Of a stretch of 64,000 nt of DNA, positions 1 through 64,000 are shown in pieces. Every line of letters begins with the position of its first letter. Position 1 is the stretch's first letter. The DNA is taken from positions 62,001-126,000 of the forward strand of contig NZ_JADOVG010000009.1 in assembly GCF_015752205.1 (NCBI RefSeq), given 5' to 3'. The translations under genes were made by a program, and so were the position numbers. The DNA is from Polaromonas sp. CG_9.7 (GTDB lineage: Bacteria; Pseudomonadota; Gammaproteobacteria; Burkholderiales; Burkholderiaceae_C). The notes beneath the pieces were generated by a model, which ran no database searches, had not been told where the DNA came from, and was given only the letters and a program-made list of their open reading frames with translations.

Positions 1-51
1 AGGGCTGGCAGAGGCTTCTTGGCGAGGGGCGGAATTGTAGGTTGAATCCAT
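1..51 (-). CDS. 5' end of a divergent gene, cut by the window edge
   Basis: On the minus strand an ATG at 51-49 opens a frame of 17 codons (MDSTYNSAPRQEASASP) that stays open to base 1. It would be transcribed away from the ABC transporter gene, so the two would share the short region 52-130. The peptide is too short and too polar to assign to any family. It could also be a chance open stretch, since 17 codons without a stop is not rare at this GC content. Confidence 0.35.
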   Translation of the reverse strand, partial: MDSTYNSAPRQEASASP

Positions 52-130
52 AACCTGAATAATACTTGCTTGGGCAACTATTGTCAAGCCTGTGTTTGCA
101 ATGCCAAGCTTTAACGATAAAATAACCCTC

Positions 131-1951
131 ATGGTTACTTCCACCGCGACGCCCCTTCCCTCCCGCACTTCAATCCTTCCAAATTCCCCGCCCGCCAAGG
201 GATCGCCCCGGTCGCTGTCGGGGCTGCTTCCTTTTCTGCGGCCGTATTCAGGACGCATCGGCCTGGCAGTGCTTTTCCTGGTGATGGCCGCCGTGGCGAC
301 ACTGGTGTTTCCGCTGGCCTTGCGCGGGCTGATCGACGGCGGCATGGGCGCGGCCGACAAAGGCGAGCAACTGATGGCGCTACGAACCCATTTTTTCGAG
401 CTGTTTGGCGTGGCGGCTGCGTTGGGTCTTTTTTCGGCCGGGCGCTTCTACACCGTCAGCTGGCTGGGCGAGCGCGTCACGGCCGACATTCGCAACGCGG
501 TGTATTCGCATGTGCTCCGGCAAAGCCCGGAGTTTTTTGAAACCACACAAACCGGCGAGGTGCTGTCGCGCCTGACGGGCGACACCACGCTGGTGCAGAC
601 GGTGGTGGGCTCGTCGCTGAGCATGGGTTTGCGCAACGCCGTCATGGGCGTGGGCGCGCTGGGCATGCTGGTGTTCACCAACCCCTATTTAATGGTGCAG
701 GTGCTTGGTGCGCTGCTGCTGATCGTCGCGCCTTCCATGTGGTTCGGACGGCGCGTGCGCAAGCTCTCGCGCGCCAGCCAGGACCGCGTGGCCGACTCCA
801 GCGCAATTGCCGCCGAAGTGCTCAATGCCATTCCGGTGGTGCAAAGCTACACCGCCGAAGACCGGGAGGCGGCACGCTTCGACCGGTCCACGGACGATGC
901 CTTCGCCATTGCCGTTCGCCGCACAAAAGCGCGCTCGGTGCTGGTGGCATTCATCATCATCGCCACCTCGGCAGCTTTGCTCTGGGGTCTGTACCAAGGC
1001 ACACAGGCAGTGATGCGCGGCGACATCTCCGCCGGCCATCTGGGCCAGACGGTGGTCTATGTGATCATCCTGGCCAGCGCGGCGGCGGTGCTCGGCGAGG
1101 TCTACGGCGACCTGCTCCGCGCAGCAGGCGCCACCGAACGGCTGATGGAACTGCTGGACAGCGAGTCCCCTGTCACTTCCCCTTCGAATCCGCTTGCTGC
1201 GCATGTCACACGGGCAGGGAGTGCTATTAAATTTGAAAACATCACGTTTCACTACCCCTCCCGGCCCACGCAGCCGGCGCTGGTGGATTTCAACTTGAGC
1301 GTGGCGCCGGGTGAAACCATCGCCATCGTCGGCCCCAGCGGTGCGGGCAAAAGCACGGTGTTCCAGCTGCTGCTGCGCTTTTACGACCCGGCTTCGGGCC
1401 GGATTGAACTCGACGGCGTCGCTACCCGCGACATGTCGCTGGAAGATCTGCGTGGCCGCATCGGCCTGGTGCCCCAGGATGCGGTGATTTTCTCGACCAC
1501 TGCACTGGAAAATATCCGCTACGGCAAGCCGGACGCGACGGACGAGGACGTCAAGGCCGCAGCCCAGGCTGCGTTTGCGCACGAATTCATCAGCGCGCTG
1601 CCCGAAGGCTTCGACACCTTCCTGGGCGAACGCGGCGTGCGCCTGTCGGGCGGACAACGCCAGCGCATCGCGATTGCGCGGGCGATGCTGAAGAATTCGC
1701 CACTGCTGCTGCTCGACGAAGCCACCAGCGCGCTGGACGCCGAGAGCGAGCGCATGGTGCAGGCGGCGCTCGAGTCCGCCATGAAGGACCGCACCACGCT
1801 GGTCATTGCGCACCGGCTGGCGACGGTCAAGAAGGCCGACCGGATCGTCGTGATCGACCATGGCCGCATCGTGGAACAGGGAAGTCACGAACAGCTGATG
1901 GCTACCAACCAGGTGTATGCGCGTCTGGCTGCGCTTCAGTTCGTGGCATAA
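131..1951 (+). CDS. ABC exporter half-transporter (membrane domain fused to ATPase)
   Basis: This 606-residue protein has the architecture of an ABCB/MsbA-type half-exporter, which works as a homodimer in the inner membrane and uses ATP to push a lipid, peptide or drug outward. Residues about 35-320 form the transmembrane domain with six hydrophobic segments. The ATPase follows, with Walker A GPSGAGKST near residue 401, signature LSGGQRQ near 505 and Walker B LLLLDEATSALD near 525; the switch histidine lies in VIAHRLAT. The start is uncertain: GTG 92 and ATG 101 are in frame upstream and none of the three has a clear ribosome binding site. I chose ATG 131 because it leaves a short polar N-terminus before the first helix. 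The substrate cannot be read from sequence. Confidence 0.88.
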   Translation: MVTSTATPLPSRTSILPNSPPAKGSPRSLSGLLPFLRPYSGRIGLAVLFLVMAAVATLVFPLALRGLIDGGMGAADKGEQLMALRTHFFELFGVAAALGLFSAGRFYTVSWLGERVTADIRNAVYSHVLRQSPEFFETTQTGEVLSRLTGDTTLVQTVVGSSLSMGLRNAVMGVGALGMLVFTNPYLMVQVLGALLLIVAPSMWFGRRVRKLSRASQDRVADSSAIAAEVLNAIPVVQSYTAEDREAARFDRSTDDAFAIAVRRTKARSVLVAFIIIATSAALLWGLYQGTQAVMRGDISAGHLGQTVVYVIILASAAAVLGEVYGDLLRAAGATERLMELLDSESPVTSPSNPLAAHVTRAGSAIKFENITFHYPSRPTQPALVDFNLSVAPGETIAIVGPSGAGKSTVFQLLLRFYDPASGRIELDGVATRDMSLEDLRGRIGLVPQDAVIFSTTALENIRYGKPDATDEDVKAAAQAAFAHEFISALPEGFDTFLGERGVRLSGGQRQRIAIARAMLKNSPLLLLDEATSALDAESERMVQAALESAMKDRTTLVIAHRLATVKKADRIVVIDHGRIVEQGSHEQLMATNQVYARLAALQFVA

Positions 1952-1995
1952 CCCCCCACAGGGAAAACGTTTCGCACGAAGCCCCGCACTGCTGA

Positions 1996-2034
<39 letters not shown>

Positions 2035-2139
2035 CTGACAAACTTGACATGCTATTGATTGAAACTTCTTCGAACGGCCCAGTGTTACGCAATGTTCCAA
2101 TTAGCCATCCGAACGAATTTCGGGGCAATTTTCAAAAAC

Positions 2140-2156
2140 TATGCATTTAATGCATA
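2140..2156. promoter_or_regulatory. 17-bp palindrome upstream of gdhA
   Basis: TATGCATTTAATGCATA is a perfect inverted repeat with 8-bp arms around one central T. It sits 82 bp before the gdhA start and is followed by a related half-site ACGCATA at 2160-2166. Position and symmetry suit an operator for a dimeric regulator of gdhA, but no protein is implied by the sequence itself. Confidence 0.5.
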
Positions 2157-2237
2157 AATACGCATAAAGTAGGCCTTGGACAGTCGAGGTTGCGCGCTTT
2201 AAGCTGCGCTACCTTAATTTTTTTACAAGGATTTCTT

Positions 2238-3554
2238 ATGTCACAAAATGCTGCTGAAGGTGAAAGTACGATCGTGGCGGGCTCGTCCCTTCCGTCCTAC
2301 CTTCAGGCCGACAACCTTGGACCGTGGGGAAATTATCTCCAGCAGGTCGACCGGGTCATTCCACATTTGGGAAGCCTGGCGCGTTGGGCCGAAACCCTCA
2401 AGCGACCCAAGCGCATTTTGATAGTCGATGTGCCGATTCACATGGACAACGGCACGGTGGCGCATTTTGAAGGCTACCGCGTGCAGCACAATGTTTCGCG
2501 TGGGCCCGGCAAGGGCGGCGTTCGCTTTCACCAGGATGTCACCTTGTCCGAGGTCATGGCGCTGTCGGCATGGATGTCGGTAAAGAATGCTGCCGTCAAT
2601 GTGCCCTACGGCGGCGCAAAGGGCGGCATTCGCGTCGACCCGAAAAAGCTCTCGCTCGGCGAACTCGAACGCATGACGCGCCGCTACACCAGCGAAATCG
2701 GCATCATCATCGGCCCCAACAAGGACATTCCAGCGCCCGATGTGAACACCAACGAACAGATCATGGCCTGGATGATGGACACCTATTCCATGAACACTGG
2801 TTCCACCGCAACCGGCGTTGTCACGGGCAAACCTGTTGACCTGGGTGGCTCATTGGGCCGGCGCGAAGCCACCGGACGCGGCGTGTTCACAGTAGGCACG
2901 GAAGCGGCACGGCACATCGGAATGGACATTGCCACGGCCCGGGTTGCCGTGCAGGGTTTTGGCAATGTGGGCGGTGTGGCTGGCAAGCTGTTTGCAGAAA
3001 CGGGCGCACGCATCGTTGCCGTTCAGGACCATGGCGGCACGATTTTCAGTGATGCCGGACTGGATGTTCCCGCACTGTTGCAGCATGTGGCCAACACGGG
3101 TAGCGTGGCCGGCTTTGCCGATGCCGACGTCATCGCCGACGAAGAGTTCTGGGGCGTCGATTGCGACATCATGATTCCGGCAGCGCTGGAGCAACAGATT
3201 ACCGCCGCCAATGCCGGCCGCATCAAGGCCCGCATGATCATTGAAGGCGCCAACGGACCGACGACCCCTGCAGCCGACGACATCCTGCAGGAACGCAATG
3301 TCCTGGTGCTGCCCGACGTGATTGCCAATGCCGGGGGCGTGACGGTCAGCTACTTTGAATGGGTGCAGGATTTTTCCAGCTTTTTCTGGGACGAGGACGA
3401 GATCAACGCACGTCTGGTGAAAATCATGAAGACCGCCTTTGCAGCCGTCTGGCAAGTCGCACAGGAAAAAAAGGTCAGCCTGCGCACAGCCACTTTCATC
3501 GTGGCCTGCCAGCGAATCCTGCATACGCGCGAACTGCGCGGCCTGTACCCCTGA
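2238..3554 (+). CDS. gdhA: Glutamate dehydrogenase
   Basis: This 438-residue protein belongs to the Glu/Leu/Phe/Val dehydrogenase family and interconverts 2-oxoglutarate plus ammonium with glutamate, using NAD(P). The active-site segment [13 protein letters not shown] carries the catalytic lysine at about residue 128, and the Rossmann motif GFGNVGG lies near residue 238. The chosen ATG ([10 protein letters not shown]) has an AAGG ribosome binding site eight bases upstream; an in-frame start at 2190 lacks one. Length fits the hexameric bacterial enzymes. The gene stands alone, with a palindrome upstream and a hairpin downstream. Cofactor preference cannot be settled by eye. It could assimilate the ammonium produced by the nitrate cluster, though that link is inference. 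Confidence 0.95.
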
Positions 3555-3572
3555 TGGTTGCCAGGTTGTCAA

Positions 3573-3597
3573 ACGGCAGGCGTAAACGGCCTGCCGT
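3573..3597. terminator. Hairpin between convergent gdhA and DUF1178 genes
   Basis: ACGGCAGG and CCTGCCGT pair perfectly with one further C-G pair inside and a 7-base loop. The hairpin lies 18 bases past the gdhA stop and 11 before the end of the opposing gene. There is no real T-run on either side, so a bidirectional transcript end is likely but not certain. Confidence 0.6.
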
Positions 3598-3608
3598 GTG
3601 ATGGCCTG

Positions 3609-4133
3609 CTACTGCAGGGTTTCCTTGAGGGCGGCGAGCATGGGCAGCGGGAGGACCTCAATCCCTTCCTCCAAAAGTTCCACTGCCTCGCGTGCGCTGG
3701 CCTGGCCGCGAATACTGCGCGCTTCGACTTCCCCATAGTGCATTCTGCGAGCTTCCTCGGCAAAGCGCGTGCCCATGTCTTCGGTCCCTGCCACCACTTG
3801 ACGCAAAGCGTTCAAAAAGGCAGCCTGTGCGGCAAGGTCGGGTTCCGACAGCGTGCTTTTTGCTTGACTAGTATGCGCCGTTTGGTCTTGCGACACAGAA
3901 TTACCCCTGGAATGGGAAGGCGCCTCAGGGTCAGTGCGGCTTGGGCCAGTTTCAGGGGCGCAATGCCCGCCAAAATTGAGCCGGGGAGCGCTGGGCATTT
4001 TTTGAATGCTGGTGTCGGCACACAGGGGACAGGCCATCAGACCGCGTTGTTGCTGGTCCTGGAATTCACATTCCGAACCGAACCAGCCTTCAAACGAATG
4101 CAGGCGCGAACAACGTAGATTCAGGACTTTCAT
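3609..4133 (-). CDS. DUF1178 family protein with a zinc-ribbon-like N-terminus
   Basis: The 174-residue protein starts MKVLNLRCSRLHSFEGWFGS, the characteristic opening of DUF1178 proteins, with a CxxC pair in MACPLCAD near residue 35 that suggests a small zinc ribbon. The middle (residues 55-95) is polar and probably disordered; the C-terminal half is helical and acidic. No biochemical role is known to me for this family. It is the last gene of a tail DUF2818-NUDIX-DUF1178 behind the nuo operon and starts 21 bases after the NUDIX stop, so it is probably co-transcribed. ATG 4133 is the only sensible start. Confidence 0.85.
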   Translation of the reverse strand: MKVLNLRCSRLHSFEGWFGSECEFQDQQQRGLMACPLCADTSIQKMPSAPRLNFGGHCAPETGPSRTDPEAPSHSRGNSVSQDQTAHTSQAKSTLSEPDLAAQAAFLNALRQVVAGTEDMGTRFAEEARRMHYGEVEARSIRGQASAREAVELLEEGIEVLPLPMLAALKETLQ

Positions 4134-4154
4134 GGTCGCAGTATGGCAAGACCG

Positions 4155-4769
4155 TTAAGGCTGTGCTGCCTGCCATTGCAATGTCCATGCACCCGACAAC
4201 ATGTTCGCCAACCACAGCATCCCGGTGAGCGTCTTGGCATCGGTCACCTTGCCGCTGGCGCACCATTTCATCAACTCGTCAGGTGTCGCGCTGAACACCT
4301 CTAGAAATTCGCCGCTGTCGAGTTGTTGCTCGCCAAGTGTCAATCCGCGTGCAAACCAGATGTCGATGAATTCAGTGGAATAAGCAATAGCCGGATGCAG
4401 CACGCCTGCTTTGACCCACTCACGCGCGGTATAGCCCGTTTCTTCCTGCAGTTCGCGTTTGGCGCAAGCCAACGATGATTCGCCGGCATCAAGTTTTCCC
4501 GCAGGAAACTCGACCATCACGGCATGCAGCGGATACCGGAACTGGCGCTCCAGCACCACGCGTCCGTCATCCAGCAACGCAATGATCATCACGGCACCTG
4601 GATGGACCACATATTCGCGCGTGGTATGCCGTCCATCGGGAAGACTGACCGTATCGCGGCAGATCTGAAGAAAATTCCCGGCAAGGATCTCGTCGGAACT
4701 GATTTTTATTTCAGCCAGTTGAGAAACGTCACCCGCAACGCTGTCCTGCGTATTAGGTTCAGTCGTCAT
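4155..4769 (-). CDS. NUDIX hydrolase, ADP-ribose pyrophosphatase type
   Basis: The 204-residue protein contains a complete NUDIX box at residues 91-113 (G, then AGE, the REL-QEETG core), matching the pattern GX5EX7REUXEEXGU that binds the metal-diphosphate. Overall length and the region REYVVHPGAVMI before the box resemble the ADP-ribose/NDP-sugar pyrophosphatase subgroup, so the likely reaction is ADP-ribose to AMP plus ribose 5-phosphate; other nucleoside diphosphate derivatives are possible. Its ATG overlaps the DUF2818 stop by four bases (ATGA), which indicates translational coupling within the nuo tail. A role in clearing NAD-derived ADP-ribose near complex I is an attractive inference only. 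Confidence 0.9.
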   Translation of the reverse strand: MTTEPNTQDSVAGDVSQLAEIKISSDEILAGNFLQICRDTVSLPDGRHTTREYVVHPGAVMIIALLDDGRVVLERQFRYPLHAVMVEFPAGKLDAGESSLACAKRELQEETGYTAREWVKAGVLHPAIAYSTEFIDIWFARGLTLGEQQLDSGEFLEVFSATPDELMKWCASGKVTDAKTLTGMLWLANMLSGAWTLQWQAAQP

Positions 4770-5068
4770 GATCGGTGCTTAAACAAATAGCGGTAGGTAA
4801 AACCGGGAAAGGCAAACGTCAGAAAAAGGGTTCCTGTGATCGCATAAAACTCCCAGCCCTGAGGTGCAATTTGCCCATTTCGCTGCTCAAGGTACAGGCC
4901 CACGCCACCCACCACCAAATACCAAACCAATAATTCTGCCAGCCGGACGGCTAGATTTTTAGGCGAATTGAGTGCGTAGACTGCAAATAGCCTATTGCTG
5001 GCAAAAGGCATGTTAGCCATTAACAAGGCAAGCACTACTACCAGCCATACCGAAACAGTCTGGTCCAA
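4766..5068 (-). CDS. DUF2818 membrane protein
   Basis: The product is about 100 residues with three or four hydrophobic segments, matching DUF2818, a family found right behind nuoN in betaproteobacteria. I chose the TTG start at 5068 because it follows the nuoN stop by two bases and has GGAG seven bases upstream; the ATG at 5116 would overlap nuoN by 46 bases and add a polar leader unlike a membrane protein N-terminus. The stop overlaps the NUDIX start. Function is unknown; the position suggests a link with complex I assembly or stability, which is inference. Confidence 0.8.
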   Translation of the reverse strand: MDQTVSVWLVVVLALLMANMPFASNRLFAVYALNSPKNLAVRLAELLVWYLVVGGVGLYLEQRNGQIAPQGWEFYAITGTLFLTFAFPGFTYRYLFKHRS

Positions 5069-5070
5069 CC

Positions 5071-6573
5071 TCAGACTCCGAGCGAGTTGACGATGCTGTT
5101 GATCGACTGGGCACACAGGGCCATCAAACCGCCTGGGGCAATGCCCAGCACCAAAAGCAGCGCGCCATTGATGGCCAGCACAATCCGGGCATCAGCCGGC
5201 GCATTGATTGGCTGCGCATTGTGGGAGTGAGGGGCGTCAAAGTACATGACTTTAATCACCCGAAGGTAGTAGAAAGCACCAATCAACGACATCATCACGG
5301 CAAAGACAGCCAGTACCAGATAACTTGTCTTGCCTGACGAGATCAAGGCCTGCAGCACACCCAACTTGGCGTAGAAGCCTACCAGCGGGGGCAGTCCGGC
5401 CAAAGAAAACATACTCATTGCCATGACACCGGCGTACAAGGGGCTGCGCTGGTTTAACCCGGAAAGATCGGTGATTTCTTCGGATTCGTGCCCATTACGG
5501 GCCAGCAGCAAAATGATGCCGAAAGCGGCAAGTGTGGTCAGTACGTAGGTCAAGGCATAGAACATGGCGGCGCTGTAAGCCGATTCAGTGTTGAGTTGAT
5601 TGCCATTGACCACCCCCGCCAAAAGACCCAGCAGCAAAAAGCCCATCTGGGAAATGGTCGAAAACGCCAGCATGCGCTTGAGGTTGGTCTGCGCCACAGC
5701 GGCCAGGTTGCCAATCAGCAGGGATCCTATCGCCATCAATGCCAGCATCTGCTGCCAGTCAATCGCCAGCGGCAGCAGGCCTTCGACAAGAAGGCGAATC
5801 GTCATCGCAAATGCAGCCAGCTGCGGTGCACCGCCGATGATCAGCGTGACGGCAGTCGGTGCGCCATGGTAAACGTCGGGTAACCACATATGAAATGGCA
5901 CTGCTCCCAGCTTGAAAGCCAGTCCCGACACAATGAAAACCAGACCGAATACCAGTACCTGATGCTTGACCTGCCGACTGGCAATGGCGTTGAAAACCTC
6001 ATTGATGTTCAGCGAGCCGGTAGCGCCATAAAGCATGGAAAGGCCGTAAAGCAGGAAACCGGAAGCCAGTGCACTGAGAACGAAATATTTCATGGCGGCT
6101 TCGGTTGCCTGCGCGTCGTCCCGGCGCAAGGCGACAAGTGCGTAGCTGGACAGCGCCATCAATTCCAGGCCCATGTAGAGCACCAGGAAGTTATGGCCTG
6201 AAATCATCACGAACATGCCCAGCAAGGCAAACAGGCTCAGCGTAAAGAATTCACCACCGCGCAGCATGTCGCGGTCAGCGGCATAAGGCCGGCCATAGAC
6301 GATGGTGACCATCAAGGCAATGCTTGCAAAGCATTTCATCCAGCTGCCCATGGGGTCCACCACCACCATGTTGCCAAACCCATAAAAAACCTGTCCGCCG
6401 AGTGCCGTATTGGCTTCCATGATGGCTACTACTGCAAGGGTCAGCAGCGTCAACCCATAGGTGAGCGAGCGTCGTGGCGTCTTGACGCCCAGATCGACCA
6501 GCGCGATAACGCAGGACATCACCAATAAAACAAGTTCCGGATAAACCGCGATCCAACTGAGTTTGTCAATCAT
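5071..6573 (-). CDS. nuoN: NADH-quinone oxidoreductase subunit N
   Basis: This 500-residue protein, with about 14 predicted transmembrane segments, is one of the three antiporter-like subunits of respiratory complex I that move protons across the inner membrane. Conserved features include the KYF-LSA-SGF-YG stretch of the proton_antipo_M domain and lysines within membrane segments ([14 protein letters not shown] follows the helix-breaking segment). It is the last nuo gene of the operon, starts 19 bases after nuoM, and is followed by DUF2818. Length fits betaproteobacterial NuoN. Confidence 0.97.
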
Positions 6574-6592
6574 CTGAATTCTTTGAGTTTTC

Positions 6593-8068
6593 TTAGTTCA
6601 GTTTCGAAAGCGCGACATGCCTTAGCAAGTCAGCCACAGACGTGTTCATCACATCGGTAAACGGCTTGGGATAAATACCCATGTAGAGCACTGCGACAGC
6701 CAGCATCGCCAGCATCAGAAACTCTCGACTATTGATATCAAGCAAGTTCTTGACCTTTTCATTCGTCACAGGGCCGAGGTACACACGCTTGTACATCCAC
6801 AGCGTGTAAGCCGCACCCGAGATCAGTGCCGAAGCCGCCGCCATGCCAATCCAGAAATTCGACTTGACTGCACCCAGAATCACCATCCATTCGCCCACGA
6901 AGCCTGCGGTTGCCGGCAATCCACAATTGGCCATGGCAAACAACAGTGCAAAGGCTGCGAACTTGGGCATGGTGTTGACGACGCCACCATAACTTGCAAT
7001 CTCGCGCGAATGCACACGGTCGTACAGCACACCAATACACAGGAACATGGCGGCAGAAACAAACCCGTGTGCAATCATCTGGACAATGCCGCCCGAAACA
7101 CTCAGGTCGTTGAACAGGAAAAAACCGAGCGTCACAAAACCCATGTGCGCTACCGATGAATAGGCTACAAGCTTTTTCATGTCACGCTGGACCAGCGCCA
7201 CCAAGCCCACATAGATCACGGCTATCAGGGAAAAGGTAATCATCAACCATGCCCACTCGCGCGAAGCATCGGGCACGATTGGCATTGAAAAACGCAAAAA
7301 TCCGTAAGCGCCTAACTTGAGCATGATCGCTGCCAGCACGGCAGAGCCGCCGGTTGGCGCTTCAACGTGGACATCAGGCAGCCAGGTATGCACCGGAAAC
7401 ATTGGAACCTTGACAGCAAACGCGGCAAAGAAAGAAAAGAAAAGAAGGGTCTGCGCTGTGGCTGAAAGGGGAAGTTGGTGCCACGCCAGAATGTCGAAAC
7501 TACCGCCCGACTTGTTGTACAAGAAAATAAGCGCAACCAGCATCAGCAGTGAGCCAAGCAGCGTGTAAAGGAAAAACTTGAAGGCTGCGTATATCTTGTT
7601 CGGTCCGCCCCAAATTCCAATGATCAGGTACATTGGAATCAATGTAGCTTCAAAGAAGACGTAAAAAAGCATACCGTCCAGCGCTGCGAAAACACCAATC
7701 ATCAGGCCGCTCAAGATCAAAAAGGACGCCATGTACTGGTTGACACGGGTCGTGATGGCTTCCCAGCTGGCGATGATGACCACCACATTGATAAATGCCG
7801 TCAAGAGCACAAACCACAGCGAAATGCCGTCCACTCCCAAGTGGTAATTCATGTTGAAACGTGGAATCCAGCTGCTTTTCTCAACGAATTGCATGGCCGA
7901 CGTGCCCAATTCGAAACCTGTATACAGGGGCAACGTGACCAGAAAACTGATGGTGGCGCCGATCAGTGCGATCCAGCGAACGGTGCGCACATGACTTTCC
8001 TTACCCAGGGCCAGTAAACCGACACCAAAAAAAATCGGCACCCAGATGGCGAGGCTCAACAATCCCAT
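6593..8068 (-). CDS. nuoM: NADH-quinone oxidoreductase subunit M
   Basis: A 491-residue membrane subunit of complex I, antiporter-like, with about 14 transmembrane segments. The family hallmark region [16 protein letters not shown] and the conserved membrane glutamate and lysine helices can be read, as can the amphipathic stretch [18 protein letters not shown]. It lies 30 bases after nuoL and 19 before nuoN in the usual order L-M-N. Proton translocation in the distal membrane arm is the known role of the family. Confidence 0.97.
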
Positions 8069-8098
8069 TTTTCTCTTCCTTCTTCTTCTAGATTGTAT

Positions 8099-10123
8099 TT
8101 ATCGGTTGAGCCAGACGAAATACGTCATCAACACAAAAATGCCGAGAATCATGCCAAAGGCATAGTGATAGATGTAACCCGATTGCAGGCGCCTGACCAT
8201 GCTGGACACCCAACCAACGAGCTTCCAGGAACCGTTGACCAGCGCGCCATCAATCACCATCTGGTCACCTACCTTCCAAAACACAGTACCAAGTCCACGC
8301 ATGCCCCGTGCAATGACGTTTTCATTGAACCAGTCGAGGTAGTACTTGTTTTCGAGCAGTGTGTAGATAGGGCTCAGGTTGCGCTTGATGGCTGCAGGCA
8401 AGGCAGGATTGACCATGTACATGTAATAGGCCAGTACTACACCGCACAGGGCGAGCCAGAAAGGAGGCGCAGTCAAGCCATGCGTTGCCATCTGGAGGGG
8501 CCCATGAAACAGCGCAGCCATTTCTTCCATGGCGGGATGCCGTTCCAGATTGACAAAAATCGCATCTTTGAAAAATTCACCATACAGCATCGGCTCAATC
8601 GTTAGAAAACCGATGATGACCGACGGAATGGCCAGCAAAACCAATGGCAAAGTCACGACCCACGGAGATTCATGGGGTTCGTGGTTAGCATCGTGATGAC
8701 TGTGGTCGTCATGTGAATCATGGTGCGCATCAGGATTCTGGTCGTAGCGTTCCTTGCCATGAAAGACAAGGAAATACAGCCGAAAAGAGTAGAAAGCAGT
8801 TACAAAAACACCTGCCAAGACAGCGAAATAAGCAAAGCCACTGCCCCATAGATGGCTTTCGGCCACAGCCTCAATAATGCTGTCCTTAGAGTAAAAACCG
8901 GCAAAGAATGGTGTGCCGATGAGGGCCAGCGAACCTAACAAAAAGGTGATCCAAGTGATGGGCATGTACTTGCGCACGCCACCCATCCAACGTATGTCCT
9001 GATTGTGGTGCATCCCAATGATCACAGAGCCAGCTCCCAGAAAGAGCAAGGCCTTGAAAAACGCATGGGTCATCAGGTGAAAGACGGCTACCGAGTAGGC
9101 TGATGCGCCCAACGCCACGGTCATATAGCCCAGTTGAGATAACGTGGAATAGGCAATGACCCGCTTGATGTCGTTCTGGATGATGCCCAGAAAGCCCATG
9201 AACAACGCGGTGATGGCACCAATGACCATGATAAAACTCAACGCCGTATCGCTAAGTTCAAACAGCGGCGACATCCGGGCCACCATGAAAATACCCGCCG
9301 TGACCATGGTCGCGGCATGAATCAGCGCCGAGATCGGTGTTGGACCTTCCATGGAGTCGGGCAGCCAGACGTGCAAGGGGAACTGGGCCGACTTGCCCAT
9401 GGCACCGATGAACAGGCAAATACAGATTACGGTGATCAACATCCAGCCAGTGCCGGGAAATGTCAGCCTGGAAAGCTCGTCGGCTTTTGCAAAAGCCTCG
9501 CCATAGTTCAGCGTACCTGCGTAAGCAGCAATCAGCGCAATCCCCAGAATAAAGCCAAAGTCGCCGACCCGGTTTACCAGGAAAGCCTTCATATTGGCAA
9601 AGATCGCACTGGGCTTGTTGAACCAAAAACCGATCAGCAGATAGGAAACCAAGCCTACCGCTTCCCAGCCAAAGAACAGCTGGAGCATGTTATTGCTCAT
9701 CACCAGCATCAGCATGGAGAACGTAAACAGAGAAATATAGGCAAAGAAACGGTTGTAGCCCGCATCTTCTTCCATATAGCCGATGGTGTAGATATGCACC
9801 ATGAGCGAAACAAAAGTCACCACGCACATCATCATGGCGGTCAAACCATCTACCAGAAAACCAACCTCCATCTTCAGGTCGCCCACCATCATCCATGTGT
9901 AAAGCGTTTCGTTAAACCGCGCACCATCACCGACGACACTTTGCAGTGTCATGGCAGAAATGATGAAGGCTACAAAAACACCCAGAATGGTCAGGGTGTG
10001 CGCGAGACGGCGTCCTATCCAGTTGCCACCAAAAGTGGTTCCAAGAATCCCGGCCAGCAGCGCGCCGGTTAGAGGTGCCAGCGGAACGGCCAGCAACGTC
10101 GATGCAGAAAGGGTTTGGCTCAT
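8099..10123 (-). CDS. nuoL: NADH-quinone oxidoreductase subunit L
   Basis: The 674-residue protein is the large antiporter-like subunit whose C-terminal lateral helix clamps the membrane arm of complex I. The motif FPLHVWLPDSMEGPTP and the helix RVIAYSTLSQLGYM are typical. A His/Asp-rich insert of about 25 residues (8668-8740, starting near DAHHDSHDDHSHHD) lies between hydrophobic segments and could bind metal. I chose ATG 10123 (MSQTLSAS), seven bases after the nuoK stop, over the upstream start at 10210, which would overlap most of the nuoK end and add an unrelated leader. Confidence 0.97.
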   Translation of the reverse strand: MSQTLSASTLLAVPLAPLTGALLAGILGTTFGGNWIGRRLAHTLTILGVFVAFIISAMTLQSVVGDGARFNETLYTWMMVGDLKMEVGFLVDGLTAMMMCVVTFVSLMVHIYTIGYMEEDAGYNRFFAYISLFTFSMLMLVMSNNMLQLFFGWEAVGLVSYLLIGFWFNKPSAIFANMKAFLVNRVGDFGFILGIALIAAYAGTLNYGEAFAKADELSRLTFPGTGWMLITVICICLFIGAMGKSAQFPLHVWLPDSMEGPTPISALIHAATMVTAGIFMVARMSPLFELSDTALSFIMVIGAITALFMGFLGIIQNDIKRVIAYSTLSQLGYMTVALGASAYSVAVFHLMTHAFFKALLFLGAGSVIIGMHHNQDIRWMGGVRKYMPITWITFLLGSLALIGTPFFAGFYSKDSIIEAVAESHLWGSGFAYFAVLAGVFVTAFYSFRLYFLVFHGKERYDQNPDAHHDSHDDHSHHDANHEPHESPWVVTLPLVLLAIPSVIIGFLTIEPMLYGEFFKDAIFVNLERHPAMEEMAALFHGPLQMATHGLTAPPFWLALCGVVLAYYMYMVNPALPAAIKRNLSPIYTLLENKYYLDWFNENVIARGMRGLGTVFWKVGDQMVIDGALVNGSWKLVGWVSSMVRRLQSGYIYHYAFGMILGIFVLMTYFVWLNR

Positions 10124-10130
10124 CTTGTTG

Positions 10131-10439
10131 TCAACCCTGAAGCGTATTGAGGTCGTCGACGTTGATACTGGATTTATTGCGGAACAGCAGCACCAGAATC
10201 GCGAGACCAATGGCAGATTCTGCCGCCGCGACAGTCAGTATGAAAAATACAAATACCTGGCCCGCCATGTCATTCAGATAATAAGAAAATGCAACAAAAT
10301 TCATATTCACGGCCAATAACATTAGTTCAATGGCCATGAGCAGCACGATAAGATTTTTCCGGTTCAAAAAAATACCAATGACAGACAGGGCAAAAAGCAT
10401 GGCGCCAAGTGAAAGAAAATGTCCAAGAGTAAGCATCAT
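10131..10439 (-). CDS. nuoK: NADH-quinone oxidoreductase subunit K
   Basis: A 102-residue subunit with three transmembrane helices, matching NuoK in length and in the opening [20 protein letters not shown]. The two membrane glutamates essential for proton transfer in the family appear in [10 protein letters not shown] and [10 protein letters not shown]. The start overlaps the nuoJ stop by one base, and a second ATG directly follows the first, so the true start may be one codon later. Confidence 0.97.
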
Positions 10440-11092
10440 TATTTTTTTTCCTCAAGCGATGCGGCAGGCAAAATGTCAGGTGCGGCAACAACTGATTTCA
10501 TCTTGACAAGCCTGACACGGTCTTGTGCCTTCACACGAACCTGCTCTGCCGGATTGGTTCGCTTAGAATCCTTGCGCTCACGCAAGGTCAAGGCAATAGC
10601 CGCAATAATGGCCACCAGCAAAATCACGGCTGCGATTTCAAGTGGATAGATATATTGCGAATAAAGCAACTTTCCCAATTCCTTGGTGTTGGACACCTGG
10701 GCCGCAAGGTCGCCTGGCACAGCGGCTGATGCACCTTGTGGCGGCTCACGAAAACCACCCATCAAGACGTATGACATTTCCAGTGCAATAACCGCGCCCA
10801 CTGTTCCAGCCAGCGGAAAATGCTTCCAAAATCCCTTTCTTGCGCTGTCCAGGTTGATGTCCAGCATCATCACCACGAAAAGGAAAAGCACCATCACAGC
10901 ACCCACGTAAACCAACACCAGAGTGATCGCCAAAAACTCGGCTTCAAGCAAAATCCAGATAGCAGATGCCTGAAAAAATGCCAGTACCAGAAAAAGTGCA
11001 GCGTGCACCGGATTGCGTGCAGTGATGACGCGAAACGCCGCAAAGAGCAGTATTGCGGCAAACACGTAAAAAAGACCTGTTTTAGCGTCCAT
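10439..11092 (-). CDS. nuoJ: NADH-quinone oxidoreductase subunit J
   Basis: This 217-residue complex I subunit has five predicted transmembrane helices in residues 1-165, including the conserved stretch AILVYVGA-type region read here as [20 protein letters not shown], which houses the pi-bulge helix linked to quinone-driven conformational change. The basic C-terminal tail (residues 170-217) is longer than in enterobacterial NuoJ and looks disordered. It sits between nuoI and nuoK in standard order; a 50-base gap separates it from nuoI. Confidence 0.96.
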
Positions 11093-11142
11093 GTTGAATG
11101 GGATTCTTTCTACTTACAAAAGCGAACAATGGAGCCGATTTT

Positions 11143-11640
11143 TCAGCGGTATTTGGCATCTGCCGCCCGGTTGGCAGCAATTTCGCTCTCATAACGGTCG
11201 CCTACGGCCAGCAGCATTTCTTTGGTGAAATACAAGTCCCCCCGCTTTTCACCGTGGTATTCCAGAATATGTGTTTCAACAATGGAATCGACCGGACAGC
11301 TTTCTTCGCAAAATCCACAAAAAATGCATTTGGTCAGATCAATGTCGTAACGCGATGTACGTCGGCTGCCGTCTTCGCGAACATCCGATTCAATAGTGAT
11401 CGCAAGCGCCGGACACACCGCTTCGCAAAGCTTGCACGCAATGCAGCGCTCTTCTCCATTTTCGTATCTGCGTAATGCATGCAGTCCGCGAAAACGTGGA
11501 CTCAATGGGGTTTTTTCTTCAGGGAACTGAATCGTGATTTTGCGGCTGAACATGTATTTTCCGGTCAGGGCCATGCCCTTGAGCAGTTCGGTCAACATGA
11601 AACTTGAGACAAAATCCTTGACGGATGCGACAGCAGACAT
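11143..11640 (-). CDS. nuoI: NADH-quinone oxidoreductase subunit I
   Basis: A 165-residue peripheral subunit carrying two [4Fe-4S] clusters (N6a and N6b) that pass electrons towards cluster N2. Both ferredoxin motifs are intact: [13 protein letters not shown] and [13 protein letters not shown]. The start at 11640 ([10 protein letters not shown]) is 11 bases after the nuoH stop; the longer frame to 11790 runs back over nuoH and is not credible. Length agrees with proteobacterial NuoI. Confidence 0.97.
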
Positions 11641-11651
11641 GACTTTTTTGC

Positions 11652-12731
11652 CTATTTCCAGATGTTGTAAGAGGTCTGCATCCAGGCCCCAACGACCACC
11701 AACCAGACCAGGGTTACAGGTATAAAGATTTTCCAACCCAAGCGCATGATCTGGTCGTAGCGAAAGCGTGGAAATGTTGAACGAACCCATAGAAAAATCG
11801 TGACGACCACGAAACTCTTCAGACCCAACCAGATCCAGCCGGGAATCCAGTTGAACAATGCATGGTCAATTGGCGACAACCAGCCGCCGAGGAACAACAG
11901 CACACAAAGAACAGAAACCAGAATCATGTTGGCGTATTCAGCCAAAAAGAACATGGCAAACGACATGCCCGAATATTCCACCATGTGACCAGCCACGATC
12001 TCAGATTCGCCTTCCACCACGTCGAACGGGTGACGGTTGGTTTCTGCCAGACTGGAAATAAAATATACGACGAAGATAGGCAGCAAAGGCAGCCAGTTCC
12101 ATGACAGGAAGGTAAGGCCCCTGCTGGCAGCCATGCCTGAGCCTTGGCTCATGACAATATCTGTCATGTTCAAGCTGCCGGAAACCATCAGCACCACCAC
12201 AAGGCAAAAGCCCATTGCGATTTCATAGCTCACCATTTGTGCCGATGCGCGCATTGCACCCAAAAACGCATACTTGGAATTTGAAGCCCAGCCAGCAATG
12301 ATGACGCCGTAAACTTCCAGAGAAGTGATGGCCATGATAAACAGTAAGCCAGCGTTCACATTGGCCAACGCCACATCAGGACCAAACGGAATCACCGCCC
12401 AGGCTGCAAGTGCTGGCATGATGGTCATGATCGGACCCAACACGAACAAGCCCTTGCTGGCTGCTGTGGGAATGATGATTTCTTTGGTCAGCAGCTTGAG
12501 TGCATCAGCAATCGGCTGCAGGAGGCCGAATGGTCCGATTCGATTTGGACCAAGGCGAACCTGTGTAAAACCAATGGCTTTTCTTTCCCATAAAGTGAGA
12601 TAAGCCACGCATCCCATCAGCGGTGCCAGTACTGCCACAATTTTGATAAGCACCCAGAGAACAGGCCAGACAGTGGCAGGCCAAATTCCTCCCATCAAGC
12701 CTTGCCCCGTTGCATATATTCCATCAATCAT
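11652..12731 (-). CDS. nuoH: NADH-quinone oxidoreductase subunit H
   Basis: A 359-residue membrane subunit with eight or nine transmembrane helices that forms the heel of complex I and part of the quinone cavity. The family signature [20 protein letters not shown] and the acidic loop [19 protein letters not shown] are both present. Its ATG overlaps the nuoG stop (ATGA, 12728-12731), showing translational coupling. Confidence 0.97.
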
Positions 12732-14872
12732 GCGCCCGACCCTTCAAAACTTGCAGCCTTACGCGCATCGGCTGTCAGCTGCAACGAAGTAGCACGTCTG
12801 ACCAACCCATCGAGTTGGTAAATGCTTGCCACCACTGGTGCAGGACCACTCACGGCAGAAACATCCACCTCGTGCTTGATTGAATTGCCCAATCGATCTG
12901 AAGCAATGTGACTGGCACCGGCATCACCAATGCTCTTTAGCACATCGCTTGACGATTCAAAATTAAAGCCTGACAAACCCAGCAAATTGGCCAGTACGCG
13001 CAGGACTTTCCATGCAGGACGCGTTTCCCCATTGGGCTTGACCACTGCATGAAAACTCTGGATACGACCTTCAGCGTTGATAAAAGTGCCTGGAGTTTCG
13101 GTAAAAGGAGAAATCGGCAACATCACATCGCTGAAACTCATGTTGGCCTTGAAAGGACTCAAGGTGACAACCATCTGTGAAGAATTAAGTGAAGCTTTGG
13201 ATTGAACACCGGGAGCAGAATCGAATTCAGGTTCGCTGTTCAGCAGAATTACGGCCTTGAGTCTTCCATCGAGCATCTGGCCTGCATTCAACCCCCCTTT
13301 GCCTGGGAGTGCATTAACGAATTGTGCGCCAACGGTGTTGGCAGCTTCCGTCAGGAAACCCACGCTGGCGGCGCATTGCTCTCCTATCCAGTTGGCCAGT
13401 GCCAGCAGACTGGAAGCATTGGCATGATGCGCAGCGGCATTACCAAGCAGGATCGCTTTGCGCTCACCACTCATCAAAGACAGTGCTATTGCTTTTGCCG
13501 TCTCAGTGATTTCGCCGGAAACGGGAGCGATCACTCCCTTTTCAACAGCAATTGCCGCGGCAACATTGGCCAGCGATTGCGCCCAGTTTTCAGACGATGC
13601 CAGCAGCGCGTTGGAGACAGGCATTGCCCATGCATCCGTTATGGGCAGTTCTTTCAGAGAATTAACCGTACTGAGCACACAGCCATTTCGGATCGACTGC
13701 CTGATACGCAGTGCAAACAAGGGATGGTCCTTGCGCAGGTTGGAGCCAACCACCAGGACGCGCTGCAGTTGCGACAGCGAAGCAATGGAAGTGCCGAGCC
13801 ATCGAATCAAAGATGATGAGGTGAAATCTGCATTGCGCAAGCGATAGTCAATATTTTCGCTGCCAATCCCGCGCATCAGGGAAGACGCCAAATGGAGTTC
13901 TTCCAGCGTGCTGTGAGGGCTTGCAAGTGTGCCAATGCTGTCGGCACCGTACTCTGTTTTGATCTGTTTCAGTCCATTGGCGACATATTCAAGTGCAGTT
14001 TGCCAGTCAACCGTTTTCCATTCACCGCCCTGCTTGAGCATGGGGCGAGTTAGCCTGTCATCGGTATTAAGGGCTTCATAGGAAAAACGGTCGCGGTCTG
14101 CAATCCAGCATTCGTTGACAGCTTCGTTTTCAAGCGGCAGCACGCGCATTACTTTGTCATGCTTGACCTGGACGATCAGGTTGGCACCTGTCGAGTCATG
14201 AGGACTGACCGACTTGCGGCGCGACAACTCCCAAGTACGGGCGCTGTAGCGAAACGGCTTGCTGGTCAGTGCGCCCACCGGGCAAAGATCAATCATGTTG
14301 CCGGACAATTCCGAGTCCACCGACATGCCCACAAAAGTTTCAATTTCAGCATGCTCGCCTCGGTGCGACATGCCCAACTCCATCACGCCGGCCAATTCCT
14401 GTCCAAAACGAACGCAACGGGTGCAGTGTATGCAACGGCTCATTTCCTGCATAGAAACCAAGGGTCCCACATCCTTGTGGAAAACCATGCGCTTTTCTTC
14501 CTGATACCGGGATTCACCAGCGCCGTAGCCTACAGCAAGATCCTGCAGTTGGCATTCTCCACCCTGATCACAAATCGGGCAGTCCAAAGGATGATTTATC
14601 AGCAAAAATTCCATCACGCCCTTCTGGGCTTTGATGGCTTTATCATTCTTGGTGTGCACGACCATGCCTTGCGTGACAGGTGTAGCGCATGCAGGCATGG
14701 GTTTAGGCGCCTTTTCCACGTCGACGAGGCACATGCGGCAGTTGGCGGCAATGCTCAGCTTCTTGTGATAACAGAAATGCGGAATATAGGTACCTGCTTT
14801 TTCAGCTGCATGCATCACCGTGCTGCCTTCAAGCACCTCTACCTTCTGGCCGTCCAGTTCTATTTCAACCAT
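12728..14872 (-). CDS. nuoG: NADH-quinone oxidoreductase subunit G
   Basis: The 714-residue subunit has an N-terminal [2Fe-2S] domain (CYHKKLS, then CRMCLVDV, residues 34-50), a His/Cys-liganded [4Fe-4S] domain ([14 protein letters not shown] near 98) and a two-cluster ferredoxin-like part ([10 protein letters not shown] near 145), followed by a molybdopterin-oxidoreductase-like domain with no catalytic role in complex I. It conducts electrons from NuoF/E towards NuoI. It follows nuoF by 19 bases and overlaps nuoH by four. Confidence 0.97.
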
Positions 14873-14891
14873 ATTTTTTTCTTTCCGCAGT

Positions 14892-16313
14892 TCAGGCTTG
14901 TGCCGCAGTTCGACTGATCGACTGAACGGTGCTTGGATTCATGGCAGGAGGTGATTCAATTTTTGGAATCATCGCTTCAAATTCATGTCGATAGTGCTTG
15001 ATCATGGCGCGCACCGGCATGGCTGCGGCATCGCCCAAGGCGCAAATCGTTCGCCCCTGAATGTTGTCGGCTACCGAATTGAGCAGGTCCAGATCGCTGG
15101 CACGACCAAGTCCGTTGTGGATGCGGTCCACCACACGCCACAGCCAGCCCGTTCCTTCGCGACATGGTGTACATTGACCGCACGATTCATGCATGTAAAA
15201 GTATGAAAGACGCTTCAAAGACTCGACCATGCAGCGGGAATCATCCATAACGATCACTGCCCCTGAGCCCAGCATGGATCCAGCTTTGGCAATCGAGTCA
15301 TAGTCCATGGTGCATTCCATCATGATGGTCGCAGGCAACACCGGCGACGATGACCCACCTGGAATCACAGCCTTGAGTGTGCGACCCTTGCGAACACCGC
15401 CAGCCAACTCCAGCAGTTTGGCGAAGGGCGTTCCCATCGGGACTTCGTAGTTTCCAGGCAATTCAACATCGCCGGAAACTGAATAAATCTTGGTGCCGCC
15501 ATTGTTTGGCTTGCCGCACTCAAGGTAGGCCGAGCCACCATTGCGGATGATCCATGGCACGGCAGCAAAGGTTTCGGTGTTGTTGATGGTGGTGGGCTTG
15601 CCATACAGCCCGAAGCTTGCCGGAAACGGCGGCTTGAAACGCGGTTGGCCCTTCTTGCCTTCCAGGGACTCCAGCAGAGCGGTTTCTTCACCGCAAATAT
15701 AGGCACCAAAACCATGCGACGCATGAAGCTGGAAATTGAAGCCGCTTCCCAGAATACCGTCACCCAACAAGCCTGCAACACGCGCTTCATCCAGCGCTGC
15801 CTCGAAACGGCGATAAGTGGCAAAAATTTCGCCGTGGATGTAGTTGTAGCCGACGCTGATACCCATGGCATAAGCAGCAATCGCCATTCCTTCGATCACG
15901 CTGTGCGGGTTGTATTGCATGATGTCACGGTCTTTGCAGGTGCCTGGCTCGCCTTCATCAGAATTGCAGACCAGATACTTCTGACCCGGGAACTGGCGTG
16001 GCATGAAGCTCCACTTGAGACCGGTCGGAAAACCCGCACCACCCCGGCCTCGCAAGCCGCTGGCCTTGACTTCGGCAATGACTTGGTCGGGCGTTAATCC
16101 AGCGCCACCATCCTGGCCAAGAATTTTGCGCAACGCTTGATAGCCGCCACGGGCTTCGTAGTCATCAAGGCGCCAATTACTACCATCAAGATCGGCAAGG
16201 ATTTGCGGGTGGATATGTCTGCCATGAAAGCAGGACTGCACCCCAGTGGCTGTAAATTGCGACAGCAAGGACTCGGCAATTGCGTTTTCGCCGGAATTTA
16301 ATGGAAGCGTCAT
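14892..16313 (-). CDS. nuoF: NADH-quinone oxidoreductase subunit F
   Basis: This 473-residue subunit binds NADH and FMN and carries the N3 [4Fe-4S] cluster. The glycine-rich nucleotide site reads [13 protein letters not shown] near residue 90, the FMN/NADH region is [14 protein letters not shown], and the cluster ligands lie in [14 protein letters not shown] near residue 375. The first ATG (16313) falls four bases after the nuoE stop. The N-terminal 35 residues are longer than in some homologs and a later start cannot be excluded. Confidence 0.97.
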
Positions 16314-16317
16314 AGAC

Positions 16318-16815
16318 TTAAGCCTTCGCTATTTTTAGACCATCAACCAGCTGGTCCAGTTTTTCGTTGCTCATGAAACTGCACATGTGGATGTCATTCA
16401 CCAGCATCACCGGCGAATCGGCACAAGCACCCAGACATTCAGACTGCTGAAGCGTGAACAAGCCGTCTGCCGTTGTTTCACCCATCACGATACCGAGTTT
16501 TTGCTCAAGATGGTGCAGCGCCTTGGCACCGTCGCGCAACTGGCAAGGCAGATTCGTGCAGACATTGAACTTGTACTTGCCCACTGGGCGCTGGTTGTAC
16601 ATGTTGTAGAAGGTCGTGACTTCATGAACTGCAATTGGTGCCATGCCCAAATATTCAGCCACTATTTTTTCGCTTTCAGCGCTGACAAAGCCCTGTTCCT
16701 GCTGCACGATCTGCAGGCAGGCCATGACAGCCGACTGCTTCTGGTCAGATGGATACTTTGCAACTTCGCGGTCAAAAAGCGCTTGAGTTTTTTCAGAAAT
16801 CATTGAAGAAGTCAT
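16318..16815 (-). CDS. nuoE: NADH-quinone oxidoreductase subunit E
   Basis: A 165-residue thioredoxin-fold [2Fe-2S] subunit (cluster N1a). Ligand cysteines appear as CTNLPC and [10 protein letters not shown], the expected Cx4C plus CxxxC arrangement. I chose ATG 16815 ([10 protein letters not shown]), four bases after the nuoD stop; an internal ATG at 16803 is equally possible and the longer frame to 16860 overlaps nuoD without reason. Neither start has a strong ribosome binding site. Confidence 0.96.
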
Positions 16816-16819
16816 ACGG

Positions 16820-18073
16820 TTAGCGGTCAATTTCACCAAACACGATATCCATCGTGCCAATCACCGCCACGGCATCGGCAATCATGTGACCGCGGGCCAT
16901 TTCATCCATGGCCGCAAGATGGGAAAAACCAGGTGGACGGATCTTCAGCCGGTATGGTTTGTTAGCGCCATCACTGACGATATAGATGCCAAACTCACCC
17001 TTGGGATGCTCGACGGCGGCATAGGCCTCACCTTCTGGCACGTGAAAACCTTCAGTGAACAACTTGAAATGGTGAATCAGCTCTTCCATGTTTGACTTCA
17101 TGGATTCGCGGTTCGGAGGTGCCACCTTGTGGTTGCTGGTGATCACTGGTCCAGGATTGACACGCAGCCAGTCCACGCACTGCTTGATGATTCGATTGGA
17201 CTGGCGCATTTCGGCAATACGCACCAGATAGCGGTCATAGCAGTCACCGGTTTTACCCACCGGAATATCGAAATCCATATGCTCATAGACTTCGTAGGGT
17301 TGCTGTTTGCGCAGATCCCAGGCGAAGCCCGAACCTCTGAGCATGGGACCGGTAAAACCCAGATTCAATGCCCGCTCGGGTGACACCACGCCGACGCCGA
17401 CGGTGCGCTGTTTCCAGATGCGGTTATCGGTCAAGAGGGTTTCATATTCATCAACCAGCTTTGGAAACTTTTTCACAAAGTCGTCGATGAAGTCCAGCAG
17501 CGAGCCTTGACGATTTTCGTTCAAAGCATCAATCGCCTTGGCATTGCGAATCTTGTTGACCTTGTACTGCGACATGCTTTCAGGCAGGTCGCGGTACACC
17601 CCACCCGGACGGAAATACGCTGCATGCATGCGGGCGCCAGACACCGCCTCGTACATATCGAACAGCACTTCGCGCTCGCGAAAGCAATAAATCAACATAT
17701 TCATTGCGCCGCAGTCGATGCCGTGCGCGCCCAGCCACATCAAGTGGTTGAGCAAACGGGTGACTTCGGAAAACATCACACGGATGTATTGCGCCCGAAC
17801 CGGCACATCCACACCAATCAGTTTTTCGATGGCCAGGCAGTACGCATGCTCATTGCACATCATTGACACATAGTCAAGTCTGTCCATATAAGGCAAAGAC
17901 TGAATATAAGTTTTGCTTTCGGCCAGTTTTTCGGTTGCTCGGTGCAGTAGTCCGATATGCGGGTCGGCGCGCTGGATCACTTCTCCGTCAAGTTCGAGCA
18001 CAAGGCGCAAAACGCCATGCGCTGCCGGATGCTGCGGTCCAAAATTGAGCGTGTAGTTTTTAATTTCAGCCAT
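16820..18073 (-). CDS. nuoD: NADH-quinone oxidoreductase subunit D
   Basis: A 417-residue subunit of the 49-kDa family, related to hydrogenase large subunits, forming the quinone site with NuoB. The opening [20 protein letters not shown] holds the histidine and nearby tyrosine region that bind the quinone headgroup, and the C-terminus ends DIVFGEIDR as in the family. nuoC and nuoD are separate genes here, unlike the fused nuoCD of enterobacteria. Confidence 0.97.
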
Positions 18074-18096
18074 GTCTAATCTCTTGCGAAAACCGC

Positions 18097-18711
18097 CTAT
18101 TGAAGACCGCCGTAGTTTTCCTCGCGAATCACGCGGGGAATCATCTCGCGCGGCTCGATGGTGACAGGCTGATAAATTACACGTTTTTGCTCGGCGTCGT
18201 AACGCATTTCCACATGACCGGTGGTTGGAAAATCTTTGCGAAACGGATGTCCAATAAAACCATAGTCAGTCAGAATGCGACGCAGGTCGTTGTGACCCTC
18301 AAAAACAATGCCATAAAGGTCAAAAGCCTCACGCTCGAACCAATTGGCGGAATTCCATATGCCGTTGACCGAATCGATTACAGGAAAATCGTCGTCGGGA
18401 CAAAATACTTTTAGCCGGACCCGTTGGTTAAGACTGACAGATAACAAATGCAACGAAACACAATAGCGCAGGCCATCATATTGGCCATTTTTGTATTCGG
18501 AATAGTCCAGTCCGCAAAGGTCCATTAATTGCTCAAATTTGCATGCTGGAGTATCACGAAGCAATGTTGCGGCCACCAGATAATCGGAAGCCGACACAGT
18601 TACTGTGATTTCCCCAAGTGCAATCTTGACTGTTTTAGCTTTGCCAGCCAATGCCGATGCAATCGTTTCAGCCAACTGTGAAATTGAAACAGGAGGAGAG
18701 GACAATGTCAT
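18097..18711 (-). CDS. nuoC: NADH-quinone oxidoreductase subunit C
   Basis: A 204-residue peripheral subunit of the 30-kDa family. The signature [22 protein letters not shown] near residue 135 (read here as [17 protein letters not shown]) is diagnostic. The ATG at 18711 overlaps the nuoB stop by one base (TGATG), so the longer frame to 18798, which runs into nuoB, is rejected. It supports the NuoB-NuoD module of the connecting arm. Confidence 0.97.
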
Positions 18712-19190
18712 CAAGCCCTCGCAATCGTGTTGGTCCGGCGAATCTTCTGTTGCAACTGGATAATGCCGTAAAGCAATGCCTCTGCGGTTGGTGGGCAACC
18801 GGGCACATACACATCCACCGGCACGATACGATCACAGCCACGAACGACGGAATAACTGTAATGGTAATAACCACCGCCATTGGCACACGACCCCATGGAA
18901 ATCACCCAACGCGGCTCTGCCATTTGATCGTAAACCTTGCGTAGCGCCGGGCCCATCTTGTTGCACAAGGTTCCGGCAACGATCATGAGATCGGATTGAC
19001 GCGGGCTGGGTCGAAACAACATACCAAAACGGTCAATGTCATAGCGCGCAGCACCCGCATGCATCATTTCCACGGCACAGCAAGCCAGACCAAAGGTCAT
19101 GGGCCATAGTGAACCGGTCTTGGCCCAGTTGACCACCGAGTCGTAGCTCGTGGTCACAAAGCCTTCTTTGAAAACACCTTCAAGTGACAT
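18711..19190 (-). CDS. nuoB: NADH-quinone oxidoreductase subunit B
   Basis: A 159-residue subunit that binds cluster N2, the terminal electron donor to quinone. Tandem cysteines in [10 protein letters not shown] and the later cysteines in MGSCANGGG and VPGCPPT are all present. ATG 19190 ([10 protein letters not shown]) gives the usual length; the upstream extension to 19400 overlaps nuoA and is not credible. Confidence 0.97.
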
Positions 19191-19251
19191 ACCCGTATCC
19201 TTTTGAAAACACCTTTGTAAGGCTTTTCCTAAACCCCAGTACAGCGCACTC

Positions 19252-19611
19252 TTATTCCCAGTCCAGCGCACCTTTTTTCCACTCGTAGACGAATCCGACG
19301 ACCAAGATGCCGAGAAAAACCATGACCGACCAAAATCCAAGCGGGCCAATTTCCTTGAGTGAAACCGCCCACGGAAACAGAAAAGCAATTTCAAGATCAA
19401 AAAGGATGAACAGGATGGCGACCAGGTAGTAACGCACGTCGAACTTCATGCGGGCGTCTTCGAAAGCCTCAAAACCGCATTCGTAAGGAGAGTTCTTTTC
19501 GCTGTCCGGCCGGACAGGCCCCAGCAAGCGACCCAAGACCATCGGCAAGATACCGACACCCACACCCACCAAGACAAACAAGAGAACAGGAAGGTATTGG
19601 TCGAGGTTCAT
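19252..19611 (-). CDS. nuoA: NADH-quinone oxidoreductase subunit A
   Basis: A 119-residue subunit with three transmembrane helices and the conserved cytoplasmic loop [20 protein letters not shown], whose cysteine becomes exposed in the deactive enzyme of some species. It is the first gene of the nuo operon; ATG 19611 (MNLDQYLPV) gives the standard length and the extended frame to 19734 is discarded. The upstream 125 bases hold a long hairpin and then tRNA-Leu. Confidence 0.97.
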
Positions 19612-19636
19612 CGTGGGTTTCAACTTTTGAAAAGCC

Positions 19637-19682
19637 ACTCGCAAAGAAAGCCGCGCAGATTGCCTGCACGGCTTGTGCGAGT
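19637..19682 (-). terminator. Long two-tier hairpin between tRNA-Leu and nuoA
   Basis: Read on the minus strand, an outer stem ACTCGCA/TGCGAGT encloses an 11-bp inner stem AAGCCGTGCAG/CTGCGCGGCTT with loop GCAAT. It begins 54 bases after the tRNA 3' end and finishes 25 bases before the nuoA ATG. It may end the tRNA transcript or act as a 5' leader element of the nuo operon. There is no long T-run after it, so simple termination is not certain. Confidence 0.6.
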
Positions 19683-19736
19683 TTGCCGTTTGAGCCGAAA
19701 GCAGCCACCGGGGCATGCTGCCGATACTATTCAATT

Positions 19737-19821
19737 TGGTGCGGACGGCGAGACTCGAACTCGCACACCTTTCGGCACTACCCCCTCAAGATAGCGTGTC
19801 TACCAATTTCACCACGTCCGC
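19737..19821 (-). tRNA. tRNA-Leu (anticodon GAG)
   Basis: The 85-base minus-strand sequence has acceptor stem GCGGACG/CGTCCGC, discriminator A and an encoded CCA. The anticodon arm is CTATC-TTGAGGG-GGTAG with anticodon GAG. A long variable arm and the T-loop GTTCGAGTC fit a class II leucine tRNA. It lies between secG and nuoA, the same neighbourhood as leuU beside secG in enterobacteria. Confidence 0.96.
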
Positions 19822-19939
19822 GATACTTGCTTTTGCCTGGATGGCTTGAGGAAACTTTGCAGCTTTTTTGCTTTCCAGACAGTCTTAGAGTTTACCCTGA
19901 AATCGCAAGGTTTCACTTTGAAGCCTTGGCTTTGTTGTC

Positions 19940-20353
19940 TTATTTCGTGGGAATTTGACCCGCGCCTGAAGCAGGCACAACTGGTACTGAAGGAACTGCC
20001 GTATTGACAGATGCGGGTGCAGATGTGCCAGGAATTTGCGCTGCGCCTGATGCGGGAAGGGCTGGAGCCATGACAGCCATACCGTCCAGAACACTCGAAC
20101 CGCTGCGAGGCTGTTGCACCCCTCCAAAATAAGCAAGCAAGAGGGTGCAGGCAAAGAACAACGCAGCCAGTACCCCGGTCGTGCGTGACAGAAAATTGGC
20201 ACTTCCACTGGCGCCGAACAAGCTTCCAGAACCGCCGCTGCCAAAGGCTGCACCCATGTCGGCGCCCTTGCCATGCTGAACCAGAATGAGGCCCACCATC
20301 GCCAGCGCGGACAACATTTGGACGGCCAGTACTGCAGTCAGTAAAAAATTCAT
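19940..20353 (-). CDS. secG: Preprotein translocase subunit SecG
   Basis: A 137-residue protein with two hydrophobic segments (residues 5-25 and 58-76) joined by the glycine-rich cytoplasmic loop LVQHGKGADMGAAFGSGGSGS, split here as LVQHGKGADMG and AAFGSGGSG, typical of SecG. SecG joins SecYE in the membrane channel and helps SecA-driven export. The C-terminal 60 residues are a Pro/Ala/Val-rich tail with the repeat AS-GAAQIPG/ASGAGQIPT, longer than in Escherichia coli. The gene follows tpiA by 33 bases and precedes tRNA-Leu. Confidence 0.95.
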   Translation of the reverse strand: MNFLLTAVLAVQMLSALAMVGLILVQHGKGADMGAAFGSGGSGSLFGASGSANFLSRTTGVLAALFFACTLLLAYFGGVQQPRSGSSVLDGMAVMAPALPASGAAQIPGTSAPASVNTAVPSVPVVPASGAGQIPTK

Positions 20354-20386
20354 GATTACTCCTAATTTAGTAGCGAATTCTGCCCG

Positions 20387-21145
20387 TCAAACCGACGCAG
20401 AAGCAATAATTTTCAAAAAGTCAGGAGCCTTGAGCGAAGCACCGCCTATCAGCCCTCCGTCAATGTCCGGCTGGGCCAGCAAAGTAGCTGCATTGGCAGC
20501 GTTCATGCTGCCGCCATACAGTATCTTGATACGGGCCGACTGGTCGGTCGCCGCTTTCAACTGAGCCCTGAGCACCGCATGCACGGCCTGGGCTTCTTCT
20601 GGTGAGGCGGTCTTGCCTGTACCGATGGCCCAGACCGGCTCATAAGCAACCACCACCTCGCTGATGCAGTGCCCGTTGGCATGGATCACGGCCGCCAGTT
20701 GGCGCTTGACGACTTCTTCAGTTCGGCCAGCTTCACGCTCAGCCAACGTTTCACCTACACAAACGATGGGTGTGACGCCTGCTGCGAGCGCGGCCCTGGC
20801 TTTTTCAGCCACCAGCGCATCGGTTTCAGCATGGTATTGGCGTCGTTCTGAATGGCCGACAATGGCGTAGCGACATCCAAACTCCTTGAGCATGTCAGCA
20901 CTGACCTCGCCGGTGTATGCGCCCGAACCCTGAGCAGACACGTCCTGCGCGCCCAGGTCCAAAGCCGACAGCGCCGTGTATTTCGACATCAGGGACTGGA
21001 CTTGCATCAAATAAGGTCCGGGGACACACACGGCCACTTCGCAGACCTGGCCTTGTGCCAGCCCTGCAGCAAGGGCCGCTAGCAGTTCTTCATTGGCAGC
21101 CACACTGCCGTTCATTTTCCAGTTTCCTGCAATCAGCTTTTTCAT
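20387..21145 (-). CDS. tpiA: Triosephosphate isomerase
   Basis: The 252-residue TIM-barrel enzyme interconverts dihydroxyacetone phosphate and glyceraldehyde 3-phosphate in glycolysis and gluconeogenesis. Active-site elements are all visible: GNWKMNG (Lys near residue 11), GHSERR (His), [11 protein letters not shown] (catalytic Glu and the flexible loop) and the phosphate-binding [11 protein letters not shown] 21145 is right; the long extension to 21472 is antisense-like readthrough over the neighbouring gene. tpiA-secG is a conserved pair. Confidence 0.97.
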
Positions 21146-21171
21146 AAGGTTCTTTGGGTGTTGCCTGCTGA

Positions 21172-22158
21172 TTACCAGGTCAGGACGATCTTGCCTATGT
21201 GCCGGTTCGATTCCATCAGGGTGTGCGCACGGGAAGCGTCGGCTGCAGCAAAGGTGCTGTGAATAACGGGCTTGATCGCCTCGCTGGAGATCAAAGGCCA
21301 GACCTTTTCCTTCAGCGCCGCTGCAATGGCCGTCTTGAATTCCAGCGAACGTGGCCGCAGGGTCGATCCGGTGATCGTCAGCCGCCTGCGCAACACCATG
21401 CCGGCGTTGAACTCGGCCTTGACACCGCCCTGCACGGCAATGATGACGAGCCGGCCATCCTCGGCCAGGCATTCGACCTCACGCGCGACGTAAGAGCCGC
21501 CGACCATGTCGAGGATGACATCGACGCCCTGCCCTTTCGTCAGCGTCTTGACCTGCTCGACGAAATCATTGGTTTTGTAGTTGATCGCATGGTCGGCGCC
21601 GAGTGCCACGCAGGCCGCGCACTTTTCGTCAGTGCCTGCTGTCGCCAGCACTGTGGCGCCCATCGCTTTGGCAATCTGGATCGCAGTCACGCCGATGCCG
21701 CTGGAGCCGCCCTGCACAAGCAGGGTTTCGCCTTTTTGCAGACGTGCACGTTCAAAGACATTGCTCCACACGGTAAAAAACGTCTCAGGCAGCGAGGCTG
21801 CCTCGGTGTCGCTCAGCCCCTCAGGCACTGGCAGGCATTGCCCGACAGGCGCTACGCACAGTTCGGCATAACCTCCACCCGCGACCAAAGCACACACCCG
21901 GTCGCCGATTTTCAAATCGGCCGCCGACATCGCAGCAGCATCACCGTTGACGATCTCGCCGGCCACTTCCAGCCCGGGGATGTCGGACGCGCCGGGCGGC
22001 ACTGGGTAATTGCCAGTGCGCTGCAGCACGTCAGGACGGTTGATGCCGCTGGCACGCACGCGGATTAGCACTTCGCCTGCAGCCCACACAGGGTCTGGAC
22101 GCGTACCCATCTGAAGCACTTCAGGCGCGCCAAAAGAAGTGATTTCAATGACTCTCAT
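21172..22158 (-). CDS. NAD(P)H-quinone oxidoreductase, medium-chain dehydrogenase type
   Basis: A 328-residue zinc-independent member of the MDR superfamily, close to the TP53I3/PIG3-like quinone oxidoreductases. The NADPH-binding motif [17 protein letters not shown] lies near residue 147. No structural-zinc cysteine cluster is present. The likely reaction is one-electron reduction of quinones with NADPH, but the true substrate is not determined. It is 26 bases upstream of tpiA and probably shares its transcript. Confidence 0.88.
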
Positions 22159-22209
22159 GATGTTTCCCGGTCATTTGTGCTGCCAGCGCACACCAAGCAT
22201 GCACTGACA

Positions 22210-22226
22210 GCTACAAAATCTATAGC
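22210..22226. repeat. GCTA...TAGC mini-palindrome, degenerate copy
   Basis: GCTACAAAATCTATAGC lies between the quinone oxidoreductase start and the pnp stop. It resembles the GCTATT-N5-AATAGC mini-palindromes at 35744, 40532, 46369 and 54271, with weaker arms. Confidence 0.45.
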
Positions 22227-22236
22227 GAATTACGAA

Positions 22237-24345
22237 TCAACCCTGATGAACAGGACGGTCCAGCAGTGCCTTCATGGAAAGCTTGACGCGGCCTTTTTCA
22301 TCAGTTTCCATGACCTTGACTTTGATGATCTGGCCTTCCTGGAGGTAGTCGGTGACCTTCTCGACACGCTCGTGGGCGATCTGGCTGATGTGCAGCAGAC
22401 CGTCCTTGCCGGGCATCAAATTGACCAGCGCACCGAAGTCCAGGATCTTGGTGATCGCGCCTTCGTAGACCTTGCCGATTTCGACTTCAGCGGTGATTTC
22501 GGCGATGCGGCGCTTGGCTTCATCAGCCTTGGCGCTGTCGTTCGAGGCGATGGTGATGGTGCCGTCTTCCTCGATGTTGATCTGCGTGCCGGTTTCCTCG
22601 GTCAGCGCGCGAATGACAGCACCGCCCTTGCCGATCACGTCGCGGATTTTCTCGGGGTTGATCTTCATGACGTACAGGCGAGGCGCAAAGTCGGACACTT
22701 CGGCATTCGCCTGGCCCATGGCTTCCTGCATTTTGCCCAGAATGTGCATGCGGGCTTCCTTGGCCTGGGCCAGCGCGACCTGCATGATTTCCTTGGTGAT
22801 GCCCTGGATCTTGATGTCCATCTGCAGCGCGGTGATACCGAACGTGGTGCCGGCCACCTTGAAGTCCATGTCGCCCAGATGATCTTCGTCACCCAGGATG
22901 TCGGTCAGCACGGCAAAACGGTTGTCTTCCTTGATCAGGCCCATGGCGATGCCCGCCACATGCGCTTTCATCGGCACACCGGCGTCCATCAGCGACAGGC
23001 AGCCACCGCAGACCGAAGCCATCGACGACGAGCCATTGGACTCGGTGATCTCGCTGACCACGCGCATGGTGTACGGGAATTCTTCCTTGCTAGGCAGCAC
23101 GGCGATCAGCGCACGCTTGGCCAGACGTCCGTGGCCGATTTCGCGGCGCTTCGGGCTACCGACACGGCCGGTTTCGCCAGTGGCGAACGGAGGCATGTTG
23201 TAGTGCAGCATGAAACGGTCTTCGTAGTCGCCGCTCAGGGCGTCGATACGCTGCGCGTCGCGCTCGGTGCCCAGCGTGGTGACGACCAGCGCCTGGGTTT
23301 CGCCACGCGTGAACAGCGCCGAACCGTGGGTGCGCGGCAGCACGCTGTTGCGGATTTCAATCGGGCGAACGGTGCGCGTGTCGCGGCCGTCGATGCGTGG
23401 GTCACCGGCCAGGATCTGGCTACGGACGATCTTGGCTTCGATGTCGAACAGCATCCCTTCGACGGTCACGCCGTCAAATTCGACGCCTTCGGCCTTCAGG
23501 CCGGTCTTGGTCAAAGCGGTTACTTCACGCGTGGCCTGTGTGCGGGCCTGCTTGTTGCGGATCTGGTAGGCAGCGCGCAGCTTTTCCTCGGCCAGCGCAC
23601 CGACCTTGGCGATTAGCACCTCGTCCTTGGCGGGCGCCTGCCAGTCCCAGACCGGCTTGCCGGCATCGCGCACCAGTTCATGGATGGCGTTGATGGCAAT
23701 GTTGCCCTGCTCGTGGCCAAACACGATGGCGGCCAGCATGATTTCTTCGGACAACTGTTTGGCTTCGGACTCGACCATCAGCACGGCGACTTCGGTACCG
23801 GCCACGACCAGGTCCATGGTGGAATCCTTGAGCTGGGTCTTGCCGGGGTTCAGCACGAACTCGCCACCGATGCAGGCCACGCGGGCCGCGCCGATCGGGC
23901 CGTTGAACGGAATGCCGGAAATCGCCAGCGCGGCACTCGAAGCGATCAGCGCGGGAATGTCGCCTTCGACTTCAGGGTTGAGCGACAGCACGTGGATCAC
24001 GACCTGCACTTCGTTGAAAAAGCCTTCGGGAAACAGCGGGCGGATAGGGCGGTCGATCAGGCGCGAGGTCAGCGTTTCGAATTCGCTCGGGCGGCCTTCG
24101 CGTTTGAAAAAGCTGCCGGGAATACGGCCTGCGGCATAGGTCTTTTCCAGGTAGTCAACGGTCAGCGGGAAAAAATCCTGGCCGGGCTTGGCATCCTTCT
24201 TGGCGACCACGGTGGCCAGAACGACAGTGCCGTCCATGTCCAGCAGCACGGCGCCGCCGGATTGGCGCGCCATTTCGCCAGTCTCCATCGTGACCTTGTG
24301 TTGGCCCCACTGAAAGGACTTGGTGACTTTATTGAAAATGCTCAT
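22237..24345 (-). CDS. pnp: Polyribonucleotide nucleotidyltransferase (PNPase)
   Basis: The 702-residue enzyme degrades RNA 3' to 5' by phosphorolysis, as a trimer and often within the degradosome. Order: two RNase PH domains (about 12-145 and 315-455) around an all-alpha linker, a KH domain ([17 protein letters not shown] near 560) and a C-terminal S1 domain ([20 protein letters not shown] near 622). The catalytic-core motif [19 protein letters not shown] is present. pnp lies downstream of rpsO, as in most proteobacteria. Confidence 0.97.
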
Positions 24346-24568
24346 GTGTTTTCTCCATTTTTTCAGGGCACGTCAGGCTGTACCGAAAGCCCGGAGCGGC
24401 GGCTGGTTGAACACGATGCCATTCCATAAAACGCCTGCAAGTGGAACTCTGCAGGGCTTGTCTTGTGGAATGACACAGCGCGTGCTCACTGGGCCTTGCT
24501 CCGAAGTCATCAGTCACACCATGGGCACGACTGAAGTTTGAACAGGTTTTTTTGCAGTTTTGAAGTGC

Positions 24569-24600
24569 AAAACGCCTGAGCTAGTGAACTAACTCAGGCG
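24569..24600 (-). terminator. Intrinsic terminator after rpsO
   Basis: On the minus strand CGCCTGAGTTAG pairs with CTAGCTCAGGCG (12 bp, one G-T pair) around the loop TTCA and is followed by TTTT. It starts 20 bases after the rpsO stop. Some transcription must pass it if pnp is read from the rpsO promoter. Confidence 0.85.
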
Positions 24601-24620
24601 CTTTTCGATGGGTTTACCGA

Positions 24621-24887
24621 TTATTTACGCAGGCCAAGCTTGGCAATCAGCGCAATGTAGCGGCCTGCATCCCTGGACTTCAGGTAGTCCAGCAGCTTGC
24701 GGCGGCGGCTCACCATGCGCAGCAGGCCGCGGCGACCGTGGTGATCTTTCGCATGGGTCTTGAAGTGGGGCATCAATTCGTTGATACGGCCAGTCAGCAG
24801 GCCGACCTGGACTTCAGGACTGCCGGTGTCGGTGGCGGAACGGGCATTGTCCTTGACAATCTCGGCCTTGATTGATTTTGCGATCAT
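24621..24887 (-). CDS. rpsO: 30S ribosomal protein S15
   Basis: An 88-residue four-helix protein that binds the central domain of 16S rRNA. The S15 signature is clear: [19 protein letters not shown] and [25 protein letters not shown]. Length is the standard 88-89 residues. It precedes pnp and has its own terminator. Confidence 0.98.
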
Positions 24888-25024
24888 GGGTTTTCCTCTT
24901 GCAACGGTGTTGCGACTGGCGAGCGAAGCAGATTTCCCACAATTGGGAGATGACCGCTTTCGTCGTGATTTCTGGTGGTACGGGCTGCTTTTTCAAGCCG
25001 CCGCATACATCTCAGAGCCTCACA

Positions 25025-26212
25025 TTATAGCGCAAGCCATCGCTGCAACCGCTGCACGCCCTGCTCCAGCCTGACCACATCGTGGCTGGCAAAACACCAG
25101 CGCATCCAACCCTGCGCTTGTGGTGTCGGGTTGACCATGAAGGCATTGCCTGGCGCCAGGCCGAGCCCGGCCTCGACCACCAGGCGCTTGGCGGTTTCCA
25201 GCGAATCACCGAATCGGTCTTGGTCGGACAGCCTGAAAAAAGCGTACATGCCGCCCTTGGGGGTGGCCACTTCCACACCGGGCAGTGCCTGCAGCAGCGG
25301 CACCAGCGTATCGCGGCAGGTTTTCAGGTGCGCCACCAGTTGGGGCGTGACGTCGTTGGTCCCCTGCAGCGCGACCAGCCCGGCACGCTGGATGAACACC
25401 GGCGCACAGGAGGTATTGAACTCCACCAGCTTGCCCATGTGCGGTGTCATTGACGCCGGCATCACCAGCCAGCCCAGGCGCCAGCCGGTCATCAAAAAAC
25501 TCTTGGAAAAACTGTGCGCCACAACCAACCGGTCTTCGGGGTCGGCAATGTCCAGAAAGCTGGGCGCGCAGCCATTGGGCGTGTGATCAAAGTACAGCCG
25601 CTCATAGACCTCGTCGGCCAGAATCCAGGTACCGGTCAATCGGCAATGCGCCAGGATCGAAGCCTGCTCGGCCCGGCTCATCGTCCAGCCGGTGGGATTG
25701 TTCGGCGCATTGACGATCAGCAGTTTGGTGGCCGGCGTGATGGCAGCGAGCAGCTCAGCCATGTCAAGCCGCCATTCGCCTGCCACCGGCTTGAGGCTGA
25801 CGCAGCGCAGCTTGGCGCCCATGATCATCGGCTGCGCCGTCAGGTTGGGCCAGACCGGCGTCACCGCAACCACCTCGTCACCTGCATCGACCAGCGCCTG
25901 CACGGCGAGCATCAGCGCATTGACACCGCCCGAGGTCACGGCAATGCGGTCGACCCGAATCGGTGCGGCGCCTGGGCAACGCAGGCCGGTGGAATACGCG
26001 GCAATGGCGTCGCGCAACTCCGGCAAGCCGAGGTTGTGCGCGTAAAACGTTTCGCCCAACTGAAGCGAAGCAATCGCGGCATCGCGGATAAACGCAGGTG
26101 TGGCCTCGTCGCTTTCGCCAAACCAGAACTTCAGCACGTCGCTGCGGCCCATGCCCGCATTGGCCACCTGACGGATCATGGATTCCTCGAGATTCAGGAC
26201 TGTCTGTCGCAT
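25025..26212 (-). CDS. Class I/II pyridoxal-phosphate aminotransferase
   Basis: The 395-residue protein has the fold-type I aminotransferase layout: NAPNNPTGW (substrate carboxylate and PLP phosphate region), the PLP-ring aspartate in WILADEVYERLYF, the Schiff-base lysine in SFSKSFLMTGWRLGW and the carboxylate-binding arginine near the C-terminus (GWMRWCFA). It is likely to transaminate an aromatic, branched or aspartate-like amino acid with 2-oxoglutarate, but the substrate cannot be fixed from sequence. It stands alone between rpsO and a binding-protein gene on the same strand. Confidence 0.9.
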   Translation of the reverse strand: MRQTVLNLEESMIRQVANAGMGRSDVLKFWFGESDEATPAFIRDAAIASLQLGETFYAHNLGLPELRDAIAAYSTGLRCPGAAPIRVDRIAVTSGGVNALMLAVQALVDAGDEVVAVTPVWPNLTAQPMIMGAKLRCVSLKPVAGEWRLDMAELLAAITPATKLLIVNAPNNPTGWTMSRAEQASILAHCRLTGTWILADEVYERLYFDHTPNGCAPSFLDIADPEDRLVVAHSFSKSFLMTGWRLGWLVMPASMTPHMGKLVEFNTSCAPVFIQRAGLVALQGTNDVTPQLVAHLKTCRDTLVPLLQALPGVEVATPKGGMYAFFRLSDQDRFGDSLETAKRLVVEAGLGLAPGNAFMVNPTPQAQGWMRWCFASHDVVRLEQGVQRLQRWLAL

Positions 26213-26260
26213 GTACGCCCTTTTTGAGATTGAAAAAAATGAAATCGGCAGGATAAAAGC

Positions 26261-27526
26261 TCAGGGGCGGACCATTTGGCAGGTGGTCGGCTGCTCGGCG
26301 CGCTGGGCTGAAATGGCCTTGATGATGCGAAAACCGTAGCCCGATCCCTCAACATCGAATTTAACGCCAGGCGCGCCCTGCTTGCCCATCATGGCCACCG
26401 CCAGTGGCTGCTGAAACTGGTGGTCGCTGGCACGCATGCGGCCCTTGAAACCAGAAAAATTTACTGTGGCATTTTCCATCTGCGCGGCGACGGCACCTGC
26501 TTCGCTGCTGCCGGCTTTTTCCAGGCTCTGGGCCAGCGTTTCCACCATCAGTTGCATGCGCATGTGGACATAGTCGTCCTGCGGCCGGGGAAAGCGCTGG
26601 CGAAACGACTGGTAGAAATTCTCCGAGGCCGCGCCCGGCGTGTTGGGGAACCAGTCGGCCACGGCAATCACCTTGCCGACACCGGCATCGCCGAGCGCAG
26701 CGGGCACGCCCAGCGCATTGCCATAGAAGGTGTAGAACTTGCCGTCGTAGCCGACTTCCCTGGCAGCCTTGATGAGCAGCGTCAGGTCATTGCCCCAGTT
26801 CCCCGTCAGCACCGCCTGCGCGCCGCTGGACTTGATCTTGGCCGCATAGGGAATGAAATCCTTGACGCGGCCGATTGGATGCAACTCGTCGCCGACGATC
26901 TGTACATCGGGCCGCTGCGCCTCAATTTGCTTGCGCCCTTCGCGCAGCACGGCCTGGCCAAAGCTGTAGTCCTGGCCGATCAGATAGACCTTTTTGACCG
27001 CCGCATCGTCCTTGAACACGTCCATCAGCGCAGCCATGCGCATGTCGGCATGGGCGTCGAAGCGGAAATGCCAATAGCTGCACTTCTCGTTTGTCAAAAT
27101 GGGATCAACCGCCGAATAGTTCAGGAACAGCACGCGCTTGCCGGGCTCGCGTTCGTTGTGTTTGTTGATGGCATCGATCAGTGCCGCCGCCACAGCCGAC
27201 GAATTGCCCTGTGCGATCACGGTCACGCCGTCGTCAATCGCCGAACGCAGGGCAGCCAGCGATTCCTCGTTCTGGCCCTTGTTGTCGTAGCGCTCAACCA
27301 CCAGGTTGTGCGCACCGTCGGCCAGTTTGACGCCACCGCGCGCATTGACGCGTTCGGTGGCCCAGACCAGGTTGCGGAACACGGCCTCCCCGGTGTTGGC
27401 AAAGGAACCAGACAGGCTTTCGATCAGCGCGATGCGCACCGGCGGCGGGGAAACGGGCTGCGCCTGGGCCAGCAATGAAAGGCTAAGACCCAAGGCGGCG
27501 GCGGTGCGCTTGAAAATAATTTGCAT
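26261..27526 (-). CDS. Periplasmic branched-chain-amino-acid-type substrate-binding protein
   Basis: A 421-residue type I periplasmic binding protein of the LivJ/HAAT class. A signal peptide spans residues 1-22 (cleavage after LLAQAQ) and the mature protein starts with IALIESLSGSFANTGEAVF, the usual beginning of this fold. No permease or ATPase of the Liv type is nearby, so it is an orphan binding protein that may serve a transporter elsewhere. The ligand may be an amino acid, an aromatic acid or an amide. Confidence 0.87.
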   Translation of the reverse strand: MQIIFKRTAAALGLSLSLLAQAQPVSPPPVRIALIESLSGSFANTGEAVFRNLVWATERVNARGGVKLADGAHNLVVERYDNKGQNEESLAALRSAIDDGVTVIAQGNSSAVAAALIDAINKHNEREPGKRVLFLNYSAVDPILTNEKCSYWHFRFDAHADMRMAALMDVFKDDAAVKKVYLIGQDYSFGQAVLREGRKQIEAQRPDVQIVGDELHPIGRVKDFIPYAAKIKSSGAQAVLTGNWGNDLTLLIKAAREVGYDGKFYTFYGNALGVPAALGDAGVGKVIAVADWFPNTPGAASENFYQSFRQRFPRPQDDYVHMRMQLMVETLAQSLEKAGSSEAGAVAAQMENATVNFSGFKGRMRASDHQFQQPLAVAMMGKQGAPGVKFDVEGSGYGFRIIKAISAQRAEQPTTCQMVRP

Positions 27527-27609
27527 AAGAGAAGAGAGAAATTCCTGTGTTGATGGCGTCAGAATGCAAGCCAGACAGACGTGGTCGAGCCCGCCGAATG
27601 ATCAGGCGT

Positions 27610-28683
27610 TCAGCCCATCGGAACGGGTCGGGGCTGGAATTCCGAAAGATTCCAGCGCGGCTTCACGTCAAAGGTGTAGCTGCCCTGAAGCCCCTGCAAA
27701 TCGACCAGTCCGGCCTGCAGACGCATGCCGGCGGCCATGGCGATCATCGCGCCGTTGTCGGTGCAGAACGCCAGCTCGGGGTAATGCACGCGGATACCGC
27801 GCTGCCGGCAAGCCGCATTGAGCTGGCTGCGCAGCAAGGCGTTGGCGCCAACGCCGCCTGCCACCACCAGCCGCTTAAGCGCGGTTTGCGACAGGGCAGC
27901 CAACGTTTTTTTGACCAGCACGTCGACGATGGCCGCCTGCGTGGACGCGGCCAGGTCGGCCTTTCGGCTTTCCAGGTCGTCGCCCAACTTTTTGGCCTGC
28001 GTCAGCACGGCGGTCTTCAGGCCGGCGAATGAAAAATCCAGGTTGCCGCTGTGCAGCAAGGGCCGGGGCAGCTTGAAGGCCGCACCGTCGCCTTCAAGGG
28101 CGAGTTTTGCCAGGTGCGGCCCGCCCGGATAAGGCATGCCCATCAGCTTGGCCGACTTGTCGAAAGCCTCACCGGCTGCATCGTCAATCGTTTCGCCAAG
28201 CAGCTCGTAGCTGCCGACGCTATCGACCCGCATCAACTGGGTATGCCCTCCCGACACCAGCAGCGCCACGAACGGGAATTCGGGCGGATCGGCACTCAGA
28301 AAAGGCGACAGCAAATGGCCTTCAAGATGGTGCACGCCCATCGCCGGCTTGCCCAGCGCAGCGGCGAGTGAACACGCCACGCCGGCACCGACCAACAGGG
28401 CGCCGGCCAGGCCCGGGCCGCGCGTGTAGGCCACCACATCGACATCGGCCAGCGTGCGCTGTGCGCTTTGCATGACTTCCTGCGTCAGCGGCAGCACGCG
28501 CCGGATGTGGTCGCGGCTGGCCAGCTCGGGCACCACGCCGCCAAAGGGCTGGTGCATGGCAATCTGGCTGAACAAGGCGTGCGACAGCAGGCGCGGCACG
28601 CCTGTGCCGCTGGCATCGACCAGCGCCACGCCGGTTTCATCACAACTCGACTCAATTCCAAGAACCAGCATTTTTTCAAACAT
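27610..28683 (-). CDS. tsaD: tRNA N6-adenosine threonylcarbamoyltransferase
   Basis: The 357-residue protein (Kae1/TsaD family, once annotated as a glycoprotease) transfers threonylcarbamoyl to A37 of ANN-decoding tRNAs, working with TsaB and TsaE. The ATP/metal site motif HHLEGHL lies near residue 116, the opening is [14 protein letters not shown], and [10 protein letters not shown] near residue 283 completes the ASKHA nucleotide fold. The start may be the first ATG or the one four codons later. It follows the SDR gene by 51 bases and is probably on a separate or partly shared transcript. Confidence 0.97.
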
Positions 28684-28734
28684 GGCGGCTAGTTTAGGCG
28701 ACGCGCTTAAGCCCCTAGGCCAGCATTGCCCACC

Positions 28735-29532
28735 CTACTTCATCACCAGCCCGCCATCGACAAACAGCACCTGGCCCGTCATGAAGCGGCTCCAGTCCGA
28801 GGCCAAGAAGAGCACCGGCCCGGCCACGTCGTCGGGCGTGGCCACCCGGCGCAGCGGCGTTTGGCCGACGATCATCGCCTTGACCTCTTCAGGCGTCCCC
28901 TGGCTGGCCGACGTGGGATAGACCAGTCCGGGCGCGACGCAGTTGACGCGTATGCCCAGCGGCCCCAGCTCGACGGCCAGGTTGCGGCTGAAGCCCACCA
29001 GCGCGGACTTGGCCGTGGTGTAGTCATGGTAAGGAATGGACGGCCGCTCGACCAGATCGCTCACCATGTTGACGATGCTGCCCCGGGCGCGCTGCCTGAA
29101 ATGCGGCAGCACGGCCTGGCAAACGTTGTAGGCGGCGTGAACCGCGCCGTCCACCTGCGCCTCGTAGTCGCTCCAGGCCAGTTCCCAAAACATCTTGCGC
29201 TGGTCGGGGTCGAAGCTGAAGGCCCTGAACGCGTTGTTGACCACCACGTCGAGGCGGCCGACTTCGTCCAGTACCTGCGCCACCATGGCCTGAACCGCCG
29301 CTTCGGAACAGACATCGGCCTGAATCGCCAGGCCATCGCCGCCCACGTCCTGGCAGCGCGCCACCACCGCATTGGCGGCCGCTTCGTTACGCAGGTAGTT
29401 GACGACCACCAGCGCGCCTTCGCGGGCGAAGGCCAGCGCAATGGCCGCACCTATGCCCCGGCTGGCGCCGGTGACCAGCACCACCTGACCCTTGAATTTC
29501 AGGGCATTTGCGCCGTGGGCTGCGGTGCTCAT
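28735..29532 (-). CDS. Short-chain dehydrogenase/reductase, FabG-like, in the LuxCE operon
   Basis: A 265-residue classical SDR. NAD(P)-binding TGASRGIG sits at residues 21-28 and the catalytic triad reads Ser158, Tyr171, Lys175 (YTTAK). The usual NNAG motif is NNAF here. It resembles 3-oxoacyl-ACP reductases but has no fatty-acid synthesis neighbours; instead its ATG overlaps the stop of an ABC binding-protein gene by four bases, so it belongs to the LuxE-LuxC-ABC operon. A role in reducing or oxidising an aldehyde, ketone or alcohol made by, or fed to, the LuxC-like enzyme is inference from context. Confidence 0.9.
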   Translation of the reverse strand: MSTAAHGANALKFKGQVVLVTGASRGIGAAIALAFAREGALVVVNYLRNEAAANAVVARCQDVGGDGLAIQADVCSEAAVQAMVAQVLDEVGRLDVVVNNAFRAFSFDPDQRKMFWELAWSDYEAQVDGAVHAAYNVCQAVLPHFRQRARGSIVNMVSDLVERPSIPYHDYTTAKSALVGFSRNLAVELGPLGIRVNCVAPGLVYPTSASQGTPEEVKAMIVGQTPLRRVATPDDVAGPVLFLASDWSRFMTGQVLFVDGGLVMK

Positions 29533-30572
29533 GGCGCGGGCAGCAGGTCCTGGCTAACCACCTCCGAAACCTTGATGGGGCGCTGCACCAGCCCCAGCGC
29601 AAGGTAGGTGTCAGCGGCTTTTTGCAGCACCGCGAGGTCAAAAGCACCCAGCCCGTTTTTGCGCGTCATGGCCGACACACTGGCCAGGTTGCGCAGGCCG
29701 ATGATTTCGCGATTGATGGCAGCGTCCTTGCCGTCAATCGCATATTTAACCGCCAGCGCAGCCGCCTCGTCGGGTTGCCTGATCATCCAGGCGGCGCTGT
29801 CGCGGTAAGCTGCCAGAAACTGGCGCAGCAGCGGCTTTTTTTGCTGATAGGTATCCTCGCGCACGACAAACAGGTCGCTAGAGACGTTCAGGGTGTCCTT
29901 CACCTCCATGACATTGACATCGGCAAGACCTTTTTGCCGGCCAACCAGCAAGCCCGTGTCGGTGGCGGCGGTGGCATCCACCTGGCCCTGCATCAGTGGC
30001 GCGAAATTGAGCAAGCCTGTCACCACAATAGTCACATCCGACTCGCTCAGACCGGCCTGATGCAGCAGCACCAGAAGGTTCTGCCGCGTGCCGCTGGACA
30101 GGCTGTACACGCCAATCTTTTTGCCTTTCAGGTCTGCCGGCTTGTTGATATTGCTGCCCTTGAGCGAGACCACGTTGAAGACGTTTTGCGGATAGATGTC
30201 GTAAATGGCACGCAGCTTTTCCCCTTTTTCCAGCGCCGAGAAAAAGGAACCCGGGTCGGTGAAGGCGATATCGGCTTGTCCGGTCAGCAGGTTGCGCAGC
30301 GCGTCGCCGCCACCCGCGCCCGGTACGTAACGCAACTCAATGCCTTTGGCCTTGAAAAAACCCTTGTCTTCATCGACAAGCAGGTTGGTCACTTCGGTGA
30401 TCGGCTTGCTCCAGCCGGCAACAACGAATTTCTCCAGGCTGGCGGGCGGCGCAGCTGATGCGGCCAAGGCGGTGCCGGCCAGGCTGGGGTTAAGCAGTGC
30501 GACAGCGGTGGCAGCTGCAGCCAGCCGGGTAAATGAGCGACGGGCAAGCGAAGAATGCAAGATTTTTTTCAT
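29529..30572 (-). CDS. NMT1/THI5-type ABC substrate-binding protein
   Basis: This 347-residue protein belongs to the NMT1/SsuA/TauA-like type II periplasmic binding proteins, whose members bind sulfonates, taurine, nitrate, pyrimidines or aromatic acids. It has an N-terminal export signal with a twin-arginine-like stretch (ARRSFTRLAAA) and cleavage near residue 38. The mature part shows FVVAGWSKPITEV and the domain hinge GQADIAFTDPGSF. The ATG overlaps the permease stop by four bases and its stop overlaps the SDR start. The ligand is unknown. Confidence 0.88.
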   Translation of the reverse strand: MKKILHSSLARRSFTRLAAAATAVALLNPSLAGTALAASAAPPASLEKFVVAGWSKPITEVTNLLVDEDKGFFKAKGIELRYVPGAGGGDALRNLLTGQADIAFTDPGSFFSALEKGEKLRAIYDIYPQNVFNVVSLKGSNINKPADLKGKKIGVYSLSSGTRQNLLVLLHQAGLSESDVTIVVTGLLNFAPLMQGQVDATAATDTGLLVGRQKGLADVNVMEVKDTLNVSSDLFVVREDTYQQKKPLLRQFLAAYRDSAAWMIRQPDEAAALAVKYAIDGKDAAINREIIGLRNLASVSAMTRKNGLGAFDLAVLQKAADTYLALGLVQRPIKVSEVVSQDLLPAP

Positions 30573-31348
30573 AATGGAGTTTGTTTGGGAAGCAGGGTGA
30601 TACGTGACGCCAGCAGGCGTTTTTCAAGCAGGATAGACAACTGGTACAGCAGCAGGCCGAGCAAGGTGATGAGCACCAGCACGGCAAACATCAGCGGCGT
30701 GTCCATCATGCCCTGCGCGGCAATGATGAGCGCGCCCAGGCCGGAACTGCCGCCAATGAACTCGCCGACGACAGCGCCGACCAGCGCCAGCACCACGGCC
30801 ACGCGAAAGCCGCCCAGGATGCCGGGCAGCGCCGAGGGCAGCTTGAGCCGCAGCAGCGTCTGCCAGCGCGTGGCGCCCAGCATGCGAAACAGCTCCAGCC
30901 GCTGCCGGTCGACCTGACCCAATCCGGTCATGGTGTTTTCCATCAGCGGGAAAAAGCACACAAGCGCCGTGATCACCACCGTCGAGGTCATGCCAAAGCC
31001 GAACCAGACAATGAACAGCGGCGCCAGCGCCAGCTTGGGAACGACCTGGCTGGTGATGACATAAGGCATCAACAGGCGCCGCAGGCTGGGCGATTCACCC
31101 AGCGCCACGCCGCCGACCAACCCCAGCACGCCGCCGGCCACCAGTCCCAGCACCAGCTCCAGCACCGTCTGCACGAGGTGCGGCCCCAGGTAGCCCGACA
31201 GCAAGCCTTTGTACAGCGCGTCAAACACCAGAGACGGCGGAGGCAGCACCAGCGCCGACAGCTTGAGCTCGCGCGCCGCCATCTCCCAGACCAGCAGCCC
31301 GGCAGCAAACAGCAGCCAGGCAAAAAAGTGGGTTCGGCGAGCGCTCAT
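30569..31348 (-). CDS. ABC transporter permease, SsuC/TauC type
   Basis: A 259-residue inner-membrane permease with six predicted transmembrane segments and the BPD_transp_1 fold; the EAA-type loop region reads LFRMLGATRWQTLLRLKLPS near residue 160. It should form the channel of an importer with the ATPase and binding protein encoded beside it. ATG 31348 (MSARRTHFF) overlaps the ATPase stop (ATGA); the longer frame to 31393 is not needed. Confidence 0.9.
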   Translation of the reverse strand: MSARRTHFFAWLLFAAGLLVWEMAARELKLSALVLPPPSLVFDALYKGLLSGYLGPHLVQTVLELVLGLVAGGVLGLVGGVALGESPSLRRLLMPYVITSQVVPKLALAPLFIVWFGFGMTSTVVITALVCFFPLMENTMTGLGQVDRQRLELFRMLGATRWQTLLRLKLPSALPGILGGFRVAVVLALVGAVVGEFIGGSSGLGALIIAAQGMMDTPLMFAVLVLITLLGLLLYQLSILLEKRLLASRITLLPKQTPL

Positions 31349-32097
31349 TGCGCGCCTCCACTGCCATCCATGCCCGCCCTGAGCTGCGCGCACAGCGCGT
31401 TGAAGGCCGGGCTGTAGCGCACGTCGCGTCCGCGCGGCCGGGGCAGCGCCACCGGCAGGTCCTGGCAGATGCGCCCGCCCGCCATCACGGCCACCCGGTC
31501 GGCCAGGTAGACCGCTTCGCTGATGTCATGCGTGACGAAAAACACCGTGGTCTGGCGCAGGCGGCACAGCGCCAGCAGATCGTCCTGCAGGTCTTCGCGG
31601 GTGATGGCGTCGAGCGAAGCAAACGGCTCGTCCAGCAGCAGCAAGGCGGGCTCGACGACCAGCGCACGGGCAATCGCCACCCGGCTTTGCTGGCCGCCCG
31701 ACAGATGGCGCGGGTAGTGATTTTCCAGGGCCGACAGGCCCATCAGCGACAACAGTTCGCGCGCCTTGGCCACTTCCTGCAGCGCAGGCGGATGGCGCAG
31801 CGACAGCGGCAGCAGCACGTTGTCAAGCACGGTGCGCCACTCCAGCAATGTCGGCGACTGAAAGACAAAGCCCAGTTCGGGGCCCGGCCGGGTGTGCGGC
31901 ACGCCTTGCAGGCGTATCACCCCGGCGCTGGGCTGCAGCAAGCCGGCAGCCAGTTTGAGCAGCGTGGTCTTGCCGCAGCCGCTGCGGCCCACCAGGCAAT
32001 GGAACTCGCCCTGCGCGATGCGCCAGTCCACCCGGTCAACCACGGCCGGCCAGCCCGGATAGGTGTAGCTGACCTGCGCCATGTCCAGGAAACTCAT
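31345..32097 (-). CDS. ABC transporter ATP-binding protein, SsuB/TauB type
   Basis: A 250-residue ATPase with Walker A GRSGCGKTT near residue 38, Q-loop FQSPTLLEW, signature LSGGQQSRVAIARA near 130 and Walker B LLLLDEPFASLD near 152, then the H-loop FVTHDISEA. The sequence class matches importers for nitrate, sulfonate or taurine. It lies 30 bases downstream of the LuxC-like gene and overlaps the permease gene, so the importer is tied to the acyl-reductase enzymes. Confidence 0.93.
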   Translation of the reverse strand: MSFLDMAQVSYTYPGWPAVVDRVDWRIAQGEFHCLVGRSGCGKTTLLKLAAGLLQPSAGVIRLQGVPHTRPGPELGFVFQSPTLLEWRTVLDNVLLPLSLRHPPALQEVAKARELLSLMGLSALENHYPRHLSGGQQSRVAIARALVVEPALLLLDEPFASLDAITREDLQDDLLALCRLRQTTVFFVTHDISEAVYLADRVAVMAGGRICQDLPVALPRPRGRDVRYSPAFNALCAQLRAGMDGSGGAQ

Positions 32098-32127
32098 GGC
32101 TGGCGCCCGTTTTTACAGCCCAGGGCG

Positions 32128-33588
32128 CTAATCGACATAAGGGGCAAAGCCTTCAGCGGCGAGTTCGGCCGATTGTTCAATCTCGACCATCTGGACCAGG
32201 TCCAGCAAATTGAAGCGTCCGTCATGGTGCCATCCTGCCTCGGGCGAGGTCATGCTGCCCAGCGCGCAGATACGGGTCACACCGGCCTGCCCCAGTAACT
32301 CGGCCAGCGCAAACAACTCCGTGGGCGCGGCCGCCAGGCCCACGGTCTGCAAATAAACGCGGCTTCGGGCAATTTCAGGAAAGACCTGCGCCAGGTCGTC
32401 CACCGCCACCACCAGCACGGTGCGGTTCAGCGCGCTGGGCGCCAACCCTTGCAATTGATCGGCATAGGCCACGCGCCAAGGCGTGTCCGCATCGCCCATC
32501 AGGCTGGCACCGGGCTGCGTCATCAGCCGCAGCTCCTGCGCCTGGTTCCAGCGCGCCACCTCGCTGGCCTCGTCCAGCGCCAGCGTGCGTCGCGGAAACC
32601 GCGGCTCCAGGCTGGCAATGGCTTGCGCCAGGTAGTGCGCGAAGGCCTGCGGCGCCACCTTGCCGCCGCGCTCGACGTAGAACAACTGTGGTGAATAGCA
32701 GCCTTGCTGGTCGTAGCGCACCACGTCGCAAGCTGCCTGCTGCGCCGTGGCCGGGGCCTTGCGCGCATCCAGCGCAGCACGGGCCACCATGCCAAAACTG
32801 AGCTTGTGGCCATACCCCAGAAAGCGCGTGGTGACGGGCACCTGCGCGCGCAATGCCTGCAGCGCGCCATTGCCGCCATAGGCGAGCACCACGTCGGCCT
32901 GCGCAAACAACGCCTGCTCCAGCGGCGCGTCACCGCCCTTCCACCACCCTACTGCCAGGCAGTCGGCCAGCGCCGGGTCCAGTTCCACCAGCAGGTGGGC
33001 GAACCAGCCGGCAAACAGCGGCTCGGCGCTGGGCAATTTGCCAATGCTGCCCGACTTGACCAGCAGGCTTGAAATCAGACTCCACAGCGGCAAACCCGGT
33101 ACATTGCCGGCCCAGACGTGCACCAGCAGTTCCGGCCCCACGGCCTTGGCAAAGCCGCCCTTGGGGCGCGGCTGGAATTCATCGAGCAGCTTGGGGTTGG
33201 CAAAATCCTCGGCCACGAAGCGTTGCAGTTGCGGCTGGCGAAAAGTTTTCAGGTAACTGGTCAGCCCCAGCCGCACCGTCTCGGGGTCGTAGCCGGTGAC
33301 CAGCGGGAGCAGCCGGTCGGCCTGCTGGCGATACGGGTCGCTGCGGTCCAGCAGCCGCGCAATGGCGCTGTCGACCAGCGCAATGATTTGCGACACCGTG
33401 CGCGTCTTCAGGTAGGCCCGGCTGCCCTGCTTGACGCGCTCGGCCAGGGCCGCCCATTGCACCTGGCTCAATACCGGCACGGCCACTTCGAGCCGTTCGC
33501 TGCCGCTGCCGAAATGCAGCGTCTGCCACGCCAGTTCATCAGCCTTGAAGCCCGGCAGGTAGCCGGCCACGGCATGCCACACCGTCAT
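32128..33588 (-). CDS. LuxC-like acyl-CoA/acyl-protein reductase
   Basis: A 486-residue member of the LuxC family, which reduces an acyl group carried on LuxE (or acyl-CoA) to an aldehyde with NADPH. The aldehyde-dehydrogenase-like fold is recognisable from HVWAGNVPGLPLWS near residue 157 and the active-site segment DQQGCYSPQ with the expected catalytic cysteine at residue 297. Length is close to the 475-490 of luminous-bacteria LuxC. The start overlaps the LuxE-like stop by four bases, so the two are translationally coupled. No luxA, luxB or luxD is present in the window, so light production is not indicated. The natural acyl substrate is unknown. Confidence 0.88.
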   Translation of the reverse strand: MTVWHAVAGYLPGFKADELAWQTLHFGSGSERLEVAVPVLSQVQWAALAERVKQGSRAYLKTRTVSQIIALVDSAIARLLDRSDPYRQQADRLLPLVTGYDPETVRLGLTSYLKTFRQPQLQRFVAEDFANPKLLDEFQPRPKGGFAKAVGPELLVHVWAGNVPGLPLWSLISSLLVKSGSIGKLPSAEPLFAGWFAHLLVELDPALADCLAVGWWKGGDAPLEQALFAQADVVLAYGGNGALQALRAQVPVTTRFLGYGHKLSFGMVARAALDARKAPATAQQAACDVVRYDQQGCYSPQLFYVERGGKVAPQAFAHYLAQAIASLEPRFPRRTLALDEASEVARWNQAQELRLMTQPGASLMGDADTPWRVAYADQLQGLAPSALNRTVLVVAVDDLAQVFPEIARSRVYLQTVGLAAAPTELFALAELLGQAGVTRICALGSMTSPEAGWHHDGRFNLLDLVQMVEIEQSAELAAEGFAPYVD

Positions 33589-34703
33589 GCGCGGGCGGCC
33601 TGCAAAAATTCTTCCACCGCCAGCGAGCAGCCCTTGGCCTGTGTGCCTTCGGCGCGGCCAACTAGCAAAAATCCGTCCGTGACCGCCACGCCGACGTCTT
33701 CCGTGAGGATGGTCGTCACCGAGTTGAAATTGGCCAGGTCGCAGTGCGCCAGCACGCCCTGCTCGCCATGCGCCACTTCCGCGCCGCTCAACGGGTTCAC
33801 CAGGCGCGAGCGGATCCAGTGCGGGCCCGACTTGACCGCCGGCAGCTGCGCACTGCCGTTGTCGTAGAACTGCGTGCTCAGCTCGGTCATGCCGTACATG
33901 TTGATGCAGTCCTCGGGCGGCACGCCCAGCAGCGCCGTCAGCTGCGCATAGAACTGCGCCATGGGAATCTCACGCGACTGGCCCTTGAAGCCGCCGGTGT
34001 CCAGCACCCGGCTGCCTGCCGGCAGGGCAAATTTTCGTCCCTGCTGCGCCAGTGCATCCATCAGGTGCACCAGGCTGTAGGACGCGCCCAGCAGCGCATA
34101 GGGCTGCGCCATGGCCTCGGCCTGCGCCAGCGCCGCGCACACGCCCGCCGTGTCCAGCCCGGCGGCGTCGATGAAGTAGCGACTGTCGTCCGCGCCAAAG
34201 GTCTGCAGCGCCAGCGCCAGGTAGTGCGCCAGCGATGAGTTCGGCATCACCTCTTCGGTGGGAAATAAGATGCCCATGGCCATGCTGCTCTGGCCGCGCA
34301 TGAAGCGCCGGGCGAAGTTGGCGCGCATTGAGGCGTCGTACACCGCCAGGGTCGGATGGTGGTGCTTGCCCTTGACGTCGCCCTGCGTGGTGCCGCTGGT
34401 CATGAACACACGGTCAGTGCTGGAGGGTGGCTGGCAGGTCAGGCACAGGGCCTTGAAGGCACTGATGGGAACGGCCGGAATGTCTTGCCAGGTCTTGACC
34501 GTTCGCGGCGTCTTGCCGCGTTGCCGGCAAAAGCGCTGGAACGGTGTGTTGTGGGCAAACTGGTAGGCAAACAACGCCAAAGCCTGGGCGTTGAAGGCGT
34601 CGTCAGTGACGCCATCCTGCGCTATGAAAGCCAGCACGCCGTCAACGATCGGGTCGGCAAGCGCTTGCGGGCGGGCGGGTGTTGCGTTGTCAAGGGCATC
34701 CAT
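33585..34703 (-). CDS. LuxE-like acyl-protein synthetase
   Basis: A 372-residue adenylating enzyme of the LuxE/PaaK-like superfamily. LuxE activates a carboxylic acid with ATP and loads it on its own cysteine before handing it to LuxC. The ATP-site motif is FMTSGTTQGDVKGK near residue 113, a second core motif NMYGMTELSTQFY lies near 265, and a cysteine in the C-terminal segment KGCSLAVEEF (residue 359) is at the position expected for the acyl acceptor. I chose ATG 34703 (MDALDNATP) because AAGGA lies nine bases upstream; ATG 34712 directly abuts that site. It is the first gene of the six-gene operon. Confidence 0.87.
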   Translation of the reverse strand: MDALDNATPARPQALADPIVDGVLAFIAQDGVTDDAFNAQALALFAYQFAHNTPFQRFCRQRGKTPRTVKTWQDIPAVPISAFKALCLTCQPPSSTDRVFMTSGTTQGDVKGKHHHPTLAVYDASMRANFARRFMRGQSSMAMGILFPTEEVMPNSSLAHYLALALQTFGADDSRYFIDAAGLDTAGVCAALAQAEAMAQPYALLGASYSLVHLMDALAQQGRKFALPAGSRVLDTGGFKGQSREIPMAQFYAQLTALLGVPPEDCINMYGMTELSTQFYDNGSAQLPAVKSGPHWIRSRLVNPLSGAEVAHGEQGVLAHCDLANFNSVTTILTEDVGVAVTDGFLLVGRAEGTQAKGCSLAVEEFLQAARA

Positions 34704-35028
34704 GGTCGTCATTCCTTCAAGAGTCTGCGGTGGCAGGGTGCTCCGAAAGTCGTGATGGCGGGAGTGAACCCTGTCCTGACAGCTCTTCTTACGTCGGCAT
34801 GACCCGAAATCAAGTTCGCGGGTTTGGTGAAACCATCTCAGCCGCCCTGCCATCACTGACCGGACTGCACCCCGAAGCGGAAATGATTCTAAGCGCAAGG
34901 ACCTGCGCTGTGGTGGCACCTGCGGTGGCCTGCGCAGGGCAGCGTGCCGCAATGCCCCGACCGTGCACGAAAACCGGATGCCTTCCCGGCAAAACCCACC
35001 ATCGGCATAAATTTTGCTTGTAGACACC
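34704..35028. other. 325-bp divergent intergenic region between the LuxE-like gene and nasT
   Basis: The region must hold the promoters of both divergent units. On the minus strand TAGAAT at 34891-34886 could be a -10 for the LuxE operon but no good -35 faces it. On the plus strand a sigma-54-like motif ends just before nasT (separate entry). I see no repeat, RNA gene or further open frame with credible coding character. Confidence 0.6.
35003..35019 (+). promoter_or_regulatory. Weak sigma-54-like motif before nasT
   Basis: CGGCAT-N5-TTGCTT matches the GG/GC core and spacing of a -24/-12 promoter but is poorer than the nrtA and nirB copies. Transcription would begin at about 35029, the first base of the nasT ATG, giving a leaderless message. 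This makes it doubtful. Confidence 0.3.
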
Positions 35029-35661
35029 ATGACATTGCCCCATTCCCTGCGCCTGGTGGTCATTGCACCGGACCTGATGGTTGCCGATACCGGTGACGAG
35101 GCTGCCGTGGCGCTGGCCGAGCGCTCGCGCCAATTGCGCATCGGCCTGCTCGAAGGCGGATTCAATCTGGTTGCCACGCTGCCAGCCGACACCTTTTTGC
35201 GCGAACGGCTGGCGCAGTTGCAGCCCGACATGATCATCGTCGACGCCGAAAGCGATGCCCGCGACTCGCTCGAACACGTCGTCATGGCCACGCGCGACGA
35301 GCGCCGGCCCATCGTGCTGTTCACCAATGACGACGACACCCGCCACGTGAAGGACGCGGTAGCCGCTGGGGTTTGCGCCTATATTGTTGCCGGCCTGGCG
35401 ACGTCGCGCATCCGCCCGATCCTGGACGTGGCCATGGCGCGCTTTGAGCACGAACAAGGGCTGCGCCGCGAACTGGCCGATGTGCGCACCGAACTGAAAG
35501 ACCGCAAGATCATTGACCGGGCCAAGGGCCTGCTGATGCAGCGCCAGGGCCTGTCTGAACAGGCCGCGTACGAAAAGCTGCGCAAGGCGGCCATGGACAA
35601 GGGCCTGCGGCTGGGCGACGTGGCGCAGCGCATGCTGGATGTGGCTGACCTGCTGGGCTAG
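35029..35661 (+). CDS. nasT: ANTAR-domain antiterminator, NasT type
   Basis: The 210-residue protein has an N-terminal receiver-like domain (residues 1-125, with the acceptor-position aspartate in MIIVDAES) and a C-terminal ANTAR RNA-binding domain (residues about 150-205, LKDRKIIDRAKGLLMQRQG and later AMDKGLRLGDVAQRML). NasT-type proteins bind paired hairpins in nitrate-assimilation leaders and prevent termination; they are usually held inactive by the nitrate sensor NasS. No nasS is visible in this window. It is encoded directly upstream of nrtA, whose leader has a matching hairpin. ATG 35029 is used; a TTG at 35014 is possible. Confidence 0.93.
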   Translation: MTLPHSLRLVVIAPDLMVADTGDEAAVALAERSRQLRIGLLEGGFNLVATLPADTFLRERLAQLQPDMIIVDAESDARDSLEHVVMATRDERRPIVLFTNDDDTRHVKDAVAAGVCAYIVAGLATSRIRPILDVAMARFEHEQGLRRELADVRTELKDRKIIDRAKGLLMQRQGLSEQAAYEKLRKAAMDKGLRLGDVAQRMLDVADLLG

Positions 35662-35685
35662 TCAGCCCAGGCCGAAATGGTGCAG

Positions 35686-35702
35686 TGCACAACCGCAGTG
35701 CG
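35686..35702 (+). promoter_or_regulatory. Candidate NtrC enhancer site upstream of nrtA
   Basis: TGCAC-N7-GTGCG matches the dyad TGCAC-N7-GTGCA of NtrC sites with one mismatch. It lies about 135 bases upstream of the sigma-54 -24 element, a normal distance for an enhancer. The inner bases do not match the full consensus, so it is a candidate only. Confidence 0.45.
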
Positions 35703-35743
35703 TCTCCAGGAAAACGGGGCCTTGAATCGCAAAAAATCAAAAT

Positions 35744-35774
35744 GCTATTTATTTAATAGCTGCTTGCGCAAGCA
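35744..35774. repeat. GCTATT-N5-AATAGC mini-palindrome plus adjacent TGCTTGCGCAAGCA
   Basis: GCTATT and AATAGC form a 6-bp hairpin with loop TATTT (35744-35760), followed at once by the perfect 14-base palindrome TGCTTGCGCAAGCA. Related elements occur at four or more other intergenic sites in the window. Confidence 0.8.
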
Positions 35775-35836
35775 GGACAAGCGCCACAGCCCTATTTATC
35801 TTAAATTTTAAGCGTTGATCAAGCCTTCTGTTCAGT

Positions 35837-35853
35837 TGGCACAGCTTTTGCAA
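35837..35853 (+). promoter_or_regulatory. Sigma-54 (-24/-12) promoter of the nrtA operon
   Basis: TGGCAC-AGCTT-TTGCAA is a full match to the sigma-54 core TGGCAC-N5-TTGCW. Transcription should begin near 35863, just ahead of the leader hairpin. Sigma-54 with NtrC is the known nitrogen-limitation control of nitrate assimilation genes. Confidence 0.88.
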
Positions 35854-35866
35854 TAACTACGACACC

Positions 35867-35900
35867 GGACCTTCGGCTTCAATGGCGAAGCAGAAAGTCC
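35867..35900 (+). ncRNA. ANTAR-target hairpin in the nrtA leader
   Basis: GCTTC (35876-35880) and GAAGC (35887-35891) pair around the six-base loop AATGGC, with A at loop position 1 and G at position 4 as in ANTAR-protein targets. An outer stem GGAC/GTCC (35867-35870 and 35897-35900) extends it across an internal loop. Only one convincing hairpin is present; a partner is either degenerate or absent. Confidence 0.7.
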
Positions 35901-35906
35901 CAGAAC

Positions 35907-35972
35907 AAAGGCGTTCGTCCCCTGCCCTCACACCCCTTGTGTGCCGGCTCCGGTCGAACGCCTTTTTTGTTT
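35907..35972 (+). terminator. Intrinsic terminator in the nrtA leader
   Basis: AAAGGCGTTCG (35907-35917) pairs with CGAACGCCTTT (35955-35965) and is followed by a T-run. The long loop contains a second hairpin CACAC/GTGTG. It ends 28 bases before the nrtA start and follows the ANTAR hairpin by seven bases, so it is the expected site of NasT-controlled antitermination. Confidence 0.85.
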
Positions 35973-36000
35973 TATTTTTTCATTTCCAGGAGTTGCTGAC

Positions 36001-37245
36001 ATGACAGACCTGCTCAAACCTTCCCTCTCACGCCGCAGCGTGCTGCAGGCCGCCGCCGTGGGTGCCGTGGGCATCAGCCCGGCATTGCGCGCCGCCGTCT
36101 ATGCGCAGGGCTCGGACGCGCCAGAGAAAAAGGAAGTCAGGATCGGCTTCATTCCACTGACCGATTGCGCCTCGGTGGTGATGGCGTCGGTGCTCGGCAT
36201 TGACAAGAAATACGGCGTGACCATCATCCCGAGCAAGGAAGCCAGCTGGGCCGGCGTGCGCGACAAGCTGGTCAACGGCGAGCTCGACTTTGCCCATGTC
36301 CTGTATGGCCTGATCTACGGCGTGCATTTAGGCACCGCCGGGCCCAAAAAGGACATGGCCGTCCTGATGACGATCAACAACAACGGCCAGGCGATCACGC
36401 TGAGCAAGAAGCTCGCCGACAAGGGCGCCGTCGATGGCCCCGGCCTGGCAAAACTCATGGCCAGCGAAAAGCGCGAATACACCTTCGCCCAGACCTTCCC
36501 GACCGGCACCCACGCCATGTGGCTTTACTACTGGCTTGCGGCCAACGGCATCAACCCGATGTCGGACGCCAAGGTGATCACCGTGCCGCCGCCGCAGATG
36601 GTCGCCAACATGCGCATCGGCAACATGGATGGTTTTTGCGTCGGCGAACCCTGGGGACAGCGCGCGATCATGGACGGCATTGGCGTCACCGCCGTGACGA
36701 CGCAGGACATCTGGAAAGACCATCCGGAAAAGGTGTTGGGCACCACCGCCGAATTCACCCAGAAATACCCGAACACCGCCCGCGCCGTGACCGCCGCCAT
36801 CCTGGAGGCGGGCCAATGGATTGACGCCAGCCTGGCGAACAAAAGCAGGATGGCCGAAACCATCTCCGGCAAGGCCTATGTCAACACCAGCGTCGACGCC
36901 ATCAACCAGCGCATCCTGGGCCGCTACCAGAACGGCATGGGCAAAACGTGGGACGACCCGAACCACATGAAGTTCTTCAACGACGGCGCGGTGAACTTTC
37001 CCTACCTGTCCGACGGCATGTGGTTTTTGACGCAGCACAAGCGCTGGGGCTTGATGAAAGAGCACCCGGACTACCTGGCCGTGGCCAAGCAGATCAACCG
37101 GATCGACATCTACAAGCAGGCTGCCAGCGCCGCCAAGGTGAGCGTTCCGAAGGACGTGATGCGCACCAGCAAATTGATCGACGGCACGGTCTGGGACGGC
37201 AAGGACCCGAAAAAGTACGCCGACAGCTTCAAGGTTCACGCCTGA
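36001..37245 (+). CDS. nrtA: Nitrate ABC transporter substrate-binding protein (CmpA/NrtA family)
   Basis: A 414-residue binding protein with a twin-arginine signal (LSRRSVLQAAAVGAVG) and cleavage near residue 38. It matches the NrtA/CmpA group by the opening RIGFIPLTDCASVVMASVLG and the conserved FAQTFPTGTHAMWLYYWLAA and GNMDGFCVGEPWGQRA stretches. It should capture nitrate (possibly nitrite or bicarbonate) in the periplasm for NrtB/NrtD. The ATG at 36001 has AGGAG nine bases upstream. The signal argues against it being a cytoplasmic NasS sensor, which is otherwise a similar protein. Confidence 0.93.
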   Translation: MTDLLKPSLSRRSVLQAAAVGAVGISPALRAAVYAQGSDAPEKKEVRIGFIPLTDCASVVMASVLGIDKKYGVTIIPSKEASWAGVRDKLVNGELDFAHVLYGLIYGVHLGTAGPKKDMAVLMTINNNGQAITLSKKLADKGAVDGPGLAKLMASEKREYTFAQTFPTGTHAMWLYYWLAANGINPMSDAKVITVPPPQMVANMRIGNMDGFCVGEPWGQRAIMDGIGVTAVTTQDIWKDHPEKVLGTTAEFTQKYPNTARAVTAAILEAGQWIDASLANKSRMAETISGKAYVNTSVDAINQRILGRYQNGMGKTWDDPNHMKFFNDGAVNFPYLSDGMWFLTQHKRWGLMKEHPDYLAVAKQINRIDIYKQAASAAKVSVPKDVMRTSKLIDGTVWDGKDPKKYADSFKVHA

Positions 37246-37292
37246 AACCGCCCTTTGATTTTTCGTTGAATTACTTTTGAAGAGGTGACGCC

Positions 37293-38243
37293 ATGGTCAG
37301 TGCCGTATTTCACAGCCCGCTTGAAAGCGCCCCGCCGACTACCGCCAGCGTGGAGCGAAGCGCTACGCATTCGATAGCTGCCAATGTAGATGAGGCGAGC
37401 GCAAAGACCGTAAAAGACCATAAAAAGACGGGTGCGGCCTTGTCCGCGACACCCCGGCGGGATTTTTCTGCGTTGTGGTTGCACGTCCTGCCGCCACTGC
37501 TCGGACTTGGCCTGCTGGCGCTTGTCTGGGAATTGGTATCCATGGCCACCAAGGCCAGCATTCCCTCGCCCAAGGACACCTTCCTGCAAGCCGTCGTACT
37601 GTTCAGCGACCCGTTCTACCGCAACGGCCCGAACGACCAGGGCGTCGGCTGGAACGTGCTGGCCTCGCTCAAGCGCGTGGCGCTCGGCTTTGGCCTGGCC
37701 GCCATCGTCGGCATTCCGGCCGGTTTCCTGATTGGCCGCTTCACGTTTTTGAGCCGCATGTTCAACCCGCTCATCAGCCTGATGCGGCCGGTGTCGCCGC
37801 TGGCCTGGCTGCCGATCGGCCTGCTGGTGTTCAAGGGCGCCGACCCGGCCGCCATCTGGACGATTTTCATCTGCTCGATCTGGCCCATGGTCATCAACAC
37901 CGCCGTTGGCGTGCAGCGCGTGCCGCAGGACTACATGAATGTCGCCCGTGTGCTGAACCTGTCGGAATGGAAGATCGTCACCAAAATTTTGTTCCCCTCG
38001 GTGCTGCCCTACATGCTGACCGGCGTGCGGCTGGCTGTCGGCACGGCGTGGCTGGTGATCGTCGCGGCCGAGATGCTGACTGGTGGCGTCGGCATCGGCT
38101 TCTGGGTCTGGGACGAGTGGAACAACCTCAACGTCATGAACATCATCATCGCGATTTTCGTCATCGGCATCGTCGGGCTGGCGCTGGAGTTTGCGCTGAT
38201 CAAGCTGGCCACGGCGTTCACGTTTGAAGAAGTCAAGAACTGA
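37293..38243 (+). CDS. nrtB: Nitrate ABC transporter permease
   Basis: A 316-residue inner-membrane permease of the NrtB type, six predicted transmembrane segments between residues 65 and 305 and an EAA loop around NVARVLNLSEWKIVTKILFP. The N-terminal 60 residues are an unusual polar extension; its DNA around 37371-37385 contains TTCGATAGCTGCC, similar to the local mini-palindromes, so it may derive from such an element read in frame. The gene follows nrtA by 47 bases and has GAGGTG upstream. Confidence 0.94.
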   Translation: MVSAVFHSPLESAPPTTASVERSATHSIAANVDEASAKTVKDHKKTGAALSATPRRDFSALWLHVLPPLLGLGLLALVWELVSMATKASIPSPKDTFLQAVVLFSDPFYRNGPNDQGVGWNVLASLKRVALGFGLAAIVGIPAGFLIGRFTFLSRMFNPLISLMRPVSPLAWLPIGLLVFKGADPAAIWTIFICSIWPMVINTAVGVQRVPQDYMNVARVLNLSEWKIVTKILFPSVLPYMLTGVRLAVGTAWLVIVAAEMLTGGVGIGFWVWDEWNNLNVMNIIIAIFVIGIVGLALEFALIKLATAFTFEEVKN

Positions 38244-38272
38244 GCTGCCGACCCAACCCAAGGAACATGACC

Positions 38273-39088
38273 ATGAACACCCCCGTCAATCCCCAGTACA
38301 TCGACATCCAGGGCGTCGAGCAGGTTTTCAAGACCAAGAAAGGCCCGTTCTGCGCGCTGCAGAACGTCAACCTCAAGGTCGCCAAGGGCGAATTCGTCGC
38401 GCTGATCGGTCATTCGGGCTGCGGCAAATCGACGCTGCTCAACCTGATCGCCGGCCTGACGATGCCCACGCAGGGCGTGCTGCTGTGCGCCAACCGCGAG
38501 ATCGCCGGCCCCGGCCCGGAGCGCGCGGTGGTGTTTCAGAACCACTCGCTGCTGCCGTGGCTGACCTGCTTCGAGAACGTCTACCTGGCCGTCGAGCGCG
38601 TGTTTTCCGCCACGCAAAGCAAGGCCCAGCTGAAGGCGCGCACCGATGCGGTGCTGACGATGGTCGGCTTGACGGCCGCAGCGCAAAAGCGCCCCGGCGA
38701 AATCTCGGGTGGCATGAAGCAGCGCGTCGGCATTGCCCGTGCGCTGTCGATGGAGCCCAAGGTGCTGCTGCTTGACGAGCCCTTCGGCGCGCTCGATGCG
38801 CTGACCCGCGCCAAGCTGCAGGACGAGCTGCTGCAGATCGTCGCCAACACGCAGAGCACGGTCGTCATGGTGACGCACGATGTCGATGAGGCGGTGCTGC
38901 TGAGCGACAAAATCGTGATGATGACCAACGGCCCGTCGGCGACGATTGGCGAAGTGCTCAGCGTTGACCTGCCGCGCCCACGCAACCGCGTCGAACTGGC
39001 CGAAAGCACGCAGTACCTGCACTACCGCAAGGCGGTGATCGACTTTTTGTACACGCGCCAGGCGCATGTCGAAAAACTGACGGCCTGA
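38273..39088 (+). CDS. nrtD: Nitrate ABC transporter ATP-binding protein
   Basis: A 271-residue ATPase with Walker A GHSGCGKST near residue 46, signature ISGGMKQRVGIARA near 146 and Walker B VLLLDEPFGALD near 170. It energises nitrate import with NrtA and NrtB. The second of two close ATGs (38273) is chosen because AAGGA lies eight bases before it and only two before the first (38267). There is no NrtC-type fusion with a second binding domain. Confidence 0.94.
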   Translation: MNTPVNPQYIDIQGVEQVFKTKKGPFCALQNVNLKVAKGEFVALIGHSGCGKSTLLNLIAGLTMPTQGVLLCANREIAGPGPERAVVFQNHSLLPWLTCFENVYLAVERVFSATQSKAQLKARTDAVLTMVGLTAAAQKRPGEISGGMKQRVGIARALSMEPKVLLLDEPFGALDALTRAKLQDELLQIVANTQSTVVMVTHDVDEAVLLSDKIVMMTNGPSATIGEVLSVDLPRPRNRVELAESTQYLHYRKAVIDFLYTRQAHVEKLTA

Positions 39089-39111
39089 GTGGCCGCTCGT
39101 TTCGCGTCAAA

Positions 39112-39174
39112 CACCCGCAACGCGGGTGCCGGAAAACTCGATGCAACAGCCCACGGGCGGGCACCGGTTTTTTT
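39112..39174 (+). terminator. Two competing hairpins between nrtD and the NarK-type gene
   Basis: CACCCGC (39112-39118) and GCGGGTG (39122-39128) form a perfect 7-bp hairpin. GGTGCC (39125-39130), which overlaps its right arm, can instead pair with GGCACC (39160-39165), two bases before a run of seven T. The structures exclude each other, as in an attenuator. A simpler reading is an ordinary terminator after nrtD. Confidence 0.6.
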
Positions 39175-39213
39175 CCTGTTTGGCAATTCGCACTTTTTCA
39201 CGGGCATTCTCCA

Positions 39214-40428
39214 GTGAACTTCTTCAAGCAATTCCTCAAGTCCGGACACTCCCCCACCCTGTTCGCTGCCTTCCTGTATTTCGCGTTCTCGTGCTGCATC
39301 TGGGTGCTCAACGGCGCCATGGCGCCCTTCATCTCGGAAACCTTCAACCTGAGCCCGGCGCAAAAGGGGCTGATGCTGTCGGTGCCGATCATCGCCGGCG
39401 CCTTGATGCGCTTCCCGCTCGGCCTGCTGTCGCAGTACATCGGCCGCAAGAAGGCCACGCTGGTCGAGATGGGGCTGATTGCCGTGGCCATGCTCTTCGG
39501 CTTCTTTTTTGTCAAGAGCTTCAACGACCTGCTGGCCATGGGCGTGCTGCTGGGTATTGCCGGCGCCAGTTTTGGCGTGGCGTTGTCGCTGGGTTCCGGC
39601 TCGTTTCCGGCGCGGCACAAGGGGCTGGCGATGGGCCTGGTCGGTGCGGGTAATGTCGGCACCGCCGTTTCGGTGCTGATCGCGCCGCCGCTGGCGCAGG
39701 CCTTTGGCTGGGTCACGGTGTACGGCTTTGCCGCTGTCGCCATCAGCATTCCCATGGTGGTGATGATCGTGTTCGCCAAGGAACCCGACGACCTCGACAA
39801 GCATGCCAGCTTCAAGCAGCACATCGCCTGCCTGTATGAAAAAGACGGCTGGGCCTTCAGCCTGATCTACGCCGTGACGTTTGGCGGCTTCATCGGCCTG
39901 GCGACATTTTTGCCGACCTACTACTACGACCAGTTCTCGGTCAGCAAGGTGCAGGCTGGCCAGCTGACGATGCTGGCGGCCTTCATGGGCGCGGCGCTGC
40001 GCGTGTTTGGCGGCTGGATTTCGGACCGCTGGGGCGGCATCAACACCCTGACCATCGTGCTGGTCACAGTGGCCGTCACGCTGATGCTGTGCGGTCTGGC
40101 CGGTGGTTCGCTGGTGCTCACGACGCTGCTGGTGATGCTCTGTTTTGCCGCGCTGGGGGCTGGCAATGGCGCTTTGTTCCAGCTGGTGCCGCTGCGCTGG
40201 CCGATGGCCACGGCCGTGGCCGGTTCGATGATCGGCGAAATTGGCGCGCTGGGCGGCGGCCTGGTGCCGAGCGCGATGGGCTTGTCGAAGCAGTATGGCG
40301 GCACCTACGCCTGGGGATTTTTACTGTTCGCGGTTCTGGCGCTGGCGATGCTGGTGATGCTGCGGGTGATGCAGATGCGCTGGACGCGGACCTGGGCGGA
40401 GAAGGGTGGGCGGGCGCGTTCGGCTTGA
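39214..40428 (+). CDS. narK: Nitrate/nitrite transporter of the NarK/NNP family
   Basis: A 404-residue major-facilitator protein with about 12 transmembrane segments. The family nitrate signatures GAGNVGTAVSV and GAGNGALFQLVP are both present, with RFPLGLLSQYIGRKKA in the first cytoplasmic loop. It gives a second, low-cost nitrate uptake route beside NrtABD. Translation begins at GTG 39214 (MNFFKQFLKSG); no ATG is suitably placed. It faces the kinase/phosphatase gene across a shared terminator. Confidence 0.95.
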   Translation: MNFFKQFLKSGHSPTLFAAFLYFAFSCCIWVLNGAMAPFISETFNLSPAQKGLMLSVPIIAGALMRFPLGLLSQYIGRKKATLVEMGLIAVAMLFGFFFVKSFNDLLAMGVLLGIAGASFGVALSLGSGSFPARHKGLAMGLVGAGNVGTAVSVLIAPPLAQAFGWVTVYGFAAVAISIPMVVMIVFAKEPDDLDKHASFKQHIACLYEKDGWAFSLIYAVTFGGFIGLATFLPTYYYDQFSVSKVQAGQLTMLAAFMGAALRVFGGWISDRWGGINTLTIVLVTVAVTLMLCGLAGGSLVLTTLLVMLCFAALGAGNGALFQLVPLRWPMATAVAGSMIGEIGALGGGLVPSAMGLSKQYGGTYAWGFLLFAVLALAMLVMLRVMQMRWTRTWAEKGGRARSA

Positions 40429-40476
40429 GTTGCGCTATGGCTTCCTGCTGTGCTTGTGGCTTGTTTGGTGGTTATT

Positions 40477-40526
40477 TGGCTCTGCTGGGCCGGGCAGCCC
40501 CCGGCCAGCCCAACCATGCAGAGCCA
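40477..40526. terminator. Bidirectional hairpin between narK and the kinase/phosphatase gene
   Basis: TGGCTCTGC (40477-40485) pairs with GCAGAGCCA (40518-40526); inside it TGGGC/GCCCA and CGGG/CCCG add further stems. The structure sits in the 173-bp gap between two convergent genes. No clear T-run follows on either strand. Confidence 0.65.
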
Positions 40527-40531
40527 GATAA

Positions 40532-40548
40532 GCTATTAATTTAATAGC
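40532..40548. repeat. GCTATTAATTTAATAGC mini-palindrome
   Basis: A perfect inverted repeat with 8-bp arms around a central T, six bases after the bidirectional hairpin. It is the best-conserved copy of the mini-palindrome family in this window. Confidence 0.85.
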
Positions 40549-40601
40549 AAACAACCAAAGCTGGATATGCTCCAACACCGATTTCATCCAAAAAAAACCA
40601 G

Positions 40602-42353
40602 TCACTTCGGCAAAAACAGCAACCAATAAACCAGCAGGAAATTGAACAGCAGCGACACCCCGAGCGCCAATTTCCAGACGGCCGTCGGATCACGCTGCAT
40701 CAAAGGAGACGCCTGCGGCGCCGTCAAAGGCCGCGAAGCCCCGCGCTCCAGCGCCAGCAGCAATTCCTCTGCGGTTTCAAAGCGCTGGCGCTTGTCGCGC
40801 GCCACGGCCTTCAGCACGATGTGGTCCAGCCAGATCGGCACCTCAGGCCTGGTGCGGCTGGGCGCCACCGGGTCGCGGTAGTAGCGGCCCGACTGGTAAG
40901 GCAGCACCTCGCCATAAGGCAGCCGGGCCGTCAGCAGCTGGTACAGCGTCACGCCCAGCGCGAACAAATCGCTTTGCGCGTCAGGCAGCTCCTCCGGGCC
41001 GACGGCCGCCAGCGCGCTGTAGCCCCATTGCTCCGGGTTGATGAAGCTCGGCGTACCGGCATGCAGCTGGCGCATCGCCTCGGGTTCGCGCCCGCTCAGC
41101 GCCACGCCCAGATCAAGCAGCCGCAGCACGCCGTCCTTGCCCTGGTGCAGGTTGGCCGGCTTGATGTCGCGGTGAATCACGCACTGGCGGTGCAGCCGGG
41201 CCAGCGCCTGAGCAGTCTGGGTGGCGGCAGCCAGCGCTTGCTGAACCGTGAACTTCTGTCCACGGTCCAGCTGCTGCTGCAACGTGTCGCCGCTGTGCCA
41301 GTCGTACAGCAGGTAAAAGGCGCTGCGCTCGCGGCCGCTAGGCAGGCGCTCGTGCAGATGCACCAGGTGGTCCGCCGCGCGGCCGGTCTGCATGCGGGTG
41401 GCCAGCCAGGCTTCATGCGCCAGCATGGTGCGCTCCTGCGCGTCGTGCGCCCGGGCGGGGTGCAGCGTCTTCAGCGCATACAGCGACTGGCTGGCGCTGT
41501 CGCGCACCTGGTAGAGCAGGTTGATGCCGCTGTCGGCGACCAGCGCCGTCACGCACAAGCCATCAATCACCTCGCCCACCTTCATCAGGCGCGGTGGAAT
41601 CGGCAGGCCCTCCACCCTGCGGTTGACATCGGGCAGACTGGCGTCCAGCAGGCCAAGGACCCGCACCACGACAGCGGTGACGTTGTCCTGGCTGCCGGCG
41701 GCCAGCGCGGCATTGACGAGGTTCTGGCTGGCCAGCGGCGCGCTGTCGGTCGCCTGAAGGCCGGCCAAGGCCTGCAACCGGCGGTCGGTCAGCACGCCGT
41801 ACACCCCGTCGGTCACCAGTACGAAGATGTCGCCCACCAGCAGTTCGCCCTGCAGGTAGTCCACCACGACATGGTCTTCAGCGCCGACCGAGCGCAGCAG
41901 CTGGTGCCTGAAATCCGGATGATTGACCACGTGGTCATGGGTCAGCTGGCGCATCTCGCCGCCGCGCAGCAGATAAGCCCGCGAATCGCCGACATGCGCC
42001 ACGGTGTAGGACTGGCCGCAAAGCACCAGCGCGGTCAGCGTGGTCAGCCCCATGACAGGCTGGCGTCGCCGGTTGATGCCAGCCAGCCAGGTGTTCTGGG
42101 CGGCGATGATCCGGTCCAGCGCGACGGTGGTGTCCCAGGTTTCGGGCGTGGCGTAGTAGTCGCGCACCAGGCTGGTGACGGTGGTCTGGGCGGCTTCGCG
42201 GCCCATGCCGCCGGCGCTCACGCCATCGGCAATCGCCACGATGGACCCCATGCCTTCCTGCCCCGGATCGGGCAGCATGGCCGCGCAGAAGTCTTCGTTG
42301 CCGGGCTTGCGCCCCGCCTGCGTTGCAAAACCGATGTCTATGTTGAATGCCAT
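40602..42353 (-). CDS. PP2C phosphatase fused to Ser/Thr protein kinase
   Basis: A 583-residue protein. Residues about 1-240 are a PP2C-type phosphatase (GNEDFCAAM, IADGVSAGGMG, VTDGVYGV, SQDNVTAVVV). Residues about 270-545 are a Hanks-type kinase with the ATP lysine in LYALKTL, catalytic loop HRDIKPANL near 393 and DLG in place of DFG. One transmembrane helix ends the protein, so both domains face the cytoplasm. Such fusions sit in nitrate-assimilation clusters of pseudomonads and betaproteobacteria; the target is unknown to me, and control of nitrate uptake is inference. ATG 42353 (MAFNIDIGF) is chosen over a longer frame. Confidence 0.92.
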   Translation of the reverse strand: MAFNIDIGFATQAGRKPGNEDFCAAMLPDPGQEGMGSIVAIADGVSAGGMGREAAQTTVTSLVRDYYATPETWDTTVALDRIIAAQNTWLAGINRRRQPVMGLTTLTALVLCGQSYTVAHVGDSRAYLLRGGEMRQLTHDHVVNHPDFRHQLLRSVGAEDHVVVDYLQGELLVGDIFVLVTDGVYGVLTDRRLQALAGLQATDSAPLASQNLVNAALAAGSQDNVTAVVVRVLGLLDASLPDVNRRVEGLPIPPRLMKVGEVIDGLCVTALVADSGINLLYQVRDSASQSLYALKTLHPARAHDAQERTMLAHEAWLATRMQTGRAADHLVHLHERLPSGRERSAFYLLYDWHSGDTLQQQLDRGQKFTVQQALAAATQTAQALARLHRQCVIHRDIKPANLHQGKDGVLRLLDLGVALSGREPEAMRQLHAGTPSFINPEQWGYSALAAVGPEELPDAQSDLFALGVTLYQLLTARLPYGEVLPYQSGRYYRDPVAPSRTRPEVPIWLDHIVLKAVARDKRQRFETAEELLLALERGASRPLTAPQASPLMQRDPTAVWKLALGVSLLFNFLLVYWLLFLPK

Positions 42354-42682
42354 GCACCAAGCCTGATAAGTGTTACGCCCAACATGGGTGCATTGCAATC
42401 CGCCCAGCAAAATCAGCTTTGCAGCTGGGCCAGGTTCTGCAGGCTGCGGTAGAGGAAAGAGTTGGTGCGCAATCCCTGACTGGCACGCGCGGCGAGCAAG
42501 GTGCCTGACAATTTTTGCTACTGAATTTATAGCTACTCGCGCTCACCAGCCATCCGGAAAAGGCATATTTTATGTTGAAAAACCGCTTGCCGGTTAATAC
42601 GGATGCCTCTGCGTCAACGACCCAGCAGGGGGAAACGGGGCCGGCCTGTTGCGCGCGAGGACTGAAGGCATTTCAGGTCGTT
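42354..42682. other. 329-bp gap before the kinase/phosphatase gene
   Basis: The segment lies upstream of the kinase/phosphatase gene and downstream of the DUF5666 gene, all on the minus strand. It contains a degenerate mini-palindrome GCTACTGAATTTATAGC at 42517-42533 and an A/T-rich stretch to about 42590. No credible gene, RNA or strong terminator is visible. Confidence 0.6.
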
Positions 42683-44077
42683 TTACCGGCCGCCGCCACC
42701 GCCACCTCCGCTACTGCCACCGCCAGACGAGCCGCCTCCTGAGGATCCGCTGCCGGATGAACCCGATGAGCCAGAGGAGCCAGAATTCGACCCAGACGAG
42801 CCGGAACTCGATCCTGACGAACCGTCGGAGCTGCCTTTGCCGCTGCTGCCACGGTCCGAGTTGCCTTTGCTGCGGCTGCCCGAACTCACTCCCTTGCCGC
42901 TTTGTGCACCGCCCGAGCCCCCTCCTGCGCCTTTGACTTCAACCCGGTCCACCGTGATGCGCTCGTCAGCACCGACCCGGCCACTGACCTGGATCCGTTG
43001 ATCGACCGCGAGCGGCGTGCCGCTGCTGCCGGAAATCTGCACGTTGGGCGCCAGCGTCATCTTGCTGCTGCCAAGGCTGAGTTCAGTTCCGCTCAAGGCA
43101 TGCACGTAGCCTTCCAGCACCACCCTCTCCACACCGCCCACGCCCTGGCGCGTCGGATCCATCTCGATAGCCTGGGCAAGCAAACTGCTGCCGTCCCAGG
43201 TGCCGCGCACCAGCACCTCCGAGCCCGTCACGGCGCCGGGGGGCAGGCTAAGGCTGGCCAGACGGACGCGGCTGCCGTGGAGCGTGAAACCGAAAGTGTC
43301 GACCTGCCCGATCTGCCCGGTAATTTGCGCCTGCGACCGCGCGGCAATCGGCTCGATGCGTGAAGCCGCCACCTCGCCCGACGCCAGGCGATAGCCGCTC
43401 ACCTGCACCCAGTCGCCGGGCCGCAAGTTCGACAACTCGCCCGGAGCGCTGGCGAACACCGACTGGCCCAGCAGTTCCAGTTGGCCCGTGCGGGCATCGA
43501 CATGACTCACCGGACCGACCACGGCATGGATGACGGCAATGTGGCGTGCCGAGAACTGCGCCCCTGCGCCTGAAGCCCGGACGGCAACCACCTGGCCCAC
43601 CGCCAGTTCGCGTGCCGTCGCCCCTCGGCCATCGGCCATGACCGGCGTGCTGCTGTCGTAGTTGACTTCCAGGCCGTTGACGCAAATGCTGGCAAAACCG
43701 GTGATCACCCCAACAATGCCGGTGCCGCCCACGCCGCCGTTGTTGATGCCTGTGCCGCCAATGCCGGGGCGACCTGCAACCACGCCATCACGCGCCGCGC
43801 CGGTGTCGCCCATCGCGCCTTCAAGGATGCCTGTGCCACCGATACCACCGCCGCTGACGCCTGTGCCCCCCATGCCCGGTCGGCCCGCGACCACTTCATC
43901 CCGCGGCGCGCCGGTGCCGCCAATACCCGGCGTCAGCGCGGCTGGATTGACCAGAGAGGCCTGGGTTTCGCACATGTTTTGCGCCTGCACGGACGCGCAC
44001 AACAAAAGTCCTGCGGCCAGGGCAGCCACCGCAGGACTTAAGACACGACGCGGCATGAAAGTTGAGCTGGTGTTCAC
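42683..44077 (-). CDS. Secreted DUF5666 protein with GGTG repeats and a Gly/Ser tail
   Basis: About 464 residues. A signal peptide (AALAAGLLLCASVQA, cleavage near residue 32) is followed by two tandem copies of a roughly 36-residue GGTG-rich unit (residues 53-124: ARDGVVAGRPGIGGTG and close variants), then three or four DUF5666 beta-rich modules (about 125-375), then some 90 residues almost entirely Gly and Ser. Function is unknown; a cell-surface or matrix role is a guess. The start is unclear: GTG 44077 has GAAAGAAG upstream, while a TTG at 44101 overlaps the DUF6502 stop and ATG 44056 lacks a binding site. It is coupled to the DUF6502 gene. Confidence 0.8.
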   Translation of the reverse strand: MNTSSTFMPRRVLSPAVAALAAGLLLCASVQAQNMCETQASLVNPAALTPGIGGTGAPRDEVVAGRPGMGGTGVSGGGIGGTGILEGAMGDTGAARDGVVAGRPGIGGTGINNGGVGGTGIVGVITGFASICVNGLEVNYDSSTPVMADGRGATARELAVGQVVAVRASGAGAQFSARHIAVIHAVVGPVSHVDARTGQLELLGQSVFASAPGELSNLRPGDWVQVSGYRLASGEVAASRIEPIAARSQAQITGQIGQVDTFGFTLHGSRVRLASLSLPPGAVTGSEVLVRGTWDGSSLLAQAIEMDPTRQGVGGVERVVLEGYVHALSGTELSLGSSKMTLAPNVQISGSSGTPLAVDQRIQVSGRVGADERITVDRVEVKGAGGGSGGAQSGKGVSSGSRSKGNSDRGSSGKGSSDGSSGSSSGSSGSNSGSSGSSGSSGSGSSGGGSSGGGSSGGGGGGGR

Positions 44078-44097
44078 GGCGTGCTTCTTTCTGTTTG

Positions 44098-44955
44098 TCA
44101 AGCGTCGGGCGGCGGCTCTTTGCCGGGCATCGCCGGCTCTGCATAAAAGTAGATGCCAAACGTCATGCGCTGGCGCGGCGCCGTGTCGCTGGCGTCGGCC
44201 GCTTCCAGCGCCATGGCGCTCTTGTTGATGGCCAGCAAGGCCTGCATACCCACTTGCTCCGACTGCGCGGCCAGTGCTGCGATGGAGTTGGCGCTGAGTT
44301 CGTCGCAGTGGACCGTGCGCTCAAGAAACGGTTTGCCCACACCCATGAGGTTATGCGCCGCTGCGGCCACGTGGTCGTGCAGGTTGTGGCCAAAGTAAAA
44401 AGCTTTTTCATCAAAGCCTTCGACCGGAACAAAGGCGGCCACATTCAGGCAAACCCGCTGCTCCTCGTCGAAACGCACCACCCCCAAGCGCAGCCACTCG
44501 TCGAGCACGACGCGCGGCCGGATGTCGCTGTTCACGCCGGCCACCAGCGCCTCGAACGACAGGGCACCGCCGTCGCTGACAAACCGCGCCAGTGGCTTGG
44601 GGCGGTTGTATTCATCAATGTAGTGGGCCGAACCCAGCCAGACGGCCACCAGCTGTGCGCCGAGCGAGACCACAGACGGAACAATTTCAGCGTCCGAAGC
44701 CATTTCCTGACGCAGCCGATTGACCTCTTTGCGATGAACGCCCGAGATCAGGCTGACGCGGCTGTCGGTCGGCGGCTTTGCGTCAAGGCGGAAATCCTTG
44801 TCGGCGATGTCAACAAAAAGTGCCTTGAGCAGCTCGGCCAGGTAAGGATAGGTGATGCCCTGCGCGAGCAATAGCTTGACCATGGGGCGCAGCACGCGGC
44901 GCAGCGCCAGAACAAGTGCTGGTGAAGGCGTGGCAGGGGTTTGCGAGGTCAGCAT
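44098..44955 (-). CDS. DUF6502 family protein, possible transcription regulator
   Basis: A 285-residue soluble protein matching DUF6502 by its opening (LRRVLRPMVKLLLAQGITYP) and the segment DSRVSLISGVHRKEVNRLRQ near residue 63, which looks like a winged-helix recognition helix. I know of no characterised member. It is first in a two-gene unit with the DUF5666 gene, and its promoter region holds two near-identical 18-bp sites facing the divergent Gly/Ser-rich gene, which suits an autoregulator of both units. The regulatory role is inference. Confidence 0.8.
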   Translation of the reverse strand: MLTSQTPATPSPALVLALRRVLRPMVKLLLAQGITYPYLAELLKALFVDIADKDFRLDAKPPTDSRVSLISGVHRKEVNRLRQEMASDAEIVPSVVSLGAQLVAVWLGSAHYIDEYNRPKPLARFVSDGGALSFEALVAGVNSDIRPRVVLDEWLRLGVVRFDEEQRVCLNVAAFVPVEGFDEKAFYFGHNLHDHVAAAAHNLMGVGKPFLERTVHCDELSANSIAALAAQSEQVGMQALLAINKSAMALEAADASDTAPRQRMTFGIYFYAEPAMPGKEPPPDA

Positions 44956-44998
44956 GTTGGGGAAGTTGCCCTTGTTAAAAACAACTCTACCACGTGGC

Positions 44999-45016
44999 GT
45001 GGGAAATAGTTACACA
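44999..45016 (+). promoter_or_regulatory. Operator-like site 1 in the DUF6502/Gly-Ser divergent promoter
   Basis: GTGGGAAATAGTTACACA lies 44 bases upstream of the DUF6502 ATG. It matches site 2 at 16 of 18 positions and has GTG...CAC ends typical of a dimeric binding site. Confidence 0.6.
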
Positions 45017-45060
45017 AATATTTTAACCCGAGCACTTCTTCCTTTAAAGTCAATGCGTGT

Positions 45061-45078
45061 GTGGGAAATATTCACACA
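45061..45078 (+). promoter_or_regulatory. Operator-like site 2 in the DUF6502/Gly-Ser divergent promoter
   Basis: GTGGGAAATATTCACACA starts exactly 62 bases after site 1, close to six helical turns, so both sites face the same side of the helix. With the preceding bases it reads TGTGGGAAATATTCACACA, an imperfect palindrome. Confidence 0.62.
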
Positions 45079-45137
45079 TAAAGCGGAACAAGAAAAAGAC
45101 AGCCGGTTCAAGCCAAGTTTTGCGACCTGCGTTTACT

Positions 45138-45158
45138 CAAATCAAAATAACTGATTTG
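45138..45158 (+). promoter_or_regulatory. Inverted repeat upstream of the Gly/Ser-rich gene
   Basis: CAAATCA and TGATTTG form a perfect 7-bp dyad with a 7-base spacer, 45 bases before the Gly/Ser-rich ATG. It differs from sites 1 and 2 and may bind another regulator or fold in the leader RNA. It is followed by a T8 run at 45171-45178. Confidence 0.45.
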
Positions 45159-45202
45159 TCTGGTTCCATGTTTTTTTTCAGCTTTTGGTCAGGAGAATTT
45201 TC

Positions 45203-45598
45203 ATGTTCAACCTCAAGAAATTGACAGTGGCTGTCGCAACCATGGTCACTCTCGGCCTGGCCGTAGCGCCCGCCCTGGCGCACGGTGGCGGCGGCTCTGG
45301 CGGCGGCTCTGGCGGCGGCTCTGGTGGCGGCTCCGGTGGCGGCTCCGGTAGCGGCTCTGGCGGCGGCGGATCAGGCGGGGGCCACTCAGGCGGCGGCTCA
45401 AGCAGCGGTTCGAGCAGCGGCAGCTCAGCGGGCAGTTCCAATTCCGGCAGCGGAAAGTCAGCCAGCAGTGGCGAAGACAGCCGGGGCCGGAATGGGGCCG
45501 ATGATGGCGCAACTGGCAGTCGCGGCCGCGCCCGCAGTGCCGATGACGCGCCAGGCCACATGCGTGGTGCCGATGACGCGCCAGGGAAGCGTCTCTAA
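45203..45598 (+). CDS. Small secreted Gly/Ser-repeat protein
   Basis: A 131-residue protein with a clear signal peptide (LTVAVATMVTLGLAVAPALA, cleavage near residue 26). Residues 27-65 are GGGSGGGS-type repeats; residues 66-95 are Ser-rich; the tail is charged and carries two copies of ADDAPG near its end. No enzyme domain is present. It resembles, in composition only, the Gly/Ser tail of the DUF5666 protein encoded divergently. ATG 45203 has AGGAG eight bases upstream. Function unknown; a surface or matrix protein is possible. Confidence 0.82.
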   Translation: MFNLKKLTVAVATMVTLGLAVAPALAHGGGGSGGGSGGGSGGGSGGGSGSGSGGGGSGGGHSGGGSSSGSSSGSSAGSSNSGSGKSASSGEDSRGRNGADDGATGSRGRARSADDAPGHMRGADDAPGKRL

Positions 45599-45672
45599 GA
45601 GCGCTTTGCGAACGACAGGAGGCGGCAGCTTTGCTACTGCGGTCTCCTTCTCAACCGTGACGATCCGGTTCT

Positions 45673-46113
45673 TCAGCCGCGCTGGCCGGAAATGTAGTGT
45701 TCCAGCTGCTCGATGACGAATTTCTGCTCGGAAATAATGTTCTTGACCAGGTCGCCGATGGAAATCAGGCCGATCAGCCTGTCGTCCTGCACGACCGGCA
45801 GGTGGCGCAGCCGGTTGTCGGTCATCAGTGCCATGCATTCCTCGCTGGTCTGGCTGGGCTTGACGAACATGACCGACGTGGTCATGACGTCGCGCACCTG
45901 CGTCAGTGCCGAGGTGCGGCCCTTCAGGGCAATCTTGCGGGCGTAGTCGCGCTCGGTGACGATGCCGACAATCTGCTCGCCTTCCAGCACAAGCAAAGCG
46001 CCAATGCCCTTGTCGGCCATGCGCTGCAGGGCATCGAAGACCGAGTCGTCCGGTCCGATCGAATGGACGATGGCATCGCCCTTGGCTTTGAGAATGTCGG
46101 CAACAGCAGTCAT
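45673..46113 (-). CDS. Tandem CBS-domain protein
   Basis: A 146-residue protein made of two CBS domains (about 5-65 and 75-130), a Bateman module that binds adenine nucleotides such as AMP, ATP or NADH and reports energy state. Typical motifs are LLVLEGEQIVGIVTERDYAR and VVQDDRLIGLISIGDLVK. No effector domain is attached, so it must act on partner proteins. ATG 46113 (MTAVADILKAKG) is chosen over an earlier frame start. It is divergent from nirB and not clearly part of nitrate metabolism. Confidence 0.92.
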   Translation of the reverse strand: MTAVADILKAKGDAIVHSIGPDDSVFDALQRMADKGIGALLVLEGEQIVGIVTERDYARKIALKGRTSALTQVRDVMTTSVMFVKPSQTSEECMALMTDNRLRHLPVVQDDRLIGLISIGDLVKNIISEQKFVIEQLEHYISGQRG

Positions 46114-46176
46114 GGCGATCTCCCTCTTGAAACAATGGACAGGCACATGCGAGTTTCAGGCCAGACGGGCAGGCAA

Positions 46177-46240
46177 TGCAAGCGGCCTGACACCTGCAAG
46201 GGCTGATTGTGGTGTTAAAACCTTGCAAGCCACTTGCAAG
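46177..46240. promoter_or_regulatory. Four TGCAAG elements between the CBS gene and nirB
   Basis: TGCAAG occurs at 46177, 46195, 46224 and 46235. The last two are within perfect CTTGCAAG palindromes whose starts are 11 bases apart, about one helical turn. They lie 60-130 bases upstream of the CBS start and over 200 bases upstream of the nirB promoter. Confidence 0.45.
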
Positions 46241-46368
46241 CGCGATGAACGCACAAGATCGGCAGGGGAAACCCCGGCATGCGCCCGGCTGGCCTCCACC
46301 GCCAGGGTGCAACGCACAATTTCAAGGCACCCATGCACCACCCAAGGTCTTGGCCACGCCCGATAGCG

Positions 46369-46385
46369 GCTATCTATTTGATAGC
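46369..46385. repeat. GCTATC-N5-GATAGC mini-palindrome
   Basis: GCTATC and GATAGC pair around TATTT, the same loop as the copy at 35744. It lies 66 bases upstream of the nirB sigma-54 promoter. Confidence 0.8.
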
Positions 46386-46450
46386 TGTATGCGCTTATTC
46401 AGCATGCGTAAACAGACTTTTTGTTCCTCGACCGTGCCATGGACAAGGCA

Positions 46451-46467
46451 TGGCACAACCCTTGCAT
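46451..46467 (+). promoter_or_regulatory. Sigma-54 (-24/-12) promoter of the nirB operon
   Basis: TGGCAC-AACCC-TTGCAT is a full match to the sigma-54 core. The predicted start point near 46477 falls directly before the first leader hairpin, so promoter and leader fit together. The same arrangement precedes nrtA. Confidence 0.9.
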
Positions 46468-46477
46468 GAATAACGAC

Positions 46478-46526
46478 GCGGTCAATGGTGGCTGCATGCA
46501 GGCCCGGTGCAATGGCGGATTGGGTC
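46478..46526 (+). ncRNA. Two-hairpin ANTAR-target RNA in the nirB leader
   Basis: Hairpin 1: GCGGTC (46478-46483) and GGCTGC (46490-46495) around loop AATGGT. Hairpin 2: GGCCCGGT (46501-46508) pairs with ATTGGGTC (46519-46526), then a G/G mismatch and a C-G pair close the loop AATGGC. Both loops are six bases with A first and G fourth, the established signature for ANTAR-protein binding (EutV, NasR/NasT). Both loops share AATGG with the nrtA leader. Confidence 0.85.
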
Positions 46527-46537
46527 TTCAGGACGAT

Positions 46538-46599
46538 GGCGTCCCCACGGATATGCTGGCTCAGGCCCTGCAACCCGTGCGGGCGCCTTTTTTGTTTTT
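46538..46599 (+). terminator. Intrinsic terminator in the nirB leader
   Basis: GGCG, CCC and ACGG (46538-46550) pair with CCGT, GGG and CGCC (46575-46587), followed by TTTTTTGTTTTT. It ends about 24 bases before the nirB start. With the two upstream ANTAR hairpins it forms a complete antitermination leader. Confidence 0.85.
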
Positions 46600-46622
46600 G
46601 CGAACTGCCCACGGGGGTCATG

Positions 46623-49100
46623 ATGAAAAAATCCAGACTGGTGATGATTGGTAACGGCATGGCCGGCGTGCGTGCGCTTGAAGAGCTGCTGAAGATTGCG
46701 CCCGAGCTTTACGACATCACCGTGTTCGGTGCCGAGCCGCATCCCAACTACAACCGCATCCTGCTTTCGCCCGTGCTGGCCGGCGAACAGACGTTAGACG
46801 AGATCGTGCTGAACGACTGGTCCTGGTACACAGACAACCACATCACGCTGCATGCCGGCTGGACCGTCACTGAAGTGGACCGTGTGCGCCGCGTGGTGCA
46901 TGCCAGCAATGCAGCAGGCGAAACCGTCAGCGCCGAGTACGACCGGCTGATCATGGCCACCGGCTCGAACCCGTTCATTCTGCCGATTCCGGGCAAGGAC
47001 CTGAAAGGCGTGCTGGCCTACCGCGATATTGCCGACACGCAGGCCATGATCGATGCCGCCGTGCTCTACAAGCATGCAGTCGTCATCGGCGGCGGCCTGC
47101 TGGGCCTGGAAGCGGCCAACGGCCTGATGAAGCGCGGCATGCAAGTCACCGTGGTCCACGTGGGCGACTGGCTGATGGAGCGCCAGCTCGACGACGTGGC
47201 GGGCAAGCTGCTGCAAAAGTCGCTGGCTGAACGCGGCATGAAATTTTTGATCGGTGCCCAGACGCAGGAGCTTGTCGGCGGCGAAGACGGCCGCGTCAAG
47301 ACTGTCAAGTTCAAGCCTGTCCCGGGCGCCGACCCGGGAGACGGCACCGAGATCCCGGCCGACCTGGTCTGCATGGCTGTCGGTATCCGCCCCAACACCG
47401 GGCTGGCTGAAAAAATGCGCCTGCATGTCAATCGCGGCATTGTCGTGAGCGACACCATGCAGACCACCACCGACGCGCGCATCTACGCCGTCGGCGAATG
47501 CGCTGCGCACCGGGGCATCGCCTACGGCCTGGTGGCGCCGTTGTTCGAGCAGGGCAAAGTGCTGGCCAACCACCTGGCGATGTTCGGCATTGGCCGCTAC
47601 ACCGGCTCGCTGACCTCGACCAAGCTGAAAGTCACCGGCATCGACCTGTTCAGCGCCGGTGACTTCATGGGCGGCGACGGCGCCGAGGAAATCATCATGA
47701 GCGACCCGTTCGGCGGCGTGTACAAAAAGCTGGTCATCAAGGACGACAAGCTGATTGGCGCCTGCCTCTACGGCGACACGGTTGACGGCAGCTACTACTT
47801 CAAGCTATTGCGCGACGGCCGCAGCGTGGCCGAAATCCGCGACAAGCTGATGTTTGGCGAGTCCAACATTGGCGACGTGGGCCATGAAGGCCACAACAAG
47901 GCCGCCTCCATGCTTGATACCGCCGAGGTTTGCGGCTGCAACGGCGTGAACAAGGGCACGATCTGCAAGGCGATCAAGGACAAGGGCCTGTTCACGCTCG
48001 ACGAGGTACGCAAGCACACCAAGGCCAGCGCCAGTTGCGGCTCATGCACCGGGCTGGTCGAGCAGATACTAATGTTCACCGCCGGCGGCGACTACTCGGC
48101 CACGCCCAAGCTGAAAGCCATGTGCGGCTGCACCGACCACGGCCACCAGGCGGTGCGCGACGCCATCCGGTCTAGCAAGCTGCTGACGATTGCCGACGTG
48201 TACCAGTTCCTGGAATGGCGCACGCCCAACGGCTGCGCCAGCTGCCGCCCGGCCATCAACTACTACCTGATCAGCAGCTGGCCCAAGGAAGCCAAGGACG
48301 ACCCGCAAAGCCGCTTCATCAACGAACGCAGCCACGCCAACATCCAGAAAGACGGCACCTACAGCGTGATTCCGCGCATGTGGGGCGGCCACACCACGCC
48401 CGACGAGCTGCGGCGCATCGCCGACGCGGCCGACAAATACAGCATTCCCACCGTCAAGGTCACGGGCGGCCAGCGCATCGACCTGCTGGGCGTCAAGAAG
48501 GAAGACCTGGCCAACGTCTGGAAGGACATCGGCATGCCCAGCGGCTTTGCCTACGCCAAGTCGCTGCGCACGGTGAAGACCTGCGTGGGCAGCGAATGGT
48601 GCCGCTTCGGCACGCAGGACTCGACCCAGATGGGCAAGGACCTGGAACGCGCGCTGTGGGCCATGTATTCGCCGCACAAGGTCAAGCTGGCGGTCAGCGG
48701 CTGTCCGCGCAACTGCGCCGAGGCCGGCATCAAGGACATCGGCATCGTCGGCGTGGACTCGGGCTGGGAGCTGTACGTGGGCGGCAACGGCGGCATCAAG
48801 ACCGAAGTCGCCCAGTTCCTGGTCAAGCTCAAGACCAGCGACCAAGTGATGGAGTACAGCGGCGCGTTTTTGCAGCTCTACCGCGAGGAAGGCTGGTACC
48901 TGGAGCGCACGGTGCATTACATCCACCGGGTCGGGCTGGAGCATGTCAAGAAGCAGGTGCTGGAAGACAGCGAGCGCAGAAAAGCGCTGTGGGAGCGCCT
49001 GCAGTTCTCCCTCGACGGCGAGCCCGACCCGTGGTTCGAGCACAAGGACGCGGCCGTGGACACGCGCCAGTTCAGCGCCATTTCAGCTGTCACAGCCTGA
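46623..49100 (+). CDS. nirB: Assimilatory nitrite reductase, large subunit
   Basis: An 825-residue enzyme that reduces nitrite to ammonium with NAD(P)H. Order: FAD/NAD(P) reductase (about 1-300, opening MIGNGMAGVRALEELL), two BFD-type [2Fe-2S] regions (CGCNGVNKGTICKA with CGSCTG, and MCGCTDHG with CASCRPAI), nitrite/sulfite-reductase ferredoxin-like half, and the siroheme-[4Fe-4S] ligands in CVGSEWCRFG and SGCPRNCAEAG near residues 655-705. ATGs at 46620 and 46623 are adjacent; either may be used. Control is predicted at a sigma-54 promoter and an ANTAR leader. Confidence 0.96.
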   Translation: MKKSRLVMIGNGMAGVRALEELLKIAPELYDITVFGAEPHPNYNRILLSPVLAGEQTLDEIVLNDWSWYTDNHITLHAGWTVTEVDRVRRVVHASNAAGETVSAEYDRLIMATGSNPFILPIPGKDLKGVLAYRDIADTQAMIDAAVLYKHAVVIGGGLLGLEAANGLMKRGMQVTVVHVGDWLMERQLDDVAGKLLQKSLAERGMKFLIGAQTQELVGGEDGRVKTVKFKPVPGADPGDGTEIPADLVCMAVGIRPNTGLAEKMRLHVNRGIVVSDTMQTTTDARIYAVGECAAHRGIAYGLVAPLFEQGKVLANHLAMFGIGRYTGSLTSTKLKVTGIDLFSAGDFMGGDGAEEIIMSDPFGGVYKKLVIKDDKLIGACLYGDTVDGSYYFKLLRDGRSVAEIRDKLMFGESNIGDVGHEGHNKAASMLDTAEVCGCNGVNKGTICKAIKDKGLFTLDEVRKHTKASASCGSCTGLVEQILMFTAGGDYSATPKLKAMCGCTDHGHQAVRDAIRSSKLLTIADVYQFLEWRTPNGCASCRPAINYYLISSWPKEAKDDPQSRFINERSHANIQKDGTYSVIPRMWGGHTTPDELRRIADAADKYSIPTVKVTGGQRIDLLGVKKEDLANVWKDIGMPSGFAYAKSLRTVKTCVGSEWCRFGTQDSTQMGKDLERALWAMYSPHKVKLAVSGCPRNCAEAGIKDIGIVGVDSGWELYVGGNGGIKTEVAQFLVKLKTSDQVMEYSGAFLQLYREEGWYLERTVHYIHRVGLEHVKKQVLEDSERRKALWERLQFSLDGEPDPWFEHKDAAVDTRQFSAISAVTA

Positions 49101-49143
49101 TGGACAACGCCCGCATCCTGGGAATCAATGAGGAGTTAGCGCA

Positions 49144-49569
49144 ATGAGTGAATGGAAAAAAATCTGCCTGGTCGATGACATCCCCGTGCTCGGCTCGCGC
49201 CGGGTCAGGCGCCCGCAAGGCATGGACGTGGCCGTTTTCCGCAACAGCGAAGACCAGGTGTTCGCCCTGCTCGACCGCTGCCCGCACAAGGGCGGCCCGC
49301 TGAGCCAGGGCATCGTTTTTGGCACCCGCGTGGCCTGCCCGCTGCACAACTGGAGCATCGGCCTGTGCGACGGCCAGGCCGCGCTGCCCGACGAAGGCTG
49401 CACCACCCGCTTTGCCTGCAGGGTCGATGGCGGCGAGGTGTACCTCGATGCCGGCGAACTGGCATCGCTGGCGCTCGATTTAATGCCGCCCAGGGCCGGC
49501 CCGGGTGCTGCATCCGCCGGCGCGATTGGCGACGCGACCTTTGATGTGCAGACTCCGCACAGCGCCTGA
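49144..49569 (+). CDS. nirD: Assimilatory nitrite reductase, small subunit, with intact Rieske ligands
   Basis: A 141-residue Rieske-fold protein. Both ligand pairs, CPHKGG and CPLHNW, are complete, so it should bind a [2Fe-2S] cluster; some NirD proteins have lost these residues. It partners NirB. The last 30 residues are an Ala/Gly/Pro-rich tail beyond the normal domain. It follows nirB by 43 bases and has GAGG upstream of ATG 49144. Confidence 0.93.
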   Translation: MSEWKKICLVDDIPVLGSRRVRRPQGMDVAVFRNSEDQVFALLDRCPHKGGPLSQGIVFGTRVACPLHNWSIGLCDGQAALPDEGCTTRFACRVDGGEVYLDAGELASLALDLMPPRAGPGAASAGAIGDATFDVQTPHSA

Positions 49570-49607
49570 ACACGCCTTTTTTTTGACCCAAGCCAGCAGG
49601 AGCCGCC

Positions 49608-52478
49608 ATGACTGAAACGCGATCAACCTGTCCCTATTGCGGCGTTGGCTGCGGCGTGATCATCGAATCGCAGGGAAACGAGATCACCGGCGTGCGCGGC
49701 GACCCGGACCATCCGGCCAATTTCGGGCGGCTGTGCACCAAGGGCTCGACGCTGCACCTGACCGCATCCAGCGCGGTCACGCTGCAGACGCGGCTGCTCC
49801 ATCCCATGCGGCGCGAGCACCGTGGCGAAGCGCCCAGGCGCACGTCCTGGGACAACGCGCTCGATTTCACCGCCAAAAGTTTCGCGCAGATCATCCTCGA
49901 TCACGGCCCCGACGCGGTGGGCTTCTACATTTCGGGCCAGTTGCTGACCGAAGACTATTACGCCTTCAACAAGCTGGCCAAGGGCCTGATCGGCACCAAC
50001 AACATTGACTCGAACTCGCGCCTGTGCATGAGCAGCGCCGTCGCTGGCTACAAGCAGACGCTGGGCGCAGACGCGCCGCCAGCCTGCTATGAGGACATCA
50101 ATCACGCGCAGTGCCTGTTCATCACCGGCAGCAACACCGCCTTCGCGCACCCGATTTTGTTCCGCCGCATTGAAGACGCCAAAGCTGCCAATCCGGCGCT
50201 AAAAATTATTTATTGCGACCCGCGCCGCACCGACACCGCCGAGATCGCCGACCTCTACCTGCCGCTGCAGCCCGGCACCGATGTGATGCTGTTCAACGGC
50301 ATGCTGCACATCATGCTGTGGGAAGGCTGGATCGACCCGGCCTACATTGCCGCCCATACCTCCGGCTTCGAGGCACTGAAAGCCACGGTGCGCGACTGCA
50401 CGCCCGACCTGGTGGCGCAGGTTTGCGGCCTTAAAAAAGAAGACTTGTTCGCTGCCGCCAAACTGTTTGCCACCTCAAGCGCCACGCTCAGCCTGTATTG
50501 CCAGGGCCTGAACCAGTCGAGCAGCGGCACGGCCAAGAACGCCGCGCTCATCAATTTGCATTTGGCGACTGCGCAAATCGGCAAGCCCGGTGCAGGGCCG
50601 TTTTCGCTCACCGGCCAGCCCAATGCCATGGGCGGGCGCGAGGTGGGCGGCATGGCCAACCTGATGAGCGGCCACCGCGACCTGTCGAATGCCCAACACC
50701 GCGCTGAAGTCGCCGCGCTGTGGGGTGTGTATTCCGTGCCGGAAAAACCGGGCAAGACCGCCGTCGAGATGTTCCAGGCGGCAGCTGACGGCGAGATCAA
50801 GGCGCTGTGGATTGCCTGCACCAACCCGGCGCAGTCCATGCCCGACCAAGCCACTGTAAGGCGCGCGCTGGAGCGGGCCGAACTGGTGATCGTGCAGGAA
50901 GCGTTTTCCACCACCGCCACCTGCGCGTACGCCGACCTGCTGCTGCCGGCCACCACCTGGGGCGAAAAGACCGGCACCGTGACCAACAGCGAACGCCGCA
51001 TCAGCCGGGTCCGGCCCGCCGTGGCAGCGCCCGGCGAAACGCGGCATGACTGGTCGATTGCAGTGGCCTTTGCCCACAGGCTTGAGCAGCTTTTGCCTGG
51101 ACGAAGCGCCGCGCCTCTCTTTCCTTATTCAGTTGGGGATGCATCGATGGGTGCCGAAGCCCTGTGGAACGAGCACCGCGAATCGACGCGCGGCCGCGAC
51201 CTGGACATCACCGGCATGAGCTATGCGCTGCTGGAGCAGGCGCCGCTGCAATGGCCGATGCATGAAGGCGAAACGGCGGGAAAAACCCGGCTGTATGAAG
51301 ACGGCATCTTCCCCACGCCCGACGGCCGGGCGAATTTTGTCAACACCGTGTACCGGCCCGTGGCCGAGCCGCGCGAATCACGCTACCCGTTTTCGATGAC
51401 CACCGGCCGCCTGCGCGACCAGTGGCACGGAATGAGCCGCACCGGCACGCTGGGCCGGTTGTTCGGCCATGTGGCCGAGCCGTCGATCCAGATGAACGGG
51501 CAGGACATGGCGCGCCGCTTGCTCAAAGACGGCGACCTGGTGCATGTCACCTCCAAGTGCGGCTCCATCGTGGTGCCAGTGCAGGCTTCACCGGAAGTCG
51601 CGCTCAGCCAGGCCTTCATGGCGATGCACTGGGGCAGCGAATACCTGAGCGGCCTGTCAAGCGTTGGCCAGCCGCTGGCAGGCGTCAACGCCCTGACCAC
51701 CTCGGCCTATTGCCCAAGCTCCAAGCAGCCAGAACTCAAGCACGCCGCCGTCAAGATATTGAAGGCCGAACTGCCTTGGTCGCTGCTGGCGATGGCGTGG
51801 TTCGACAAAGGCGATGCGCTGGCCGCCCACGAACAGCTCAAACCCCTGCTGGCCGCCTTTGCCTTTGCCAGCTGCGTGCCGTTTTCCAACAACAAGCCAC
51901 TGGCCGGACCCCAGCCTGAACGCAGCGGCATCATGTTCCGTGCAGCCGCCCATGAGGCGCCGAACGACGAAACCCTGGCGCTGCTGGAACGAATCTTTGG
52001 ACTTGATGGCTCCTACATCCTGCGCTATGCCGACCGCAGGAAAGGCCAACGTCGCACCGTGCGGCTGGCACGCACCCACGAAGCGGCCGAATTGACTGGC
52101 TTCGTGCTGGCCGGCGACACCAGTGCCGAGGCATGGATCAGTACCTTGTTGCGGGACGAGCTGCCGGCGCAGGCCTATGGCCGGCTGCTGTTGCTGCCGG
52201 GGGCCAAGCCGCCGGTGGCCATCCAGTCGCGCGGCAAGGTCGTGTGCAGCTGCCTGAACGTCACCGACGTGGCCATCGACCACCAGCTGGCGCTGCTGGC
52301 GCAGGATGCGGCCGTTGCCGACACCGACGACGCGCGCCTGGCTTCGCTGCAGCAGGCACTGAAATGCGGCACCAGCTGCGGCTCCTGCGTTCCCGAGCTC
52401 AAGCGCAGACTGCGCTCGGCCAGAGCCGACATGGCAGCGCCGACGCGCGCCGTGATTCCGATTCGGCAGGTGGCTTAA
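49608..52478 (+). CDS. nasA: Assimilatory nitrate reductase, catalytic subunit with C-terminal BFD domain
   Basis: The 956-residue molybdenum bis-MGD enzyme reduces nitrate to nitrite in the cytoplasm. The N-terminal [4Fe-4S] ligands are CPYCGVGCGV and RLCTKG (residues 7-45), followed by the molybdopterin and dinucleotide-binding domains to about 750, with SNSRLCMSS at the active site. The C-terminus (about 870-935) is a BFD-like [2Fe-2S] domain, CSCLNVTD and CGTSCGSCVPELK, which probably receives electrons directly. Klebsiella-style naming is used; other species call this gene nasC. AGGAG precedes ATG 49608. Confidence 0.95.
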   Translation: MTETRSTCPYCGVGCGVIIESQGNEITGVRGDPDHPANFGRLCTKGSTLHLTASSAVTLQTRLLHPMRREHRGEAPRRTSWDNALDFTAKSFAQIILDHGPDAVGFYISGQLLTEDYYAFNKLAKGLIGTNNIDSNSRLCMSSAVAGYKQTLGADAPPACYEDINHAQCLFITGSNTAFAHPILFRRIEDAKAANPALKIIYCDPRRTDTAEIADLYLPLQPGTDVMLFNGMLHIMLWEGWIDPAYIAAHTSGFEALKATVRDCTPDLVAQVCGLKKEDLFAAAKLFATSSATLSLYCQGLNQSSSGTAKNAALINLHLATAQIGKPGAGPFSLTGQPNAMGGREVGGMANLMSGHRDLSNAQHRAEVAALWGVYSVPEKPGKTAVEMFQAAADGEIKALWIACTNPAQSMPDQATVRRALERAELVIVQEAFSTTATCAYADLLLPATTWGEKTGTVTNSERRISRVRPAVAAPGETRHDWSIAVAFAHRLEQLLPGRSAAPLFPYSVGDASMGAEALWNEHRESTRGRDLDITGMSYALLEQAPLQWPMHEGETAGKTRLYEDGIFPTPDGRANFVNTVYRPVAEPRESRYPFSMTTGRLRDQWHGMSRTGTLGRLFGHVAEPSIQMNGQDMARRLLKDGDLVHVTSKCGSIVVPVQASPEVALSQAFMAMHWGSEYLSGLSSVGQPLAGVNALTTSAYCPSSKQPELKHAAVKILKAELPWSLLAMAWFDKGDALAAHEQLKPLLAAFAFASCVPFSNNKPLAGPQPERSGIMFRAAAHEAPNDETLALLERIFGLDGSYILRYADRRKGQRRTVRLARTHEAAELTGFVLAGDTSAEAWISTLLRDELPAQAYGRLLLLPGAKPPVAIQSRGKVVCSCLNVTDVAIDHQLALLAQDAAVADTDDARLASLQQALKCGTSCGSCVPELKRRLRSARADMAAPTRAVIPIRQVA

Positions 52479-52520
52479 GCTCATAACCGCAAGTCATCTG
52501 CATTCACGCACAATCGCCGC

Positions 52521-53426
52521 ATGAGCATCAGCCACTACATCAAGGAAATCGGGCGCGGCAAGGACGGCGCCCGCCCGCTGTCGCGCGAACAGGCCGCCGA
52601 CCTGCTCGGCCAGGTGCTCGACGGCGTCGTCACCGACTTGGAAATCGGCGGCTTTTGCCTGGCCATGCGCATCAAGGGCGAAACGCCCGAGGAAATGGCC
52701 GGCTTTCTCGACGCCGTGCACCAGCGCCTGAACTTGTTGGCGGCCAGCGACGGCCCGGTCGTGGTGCTGCCCAGCTACAACGGCGCGCGCAAGCTGCCGG
52801 TGCTCACGCCGCTGCTGGCGCTGCTGCTGGCGCGCGAAGGCGTGGCGGTGCTGATGCATGGCACGCCCACCGAATCCAAACGCGTTTTTTCATCGGAAGT
52901 GCTTGCTGCGCTGGGTGTGCCTGCGCTGACAGATATCAAACCCATAGCACCTGGCGACGTGGCGTTTGCCCCCACCGAACTGCTCAGCCCGGCGCTCAAG
53001 CGCCTGCTTGACGTGCGCCGCGCCGTCGGCCTGCGCAACCCGGCGCACAGCCTGGTCAAGCTGATGAACCCGGTCGCCGGCAAGGCGCTGGTGGTCAGCA
53101 GCTACACGCATCCCGAATACGCGCTGTCCATGGCGGCCACCTTCGCGCTGGTCAAGGCCGATGCGCTGCTGCTGCGCGGCACCGAGGGTGAGGGCGTGGC
53201 CGACCCGCGCCGCTCGCCGCAGATGCAGGGTTTCATCCAGGGCGAGCGCGTGCTGAACGAAGAAGGACTCAAGGGCACCCTGCCGTCGGTGCCCGACCTG
53301 CCCAAAGCCATCGACGCCGACAGCACGGCGGCCTATATCCGCTCGGTGCTGGCCGGTGACAGCCCGCTGCCGCCGTCGATTGCGCAGCAGGTGGCGCATA
53401 TCTTGCAACTGCTCAGGCAACTATGA
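52521..53426 (+). CDS. ybiB: YbiB/TrpD2-like nucleic-acid-binding protein
   Basis: A 301-residue protein of the anthranilate phosphoribosyltransferase (TrpD) fold: an N-terminal helical domain (LSREQAADLLGQVLDGVV) and a glycosyltransferase-3-like C-terminal domain. The YbiB/TrpD2 branch binds DNA or RNA rather than phosphoribosyl pyrophosphate. A role in nitrate assimilation is not known to me; its place between the nitrate reductase gene and cobA, with a 4-base overlap with cobA, shows co-expression. GTEGEGVADPRR near residue 215 lies where the catalytic loop would be. Confidence 0.88.
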   Translation: MSISHYIKEIGRGKDGARPLSREQAADLLGQVLDGVVTDLEIGGFCLAMRIKGETPEEMAGFLDAVHQRLNLLAASDGPVVVLPSYNGARKLPVLTPLLALLLAREGVAVLMHGTPTESKRVFSSEVLAALGVPALTDIKPIAPGDVAFAPTELLSPALKRLLDVRRAVGLRNPAHSLVKLMNPVAGKALVVSSYTHPEYALSMAATFALVKADALLLRGTEGEGVADPRRSPQMQGFIQGERVLNEEGLKGTLPSVPDLPKAIDADSTAAYIRSVLAGDSPLPPSIAQQVAHILQLLRQL

Positions 53427-54190
53427 ACAACCCCAAAGTCACCCTTGTCGGCGCCGGTCCAGGCGATCCTGAACTGCTAACCCTCAAGGCCGTCAAGGCC
53501 ATCCAGCAGGCCAGCGTGCTGTTCGTCGATGACCTGGTCAGCGAAGAAATCGTCGCGTTCGCTGCCCCCGGTGCCCGCATCGTGTATGTCGGCAAGCGCG
53601 GCGGCTGCAAATCGACGCCGCAAGCCTTCATCGAAAAACTCATGGTCATTGCCGCCCGGGAAGGCGAAAACGTCGTCCGCCTCAAGGGCGGCGATCCCTT
53701 CATCTTTGGCCGCGGCGGCGAAGAGCTGGAACATCTGCAGGCCGCCGGCATCCGGGTCGAGGTGGTCAACGGCATCACCGCCGGACTGGCGGCGGTCACA
53801 TCGCTCGGCGTGCCGCTGACGCACCGCCAGCATGCGCATGGCGTGGTGTTCGTTACCGGCCACGCCAAGCCCGGCGACAGCGGCACTGACTGGCGCGCGC
53901 TGGCGGCCACCGCCCACAGTGCCCGGCTGACGCTGGTGATCTACATGGGCGTCAGCGGTGCCGAGCACATCCAGCACGAACTGCTCAGCGGCCTGCCCGC
54001 CGACACGCCGGTGGCCGTGATCCAGAACGCGTCGCTGCCGACGCAGCGCCACATCGCCACCACGCTCGCCCGGCTGTCCCGCGACCTCAAGCAGTCGGGC
54101 CTGGCCAGCCCGTCGGTCATCGTCGTTGGCGACGTCGTCAGCGCGCTGGCGCAGGCCGCCGAGCATCCGGAAGTGCGCCGCAGCGCCTGA
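53423..54190 (+). CDS. cobA: Uroporphyrinogen-III C-methyltransferase (SUMT)
   Basis: A 255-residue enzyme that adds two methyl groups from S-adenosylmethionine to uroporphyrinogen III, giving precorrin-2, the precursor of siroheme needed by NirB. Tetrapyrrole methylase motifs are clear: VGAGPGDPELLTLKA at the start and VRLKGGDPFIFGRGGEE near residue 84. It is the short SUMT form, not the CysG fusion, so oxidation and iron insertion need another enzyme. Translation is coupled to ybiB (ATGA). Confidence 0.95.
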   Translation: MNNPKVTLVGAGPGDPELLTLKAVKAIQQASVLFVDDLVSEEIVAFAAPGARIVYVGKRGGCKSTPQAFIEKLMVIAAREGENVVRLKGGDPFIFGRGGEELEHLQAAGIRVEVVNGITAGLAAVTSLGVPLTHRQHAHGVVFVTGHAKPGDSGTDWRALAATAHSARLTLVIYMGVSGAEHIQHELLSGLPADTPVAVIQNASLPTQRHIATTLARLSRDLKQSGLASPSVIVVGDVVSALAQAAEHPEVRRSA

Positions 54191-54270
54191 AACACCACGC
54201 TCAGCTCATCCGCCTTGGCGCGGCTACACTCCGGTGTTTGATGAAACGCAGCCACAGGATATGCTAGACC

Positions 54271-54287
54271 GCTATGATATTCATAGC
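54271..54287. repeat. GCTATGATATTCATAGC mini-palindrome
   Basis: GCTATGA and TCATAGC form a perfect 7-bp dyad with loop TAT, between cobA and the next gene. Confidence 0.75.
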
Positions 54288-54322
54288 TAATTTCGCCCGC
54301 CCTGCCTGCGCAAAAGGCTGAT

Positions 54323-55573
54323 TTGACTTATAAATTCGATGTGGTCGTGATCGGCGCCGGTGCGGCCGGCCTGTTTTGCGCGGGCCAGGCGGGCCAGCAG
54401 GGCCTGAAGGTTTTGCTGGTTGACCACAGCGACAAGGTCGCCGAGAAAATCCGCATTTCGGGCGGCGGCCGCTGCAACTTCACCAACCGAGACGCCACGC
54501 CTGCCCAGTTCCTGAGCGACAACCCGCACTTTTGCCGCTCTGCCCTGTCGCGCTACACGCCGCAGGACTTCATTGAACTGCTGCAGCGGCATCAGGTTCC
54601 GTTTCACGAAAAGCACAAGGGCCAGCTGTTTTGCGACCGCTCGGCCGAGGACATCATTGACCTGCTGCTGGCCGAATGCGCTGCCGGACAGGTCACGCAC
54701 TGGCAGTCTTGCGGCATCAAAAGTGTGGTTTACGCAGAACAGGCCGGCACCACCAGCTATCAAATCCAGAGCGATCGGGGACTGATCGAAGCGGATCAGG
54801 TGGTGATTGCCACCGGCGGCCTGTCGATCCCGAAAATCGGTGCGACCGATTTCGGTTACCGCATCGCCCAACAGTTCGGCCTGCGCCTGATTGAACCCCG
54901 GGCCGCGCTGGTGCCGCTGACCTTCGACGGCGAGGCCTGGGCGCCCTATGCCCAATTGGCCGGCCTGGCGCTGCCAGTGCTGATCGAAACCGGCCCACCG
55001 GACGCCAGCCCCAAACAGCGCAAGAAAGCGGTCGTGTTTGCCGAAGACCTGCTGTTCACCCACCGGGGCCTGAGCGGGCCGGCGGTGCTGCAAATTTCCA
55101 GCTTCTGGCGCGAAGGCCAGCCAGTGCGCATCAACCTGGCGCCTAGCGTGGACGTGGCCAAGCTGCTGCTGCGCGCCAAGACCAGCTCGAAAAAGCTGAT
55201 CGCCAACGAACTCTCCAGCCTGGTGCCCGGCCGCCTGGCCGACGCCTGGGTCAGCGAAGATGCAGCCTTGCAGCGCCCGATCGTCGATGCCTCCGACAAG
55301 GCGCTGCTAACCCTGGCGCAGCGCCTGGCCGACTGGCAACTCACGCCGAACGGCTCCGAAGGCTACAAAAAAGCCGAAGTGACGATCGGCGGCGTCGATA
55401 CCCGCGATTTGTCGTCGCAAACCATGGAGTCGAAGCAGCCGGGGTTGTACTTCATCGGCGAAGTGGTGGACGTGACCGGCTGGCTGGGTGGCTACAACTT
55501 CCAGTGGGCCTGGGCCAGCGGCTTTGCCTGCGCGCAGGCGCTGGCGGCGCGGCAGGCCGAGCGGGCGCTATGA
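54323..55573 (+). CDS. BaiN/YhiN-like NAD(P)/FAD-dependent oxidoreductase
   Basis: A 416-residue flavoprotein of the HI0933/BaiN/RdsA family. The FAD-binding dinucleotide motif GAGAAGLFCAGQAG starts near residue 11 and the family signature ISGGGRCNFTNRD near 47; the second FAD segment is FIGEVVDVTGWLGGYNFQWA near the C-terminus. The substrate is unknown for most members. Translation likely begins at TTG 54323 (MTYKFDVVVIG) with AAGG upstream; no better ATG is near. It is not obviously part of the nitrate operon. Confidence 0.9.
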   Translation: MTYKFDVVVIGAGAAGLFCAGQAGQQGLKVLLVDHSDKVAEKIRISGGGRCNFTNRDATPAQFLSDNPHFCRSALSRYTPQDFIELLQRHQVPFHEKHKGQLFCDRSAEDIIDLLLAECAAGQVTHWQSCGIKSVVYAEQAGTTSYQIQSDRGLIEADQVVIATGGLSIPKIGATDFGYRIAQQFGLRLIEPRAALVPLTFDGEAWAPYAQLAGLALPVLIETGPPDASPKQRKKAVVFAEDLLFTHRGLSGPAVLQISSFWREGQPVRINLAPSVDVAKLLLRAKTSSKKLIANELSSLVPGRLADAWVSEDAALQRPIVDASDKALLTLAQRLADWQLTPNGSEGYKKAEVTIGGVDTRDLSSQTMESKQPGLYFIGEVVDVTGWLGGYNFQWAWASGFACAQALAARQAERAL

Positions 55574-55599
55574 TCATCGATTCTGGCCGAGTTATAGAC

Positions 55600-55608
55600 T
55601 GCTATAAT
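55600..55608 (+). promoter_or_regulatory. Extended -10 promoter of rpsU
   Basis: TGCTATAAT gives a perfect -10 TATAAT with the TGN extension. No good -35 element lies upstream (TTCTGG is the nearest), as is usual for extended -10 promoters. It is about 80 bases before the rpsU ATG. Confidence 0.6.
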
Positions 55609-55689
55609 CACAGGCTTTGCTAGCAAACCCGCACCTGGCCTGATCCTGATCAGATCAATGTAAAGTGCATCTTTTGAATCGATTCATCA

Positions 55690-55902
55690 ATGACAACCAT
55701 CCGCGTAAAAGACAACGAACCCTTTGACGTCGCGCTGCGCCGCTTCAAGCGCACCATCGAAAAACTCGGCCTGCTGACCGACTTGCGCGCACGCGAGTTC
55801 TATGAAAAGCCAACCGCCGAGCGCAAGCGCAAGAAGGCAGCCGCCGTCAAGCGCAACTACAAGCGCATTCGCGCCATGCAGTTGCCCAAGAAGCTGTACT
55901 GA
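55690..55902 (+). CDS. rpsU: 30S ribosomal protein S21
   Basis: A 70-residue very basic protein that helps mRNA binding at the 30S platform. Sequence opening [20 protein letters not shown] and the basic C-terminus ([20 protein letters not shown]) are typical. It has its own promoter and terminator and is followed by yqeY. Confidence 0.97.
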
Positions 55903-55935
55903 TCCATCATCGGTACTTGCCTCACGGCAGCACAA

Positions 55936-55971
55936 GCCCGCAAGAGGACGCTCTGCGGGCTTTTTTGTTTT
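55936..55971 (+). terminator. Intrinsic terminator after rpsU
   Basis: GCCCGCA (55936-55942) pairs with TGCGGGC (55954-55960) and is followed by TTTTTTGTTTTT. It starts 33 bases after the rpsU stop. Confidence 0.92.
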
Positions 55972-56015
55972 TCAAACCCTCTTAACTTTTTAGCCGCACC
56001 CTTCAGGAGCCTGCC

Positions 56016-56477
56016 ATGACACTCAAAGAACAAATCACCGATGACATGAAAACCGCCATGCGCGCCAAGGACAGCGAACGCCTGGGCACAATCCGGCTGC
56101 TGCTGTCGGCGATCAAGCAAAAGGAAGTGGATGAGCGCGTGGTGGTCGATGACGTCATGGCCGTCGCCATCGTGGACAAGCTGATCAAGCAGCGCAAGGA
56201 CTCGATCGAGGCGTTTGAAAAAGCCCAGCGCCAGGATCTGGCCGACAAGGAAAAGGCCGAGCTGCTGGTGCTGCAGGCCTACCTGCCGGCCCGCCTGAGC
56301 GCCGAAGAAGTCACAGCCGAAGTCAAGAGCATCGTCGCAACCCTGGCCGGCGAACTGGGCCGCACCGTAGGTCCCGGCGACATGGGCAAGGTGATGGCCG
56401 CCGTGAAAACCCAACTGGCCGGCAAGGCCGACATGGGCCAAGTGTCAGCAGCGGTGAAAGCCGCGCTGGCCGGCTGA
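56016..56477 (+). CDS. GatB/YqeY domain protein
   Basis: A 153-residue helical protein of the YqeY family, related to the tail domain of amidotransferase GatB. The opening LKEQITDDMKTAMRAKDSER and LLSAIKQKEVDERV are diagnostic. A role in tRNA-dependent amidation or tRNA binding is suspected but unproven. In many proteobacteria it lies between rpsU and dnaG; here dnaG is not downstream. Confidence 0.93.
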   Translation: MTLKEQITDDMKTAMRAKDSERLGTIRLLLSAIKQKEVDERVVVDDVMAVAIVDKLIKQRKDSIEAFEKAQRQDLADKEKAELLVLQAYLPARLSAEEVTAEVKSIVATLAGELGRTVGPGDMGKVMAAVKTQLAGKADMGQVSAAVKAALAG

Positions 56478-56553
56478 CCAGACAAGACCAGCCGCATTAA
56501 AGCCACATCCCCTGACCCATCTCCACCAACAGGGGCCGCAGGACCGGCTTTGC

Positions 56554-56616
56554 CGGACTGCAGGCGCAGCGCCCCCTCGGGGGGCAGCGAACCACACGAA
56601 GTGGGGAGCGTGGGGG
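56554..56616. repeat. Compound REP-like element with three small hairpins
   Basis: CCGGC/GCCGG, GCCCCC/GGGGGC and CCAC/GTGG hairpins follow one another in 60 bases, ending GGAGCGTGGGGGC, just before the pmbA stop codon. The layout matches dispersed intergenic elements known in Comamonadaceae genomes; only one copy is in this window. It may act as a bidirectional terminator between yqeY and pmbA. Confidence 0.6.
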
Positions 56617-56620
56617 CTTA

Positions 56621-58030
56621 TCAGCTCCCCGCCACCTTCATCCGGTTGACCAGGATCGAGCCAACGCTCTTGGCACCGTAGTTGTAGACGTCGGCGCCCA
56701 CGGCCTGAATGCCCATCAGCATGTCTTTCAGGTTGCCGGCAATCGTGATTTCTTCCACCGGGAAGGCGATTTCACCGTTCTCGACCCAGAATCCCGAAGC
56801 GCCACGTGAATAGTCGCCGGTCACGTAGTTGACGCCCTGCCCCATCAGCTCGGTGACGAACAGGCCGGTGCCTAACTTGCGCAGCATGGCGTCGAGGTCG
56901 TCACCCGCCTTGGTCTTGCGGCTTGTCAGCGTCAGGTTGTGCGAGCCGCCGGCGTTGCCAGTGGTGCGCATGCCCAGCTTGCGGGCCGAGTAGGTACTGA
57001 GGAAATACCCTTCGACCCGTCCGCCGTCCACCACCTGCCGTGCGCTGGTCATGACGCCTTCGTCATCAAACGGCGCGCTGCCCTTGCCCTTGAGCTGGTG
57101 CGGGTCTTCGTGGATGTCGATGTGCTTGGGAAAAGCCATCTTGCCCAGGCTGTTCGCCAGGAAAGTGCTCTTGCGGTACAGCGCGCCCCCGCTAACGGCC
57201 TGCACAAAGCCGCCCAGCAGGCCGGCCGACAGCGGCGACTCGAACAGCACCGGGCATTCAATGGTCGGGATCTTGCGGCCTTTCAGGCGTGCCAGCGCGC
57301 GTTCGGCGGCATAGCGGCCTACCGCTTCAGGACTGGCCAGCTGGCCCGCATCGCGCATCGAGCTGTACCAGGCGTCGCGCTGCATGTGCTTGCCCTTGCC
57401 GGCAATCGGCGCCACGGAAATGCTGTGGCGCGAACTCGCATAGCCGCCGCGAAAGCCCTTGGTATGGGCGCTGAAGAAGTGGCTTTGCTGCGCGGACACG
57501 CCCGCGCCTTCGCTGTTGGTGATCAGGCGCGAAGTGGCGAAAGCGGCGGCTTCGCACTGCAAGGACAGATGGGCGGCTTCCTCGGACGTGATGACCCACG
57601 GGTGGAACAGGTCGAGCGCCGGATGTTCGCGGGCGATGTCCTGCTCGTCGGGCAGGCCCGAGGTCTCGTCTTCCGCCGTGAAGCGGGCAATGTCGTAGGC
57701 GGCGCTCACGGTTTGCTGTATCGCGGCCTTTGAAAAATCGCTGGTCGAGGCATTGCCGCGCTTCTTGCCGACATACACGGTGATGCCCAGCGACTTGTCA
57801 CGGTTGCGCTCGACCGATTCAAGCTCGCCCTTGCGCACGCTGACCGAAAGGCCGCAGCCTTCCGAGGCTTCGGCGGCTGCATCGGTGGCGCCGAGTTTTT
57901 TGGCATGGCCCAGCGCGGTATCGACCAGGTCTTCAAAAAAGTCCCGGTGGTAGCTGAAACCTGCCTCGGGTTGGCGGGTTTTGGTGCGGGAAACGCTGCG
58001 AGGTGAACGGGAGGGAGTTTTTTGGGTCAT
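56621..58030 (-). CDS. pmbA: PmbA/TldE-type metalloprotease component
   Basis: A 469-residue protein of the TldD/TldE family. PmbA (TldE) forms a heterodimer with TldD that trims unfolded peptides, including microcin B17 and CcdA. The PmbA features are NKSLGITVYVGKK-like strand near residue 75, the SAQQSHFFSAHT region and GNAGGSHNL near the C-terminus. The TldD HExxxH site is absent, as expected for PmbA. A 30-residue basic leader precedes the usual start, so the real start may be internal. Its ATG lies only 21 bases from the divergent yjgA ATG. Confidence 0.94.
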   Translation of the reverse strand: MTQKTPSRSPRSVSRTKTRQPEAGFSYHRDFFEDLVDTALGHAKKLGATDAAAEASEGCGLSVSVRKGELESVERNRDKSLGITVYVGKKRGNASTSDFSKAAIQQTVSAAYDIARFTAEDETSGLPDEQDIAREHPALDLFHPWVITSEEAAHLSLQCEAAAFATSRLITNSEGAGVSAQQSHFFSAHTKGFRGGYASSRHSISVAPIAGKGKHMQRDAWYSSMRDAGQLASPEAVGRYAAERALARLKGRKIPTIECPVLFESPLSAGLLGGFVQAVSGGALYRKSTFLANSLGKMAFPKHIDIHEDPHQLKGKGSAPFDDEGVMTSARQVVDGGRVEGYFLSTYSARKLGMRTTGNAGGSHNLTLTSRKTKAGDDLDAMLRKLGTGLFVTELMGQGVNYVTGDYSRGASGFWVENGEIAFPVEEITIAGNLKDMLMGIQAVGADVYNYGAKSVGSILVNRMKVAGS

Positions 58031-58051
58031 GTATCTATGATACTAAGCGCT

Positions 58052-58645
58052 ATGAACAACAAGACTCCCAAGGCCATCAAAGGCTACTGGTCCAACGGCC
58101 GATTCGTGAAACCCGAAGAAATTGCACTCGAAGAAGTGGGCCCGCCCAGCAAGACCCAACTGAAAGCAGAGGCGGATGAAAAGCAGGCGCTCGGTGAGGC
58201 ATTGCTGACCCTGCGCACCGACCTGATGGTGCGGCTGGACCTGCCCGACAAGCTGCTCGACGCGTTGAAGGAAGCCAAGCGCATCACCAACTTCGAGGGC
58301 CGGCGCCGCCAGATGCAGTTCATCGGCAAGCTGATGCGCACGCTCGACATGACGCCGATCCGCGCGGCGATTGACGAGCAGGCCAATGGCTCGGCCGACC
58401 TGACGCTGGCGCTGCACCTGGCCGAGCAGTGGCGCGACAAGCTGATGGAATCGGACGATGCGCTCAGCCAGTGGCTGACCGACTACCCGTCAACCGACTC
58501 GCAGCAGTTGCGCGCGCTGATCCGCCAGGCCAGAAAAGACATGGCCAAGCCCGAAACGCCGGGTGAGGCGCCGCGCCACGCCAAGTCCTACCGCGAGATT
58601 TTCCAGCTGGTCAAGCTGGCCATGGCGCAGGAAGCCAAGCCATGA
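58052..58645 (+). CDS. yjgA: YjgA/DarP ribosome-associated protein (DUF615)
   Basis: A 197-residue helical protein of the YjgA (DarP, DUF615) family, which assists late steps of 50S subunit assembly. The start KAIKGYWSNGRFVKPEE and the segment PDKLLDALKEAKRITNFEGRRRQ are typical. ATG 58052 is chosen; ATG 58037 would put the two divergent starts only six bases apart. The gene overlaps mog by four bases. Confidence 0.93.
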   Translation: MNNKTPKAIKGYWSNGRFVKPEEIALEEVGPPSKTQLKAEADEKQALGEALLTLRTDLMVRLDLPDKLLDALKEAKRITNFEGRRRQMQFIGKLMRTLDMTPIRAAIDEQANGSADLTLALHLAEQWRDKLMESDDALSQWLTDYPSTDSQQLRALIRQARKDMAKPETPGEAPRHAKSYREIFQLVKLAMAQEAKP

Positions 58646-59232
58646 GTGCGCATTTCGATGCGGTCAAGATCGGCATCGTGTCGGTCAGCGACCGGGCCTC
58701 CAGCGGCGTCTATGTGGACAAGGGCCTGCCCGCGCTGAAAGACTGGCTGACGCGCGCGCTGCGCAACCCGGTCACCTTTGAAGAGCGCCTGATTCCCGAC
58801 GAACAGGCTGGCATCAGCAGCGCGCTGATCGACCTGGTTGATGCCGGCTGCTGCCTGGTGCTGACCACCGGCGGCACCGGCCCGGCACTGCGCGACGTGA
58901 CGCCCGAGGCGACGCTGGCCGTGGCGCACCGGGTCATGCCCGGCTTTGGCGAGCAGATGCGCCAGATCAGCCTGAAATTCGTGCCGACGGCCATTTTGTC
59001 GCGCCAGGTGGCGGTGGTTCGCGGCCAGAGCCTGATCCTGAACCTGCCCGGCCAACCCAAGGCGATTGCCGAAACGCTCGAAGGCCTGAAGAACGAAACG
59101 GGCGAATCCGTCGTGCCGGGTATTTTTGCCGCCATTCCTTATTGCATCGACCTGATCGGCGGGCCTTACCTGGAAACCGACCCGGCAGTCTGCAAGGCTT
59201 TTAGGCCCAAAAACGCCATTCGCGCGGTATAA
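58642..59232 (+). CDS. mog: Molybdopterin adenylyltransferase
   Basis: A 196-residue MogA-family enzyme that adenylylates molybdopterin before molybdenum insertion. The family motif TTGGTGPALRDVTPEAT is at residues 74-90, with the N-terminal IGIVSVSDRASSGVY. It would supply cofactor to the nitrate reductase of this region, although it is not in that operon. ATG 58642 overlaps the yjgA stop (ATGA), so the two are co-translated. Confidence 0.95.
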   Translation: MSAHFDAVKIGIVSVSDRASSGVYVDKGLPALKDWLTRALRNPVTFEERLIPDEQAGISSALIDLVDAGCCLVLTTGGTGPALRDVTPEATLAVAHRVMPGFGEQMRQISLKFVPTAILSRQVAVVRGQSLILNLPGQPKAIAETLEGLKNETGESVVPGIFAAIPYCIDLIGGPYLETDPAVCKAFRPKNAIRAV

Positions 59233-59331
59233 AAGCAAACATCTCTGCATTCGCAACCCGTGCATGCAGCGGAAAAAGCCGGGCCACAGCGCCTTGGCAT
59301 TTTTGTTTGATTTTTTTACCCGAGTGACTTC

Positions 59332-59715
59332 ATGAACGCTACTTTTCGCACCAGCCTTTCCATCGTGACCCTGGCTGTGGCTTCCCTGACACTGCCTTCG
59401 CTGGCCCATGCCAAGCGCATGGGCGGCGGCATGAAATCGGCACCGCGCGCGGCAGCCCCGGCGCCTGCCAGAGCCCCTGCAGCGGCAACGCCGGCAGCAG
59501 CTGCACCAGCCCCTACAGCAGCCGCAGCACCCGCCGCGGCCCCTGTAGCAGCAGGCTCCGGCATGATGGGCACCATGGGCTCCATGGCCTTGGGTGCGGT
59601 GGTGGGGTCGATGGCCGGCAGCGCCATCGCCGGGACGATGAACCCGGAAGAAAAACAAAAAGCCGCAGCAGAAAAAGCGGCCGCAGCGGCGTCGGCCCCT
59701 GCCGCCGCCAAATAA
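59332..59715 (+). CDS. Small exported Ala/Pro-rich protein with a glycine-zipper segment
   Basis: A 127-residue protein with a signal peptide (SIVTLAVASLTLPSLAHA, cleavage near residue 27) followed by KRMGGGMKSAP, a low-complexity Ala/Pro stretch (residues 39-77) and a hydrophobic glycine-zipper-like segment (GSMALGAVVGSMAGSAIAGTM, split near GSMALGAVV and GSMAGSAIAG). The KRMGGG start resembles the N-terminal part of Tim44-domain proteins, but that domain is absent. Function unknown. Confidence 0.75.
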   Translation: MNATFRTSLSIVTLAVASLTLPSLAHAKRMGGGMKSAPRAAAPAPARAPAAATPAAAAPAPTAAAAPAAAPVAAGSGMMGTMGSMALGAVVGSMAGSAIAGTMNPEEKQKAAAEKAAAAASAPAAAK

Positions 59716-59726
59716 ATCTTTTCAGG

Positions 59727-59744
59727 GCCGGCGCCGCCGCCGGC
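59727..59744. terminator. GC-rich hairpin between convergent genes
   Basis: GCCGGCG and CGCCGGC form a 7-bp stem with loop CCGC in the 28-base gap between two convergent stop codons. It likely serves both directions; TTTT lies on the plus strand only before the hairpin. Confidence 0.55.
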
Positions 59745-60526
59745 TATTTACCGATCAGCTGGTTCAGCTTGTCGGCTTCAAAGTTTTCTTCCAGCGCGGC
59801 ATCCTTGGGAACGCAATTGCGGTGCGGCTCAGCAGCGGGCAAATTCGACAACTTTTCAATCGCCTGCCAAAGCAGCGAAATCTGGTACTCCTGGCCCGAG
59901 GCATTGTCGATCAGCCCTCGCAAGGCTTGGCTGAGCGGGTCGTCGCTCTGCGTCACGCCGTAGGCTGAAAAGCCCATCTGGCTGGCCGCCTCCTCGCGCT
60001 TGACATCAGCACCCGCCTGAATGATGCGGGCCGGGTTGCCCACGGCTGTGGCGCCGTCCGGCACGGGCTTGACCACCACGGCGTTCGAGCCGATGCGCGC
60101 GCCATCACCGACGGTGAAGCCGCCGAGCACCTGCGCGCCAGCGCCAACGACCACGTTTTTGCCTAGCGTCGGATGGCGCTTGGCGCCCTTGTACAGAGAG
60201 GTGCCGCCCAGCGTGACACCGTGGTAAATCGTGCAGCCCGATCCGATTTCAGCGGTTTCGCCAATCACCACGCCCATGCCGTGGTCGATGAACACGCAGC
60301 CGGCAATTTGCGCACCGGGATGGATCTCGATGCCGGTGAACCAGCGCGCTAGGTGCGAAATGAAGCGCCCCAGCCATTTGAAGCCATGCGTCCAGCACCA
60401 GTGCGCGCGCCGGTGCAGCACCAGCGCGTGCAGACCGGGGTAGCAGGTCAGCACCTCCCAGCGGGTTCGGGCGGCGGGGTCGCGTTCAAGGATGCACTGG
60501 ATGTCGGAGCGGAGTCTGGAAAACAT
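59744..60526 (-). CDS. cysE: Serine O-acetyltransferase
   Basis: A 260-residue enzyme that acetylates serine with acetyl-CoA, the first step of cysteine synthesis. A helical N-terminal domain is followed by left-handed beta-helix hexapeptide repeats ([43 protein letters not shown]). The catalytic His and Asp lie in [17 protein letters not shown] and IYHGVTLGG. The C-terminal tail is about 60 residues and does not end in isoleucine, unlike tails that bind CysK. It follows trmJ by ten bases. Confidence 0.96.
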
Positions 60527-60536
60527 TGCAAGGAGT

Positions 60537-61364
60537 TTAGGGGTTGGCGGGCGTGTCCGCTGACGCCGGCGCCTTGTCCTGTGCCGGCCGGGCTTGAATG
60601 GCGGTCTGCCGCATCATCATTTTGGCCACGCCGCGCAGGATGTGGATTTCCTCAGGACTCAACTGGGCGCGGTTGAACAGCTGGTTCAGGCGCGGCATCA
60701 GTTTCTTGGGCGAAGCCGGGTCGAGAAAGCCGATGTGGACCAGCGCTTCTTCCCAGTGCCTGAGCATGCCGCCCACGGCAGCGGCATCGGCCAGCCGGAC
60801 TTCTTCAGGCGCCGCCTGAATGCCAAAGCCGCCCAGGGCCTCACGCCAGTCGTAGGCCACCAGCTGCACCGCCGCACCGAGGTTGAGCGAGCCGAATTTT
60901 GGATCGGTCGGAATGCTCAGCGCCACATGGCAGCGGTAGACGTCGTCGTTCTGCATGCCGAAACGCTCGGAGCCAAACAAAAAAGCAACCGAATCAGGCT
61001 TTTGCGCAATACGGTCGAGAACAGACAGCTCATCTTTCGATAGCACATCTGTCGCACCCAGCAGTTCGGCAAAGTGCGCGCGCGGCGCCCGGGTGGGCGG
61101 GCCGAAGTCGCGCGGCGTCATGGCCGTGGCGCACAGGTGCGCCATGCCGTCGAGCGCCTCATCGAGCGTTTCGACGATGCGCGCGTTGTTCAGCACATCG
61201 AGCGCGCCGCTGGCCCGCTGGATGGTTTCCTCGCGCCGCAGCACATTCGCCCAACGCGGCGCAACCAGCACCAGGTCGTCAAAACCCATGGTTTTCATGG
61301 CGCGGGCGGTAGCGCCCACATTGCCGGCGTGGCTGGTGTTGATCAGGATGAAGCGGGTTTTCAT
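60537..61364 (-). CDS. trmJ: tRNA/rRNA methyltransferase of the TrmJ family
   Basis: A 275-residue SPOUT-class methyltransferase; TrmJ makes the 2'-O-methyl group at position 32 of tRNA. The N-terminal SPOUT domain starts [23 protein letters not shown] and contains the S-adenosylmethionine knot near [20 protein letters not shown] and [21 protein letters not shown] basic, helical C-terminus (residues 175-275) follows. It is paired with cysE on the same strand. Confidence 0.93.
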
Positions 61365-61512
61365 GGAGATAAAAAGTGGCCGGAGGGCCGCTGCAAAAAA
61401 CCCGGCGACCGTCGTGATTCCGGGCCAGGCGGGCGAAGCCGGTAAAATCCGCTATTGTCGCCTGCCACCGGTTCCCGGTTTTGCAGTTCTTGCCCGCTCT
61501 TTCTTACAATTT

Positions 61513-62502
61513 ATGTCCAGCAATCTACACCCCATGCTCAACGTGGCCGTCAAGGCTGCGCGCGCCGCCGGCGCCCTCATCAACCGCGCCGCCCTTGACG
61601 TCGAAGCGGTCCGTGTGTCGCTCAAGCAGACCAACGATTTCGTCACCGAAGTCGACAAGTCCGCCGAGGCCGCGATCATCGAAATCCTGCTGACCGCCTA
61701 CCCCGACCACGGCATCCTGGCCGAGGAATCGGGCAGCGAACATGGGGCGAAAGACTCCGAATTCGTCTGGATCATCGATCCGCTGGACGGCACCACCAAT
61801 TTCATCCACGGCTTTCCGTTCTACTGCGTCAGCATTGCGCTGTCGGTACGCGGAAAGATTGAGCAGGCGGTGGTGTACGACCCGAACCGCAACGATATTT
61901 ACAGCGCCAGCAAGGGCCGCGGCTCTTACGTCAACGACCGCCGCATTCGTGTCGGCAAGCGCACGCGCCTGCAGGAATGCCTGATCTCGACCGGCTTTCC
62001 CTACCGCCCCGGCGACAAGCTCAAGCCTTACCTGAACATGCTGGGTGAAGTCATGAGCCAATGCGCCGGTGTGCGCCGCCCGGGCGCTGCCGCGCTGGAC
62101 CTGGCGCATGTCGCGGCCGGCTACACCGACGGCTTTTTCGAGACCGGCCTGCAGCCCTGGGATGTGGCTGCGGGCTCGCTGCTGATCACCGAAGCGGGAG
62201 GACTGATCGGCAACTTCACCGGCGAGTCGGACTTCATGGACCACAGCGAATGTGTCGCCGGTAACCCGCGCATCTACGGCCAGCTGGTCGGCACGCTGGG
62301 CAAGTACAGCAAGTTTGCCGGTGCGGGCGACAAGGCAAGCGTTCGCCAGGCCCTGAGTGGCGCCGAGGACGAGACAGCGGCCAGCGGCAACGAAGAAGCC
62401 GCGCCCGTCGCCAAGCCGACGCTCAAGTCCAGGCGCGTCAAGGCCGACAGCGCCGCCGCGCCCGTTGGCAGCGCAGCCCAAGTGCCCGACGCGCCTTTCT
62501 GA
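61513..62502 (+). CDS. suhB: Inositol monophosphatase family protein SuhB
   Basis: A 329-residue member of the inositol monophosphatase family. SuhB also binds RNA polymerase and supports rRNA antitermination in Escherichia coli. Metal-site motifs are present: EESGSE near residue 74, [10 protein letters not shown] near 92 and [15 protein letters not shown] near 216. The last 60 residues are a low-complexity Ala/Lys/Glu tail beyond the normal 265-270 length. ATG 61513 (MSSNLHPML) is used; ATG 61534 is possible. The frame stays open far upstream but that part is antisense to trmJ. Confidence 0.94.
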
Positions 62503-62507
62503 GTCCC

Positions 62508-62550
62508 TGCGCCGGCCCTGCACGCCCCGACAGCGTGCAGGGCCGGCGCA
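62508..62550 (+). terminator. 17-bp perfect hairpin after suhB
   Basis: TGCGCCGGCCCTGCACG pairs completely with the matching arm ending at 62550, around a 9-base loop, six bases past the suhB stop. No T-run follows, so it may terminate inefficiently or protect the mRNA end. Confidence 0.7.
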
Positions 62551-62587
62551 CTGAGCGGGCAGGTTTGGGTACAGTGGTGGCCACACC

Positions 62588-64000
62588 ATGAACCGCCATC
62601 CGAGTGACCCATCCCCCTTGACCGTGCTGGCAGGCCGGCTGCGCAGCAGGGCACAAGAGCTGCTGCGCGTGTCGTTGAGCCACTACGTTACCAACGGCCT
62701 GAGCGTCTCTTTCGGTCTGGTGCTGATCATGCTGGCGCTGTTCGAAACAGCCGGACTCGGGGCCGCCGCCAGCGCCGCCGTCGGCGTGCTCATCACCAGC
62801 CTGCCGGATGTTCCCTCGCCGCGACGGCGCAAGATCATGCAGGTGCTGCCTGCGCCGGTGCTCGGCACGCCGCTGTTCATGCTGGTGCAACTGACGCGCC
62901 AGGACGATTTGTTGCTGGGCTGTGTGCTGGTGGGCGGCACTTTCTTGGCCGTGATGCTGATGGCCTGGGGCAAGCGCGGCGGGCCGATCTGCTTTTCGCT
63001 GCTGTTCTCGATGCTGTTTTCCATGGCCGCGCCGCCGATGACTTCGCTCAACCAGGTGCTGGCGCATACCGGCTGGTTTGTCGCCGGCTCGGTGCTTTAT
63101 CTGCTGTGGGCGGTGCTGACCACGCACCTGCTCAACCGCCGCTACCGGTTGCAGTTGCTGGCCGAATGCCTGCACAGCTTTGCCGCCATCTTGCGCATCC
63201 AGGCGCAGCGTTTTGACGACGAGCCCAACCACCAGGCGCTGCTTGAAGCCATGCTGGCGCAGCAGGCCAATTTTGCCGACCAGCTGCAGGACACGCGCAA
63301 CGTGGTGCTGGAGTCGCCCACCACCCGTCCGCGCCAACAGGTGGCTGCCATGCTGCTAAGCCTGCTCGAAGCGCGCGACCACCAGTTGGCCTGCGACCTG
63401 GACCTGGACGTGCTGCTGGACCGGCGCGCCATCGCACCCCACCTGCCCAGACTGCAGCAGGCGCTGAACGCCACGGCCGATGAATTGCAGTCGCTGGGTA
63501 TGGCGCTGCTGCTGGGCCGGCGCCAGATGTCGATCCGGCCGATTCCCGACCTGCGGCCAAAGCTGGCCGGCACATTGCCGCCCCGCCCGACCGACAACCC
63601 GAAGCTGGCACTCGAACCGGTCCGCACCGACCCGCCCGACACCGCCGCCCTGCTGCGCAACATGGCCGACCGCATTGGCCACATCAATGACGAGGCGGTA
63701 AAGATCGCGGCGCTGGCACGCGGCGACGTGGCGCCCGAGCTGAGCCTGGTGCGCAACCAGTGGCAGCTGTTCGTGAGCACCACCAAATGGAGCGTCAAGC
63801 CGCTGCTGGGGCAATTGGGCTGGCGCGCGCCGACCTTGCGCTATGCGCTGCGCGCCACGCTGGCCGTGGCGACAGGCTATGTCGTGGCGTTGCAGCTGCC
63901 ATGGGCCACGCACGACTACTGGATCCTGATCACCATCGTCGTGGTGATGCGCGGCAACCTGGCGCAAACGGTACAGCGGCGCAATGCGCGCGTCGCCGGC
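62588..64000 (+). CDS. FUSC-family membrane protein, 3' end beyond the window
   Basis: A frame of 471 codons runs from ATG 62588 to the last base without a stop. The opening MNRHPSDPSPLTVLAGRL leads to two clusters of hydrophobic segments: four to six helices in residues 35-185, then a soluble helical stretch (190-405) and the start of a second membrane cluster (LRYALRATLAVATGYVVALQ, then HDYWILITIVVVMRGN). This is the layout of YccS/AaeB-like FUSC proteins, linked to aromatic-acid efflux. The YWILITIVVV segment is a strong FUSC mark. Substrate unknown. Confidence 0.85.
   Translation, partial: MNRHPSDPSPLTVLAGRLRSRAQELLRVSLSHYVTNGLSVSFGLVLIMLALFETAGLGAAASAAVGVLITSLPDVPSPRRRKIMQVLPAPVLGTPLFMLVQLTRQDDLLLGCVLVGGTFLAVMLMAWGKRGGPICFSLLFSMLFSMAAPPMTSLNQVLAHTGWFVAGSVLYLLWAVLTTHLLNRRYRLQLLAECLHSFAAILRIQAQRFDDEPNHQALLEAMLAQQANFADQLQDTRNVVLESPTTRPRQQVAAMLLSLLEARDHQLACDLDLDVLLDRRAIAPHLPRLQQALNATADELQSLGMALLLGRRQMSIRPIPDLRPKLAGTLPPRPTDNPKLALEPVRTDPPDTAALLRNMADRIGHINDEAVKIAALARGDVAPELSLVRNQWQLFVSTTKWSVKPLLGQLGWRAPTLRYALRATLAVATGYVVALQLPWATHDYWILITIVVVMRGNLAQTVQRRNARVAG

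Follow-up and report, generated by a model that had tools for sequence, protein, structure and literature searches.

A TPP Riboswitch-Associated LuxE/LuxC-Type Operon in Polaromonas as a Probable Salvage Route for a Carboxylate of the Thiamin Pyrimidine

We analyzed a 64,000-nucleotide stretch of the Polaromonas sp. CG_9.7 genome (contig NZ_JADOVG010000009.1, positions 62,001 to 126,000; hereafter “the window”), in which LuxE-like and LuxC-like proteins are encoded together with an ABC importer and an SDR oxidoreductase. We found a TPP (vitamin B1) riboswitch, absent from the initial annotation, 65 nt upstream of luxE on the same strand. Based on this element, the thi-gene neighbors of related operons and a binding protein of the thiamin/pyrimidine type, we place the operon in vitamin B1 salvage. 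Its involvement with thiamin is close to certain. More specifically, the operon probably serves to import a carboxylate of the thiamin pyrimidine and reduce it in two steps to HMP, the substrate of ThiD. Judging from context, the imported compound is most likely 4-amino-2-methylpyrimidine-5-carboxylate. No paper linking LuxE/LuxC to thiamin was found in literature searches covering open-licence PMC papers, and a prior description elsewhere is possible.

Operon Organization and Gene Neighborhood

Open reading frames and profile matches confirmed that the operon is real, with its six minus-strand genes in the place and order initially annotated (Table 1). Adjacent genes overlap by four bases at the luxE/luxC, ATPase/permease, permease/binding protein and binding protein/SDR junctions, and the gap between luxC and the ATPase gene is 30 bases, in agreement with that annotation. 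The permease is assigned an ATG start, with GTG at 31393 as a possible alternative. Inspection by eye of the open reading frames at 24000-40000 revealed no luxA, luxB or luxD.

Table 1. Features of the LuxE/LuxC-type operon and its leader (positions in the window)
Feature	Position	Strand	Supporting match
TPP riboswitch aptamer (predicted), operon leader	34769..34884	-	RF00059 47.2 bits, E 4.4e-8
LuxE-like acyl-activating / acyl-protein synthetase, 372 aa	33585..34703	-	PF04443 3.6e-15; aligns with 7xc6 LuxE
LuxE-like Cys359 codon, expected acyl acceptor	33627..33629	-	aligned with KGCSL cysteine of 7xc6_E
LuxC-like acyl reductase, 486 aa	32128..33588	-	PF05893 1.8e-91; 7xc6_A 8.8e-21
LuxC-like Cys297 codon, expected catalytic cysteine	32698..32700	-	aligned with YDQQAC cysteine of 7xc6_A
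ABC importer ATPase, nitrate/taurine/sulfonate-like group, 250 aa	31345..32097	-	PF00005 1.8e-31
ABC importer permease	30569..31348	-	PF00528 3.5e-32
Periplasmic binding protein, NMT1/THI5 (ThiY-like) type, 347 aa	29529..30572	-	PF09084 3.2e-50
SDR oxidoreductase, 265 aa	28735..29532	-	PF13561 2.2e-60; NF006393 298.5 bits

The expectation that the luxE/luxC pair adjoins ABC genes in other genomes was borne out, as the full six-gene order occurs in 64 of the 80 LuxC relatives; eight of the 80 have luxE-luxC-SDR only, and in eight the locus is cut by a contig end. The six-gene association is more than chance. We consider the SDR part of the core, since loci that lack the ABC genes still have it together with luxE-luxC.

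Genes of thiamin synthesis accompany the module at several of these loci. The HMP kinase gene thiD lies between the riboswitch and luxE in 8/80 loci. In one relative (L023) the order is TPP-thiD-luxE-luxC-ABC-SDR-thiO-thiS-thiG-thiE, and in another (L058) it is TPP-luxE-luxC-ABC-SDR-thiM-thiD-thiE, so that HMP kinase and thiazole genes stand with the module and no thiC is found alongside. Two lactobacillus plasmids and one Niallia plasmid carry an NCS2 nucleobase permease in the position that the ABC genes otherwise occupy; the Niallia operon is located behind tandem TPP elements and thiW, which we take to encode a putative thiazole transporter.

Near the three-gene loci we observed genes for a dienelactone hydrolase, an NDP-forming CoA ligase domain, a 4HBT thioesterase and MTHFR, as well as for a long protein read as methionine synthase without a domain scan. 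As only five or six loci are concerned, these neighbors were set aside as background.

A Predicted TPP Riboswitch in the Operon Leader

The window element scored 47.2 bits (E 4.4e-8 in the 701 bases searched), which is below the Rfam RF00059 gathering score of 54.3, and its E-value in a whole-genome RF00059 search was 6.1e-8. A covariance model of our own, built without the window and including sequences of 10 of the 74 positive loci (the other 64 contributed none), gave it 38.9 bits (E 3.1e-8). The RF00059 gathering score was passed by the element in the same place in 10 of the 18 relatives searched at that threshold, and exceeded in 4/4 plasmid loci.

A TPP element precedes luxE or thiD-luxE in 74/80 relatives. 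It was found in all six order-sample relatives whose leader was long enough (L004-L008, L010), in both further phylum-sample relatives and in all seven plasmid loci searched, and in none of the six control loci with other or weakly LuxC-like genes. At L051 and L052 the operon has no detectable riboswitch. In an alignment fitted to the model (45 sequences including the window, 44 of them distinct), the aptamer helices are conserved and covary: 94.4% of their cells are paired, and nine pairs changed on both sides compared with 4.1 in shuffles, with none of 500 shuffles as high. When the strand of the window is folded by itself, the minimum-energy structure differs from the aptamer (z +1.35). We propose that this predicted riboswitch controls expression of the operon.

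Enzymes, Importer, and Proposed Pathway

The LuxE-like protein matches PF04443 with 56.2 bits (cut-off 24.9) and the LuxC-like protein matches PF05893 with 307 bits (cut-off 21), placing both within these families. The cysteines that the initial annotation had reported as kept, Cys359 of LuxE and Cys297 of LuxC, indeed match cysteines of the solved LuxC/LuxE complex 7xc6; they are invariant in 70/70 aligned LuxE and 80/80 aligned LuxC sequences, respectively (the window’s included). The bioluminescence equivalogs gave 52.7 of the 550 bits needed for LuxE (NF052244) and 90.6 of the 750 bits needed for LuxC (NF052251).

The top NCBIfam matches of the ABC ATPase are all under their cut-offs. For the binding protein, the predicted fold (pLDDT 89) has thiamin-bound 4nmy (best by E-value) and ThiY-FAMP 3ix1 (E 1.3e-21, TM 0.88 by target length) as its nearest solved folds, with those of the sulfonate-binding SsuA almost as close. 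Both the NMT1/THI5 domain and the fold are those of a ThiY-type importer, and the gene lies downstream of the TPP riboswitch that precedes luxE. We propose that the protein is a ThiY-like binder of a thiamin pyrimidine. The SDR scored 298.5 bits against NF006393 (cut-off 292), and we propose that it acts as an aldehyde-to-alcohol reductase.

The initial annotation envisaged carboxylate import, activation by LuxE, reduction by LuxC and further reduction by the SDR; this overall scheme fits, although the pathway had not been named. As suggested by the enzyme families, each step would probably proceed as follows. At low levels of thiamin pyrophosphate, expression would be permitted by the riboswitch, and the ThiY-like binding protein, permease and ATPase would take up an oxidized, carboxylate-bearing thiamin pyrimidine. 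After ATP-dependent activation of the carboxylate by the LuxE-like protein, the acyl group would move from its Cys359 to Cys297 on the LuxC-like protein, where it would be reduced to the 5-aldehyde at the expense of NAD(P)H. The SDR would then convert the 5-aldehyde to the 5-hydroxymethyl compound HMP, to be phosphorylated by ThiD and joined to the thiazole by ThiE. The proposed substrate, 4-amino-2-methylpyrimidine-5-carboxylate, is a thiamin metabolite of rat urine according to the title of Neal and Pearson (1964), as cited in PMC7780320. Two marine papers (PMC10470507, PMC10881298) name HMP, AmMP, FAMP, HET, and cHET, and the portions seen contain no pyrimidine acid.

Thiamin Genes in Carrier Genomes

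ThiC was not found in 13 of the 50 carrier genomes searched and is kept in 37, and 48/50 have a strong ThiD match (at least 277 bits). The simple prediction of more frequent ThiC loss in carriers was not borne out, as the loss is not enriched relative to a Pseudomonadota sample (79/398, p 0.35). Metagenome bins of unstated completeness make up ten of the 13 ThiC-less carriers, so that some of the losses may be gaps. The isolate Ramlibacter montanisoli yielded a ThiG match but none for ThiC or TenA. TenA is present in some carriers (19 chosen genomes searched), and a CytX-like gene preceded by a separate TPP element occurs in the window’s genome; both would be alternative pyrimidine sources.

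Among the same 50 genomes, all eight three-gene carriers are without ThiC, compared with 5/42 of the others (p 2.4e-6); these eight are all bins, most of them related alphaproteobacteria. A ninth three-gene carrier, the gammaproteobacterial G796, has ThiC and breaks the rule that such carriers lack it, leaving 8 of the 9 checked carriers with no linked importer ThiC-less. In a broader reading, the three enzymes would end a ThiC-independent pyrimidine route, with the 5-carboxylate a normal currency made or exchanged by cells; this route would be the main HMP source, perhaps even de novo, in ThiC-less luxE-luxC-SDR carriers. We consider this very improbable.

Alternative Substrates

The other half of thiamin could be handled by similar chemistry, with 4-methylthiazole-5-acetate reduced, likewise from acid to alcohol in two steps, to the thiazole alcohol HET and phosphorylated by ThiM. 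The thiM gene after the SDR in L058 and thiW in the Niallia operon are in line with this reading, but we regard it as unlikely. ThiD is the commoner partner, the lactobacillus plasmids carry a nucleobase permease, ThiG is retained in seven of the 13 ThiC-less carriers and ThiC occurs without ThiG in 0/50 carriers; moreover, thiO-thiS-thiG beside the module in L023 would duplicate the product. Very unlikely is the reduction of thiamin acetic acid (oxidized whole thiamin) back to thiamin. The chemistry would be identical and a thiamin-bound protein is the top fold match of the binding protein by E-value, yet thiD, thiG, and thiE beside the module, together with the retained ThiG, point to assembly from halves, and whole thiamin is an improbable cargo for a nucleobase permease.

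The ABC group and the Lux names had at first suggested a sulfonate/taurine or fatty-acid substrate, an idea abandoned after the riboswitch and thi neighbors were found. Reduction of a carboxylate outside the thiamin skeleton, with TPP control for some other purpose, would suit the fatty acids that LuxE/LuxC use in bioluminescence and the public annotation of these genes (fatty acid--CoA ligase, acyl-CoA reductase), but is very unlikely in view of the riboswitch, the nearby thiD, thiM, thiE, thiO, thiS, thiG or thiW in several relatives, the ThiY-like binding protein and equivalog scores far under the cut-offs.

Relation to Known Systems and Implications

With the bioluminescence LuxC-LuxE fatty acid reductase (7xc6), the operon shares protein families, cysteines and the logic of activation followed by reduction, whereas the TPP riboswitch, the operon’s own importer and SDR, the thiamin-gene partners in relatives and the low equivalog scores set it apart. 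Carboxylic acid reductases (CAR) likewise perform ATP-dependent reduction of an acid to an aldehyde, as proposed here, but a CAR is a single large polypeptide that bears a phosphopantetheine carrier, in contrast to the two separate Lux-type proteins of the operon. The ThiC (HMP-P synthase) branch delivers the thiamin half that the operon would also supply, and in L023 the module has thiD and thiO-thiS-thiG-thiE as neighbors; ThiC synthesizes from AIR, whereas the operon would be a salvage system that needs an outside acid. The HMP transporters CytX and ThiV also provide TPP-controlled uptake of the thiamin pyrimidine, but come without an enzyme module. The ThiXYZ / ThiY system with YlmB-TenA (FAMP, AmMP to HMP) similarly combines TPP-controlled uptake and remodeling of a damaged thiamin pyrimidine, and has a ThiY-type binding protein in common with the operon. 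However, the YlmB-TenA route hydrolyses (PMC5635689, in which no word starting with “carboxy” occurs), whereas the operon would reduce a carboxylate with LuxE, LuxC, and the SDR.

Under the salvage reading, a pyrimidine carboxylate would be an overlooked B1 vitamer, and LuxC/LuxE proteins would have a defined, testable role outside light production. If it is true, some “pyrimidine auxotrophs” (scored as such for the lack of ThiC and TenA) would have an unrecognized source of the pyrimidine, and the fatty-acid annotation of these genes would be wrong, at least in Pseudomonadota and Bacillota.

Genes of the operon

As the initial annotation described, six genes lie on the minus strand of the window, joined by four overlaps of 4 bases and separated at one junction, between luxC and the ATPase gene, by 30 bases. 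Profile scans assign their products to LuxE, LuxC, ABC ATPase, permease, NMT1/THI5 binding protein and FabG-like SDR families. The LuxE- and LuxC-like proteins are in the same Pfam families as their bioluminescence counterparts but score far under the cut-offs that define true bioluminescence equivalogs. The cysteines previously reported as kept in both do line up with those of the solved LuxC/LuxE complex of bioluminescence (7xc6), and they are invariant in an alignment of 80 LuxC and 70 LuxE sequences. A divergent nitrate-uptake cluster, of which the operon is not part, stands upstream; its nitrate ABC permease and ATPase exceed their cut-offs and its NarK-type transporter falls under its own.

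Coordinates of features in the window and in related loci and genomes
Feature	Sequence	Positions	Strand
Six-gene operon	window	28735-34703	minus
TPP aptamer in operon leader	window	34769-34884	minus
Nitrate-uptake cluster	window	35014-40428	
Second TPP riboswitch	relative locus L072	17327-17434	
Tandem TPP riboswitches	Niallia megaplasmid L107	3540-3836	
Fragmented ThiC matches	genome of L051 (G415:C9)	13605-14800	

The binding protein, modelled from 30 sequences (pLDDT 89), best matches the solved structures 4nmy (thiamin-bound, Clostridium difficile) and 3ix1, the FAMP-binding ThiY of Bacillus halodurans (TM 0.88 by target length); SsuA, an unassigned Bordetella protein and Thi5 rank next. 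Thi5, ThiY and 4nmy were likewise within the best six in a profile search. Judging from the model, a thiamin pyrimidine would fit as the ligand, and other ligands are possible too.

Conservation and distribution

LuxC relatives were collected by scanning contigs of one genome per species. The best 80 of 268, taken for analysis, come from Burkholderiales, Azospirillum, Bosea, other alphaproteobacteria, Bacillus and its kin, Desulfotomaculum and others. The search for the six-gene order proposed with the initial annotation recovered it unchanged in 64 of these 80 loci, whereas luxE, luxC and SDR stand together without ABC genes in eight (L044, L046, L056, L065, L069, L070, L084, L086); the remaining eight are interrupted by a contig end. 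The core thus consists of luxE, luxC and SDR, with the importer as an add-on. The neighbours of L084, whose record title reads Flavobacteriales, are those of the alphaproteobacterial L065, L069, L070 and L086; this locus is perhaps mislabelled or from a mixed bin.

The family is patchily distributed, with members in 27/87 genomes of the window's genus, 8/399 of its order (13/399 if more distant LuxC matches are included), 6/398 of its phylum and 27 of 72,556 plasmid records at E 1e-60.

A TPP riboswitch in the operon leader

An Rfam scan of the full window at gathering threshold reported tRNA alone and no thiamin pyrophosphate (TPP) element; a scan focused on the operon leader located a TPP aptamer (47.2 bits, E 4.4e-8). 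The window's genome has two further TPP elements, one preceding thiC, which is followed by genes read as thiO, thiG and thiE, and one preceding a CytX-like gene. At gathering threshold the leader element was found in 4/9 relatives of one set and 6/9 of another. Our own covariance model, for which 10 relatives but not the window supplied 11 sequences, detects it in the window and in 74 of the 80 relatives, 64 of them outside its training set. Among the six loci without a match, four (L053, L066, L078, L082) have contigs that start within the operon, and L051 and L052 have no detectable TPP element before the operon even with search filters off. The search also picks up the element in L004-L008 and L010, and gives no match in the six loci whose genes are of another kind or weakly LuxC-like (L002, L011-L015); L009, which ends within thiD, was left out of this tally. 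With the luxE start placed by extrapolation from the alignment, 60 of the 74 loci have a gap of 13-106 bases between element and gene, six one of 107-237 and the eight with thiD in between one of 853-946. The aptamer helices show covariation in 45 sequences, in an alignment fitted to the model. Folded by itself, the window's strand has a minimum-energy structure other than the aptamer (z +1.35). The operon would be repressed by TPP.

L072 has a second TPP riboswitch, similar in sequence to the first, at its extreme edge. In the genome of L051 (G415), ThiC matches are fragmented, one piece with a stop, which reflects either a decayed gene or assembly errors; it was scored as ThiC-positive.

Thiamin gene partners and plasmid loci

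In eight of the 80 loci (L023, L029, L032, L033, L040, L042, L057, L091) thiD lies between riboswitch and luxE. L023 continues on the same strand 3' of the SDR gene with thiO (under its equivalog cut-off), thiS, thiG and a thiE domain (under NCBIfam cut-offs). Also, thiO is present in L032 and L042, the latter with a partial thiG as well, and a thiE-like region occurs in both L057 and L091. In L058 the SDR gene is followed by thiM, thiD and thiE, each over its cut-off, and in L082 thiD is downstream on the opposite strand.

TPP elements accompany 7/7 plasmid loci searched (L102-L108). Lactiplantibacillus plantarum and Levilactobacillus brevis plasmids have the order TPP, NCS2 nucleobase permease, LuxE, LuxC, SDR; a Niallia megaplasmid has tandem TPP elements ahead of thiW, NCS2 permease, LuxE, LuxC and SDR; two Pantoea plasmids and one of Pseudomonas silvicola have TPP and the three-gene core; and a Priestia plasmid has TPP and all six genes. 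All six genes also occur on an Azospirillum lipoferum plasmid (L111), outside this tally. The small lactobacillus plasmids L102 and L103 (10.3 and 21.2 kb) each carry a complete TPP-controlled permease-LuxE-LuxC-SDR unit; because its protein accessions are identical across two genera, recent transfer of a vitamin trait is suggested. Public records of L104, L105 and L108 name the genes long-chain fatty acid--CoA ligase, acyl-CoA reductase (bioluminescence) and SDR or 3-oxoacyl-ACP reductase, a fatty-acid-type annotation that probably misleads pathway reconstruction.

Which half of thiamin the operon serves

For 50 of the 80 loci, we searched the carrier genomes for ThiC (pyrimidine half) and ThiG (thiazole half), counting as true ThiG matches >300 bits and excluding weak ones, which were reported in every genome. 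ThiC is missing from 13/50 and true ThiG from 6/50, all six also without ThiC; seven carriers thus keep ThiG without ThiC and none shows the reverse. In general, loss is about as frequent for one as for the other, since 319 and 323 (E 1e-40) of 398 sampled Pseudomonadota have ThiC and ThiG, respectively. As the seven represent, by judgement, about four lineages, and 10 of the 13 ThiC-less carriers are metagenome bins, we regard this pattern as support for the pyrimidine half, not proof. Three of the 13 come from isolates: Ramlibacter montanisoli, Bacillus sp. MRMR6 and Oceanobacillus salinisoli.

Carriers show no enrichment of ThiC loss (13/50 vs 79/398, p 0.35). Among the 50, ThiC is missing in 8/8 three-gene carriers vs 5/42 others (p 2.4e-6, uncorrected for kinship, all eight being bins); as a rule this is broken by a ninth, the gammaproteobacterial G796, which has ThiC. 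ThiD matches occur in 49/50 carrier genomes at the default cut-off and 48/50 at at least 277 bits, and TenA matches, several weak, in 13 of 19 genomes searched. The Desulfosporosinus genome of L088 (G445) has three ThiC-like genes, two side by side.

Overall, the ThiC/ThiG pattern, thiD as the commoner partner, thiG adjoining the L023 module and nucleobase permeases as substitute importers favour the pyrimidine half.

Proposed pathway

LuxE proteins activate carboxylates and LuxC proteins reduce acyl groups to aldehydes. Here, the LuxE-like protein would activate a carboxylate, the LuxC-like protein would reduce the acyl group to an aldehyde, and the SDR kept with them would complete conversion of acid to alcohol. 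What the analysis shows is the genes and their order, the riboswitch, the partner genes and the retained cysteines; the substrate, the reaction's direction and cofactors and the repression by TPP are inferred. If the alcohol is 5-hydroxymethyl thiamin pyrimidine (HMP), used by ThiD, the starting acid would be 4-amino-2-methylpyrimidine-5-carboxylate. By the title of Neal and Pearson (1964), listed among the references of PMC7780320, this acid was reported as a thiamin metabolite of rat urine.

In the open-licence PMC literature searched, we found no link between LuxE/LuxC and thiamin salvage or a TPP riboswitch; known salvage, as covered there and in passages of PMC5635689, PMC10470507 and PMC10881298, acts on HMP, AmMP, FAMP, HET and cHET. 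We therefore rate the operon as TPP-controlled vitamin salvage, already known in kind, with a proposed new chemical step.
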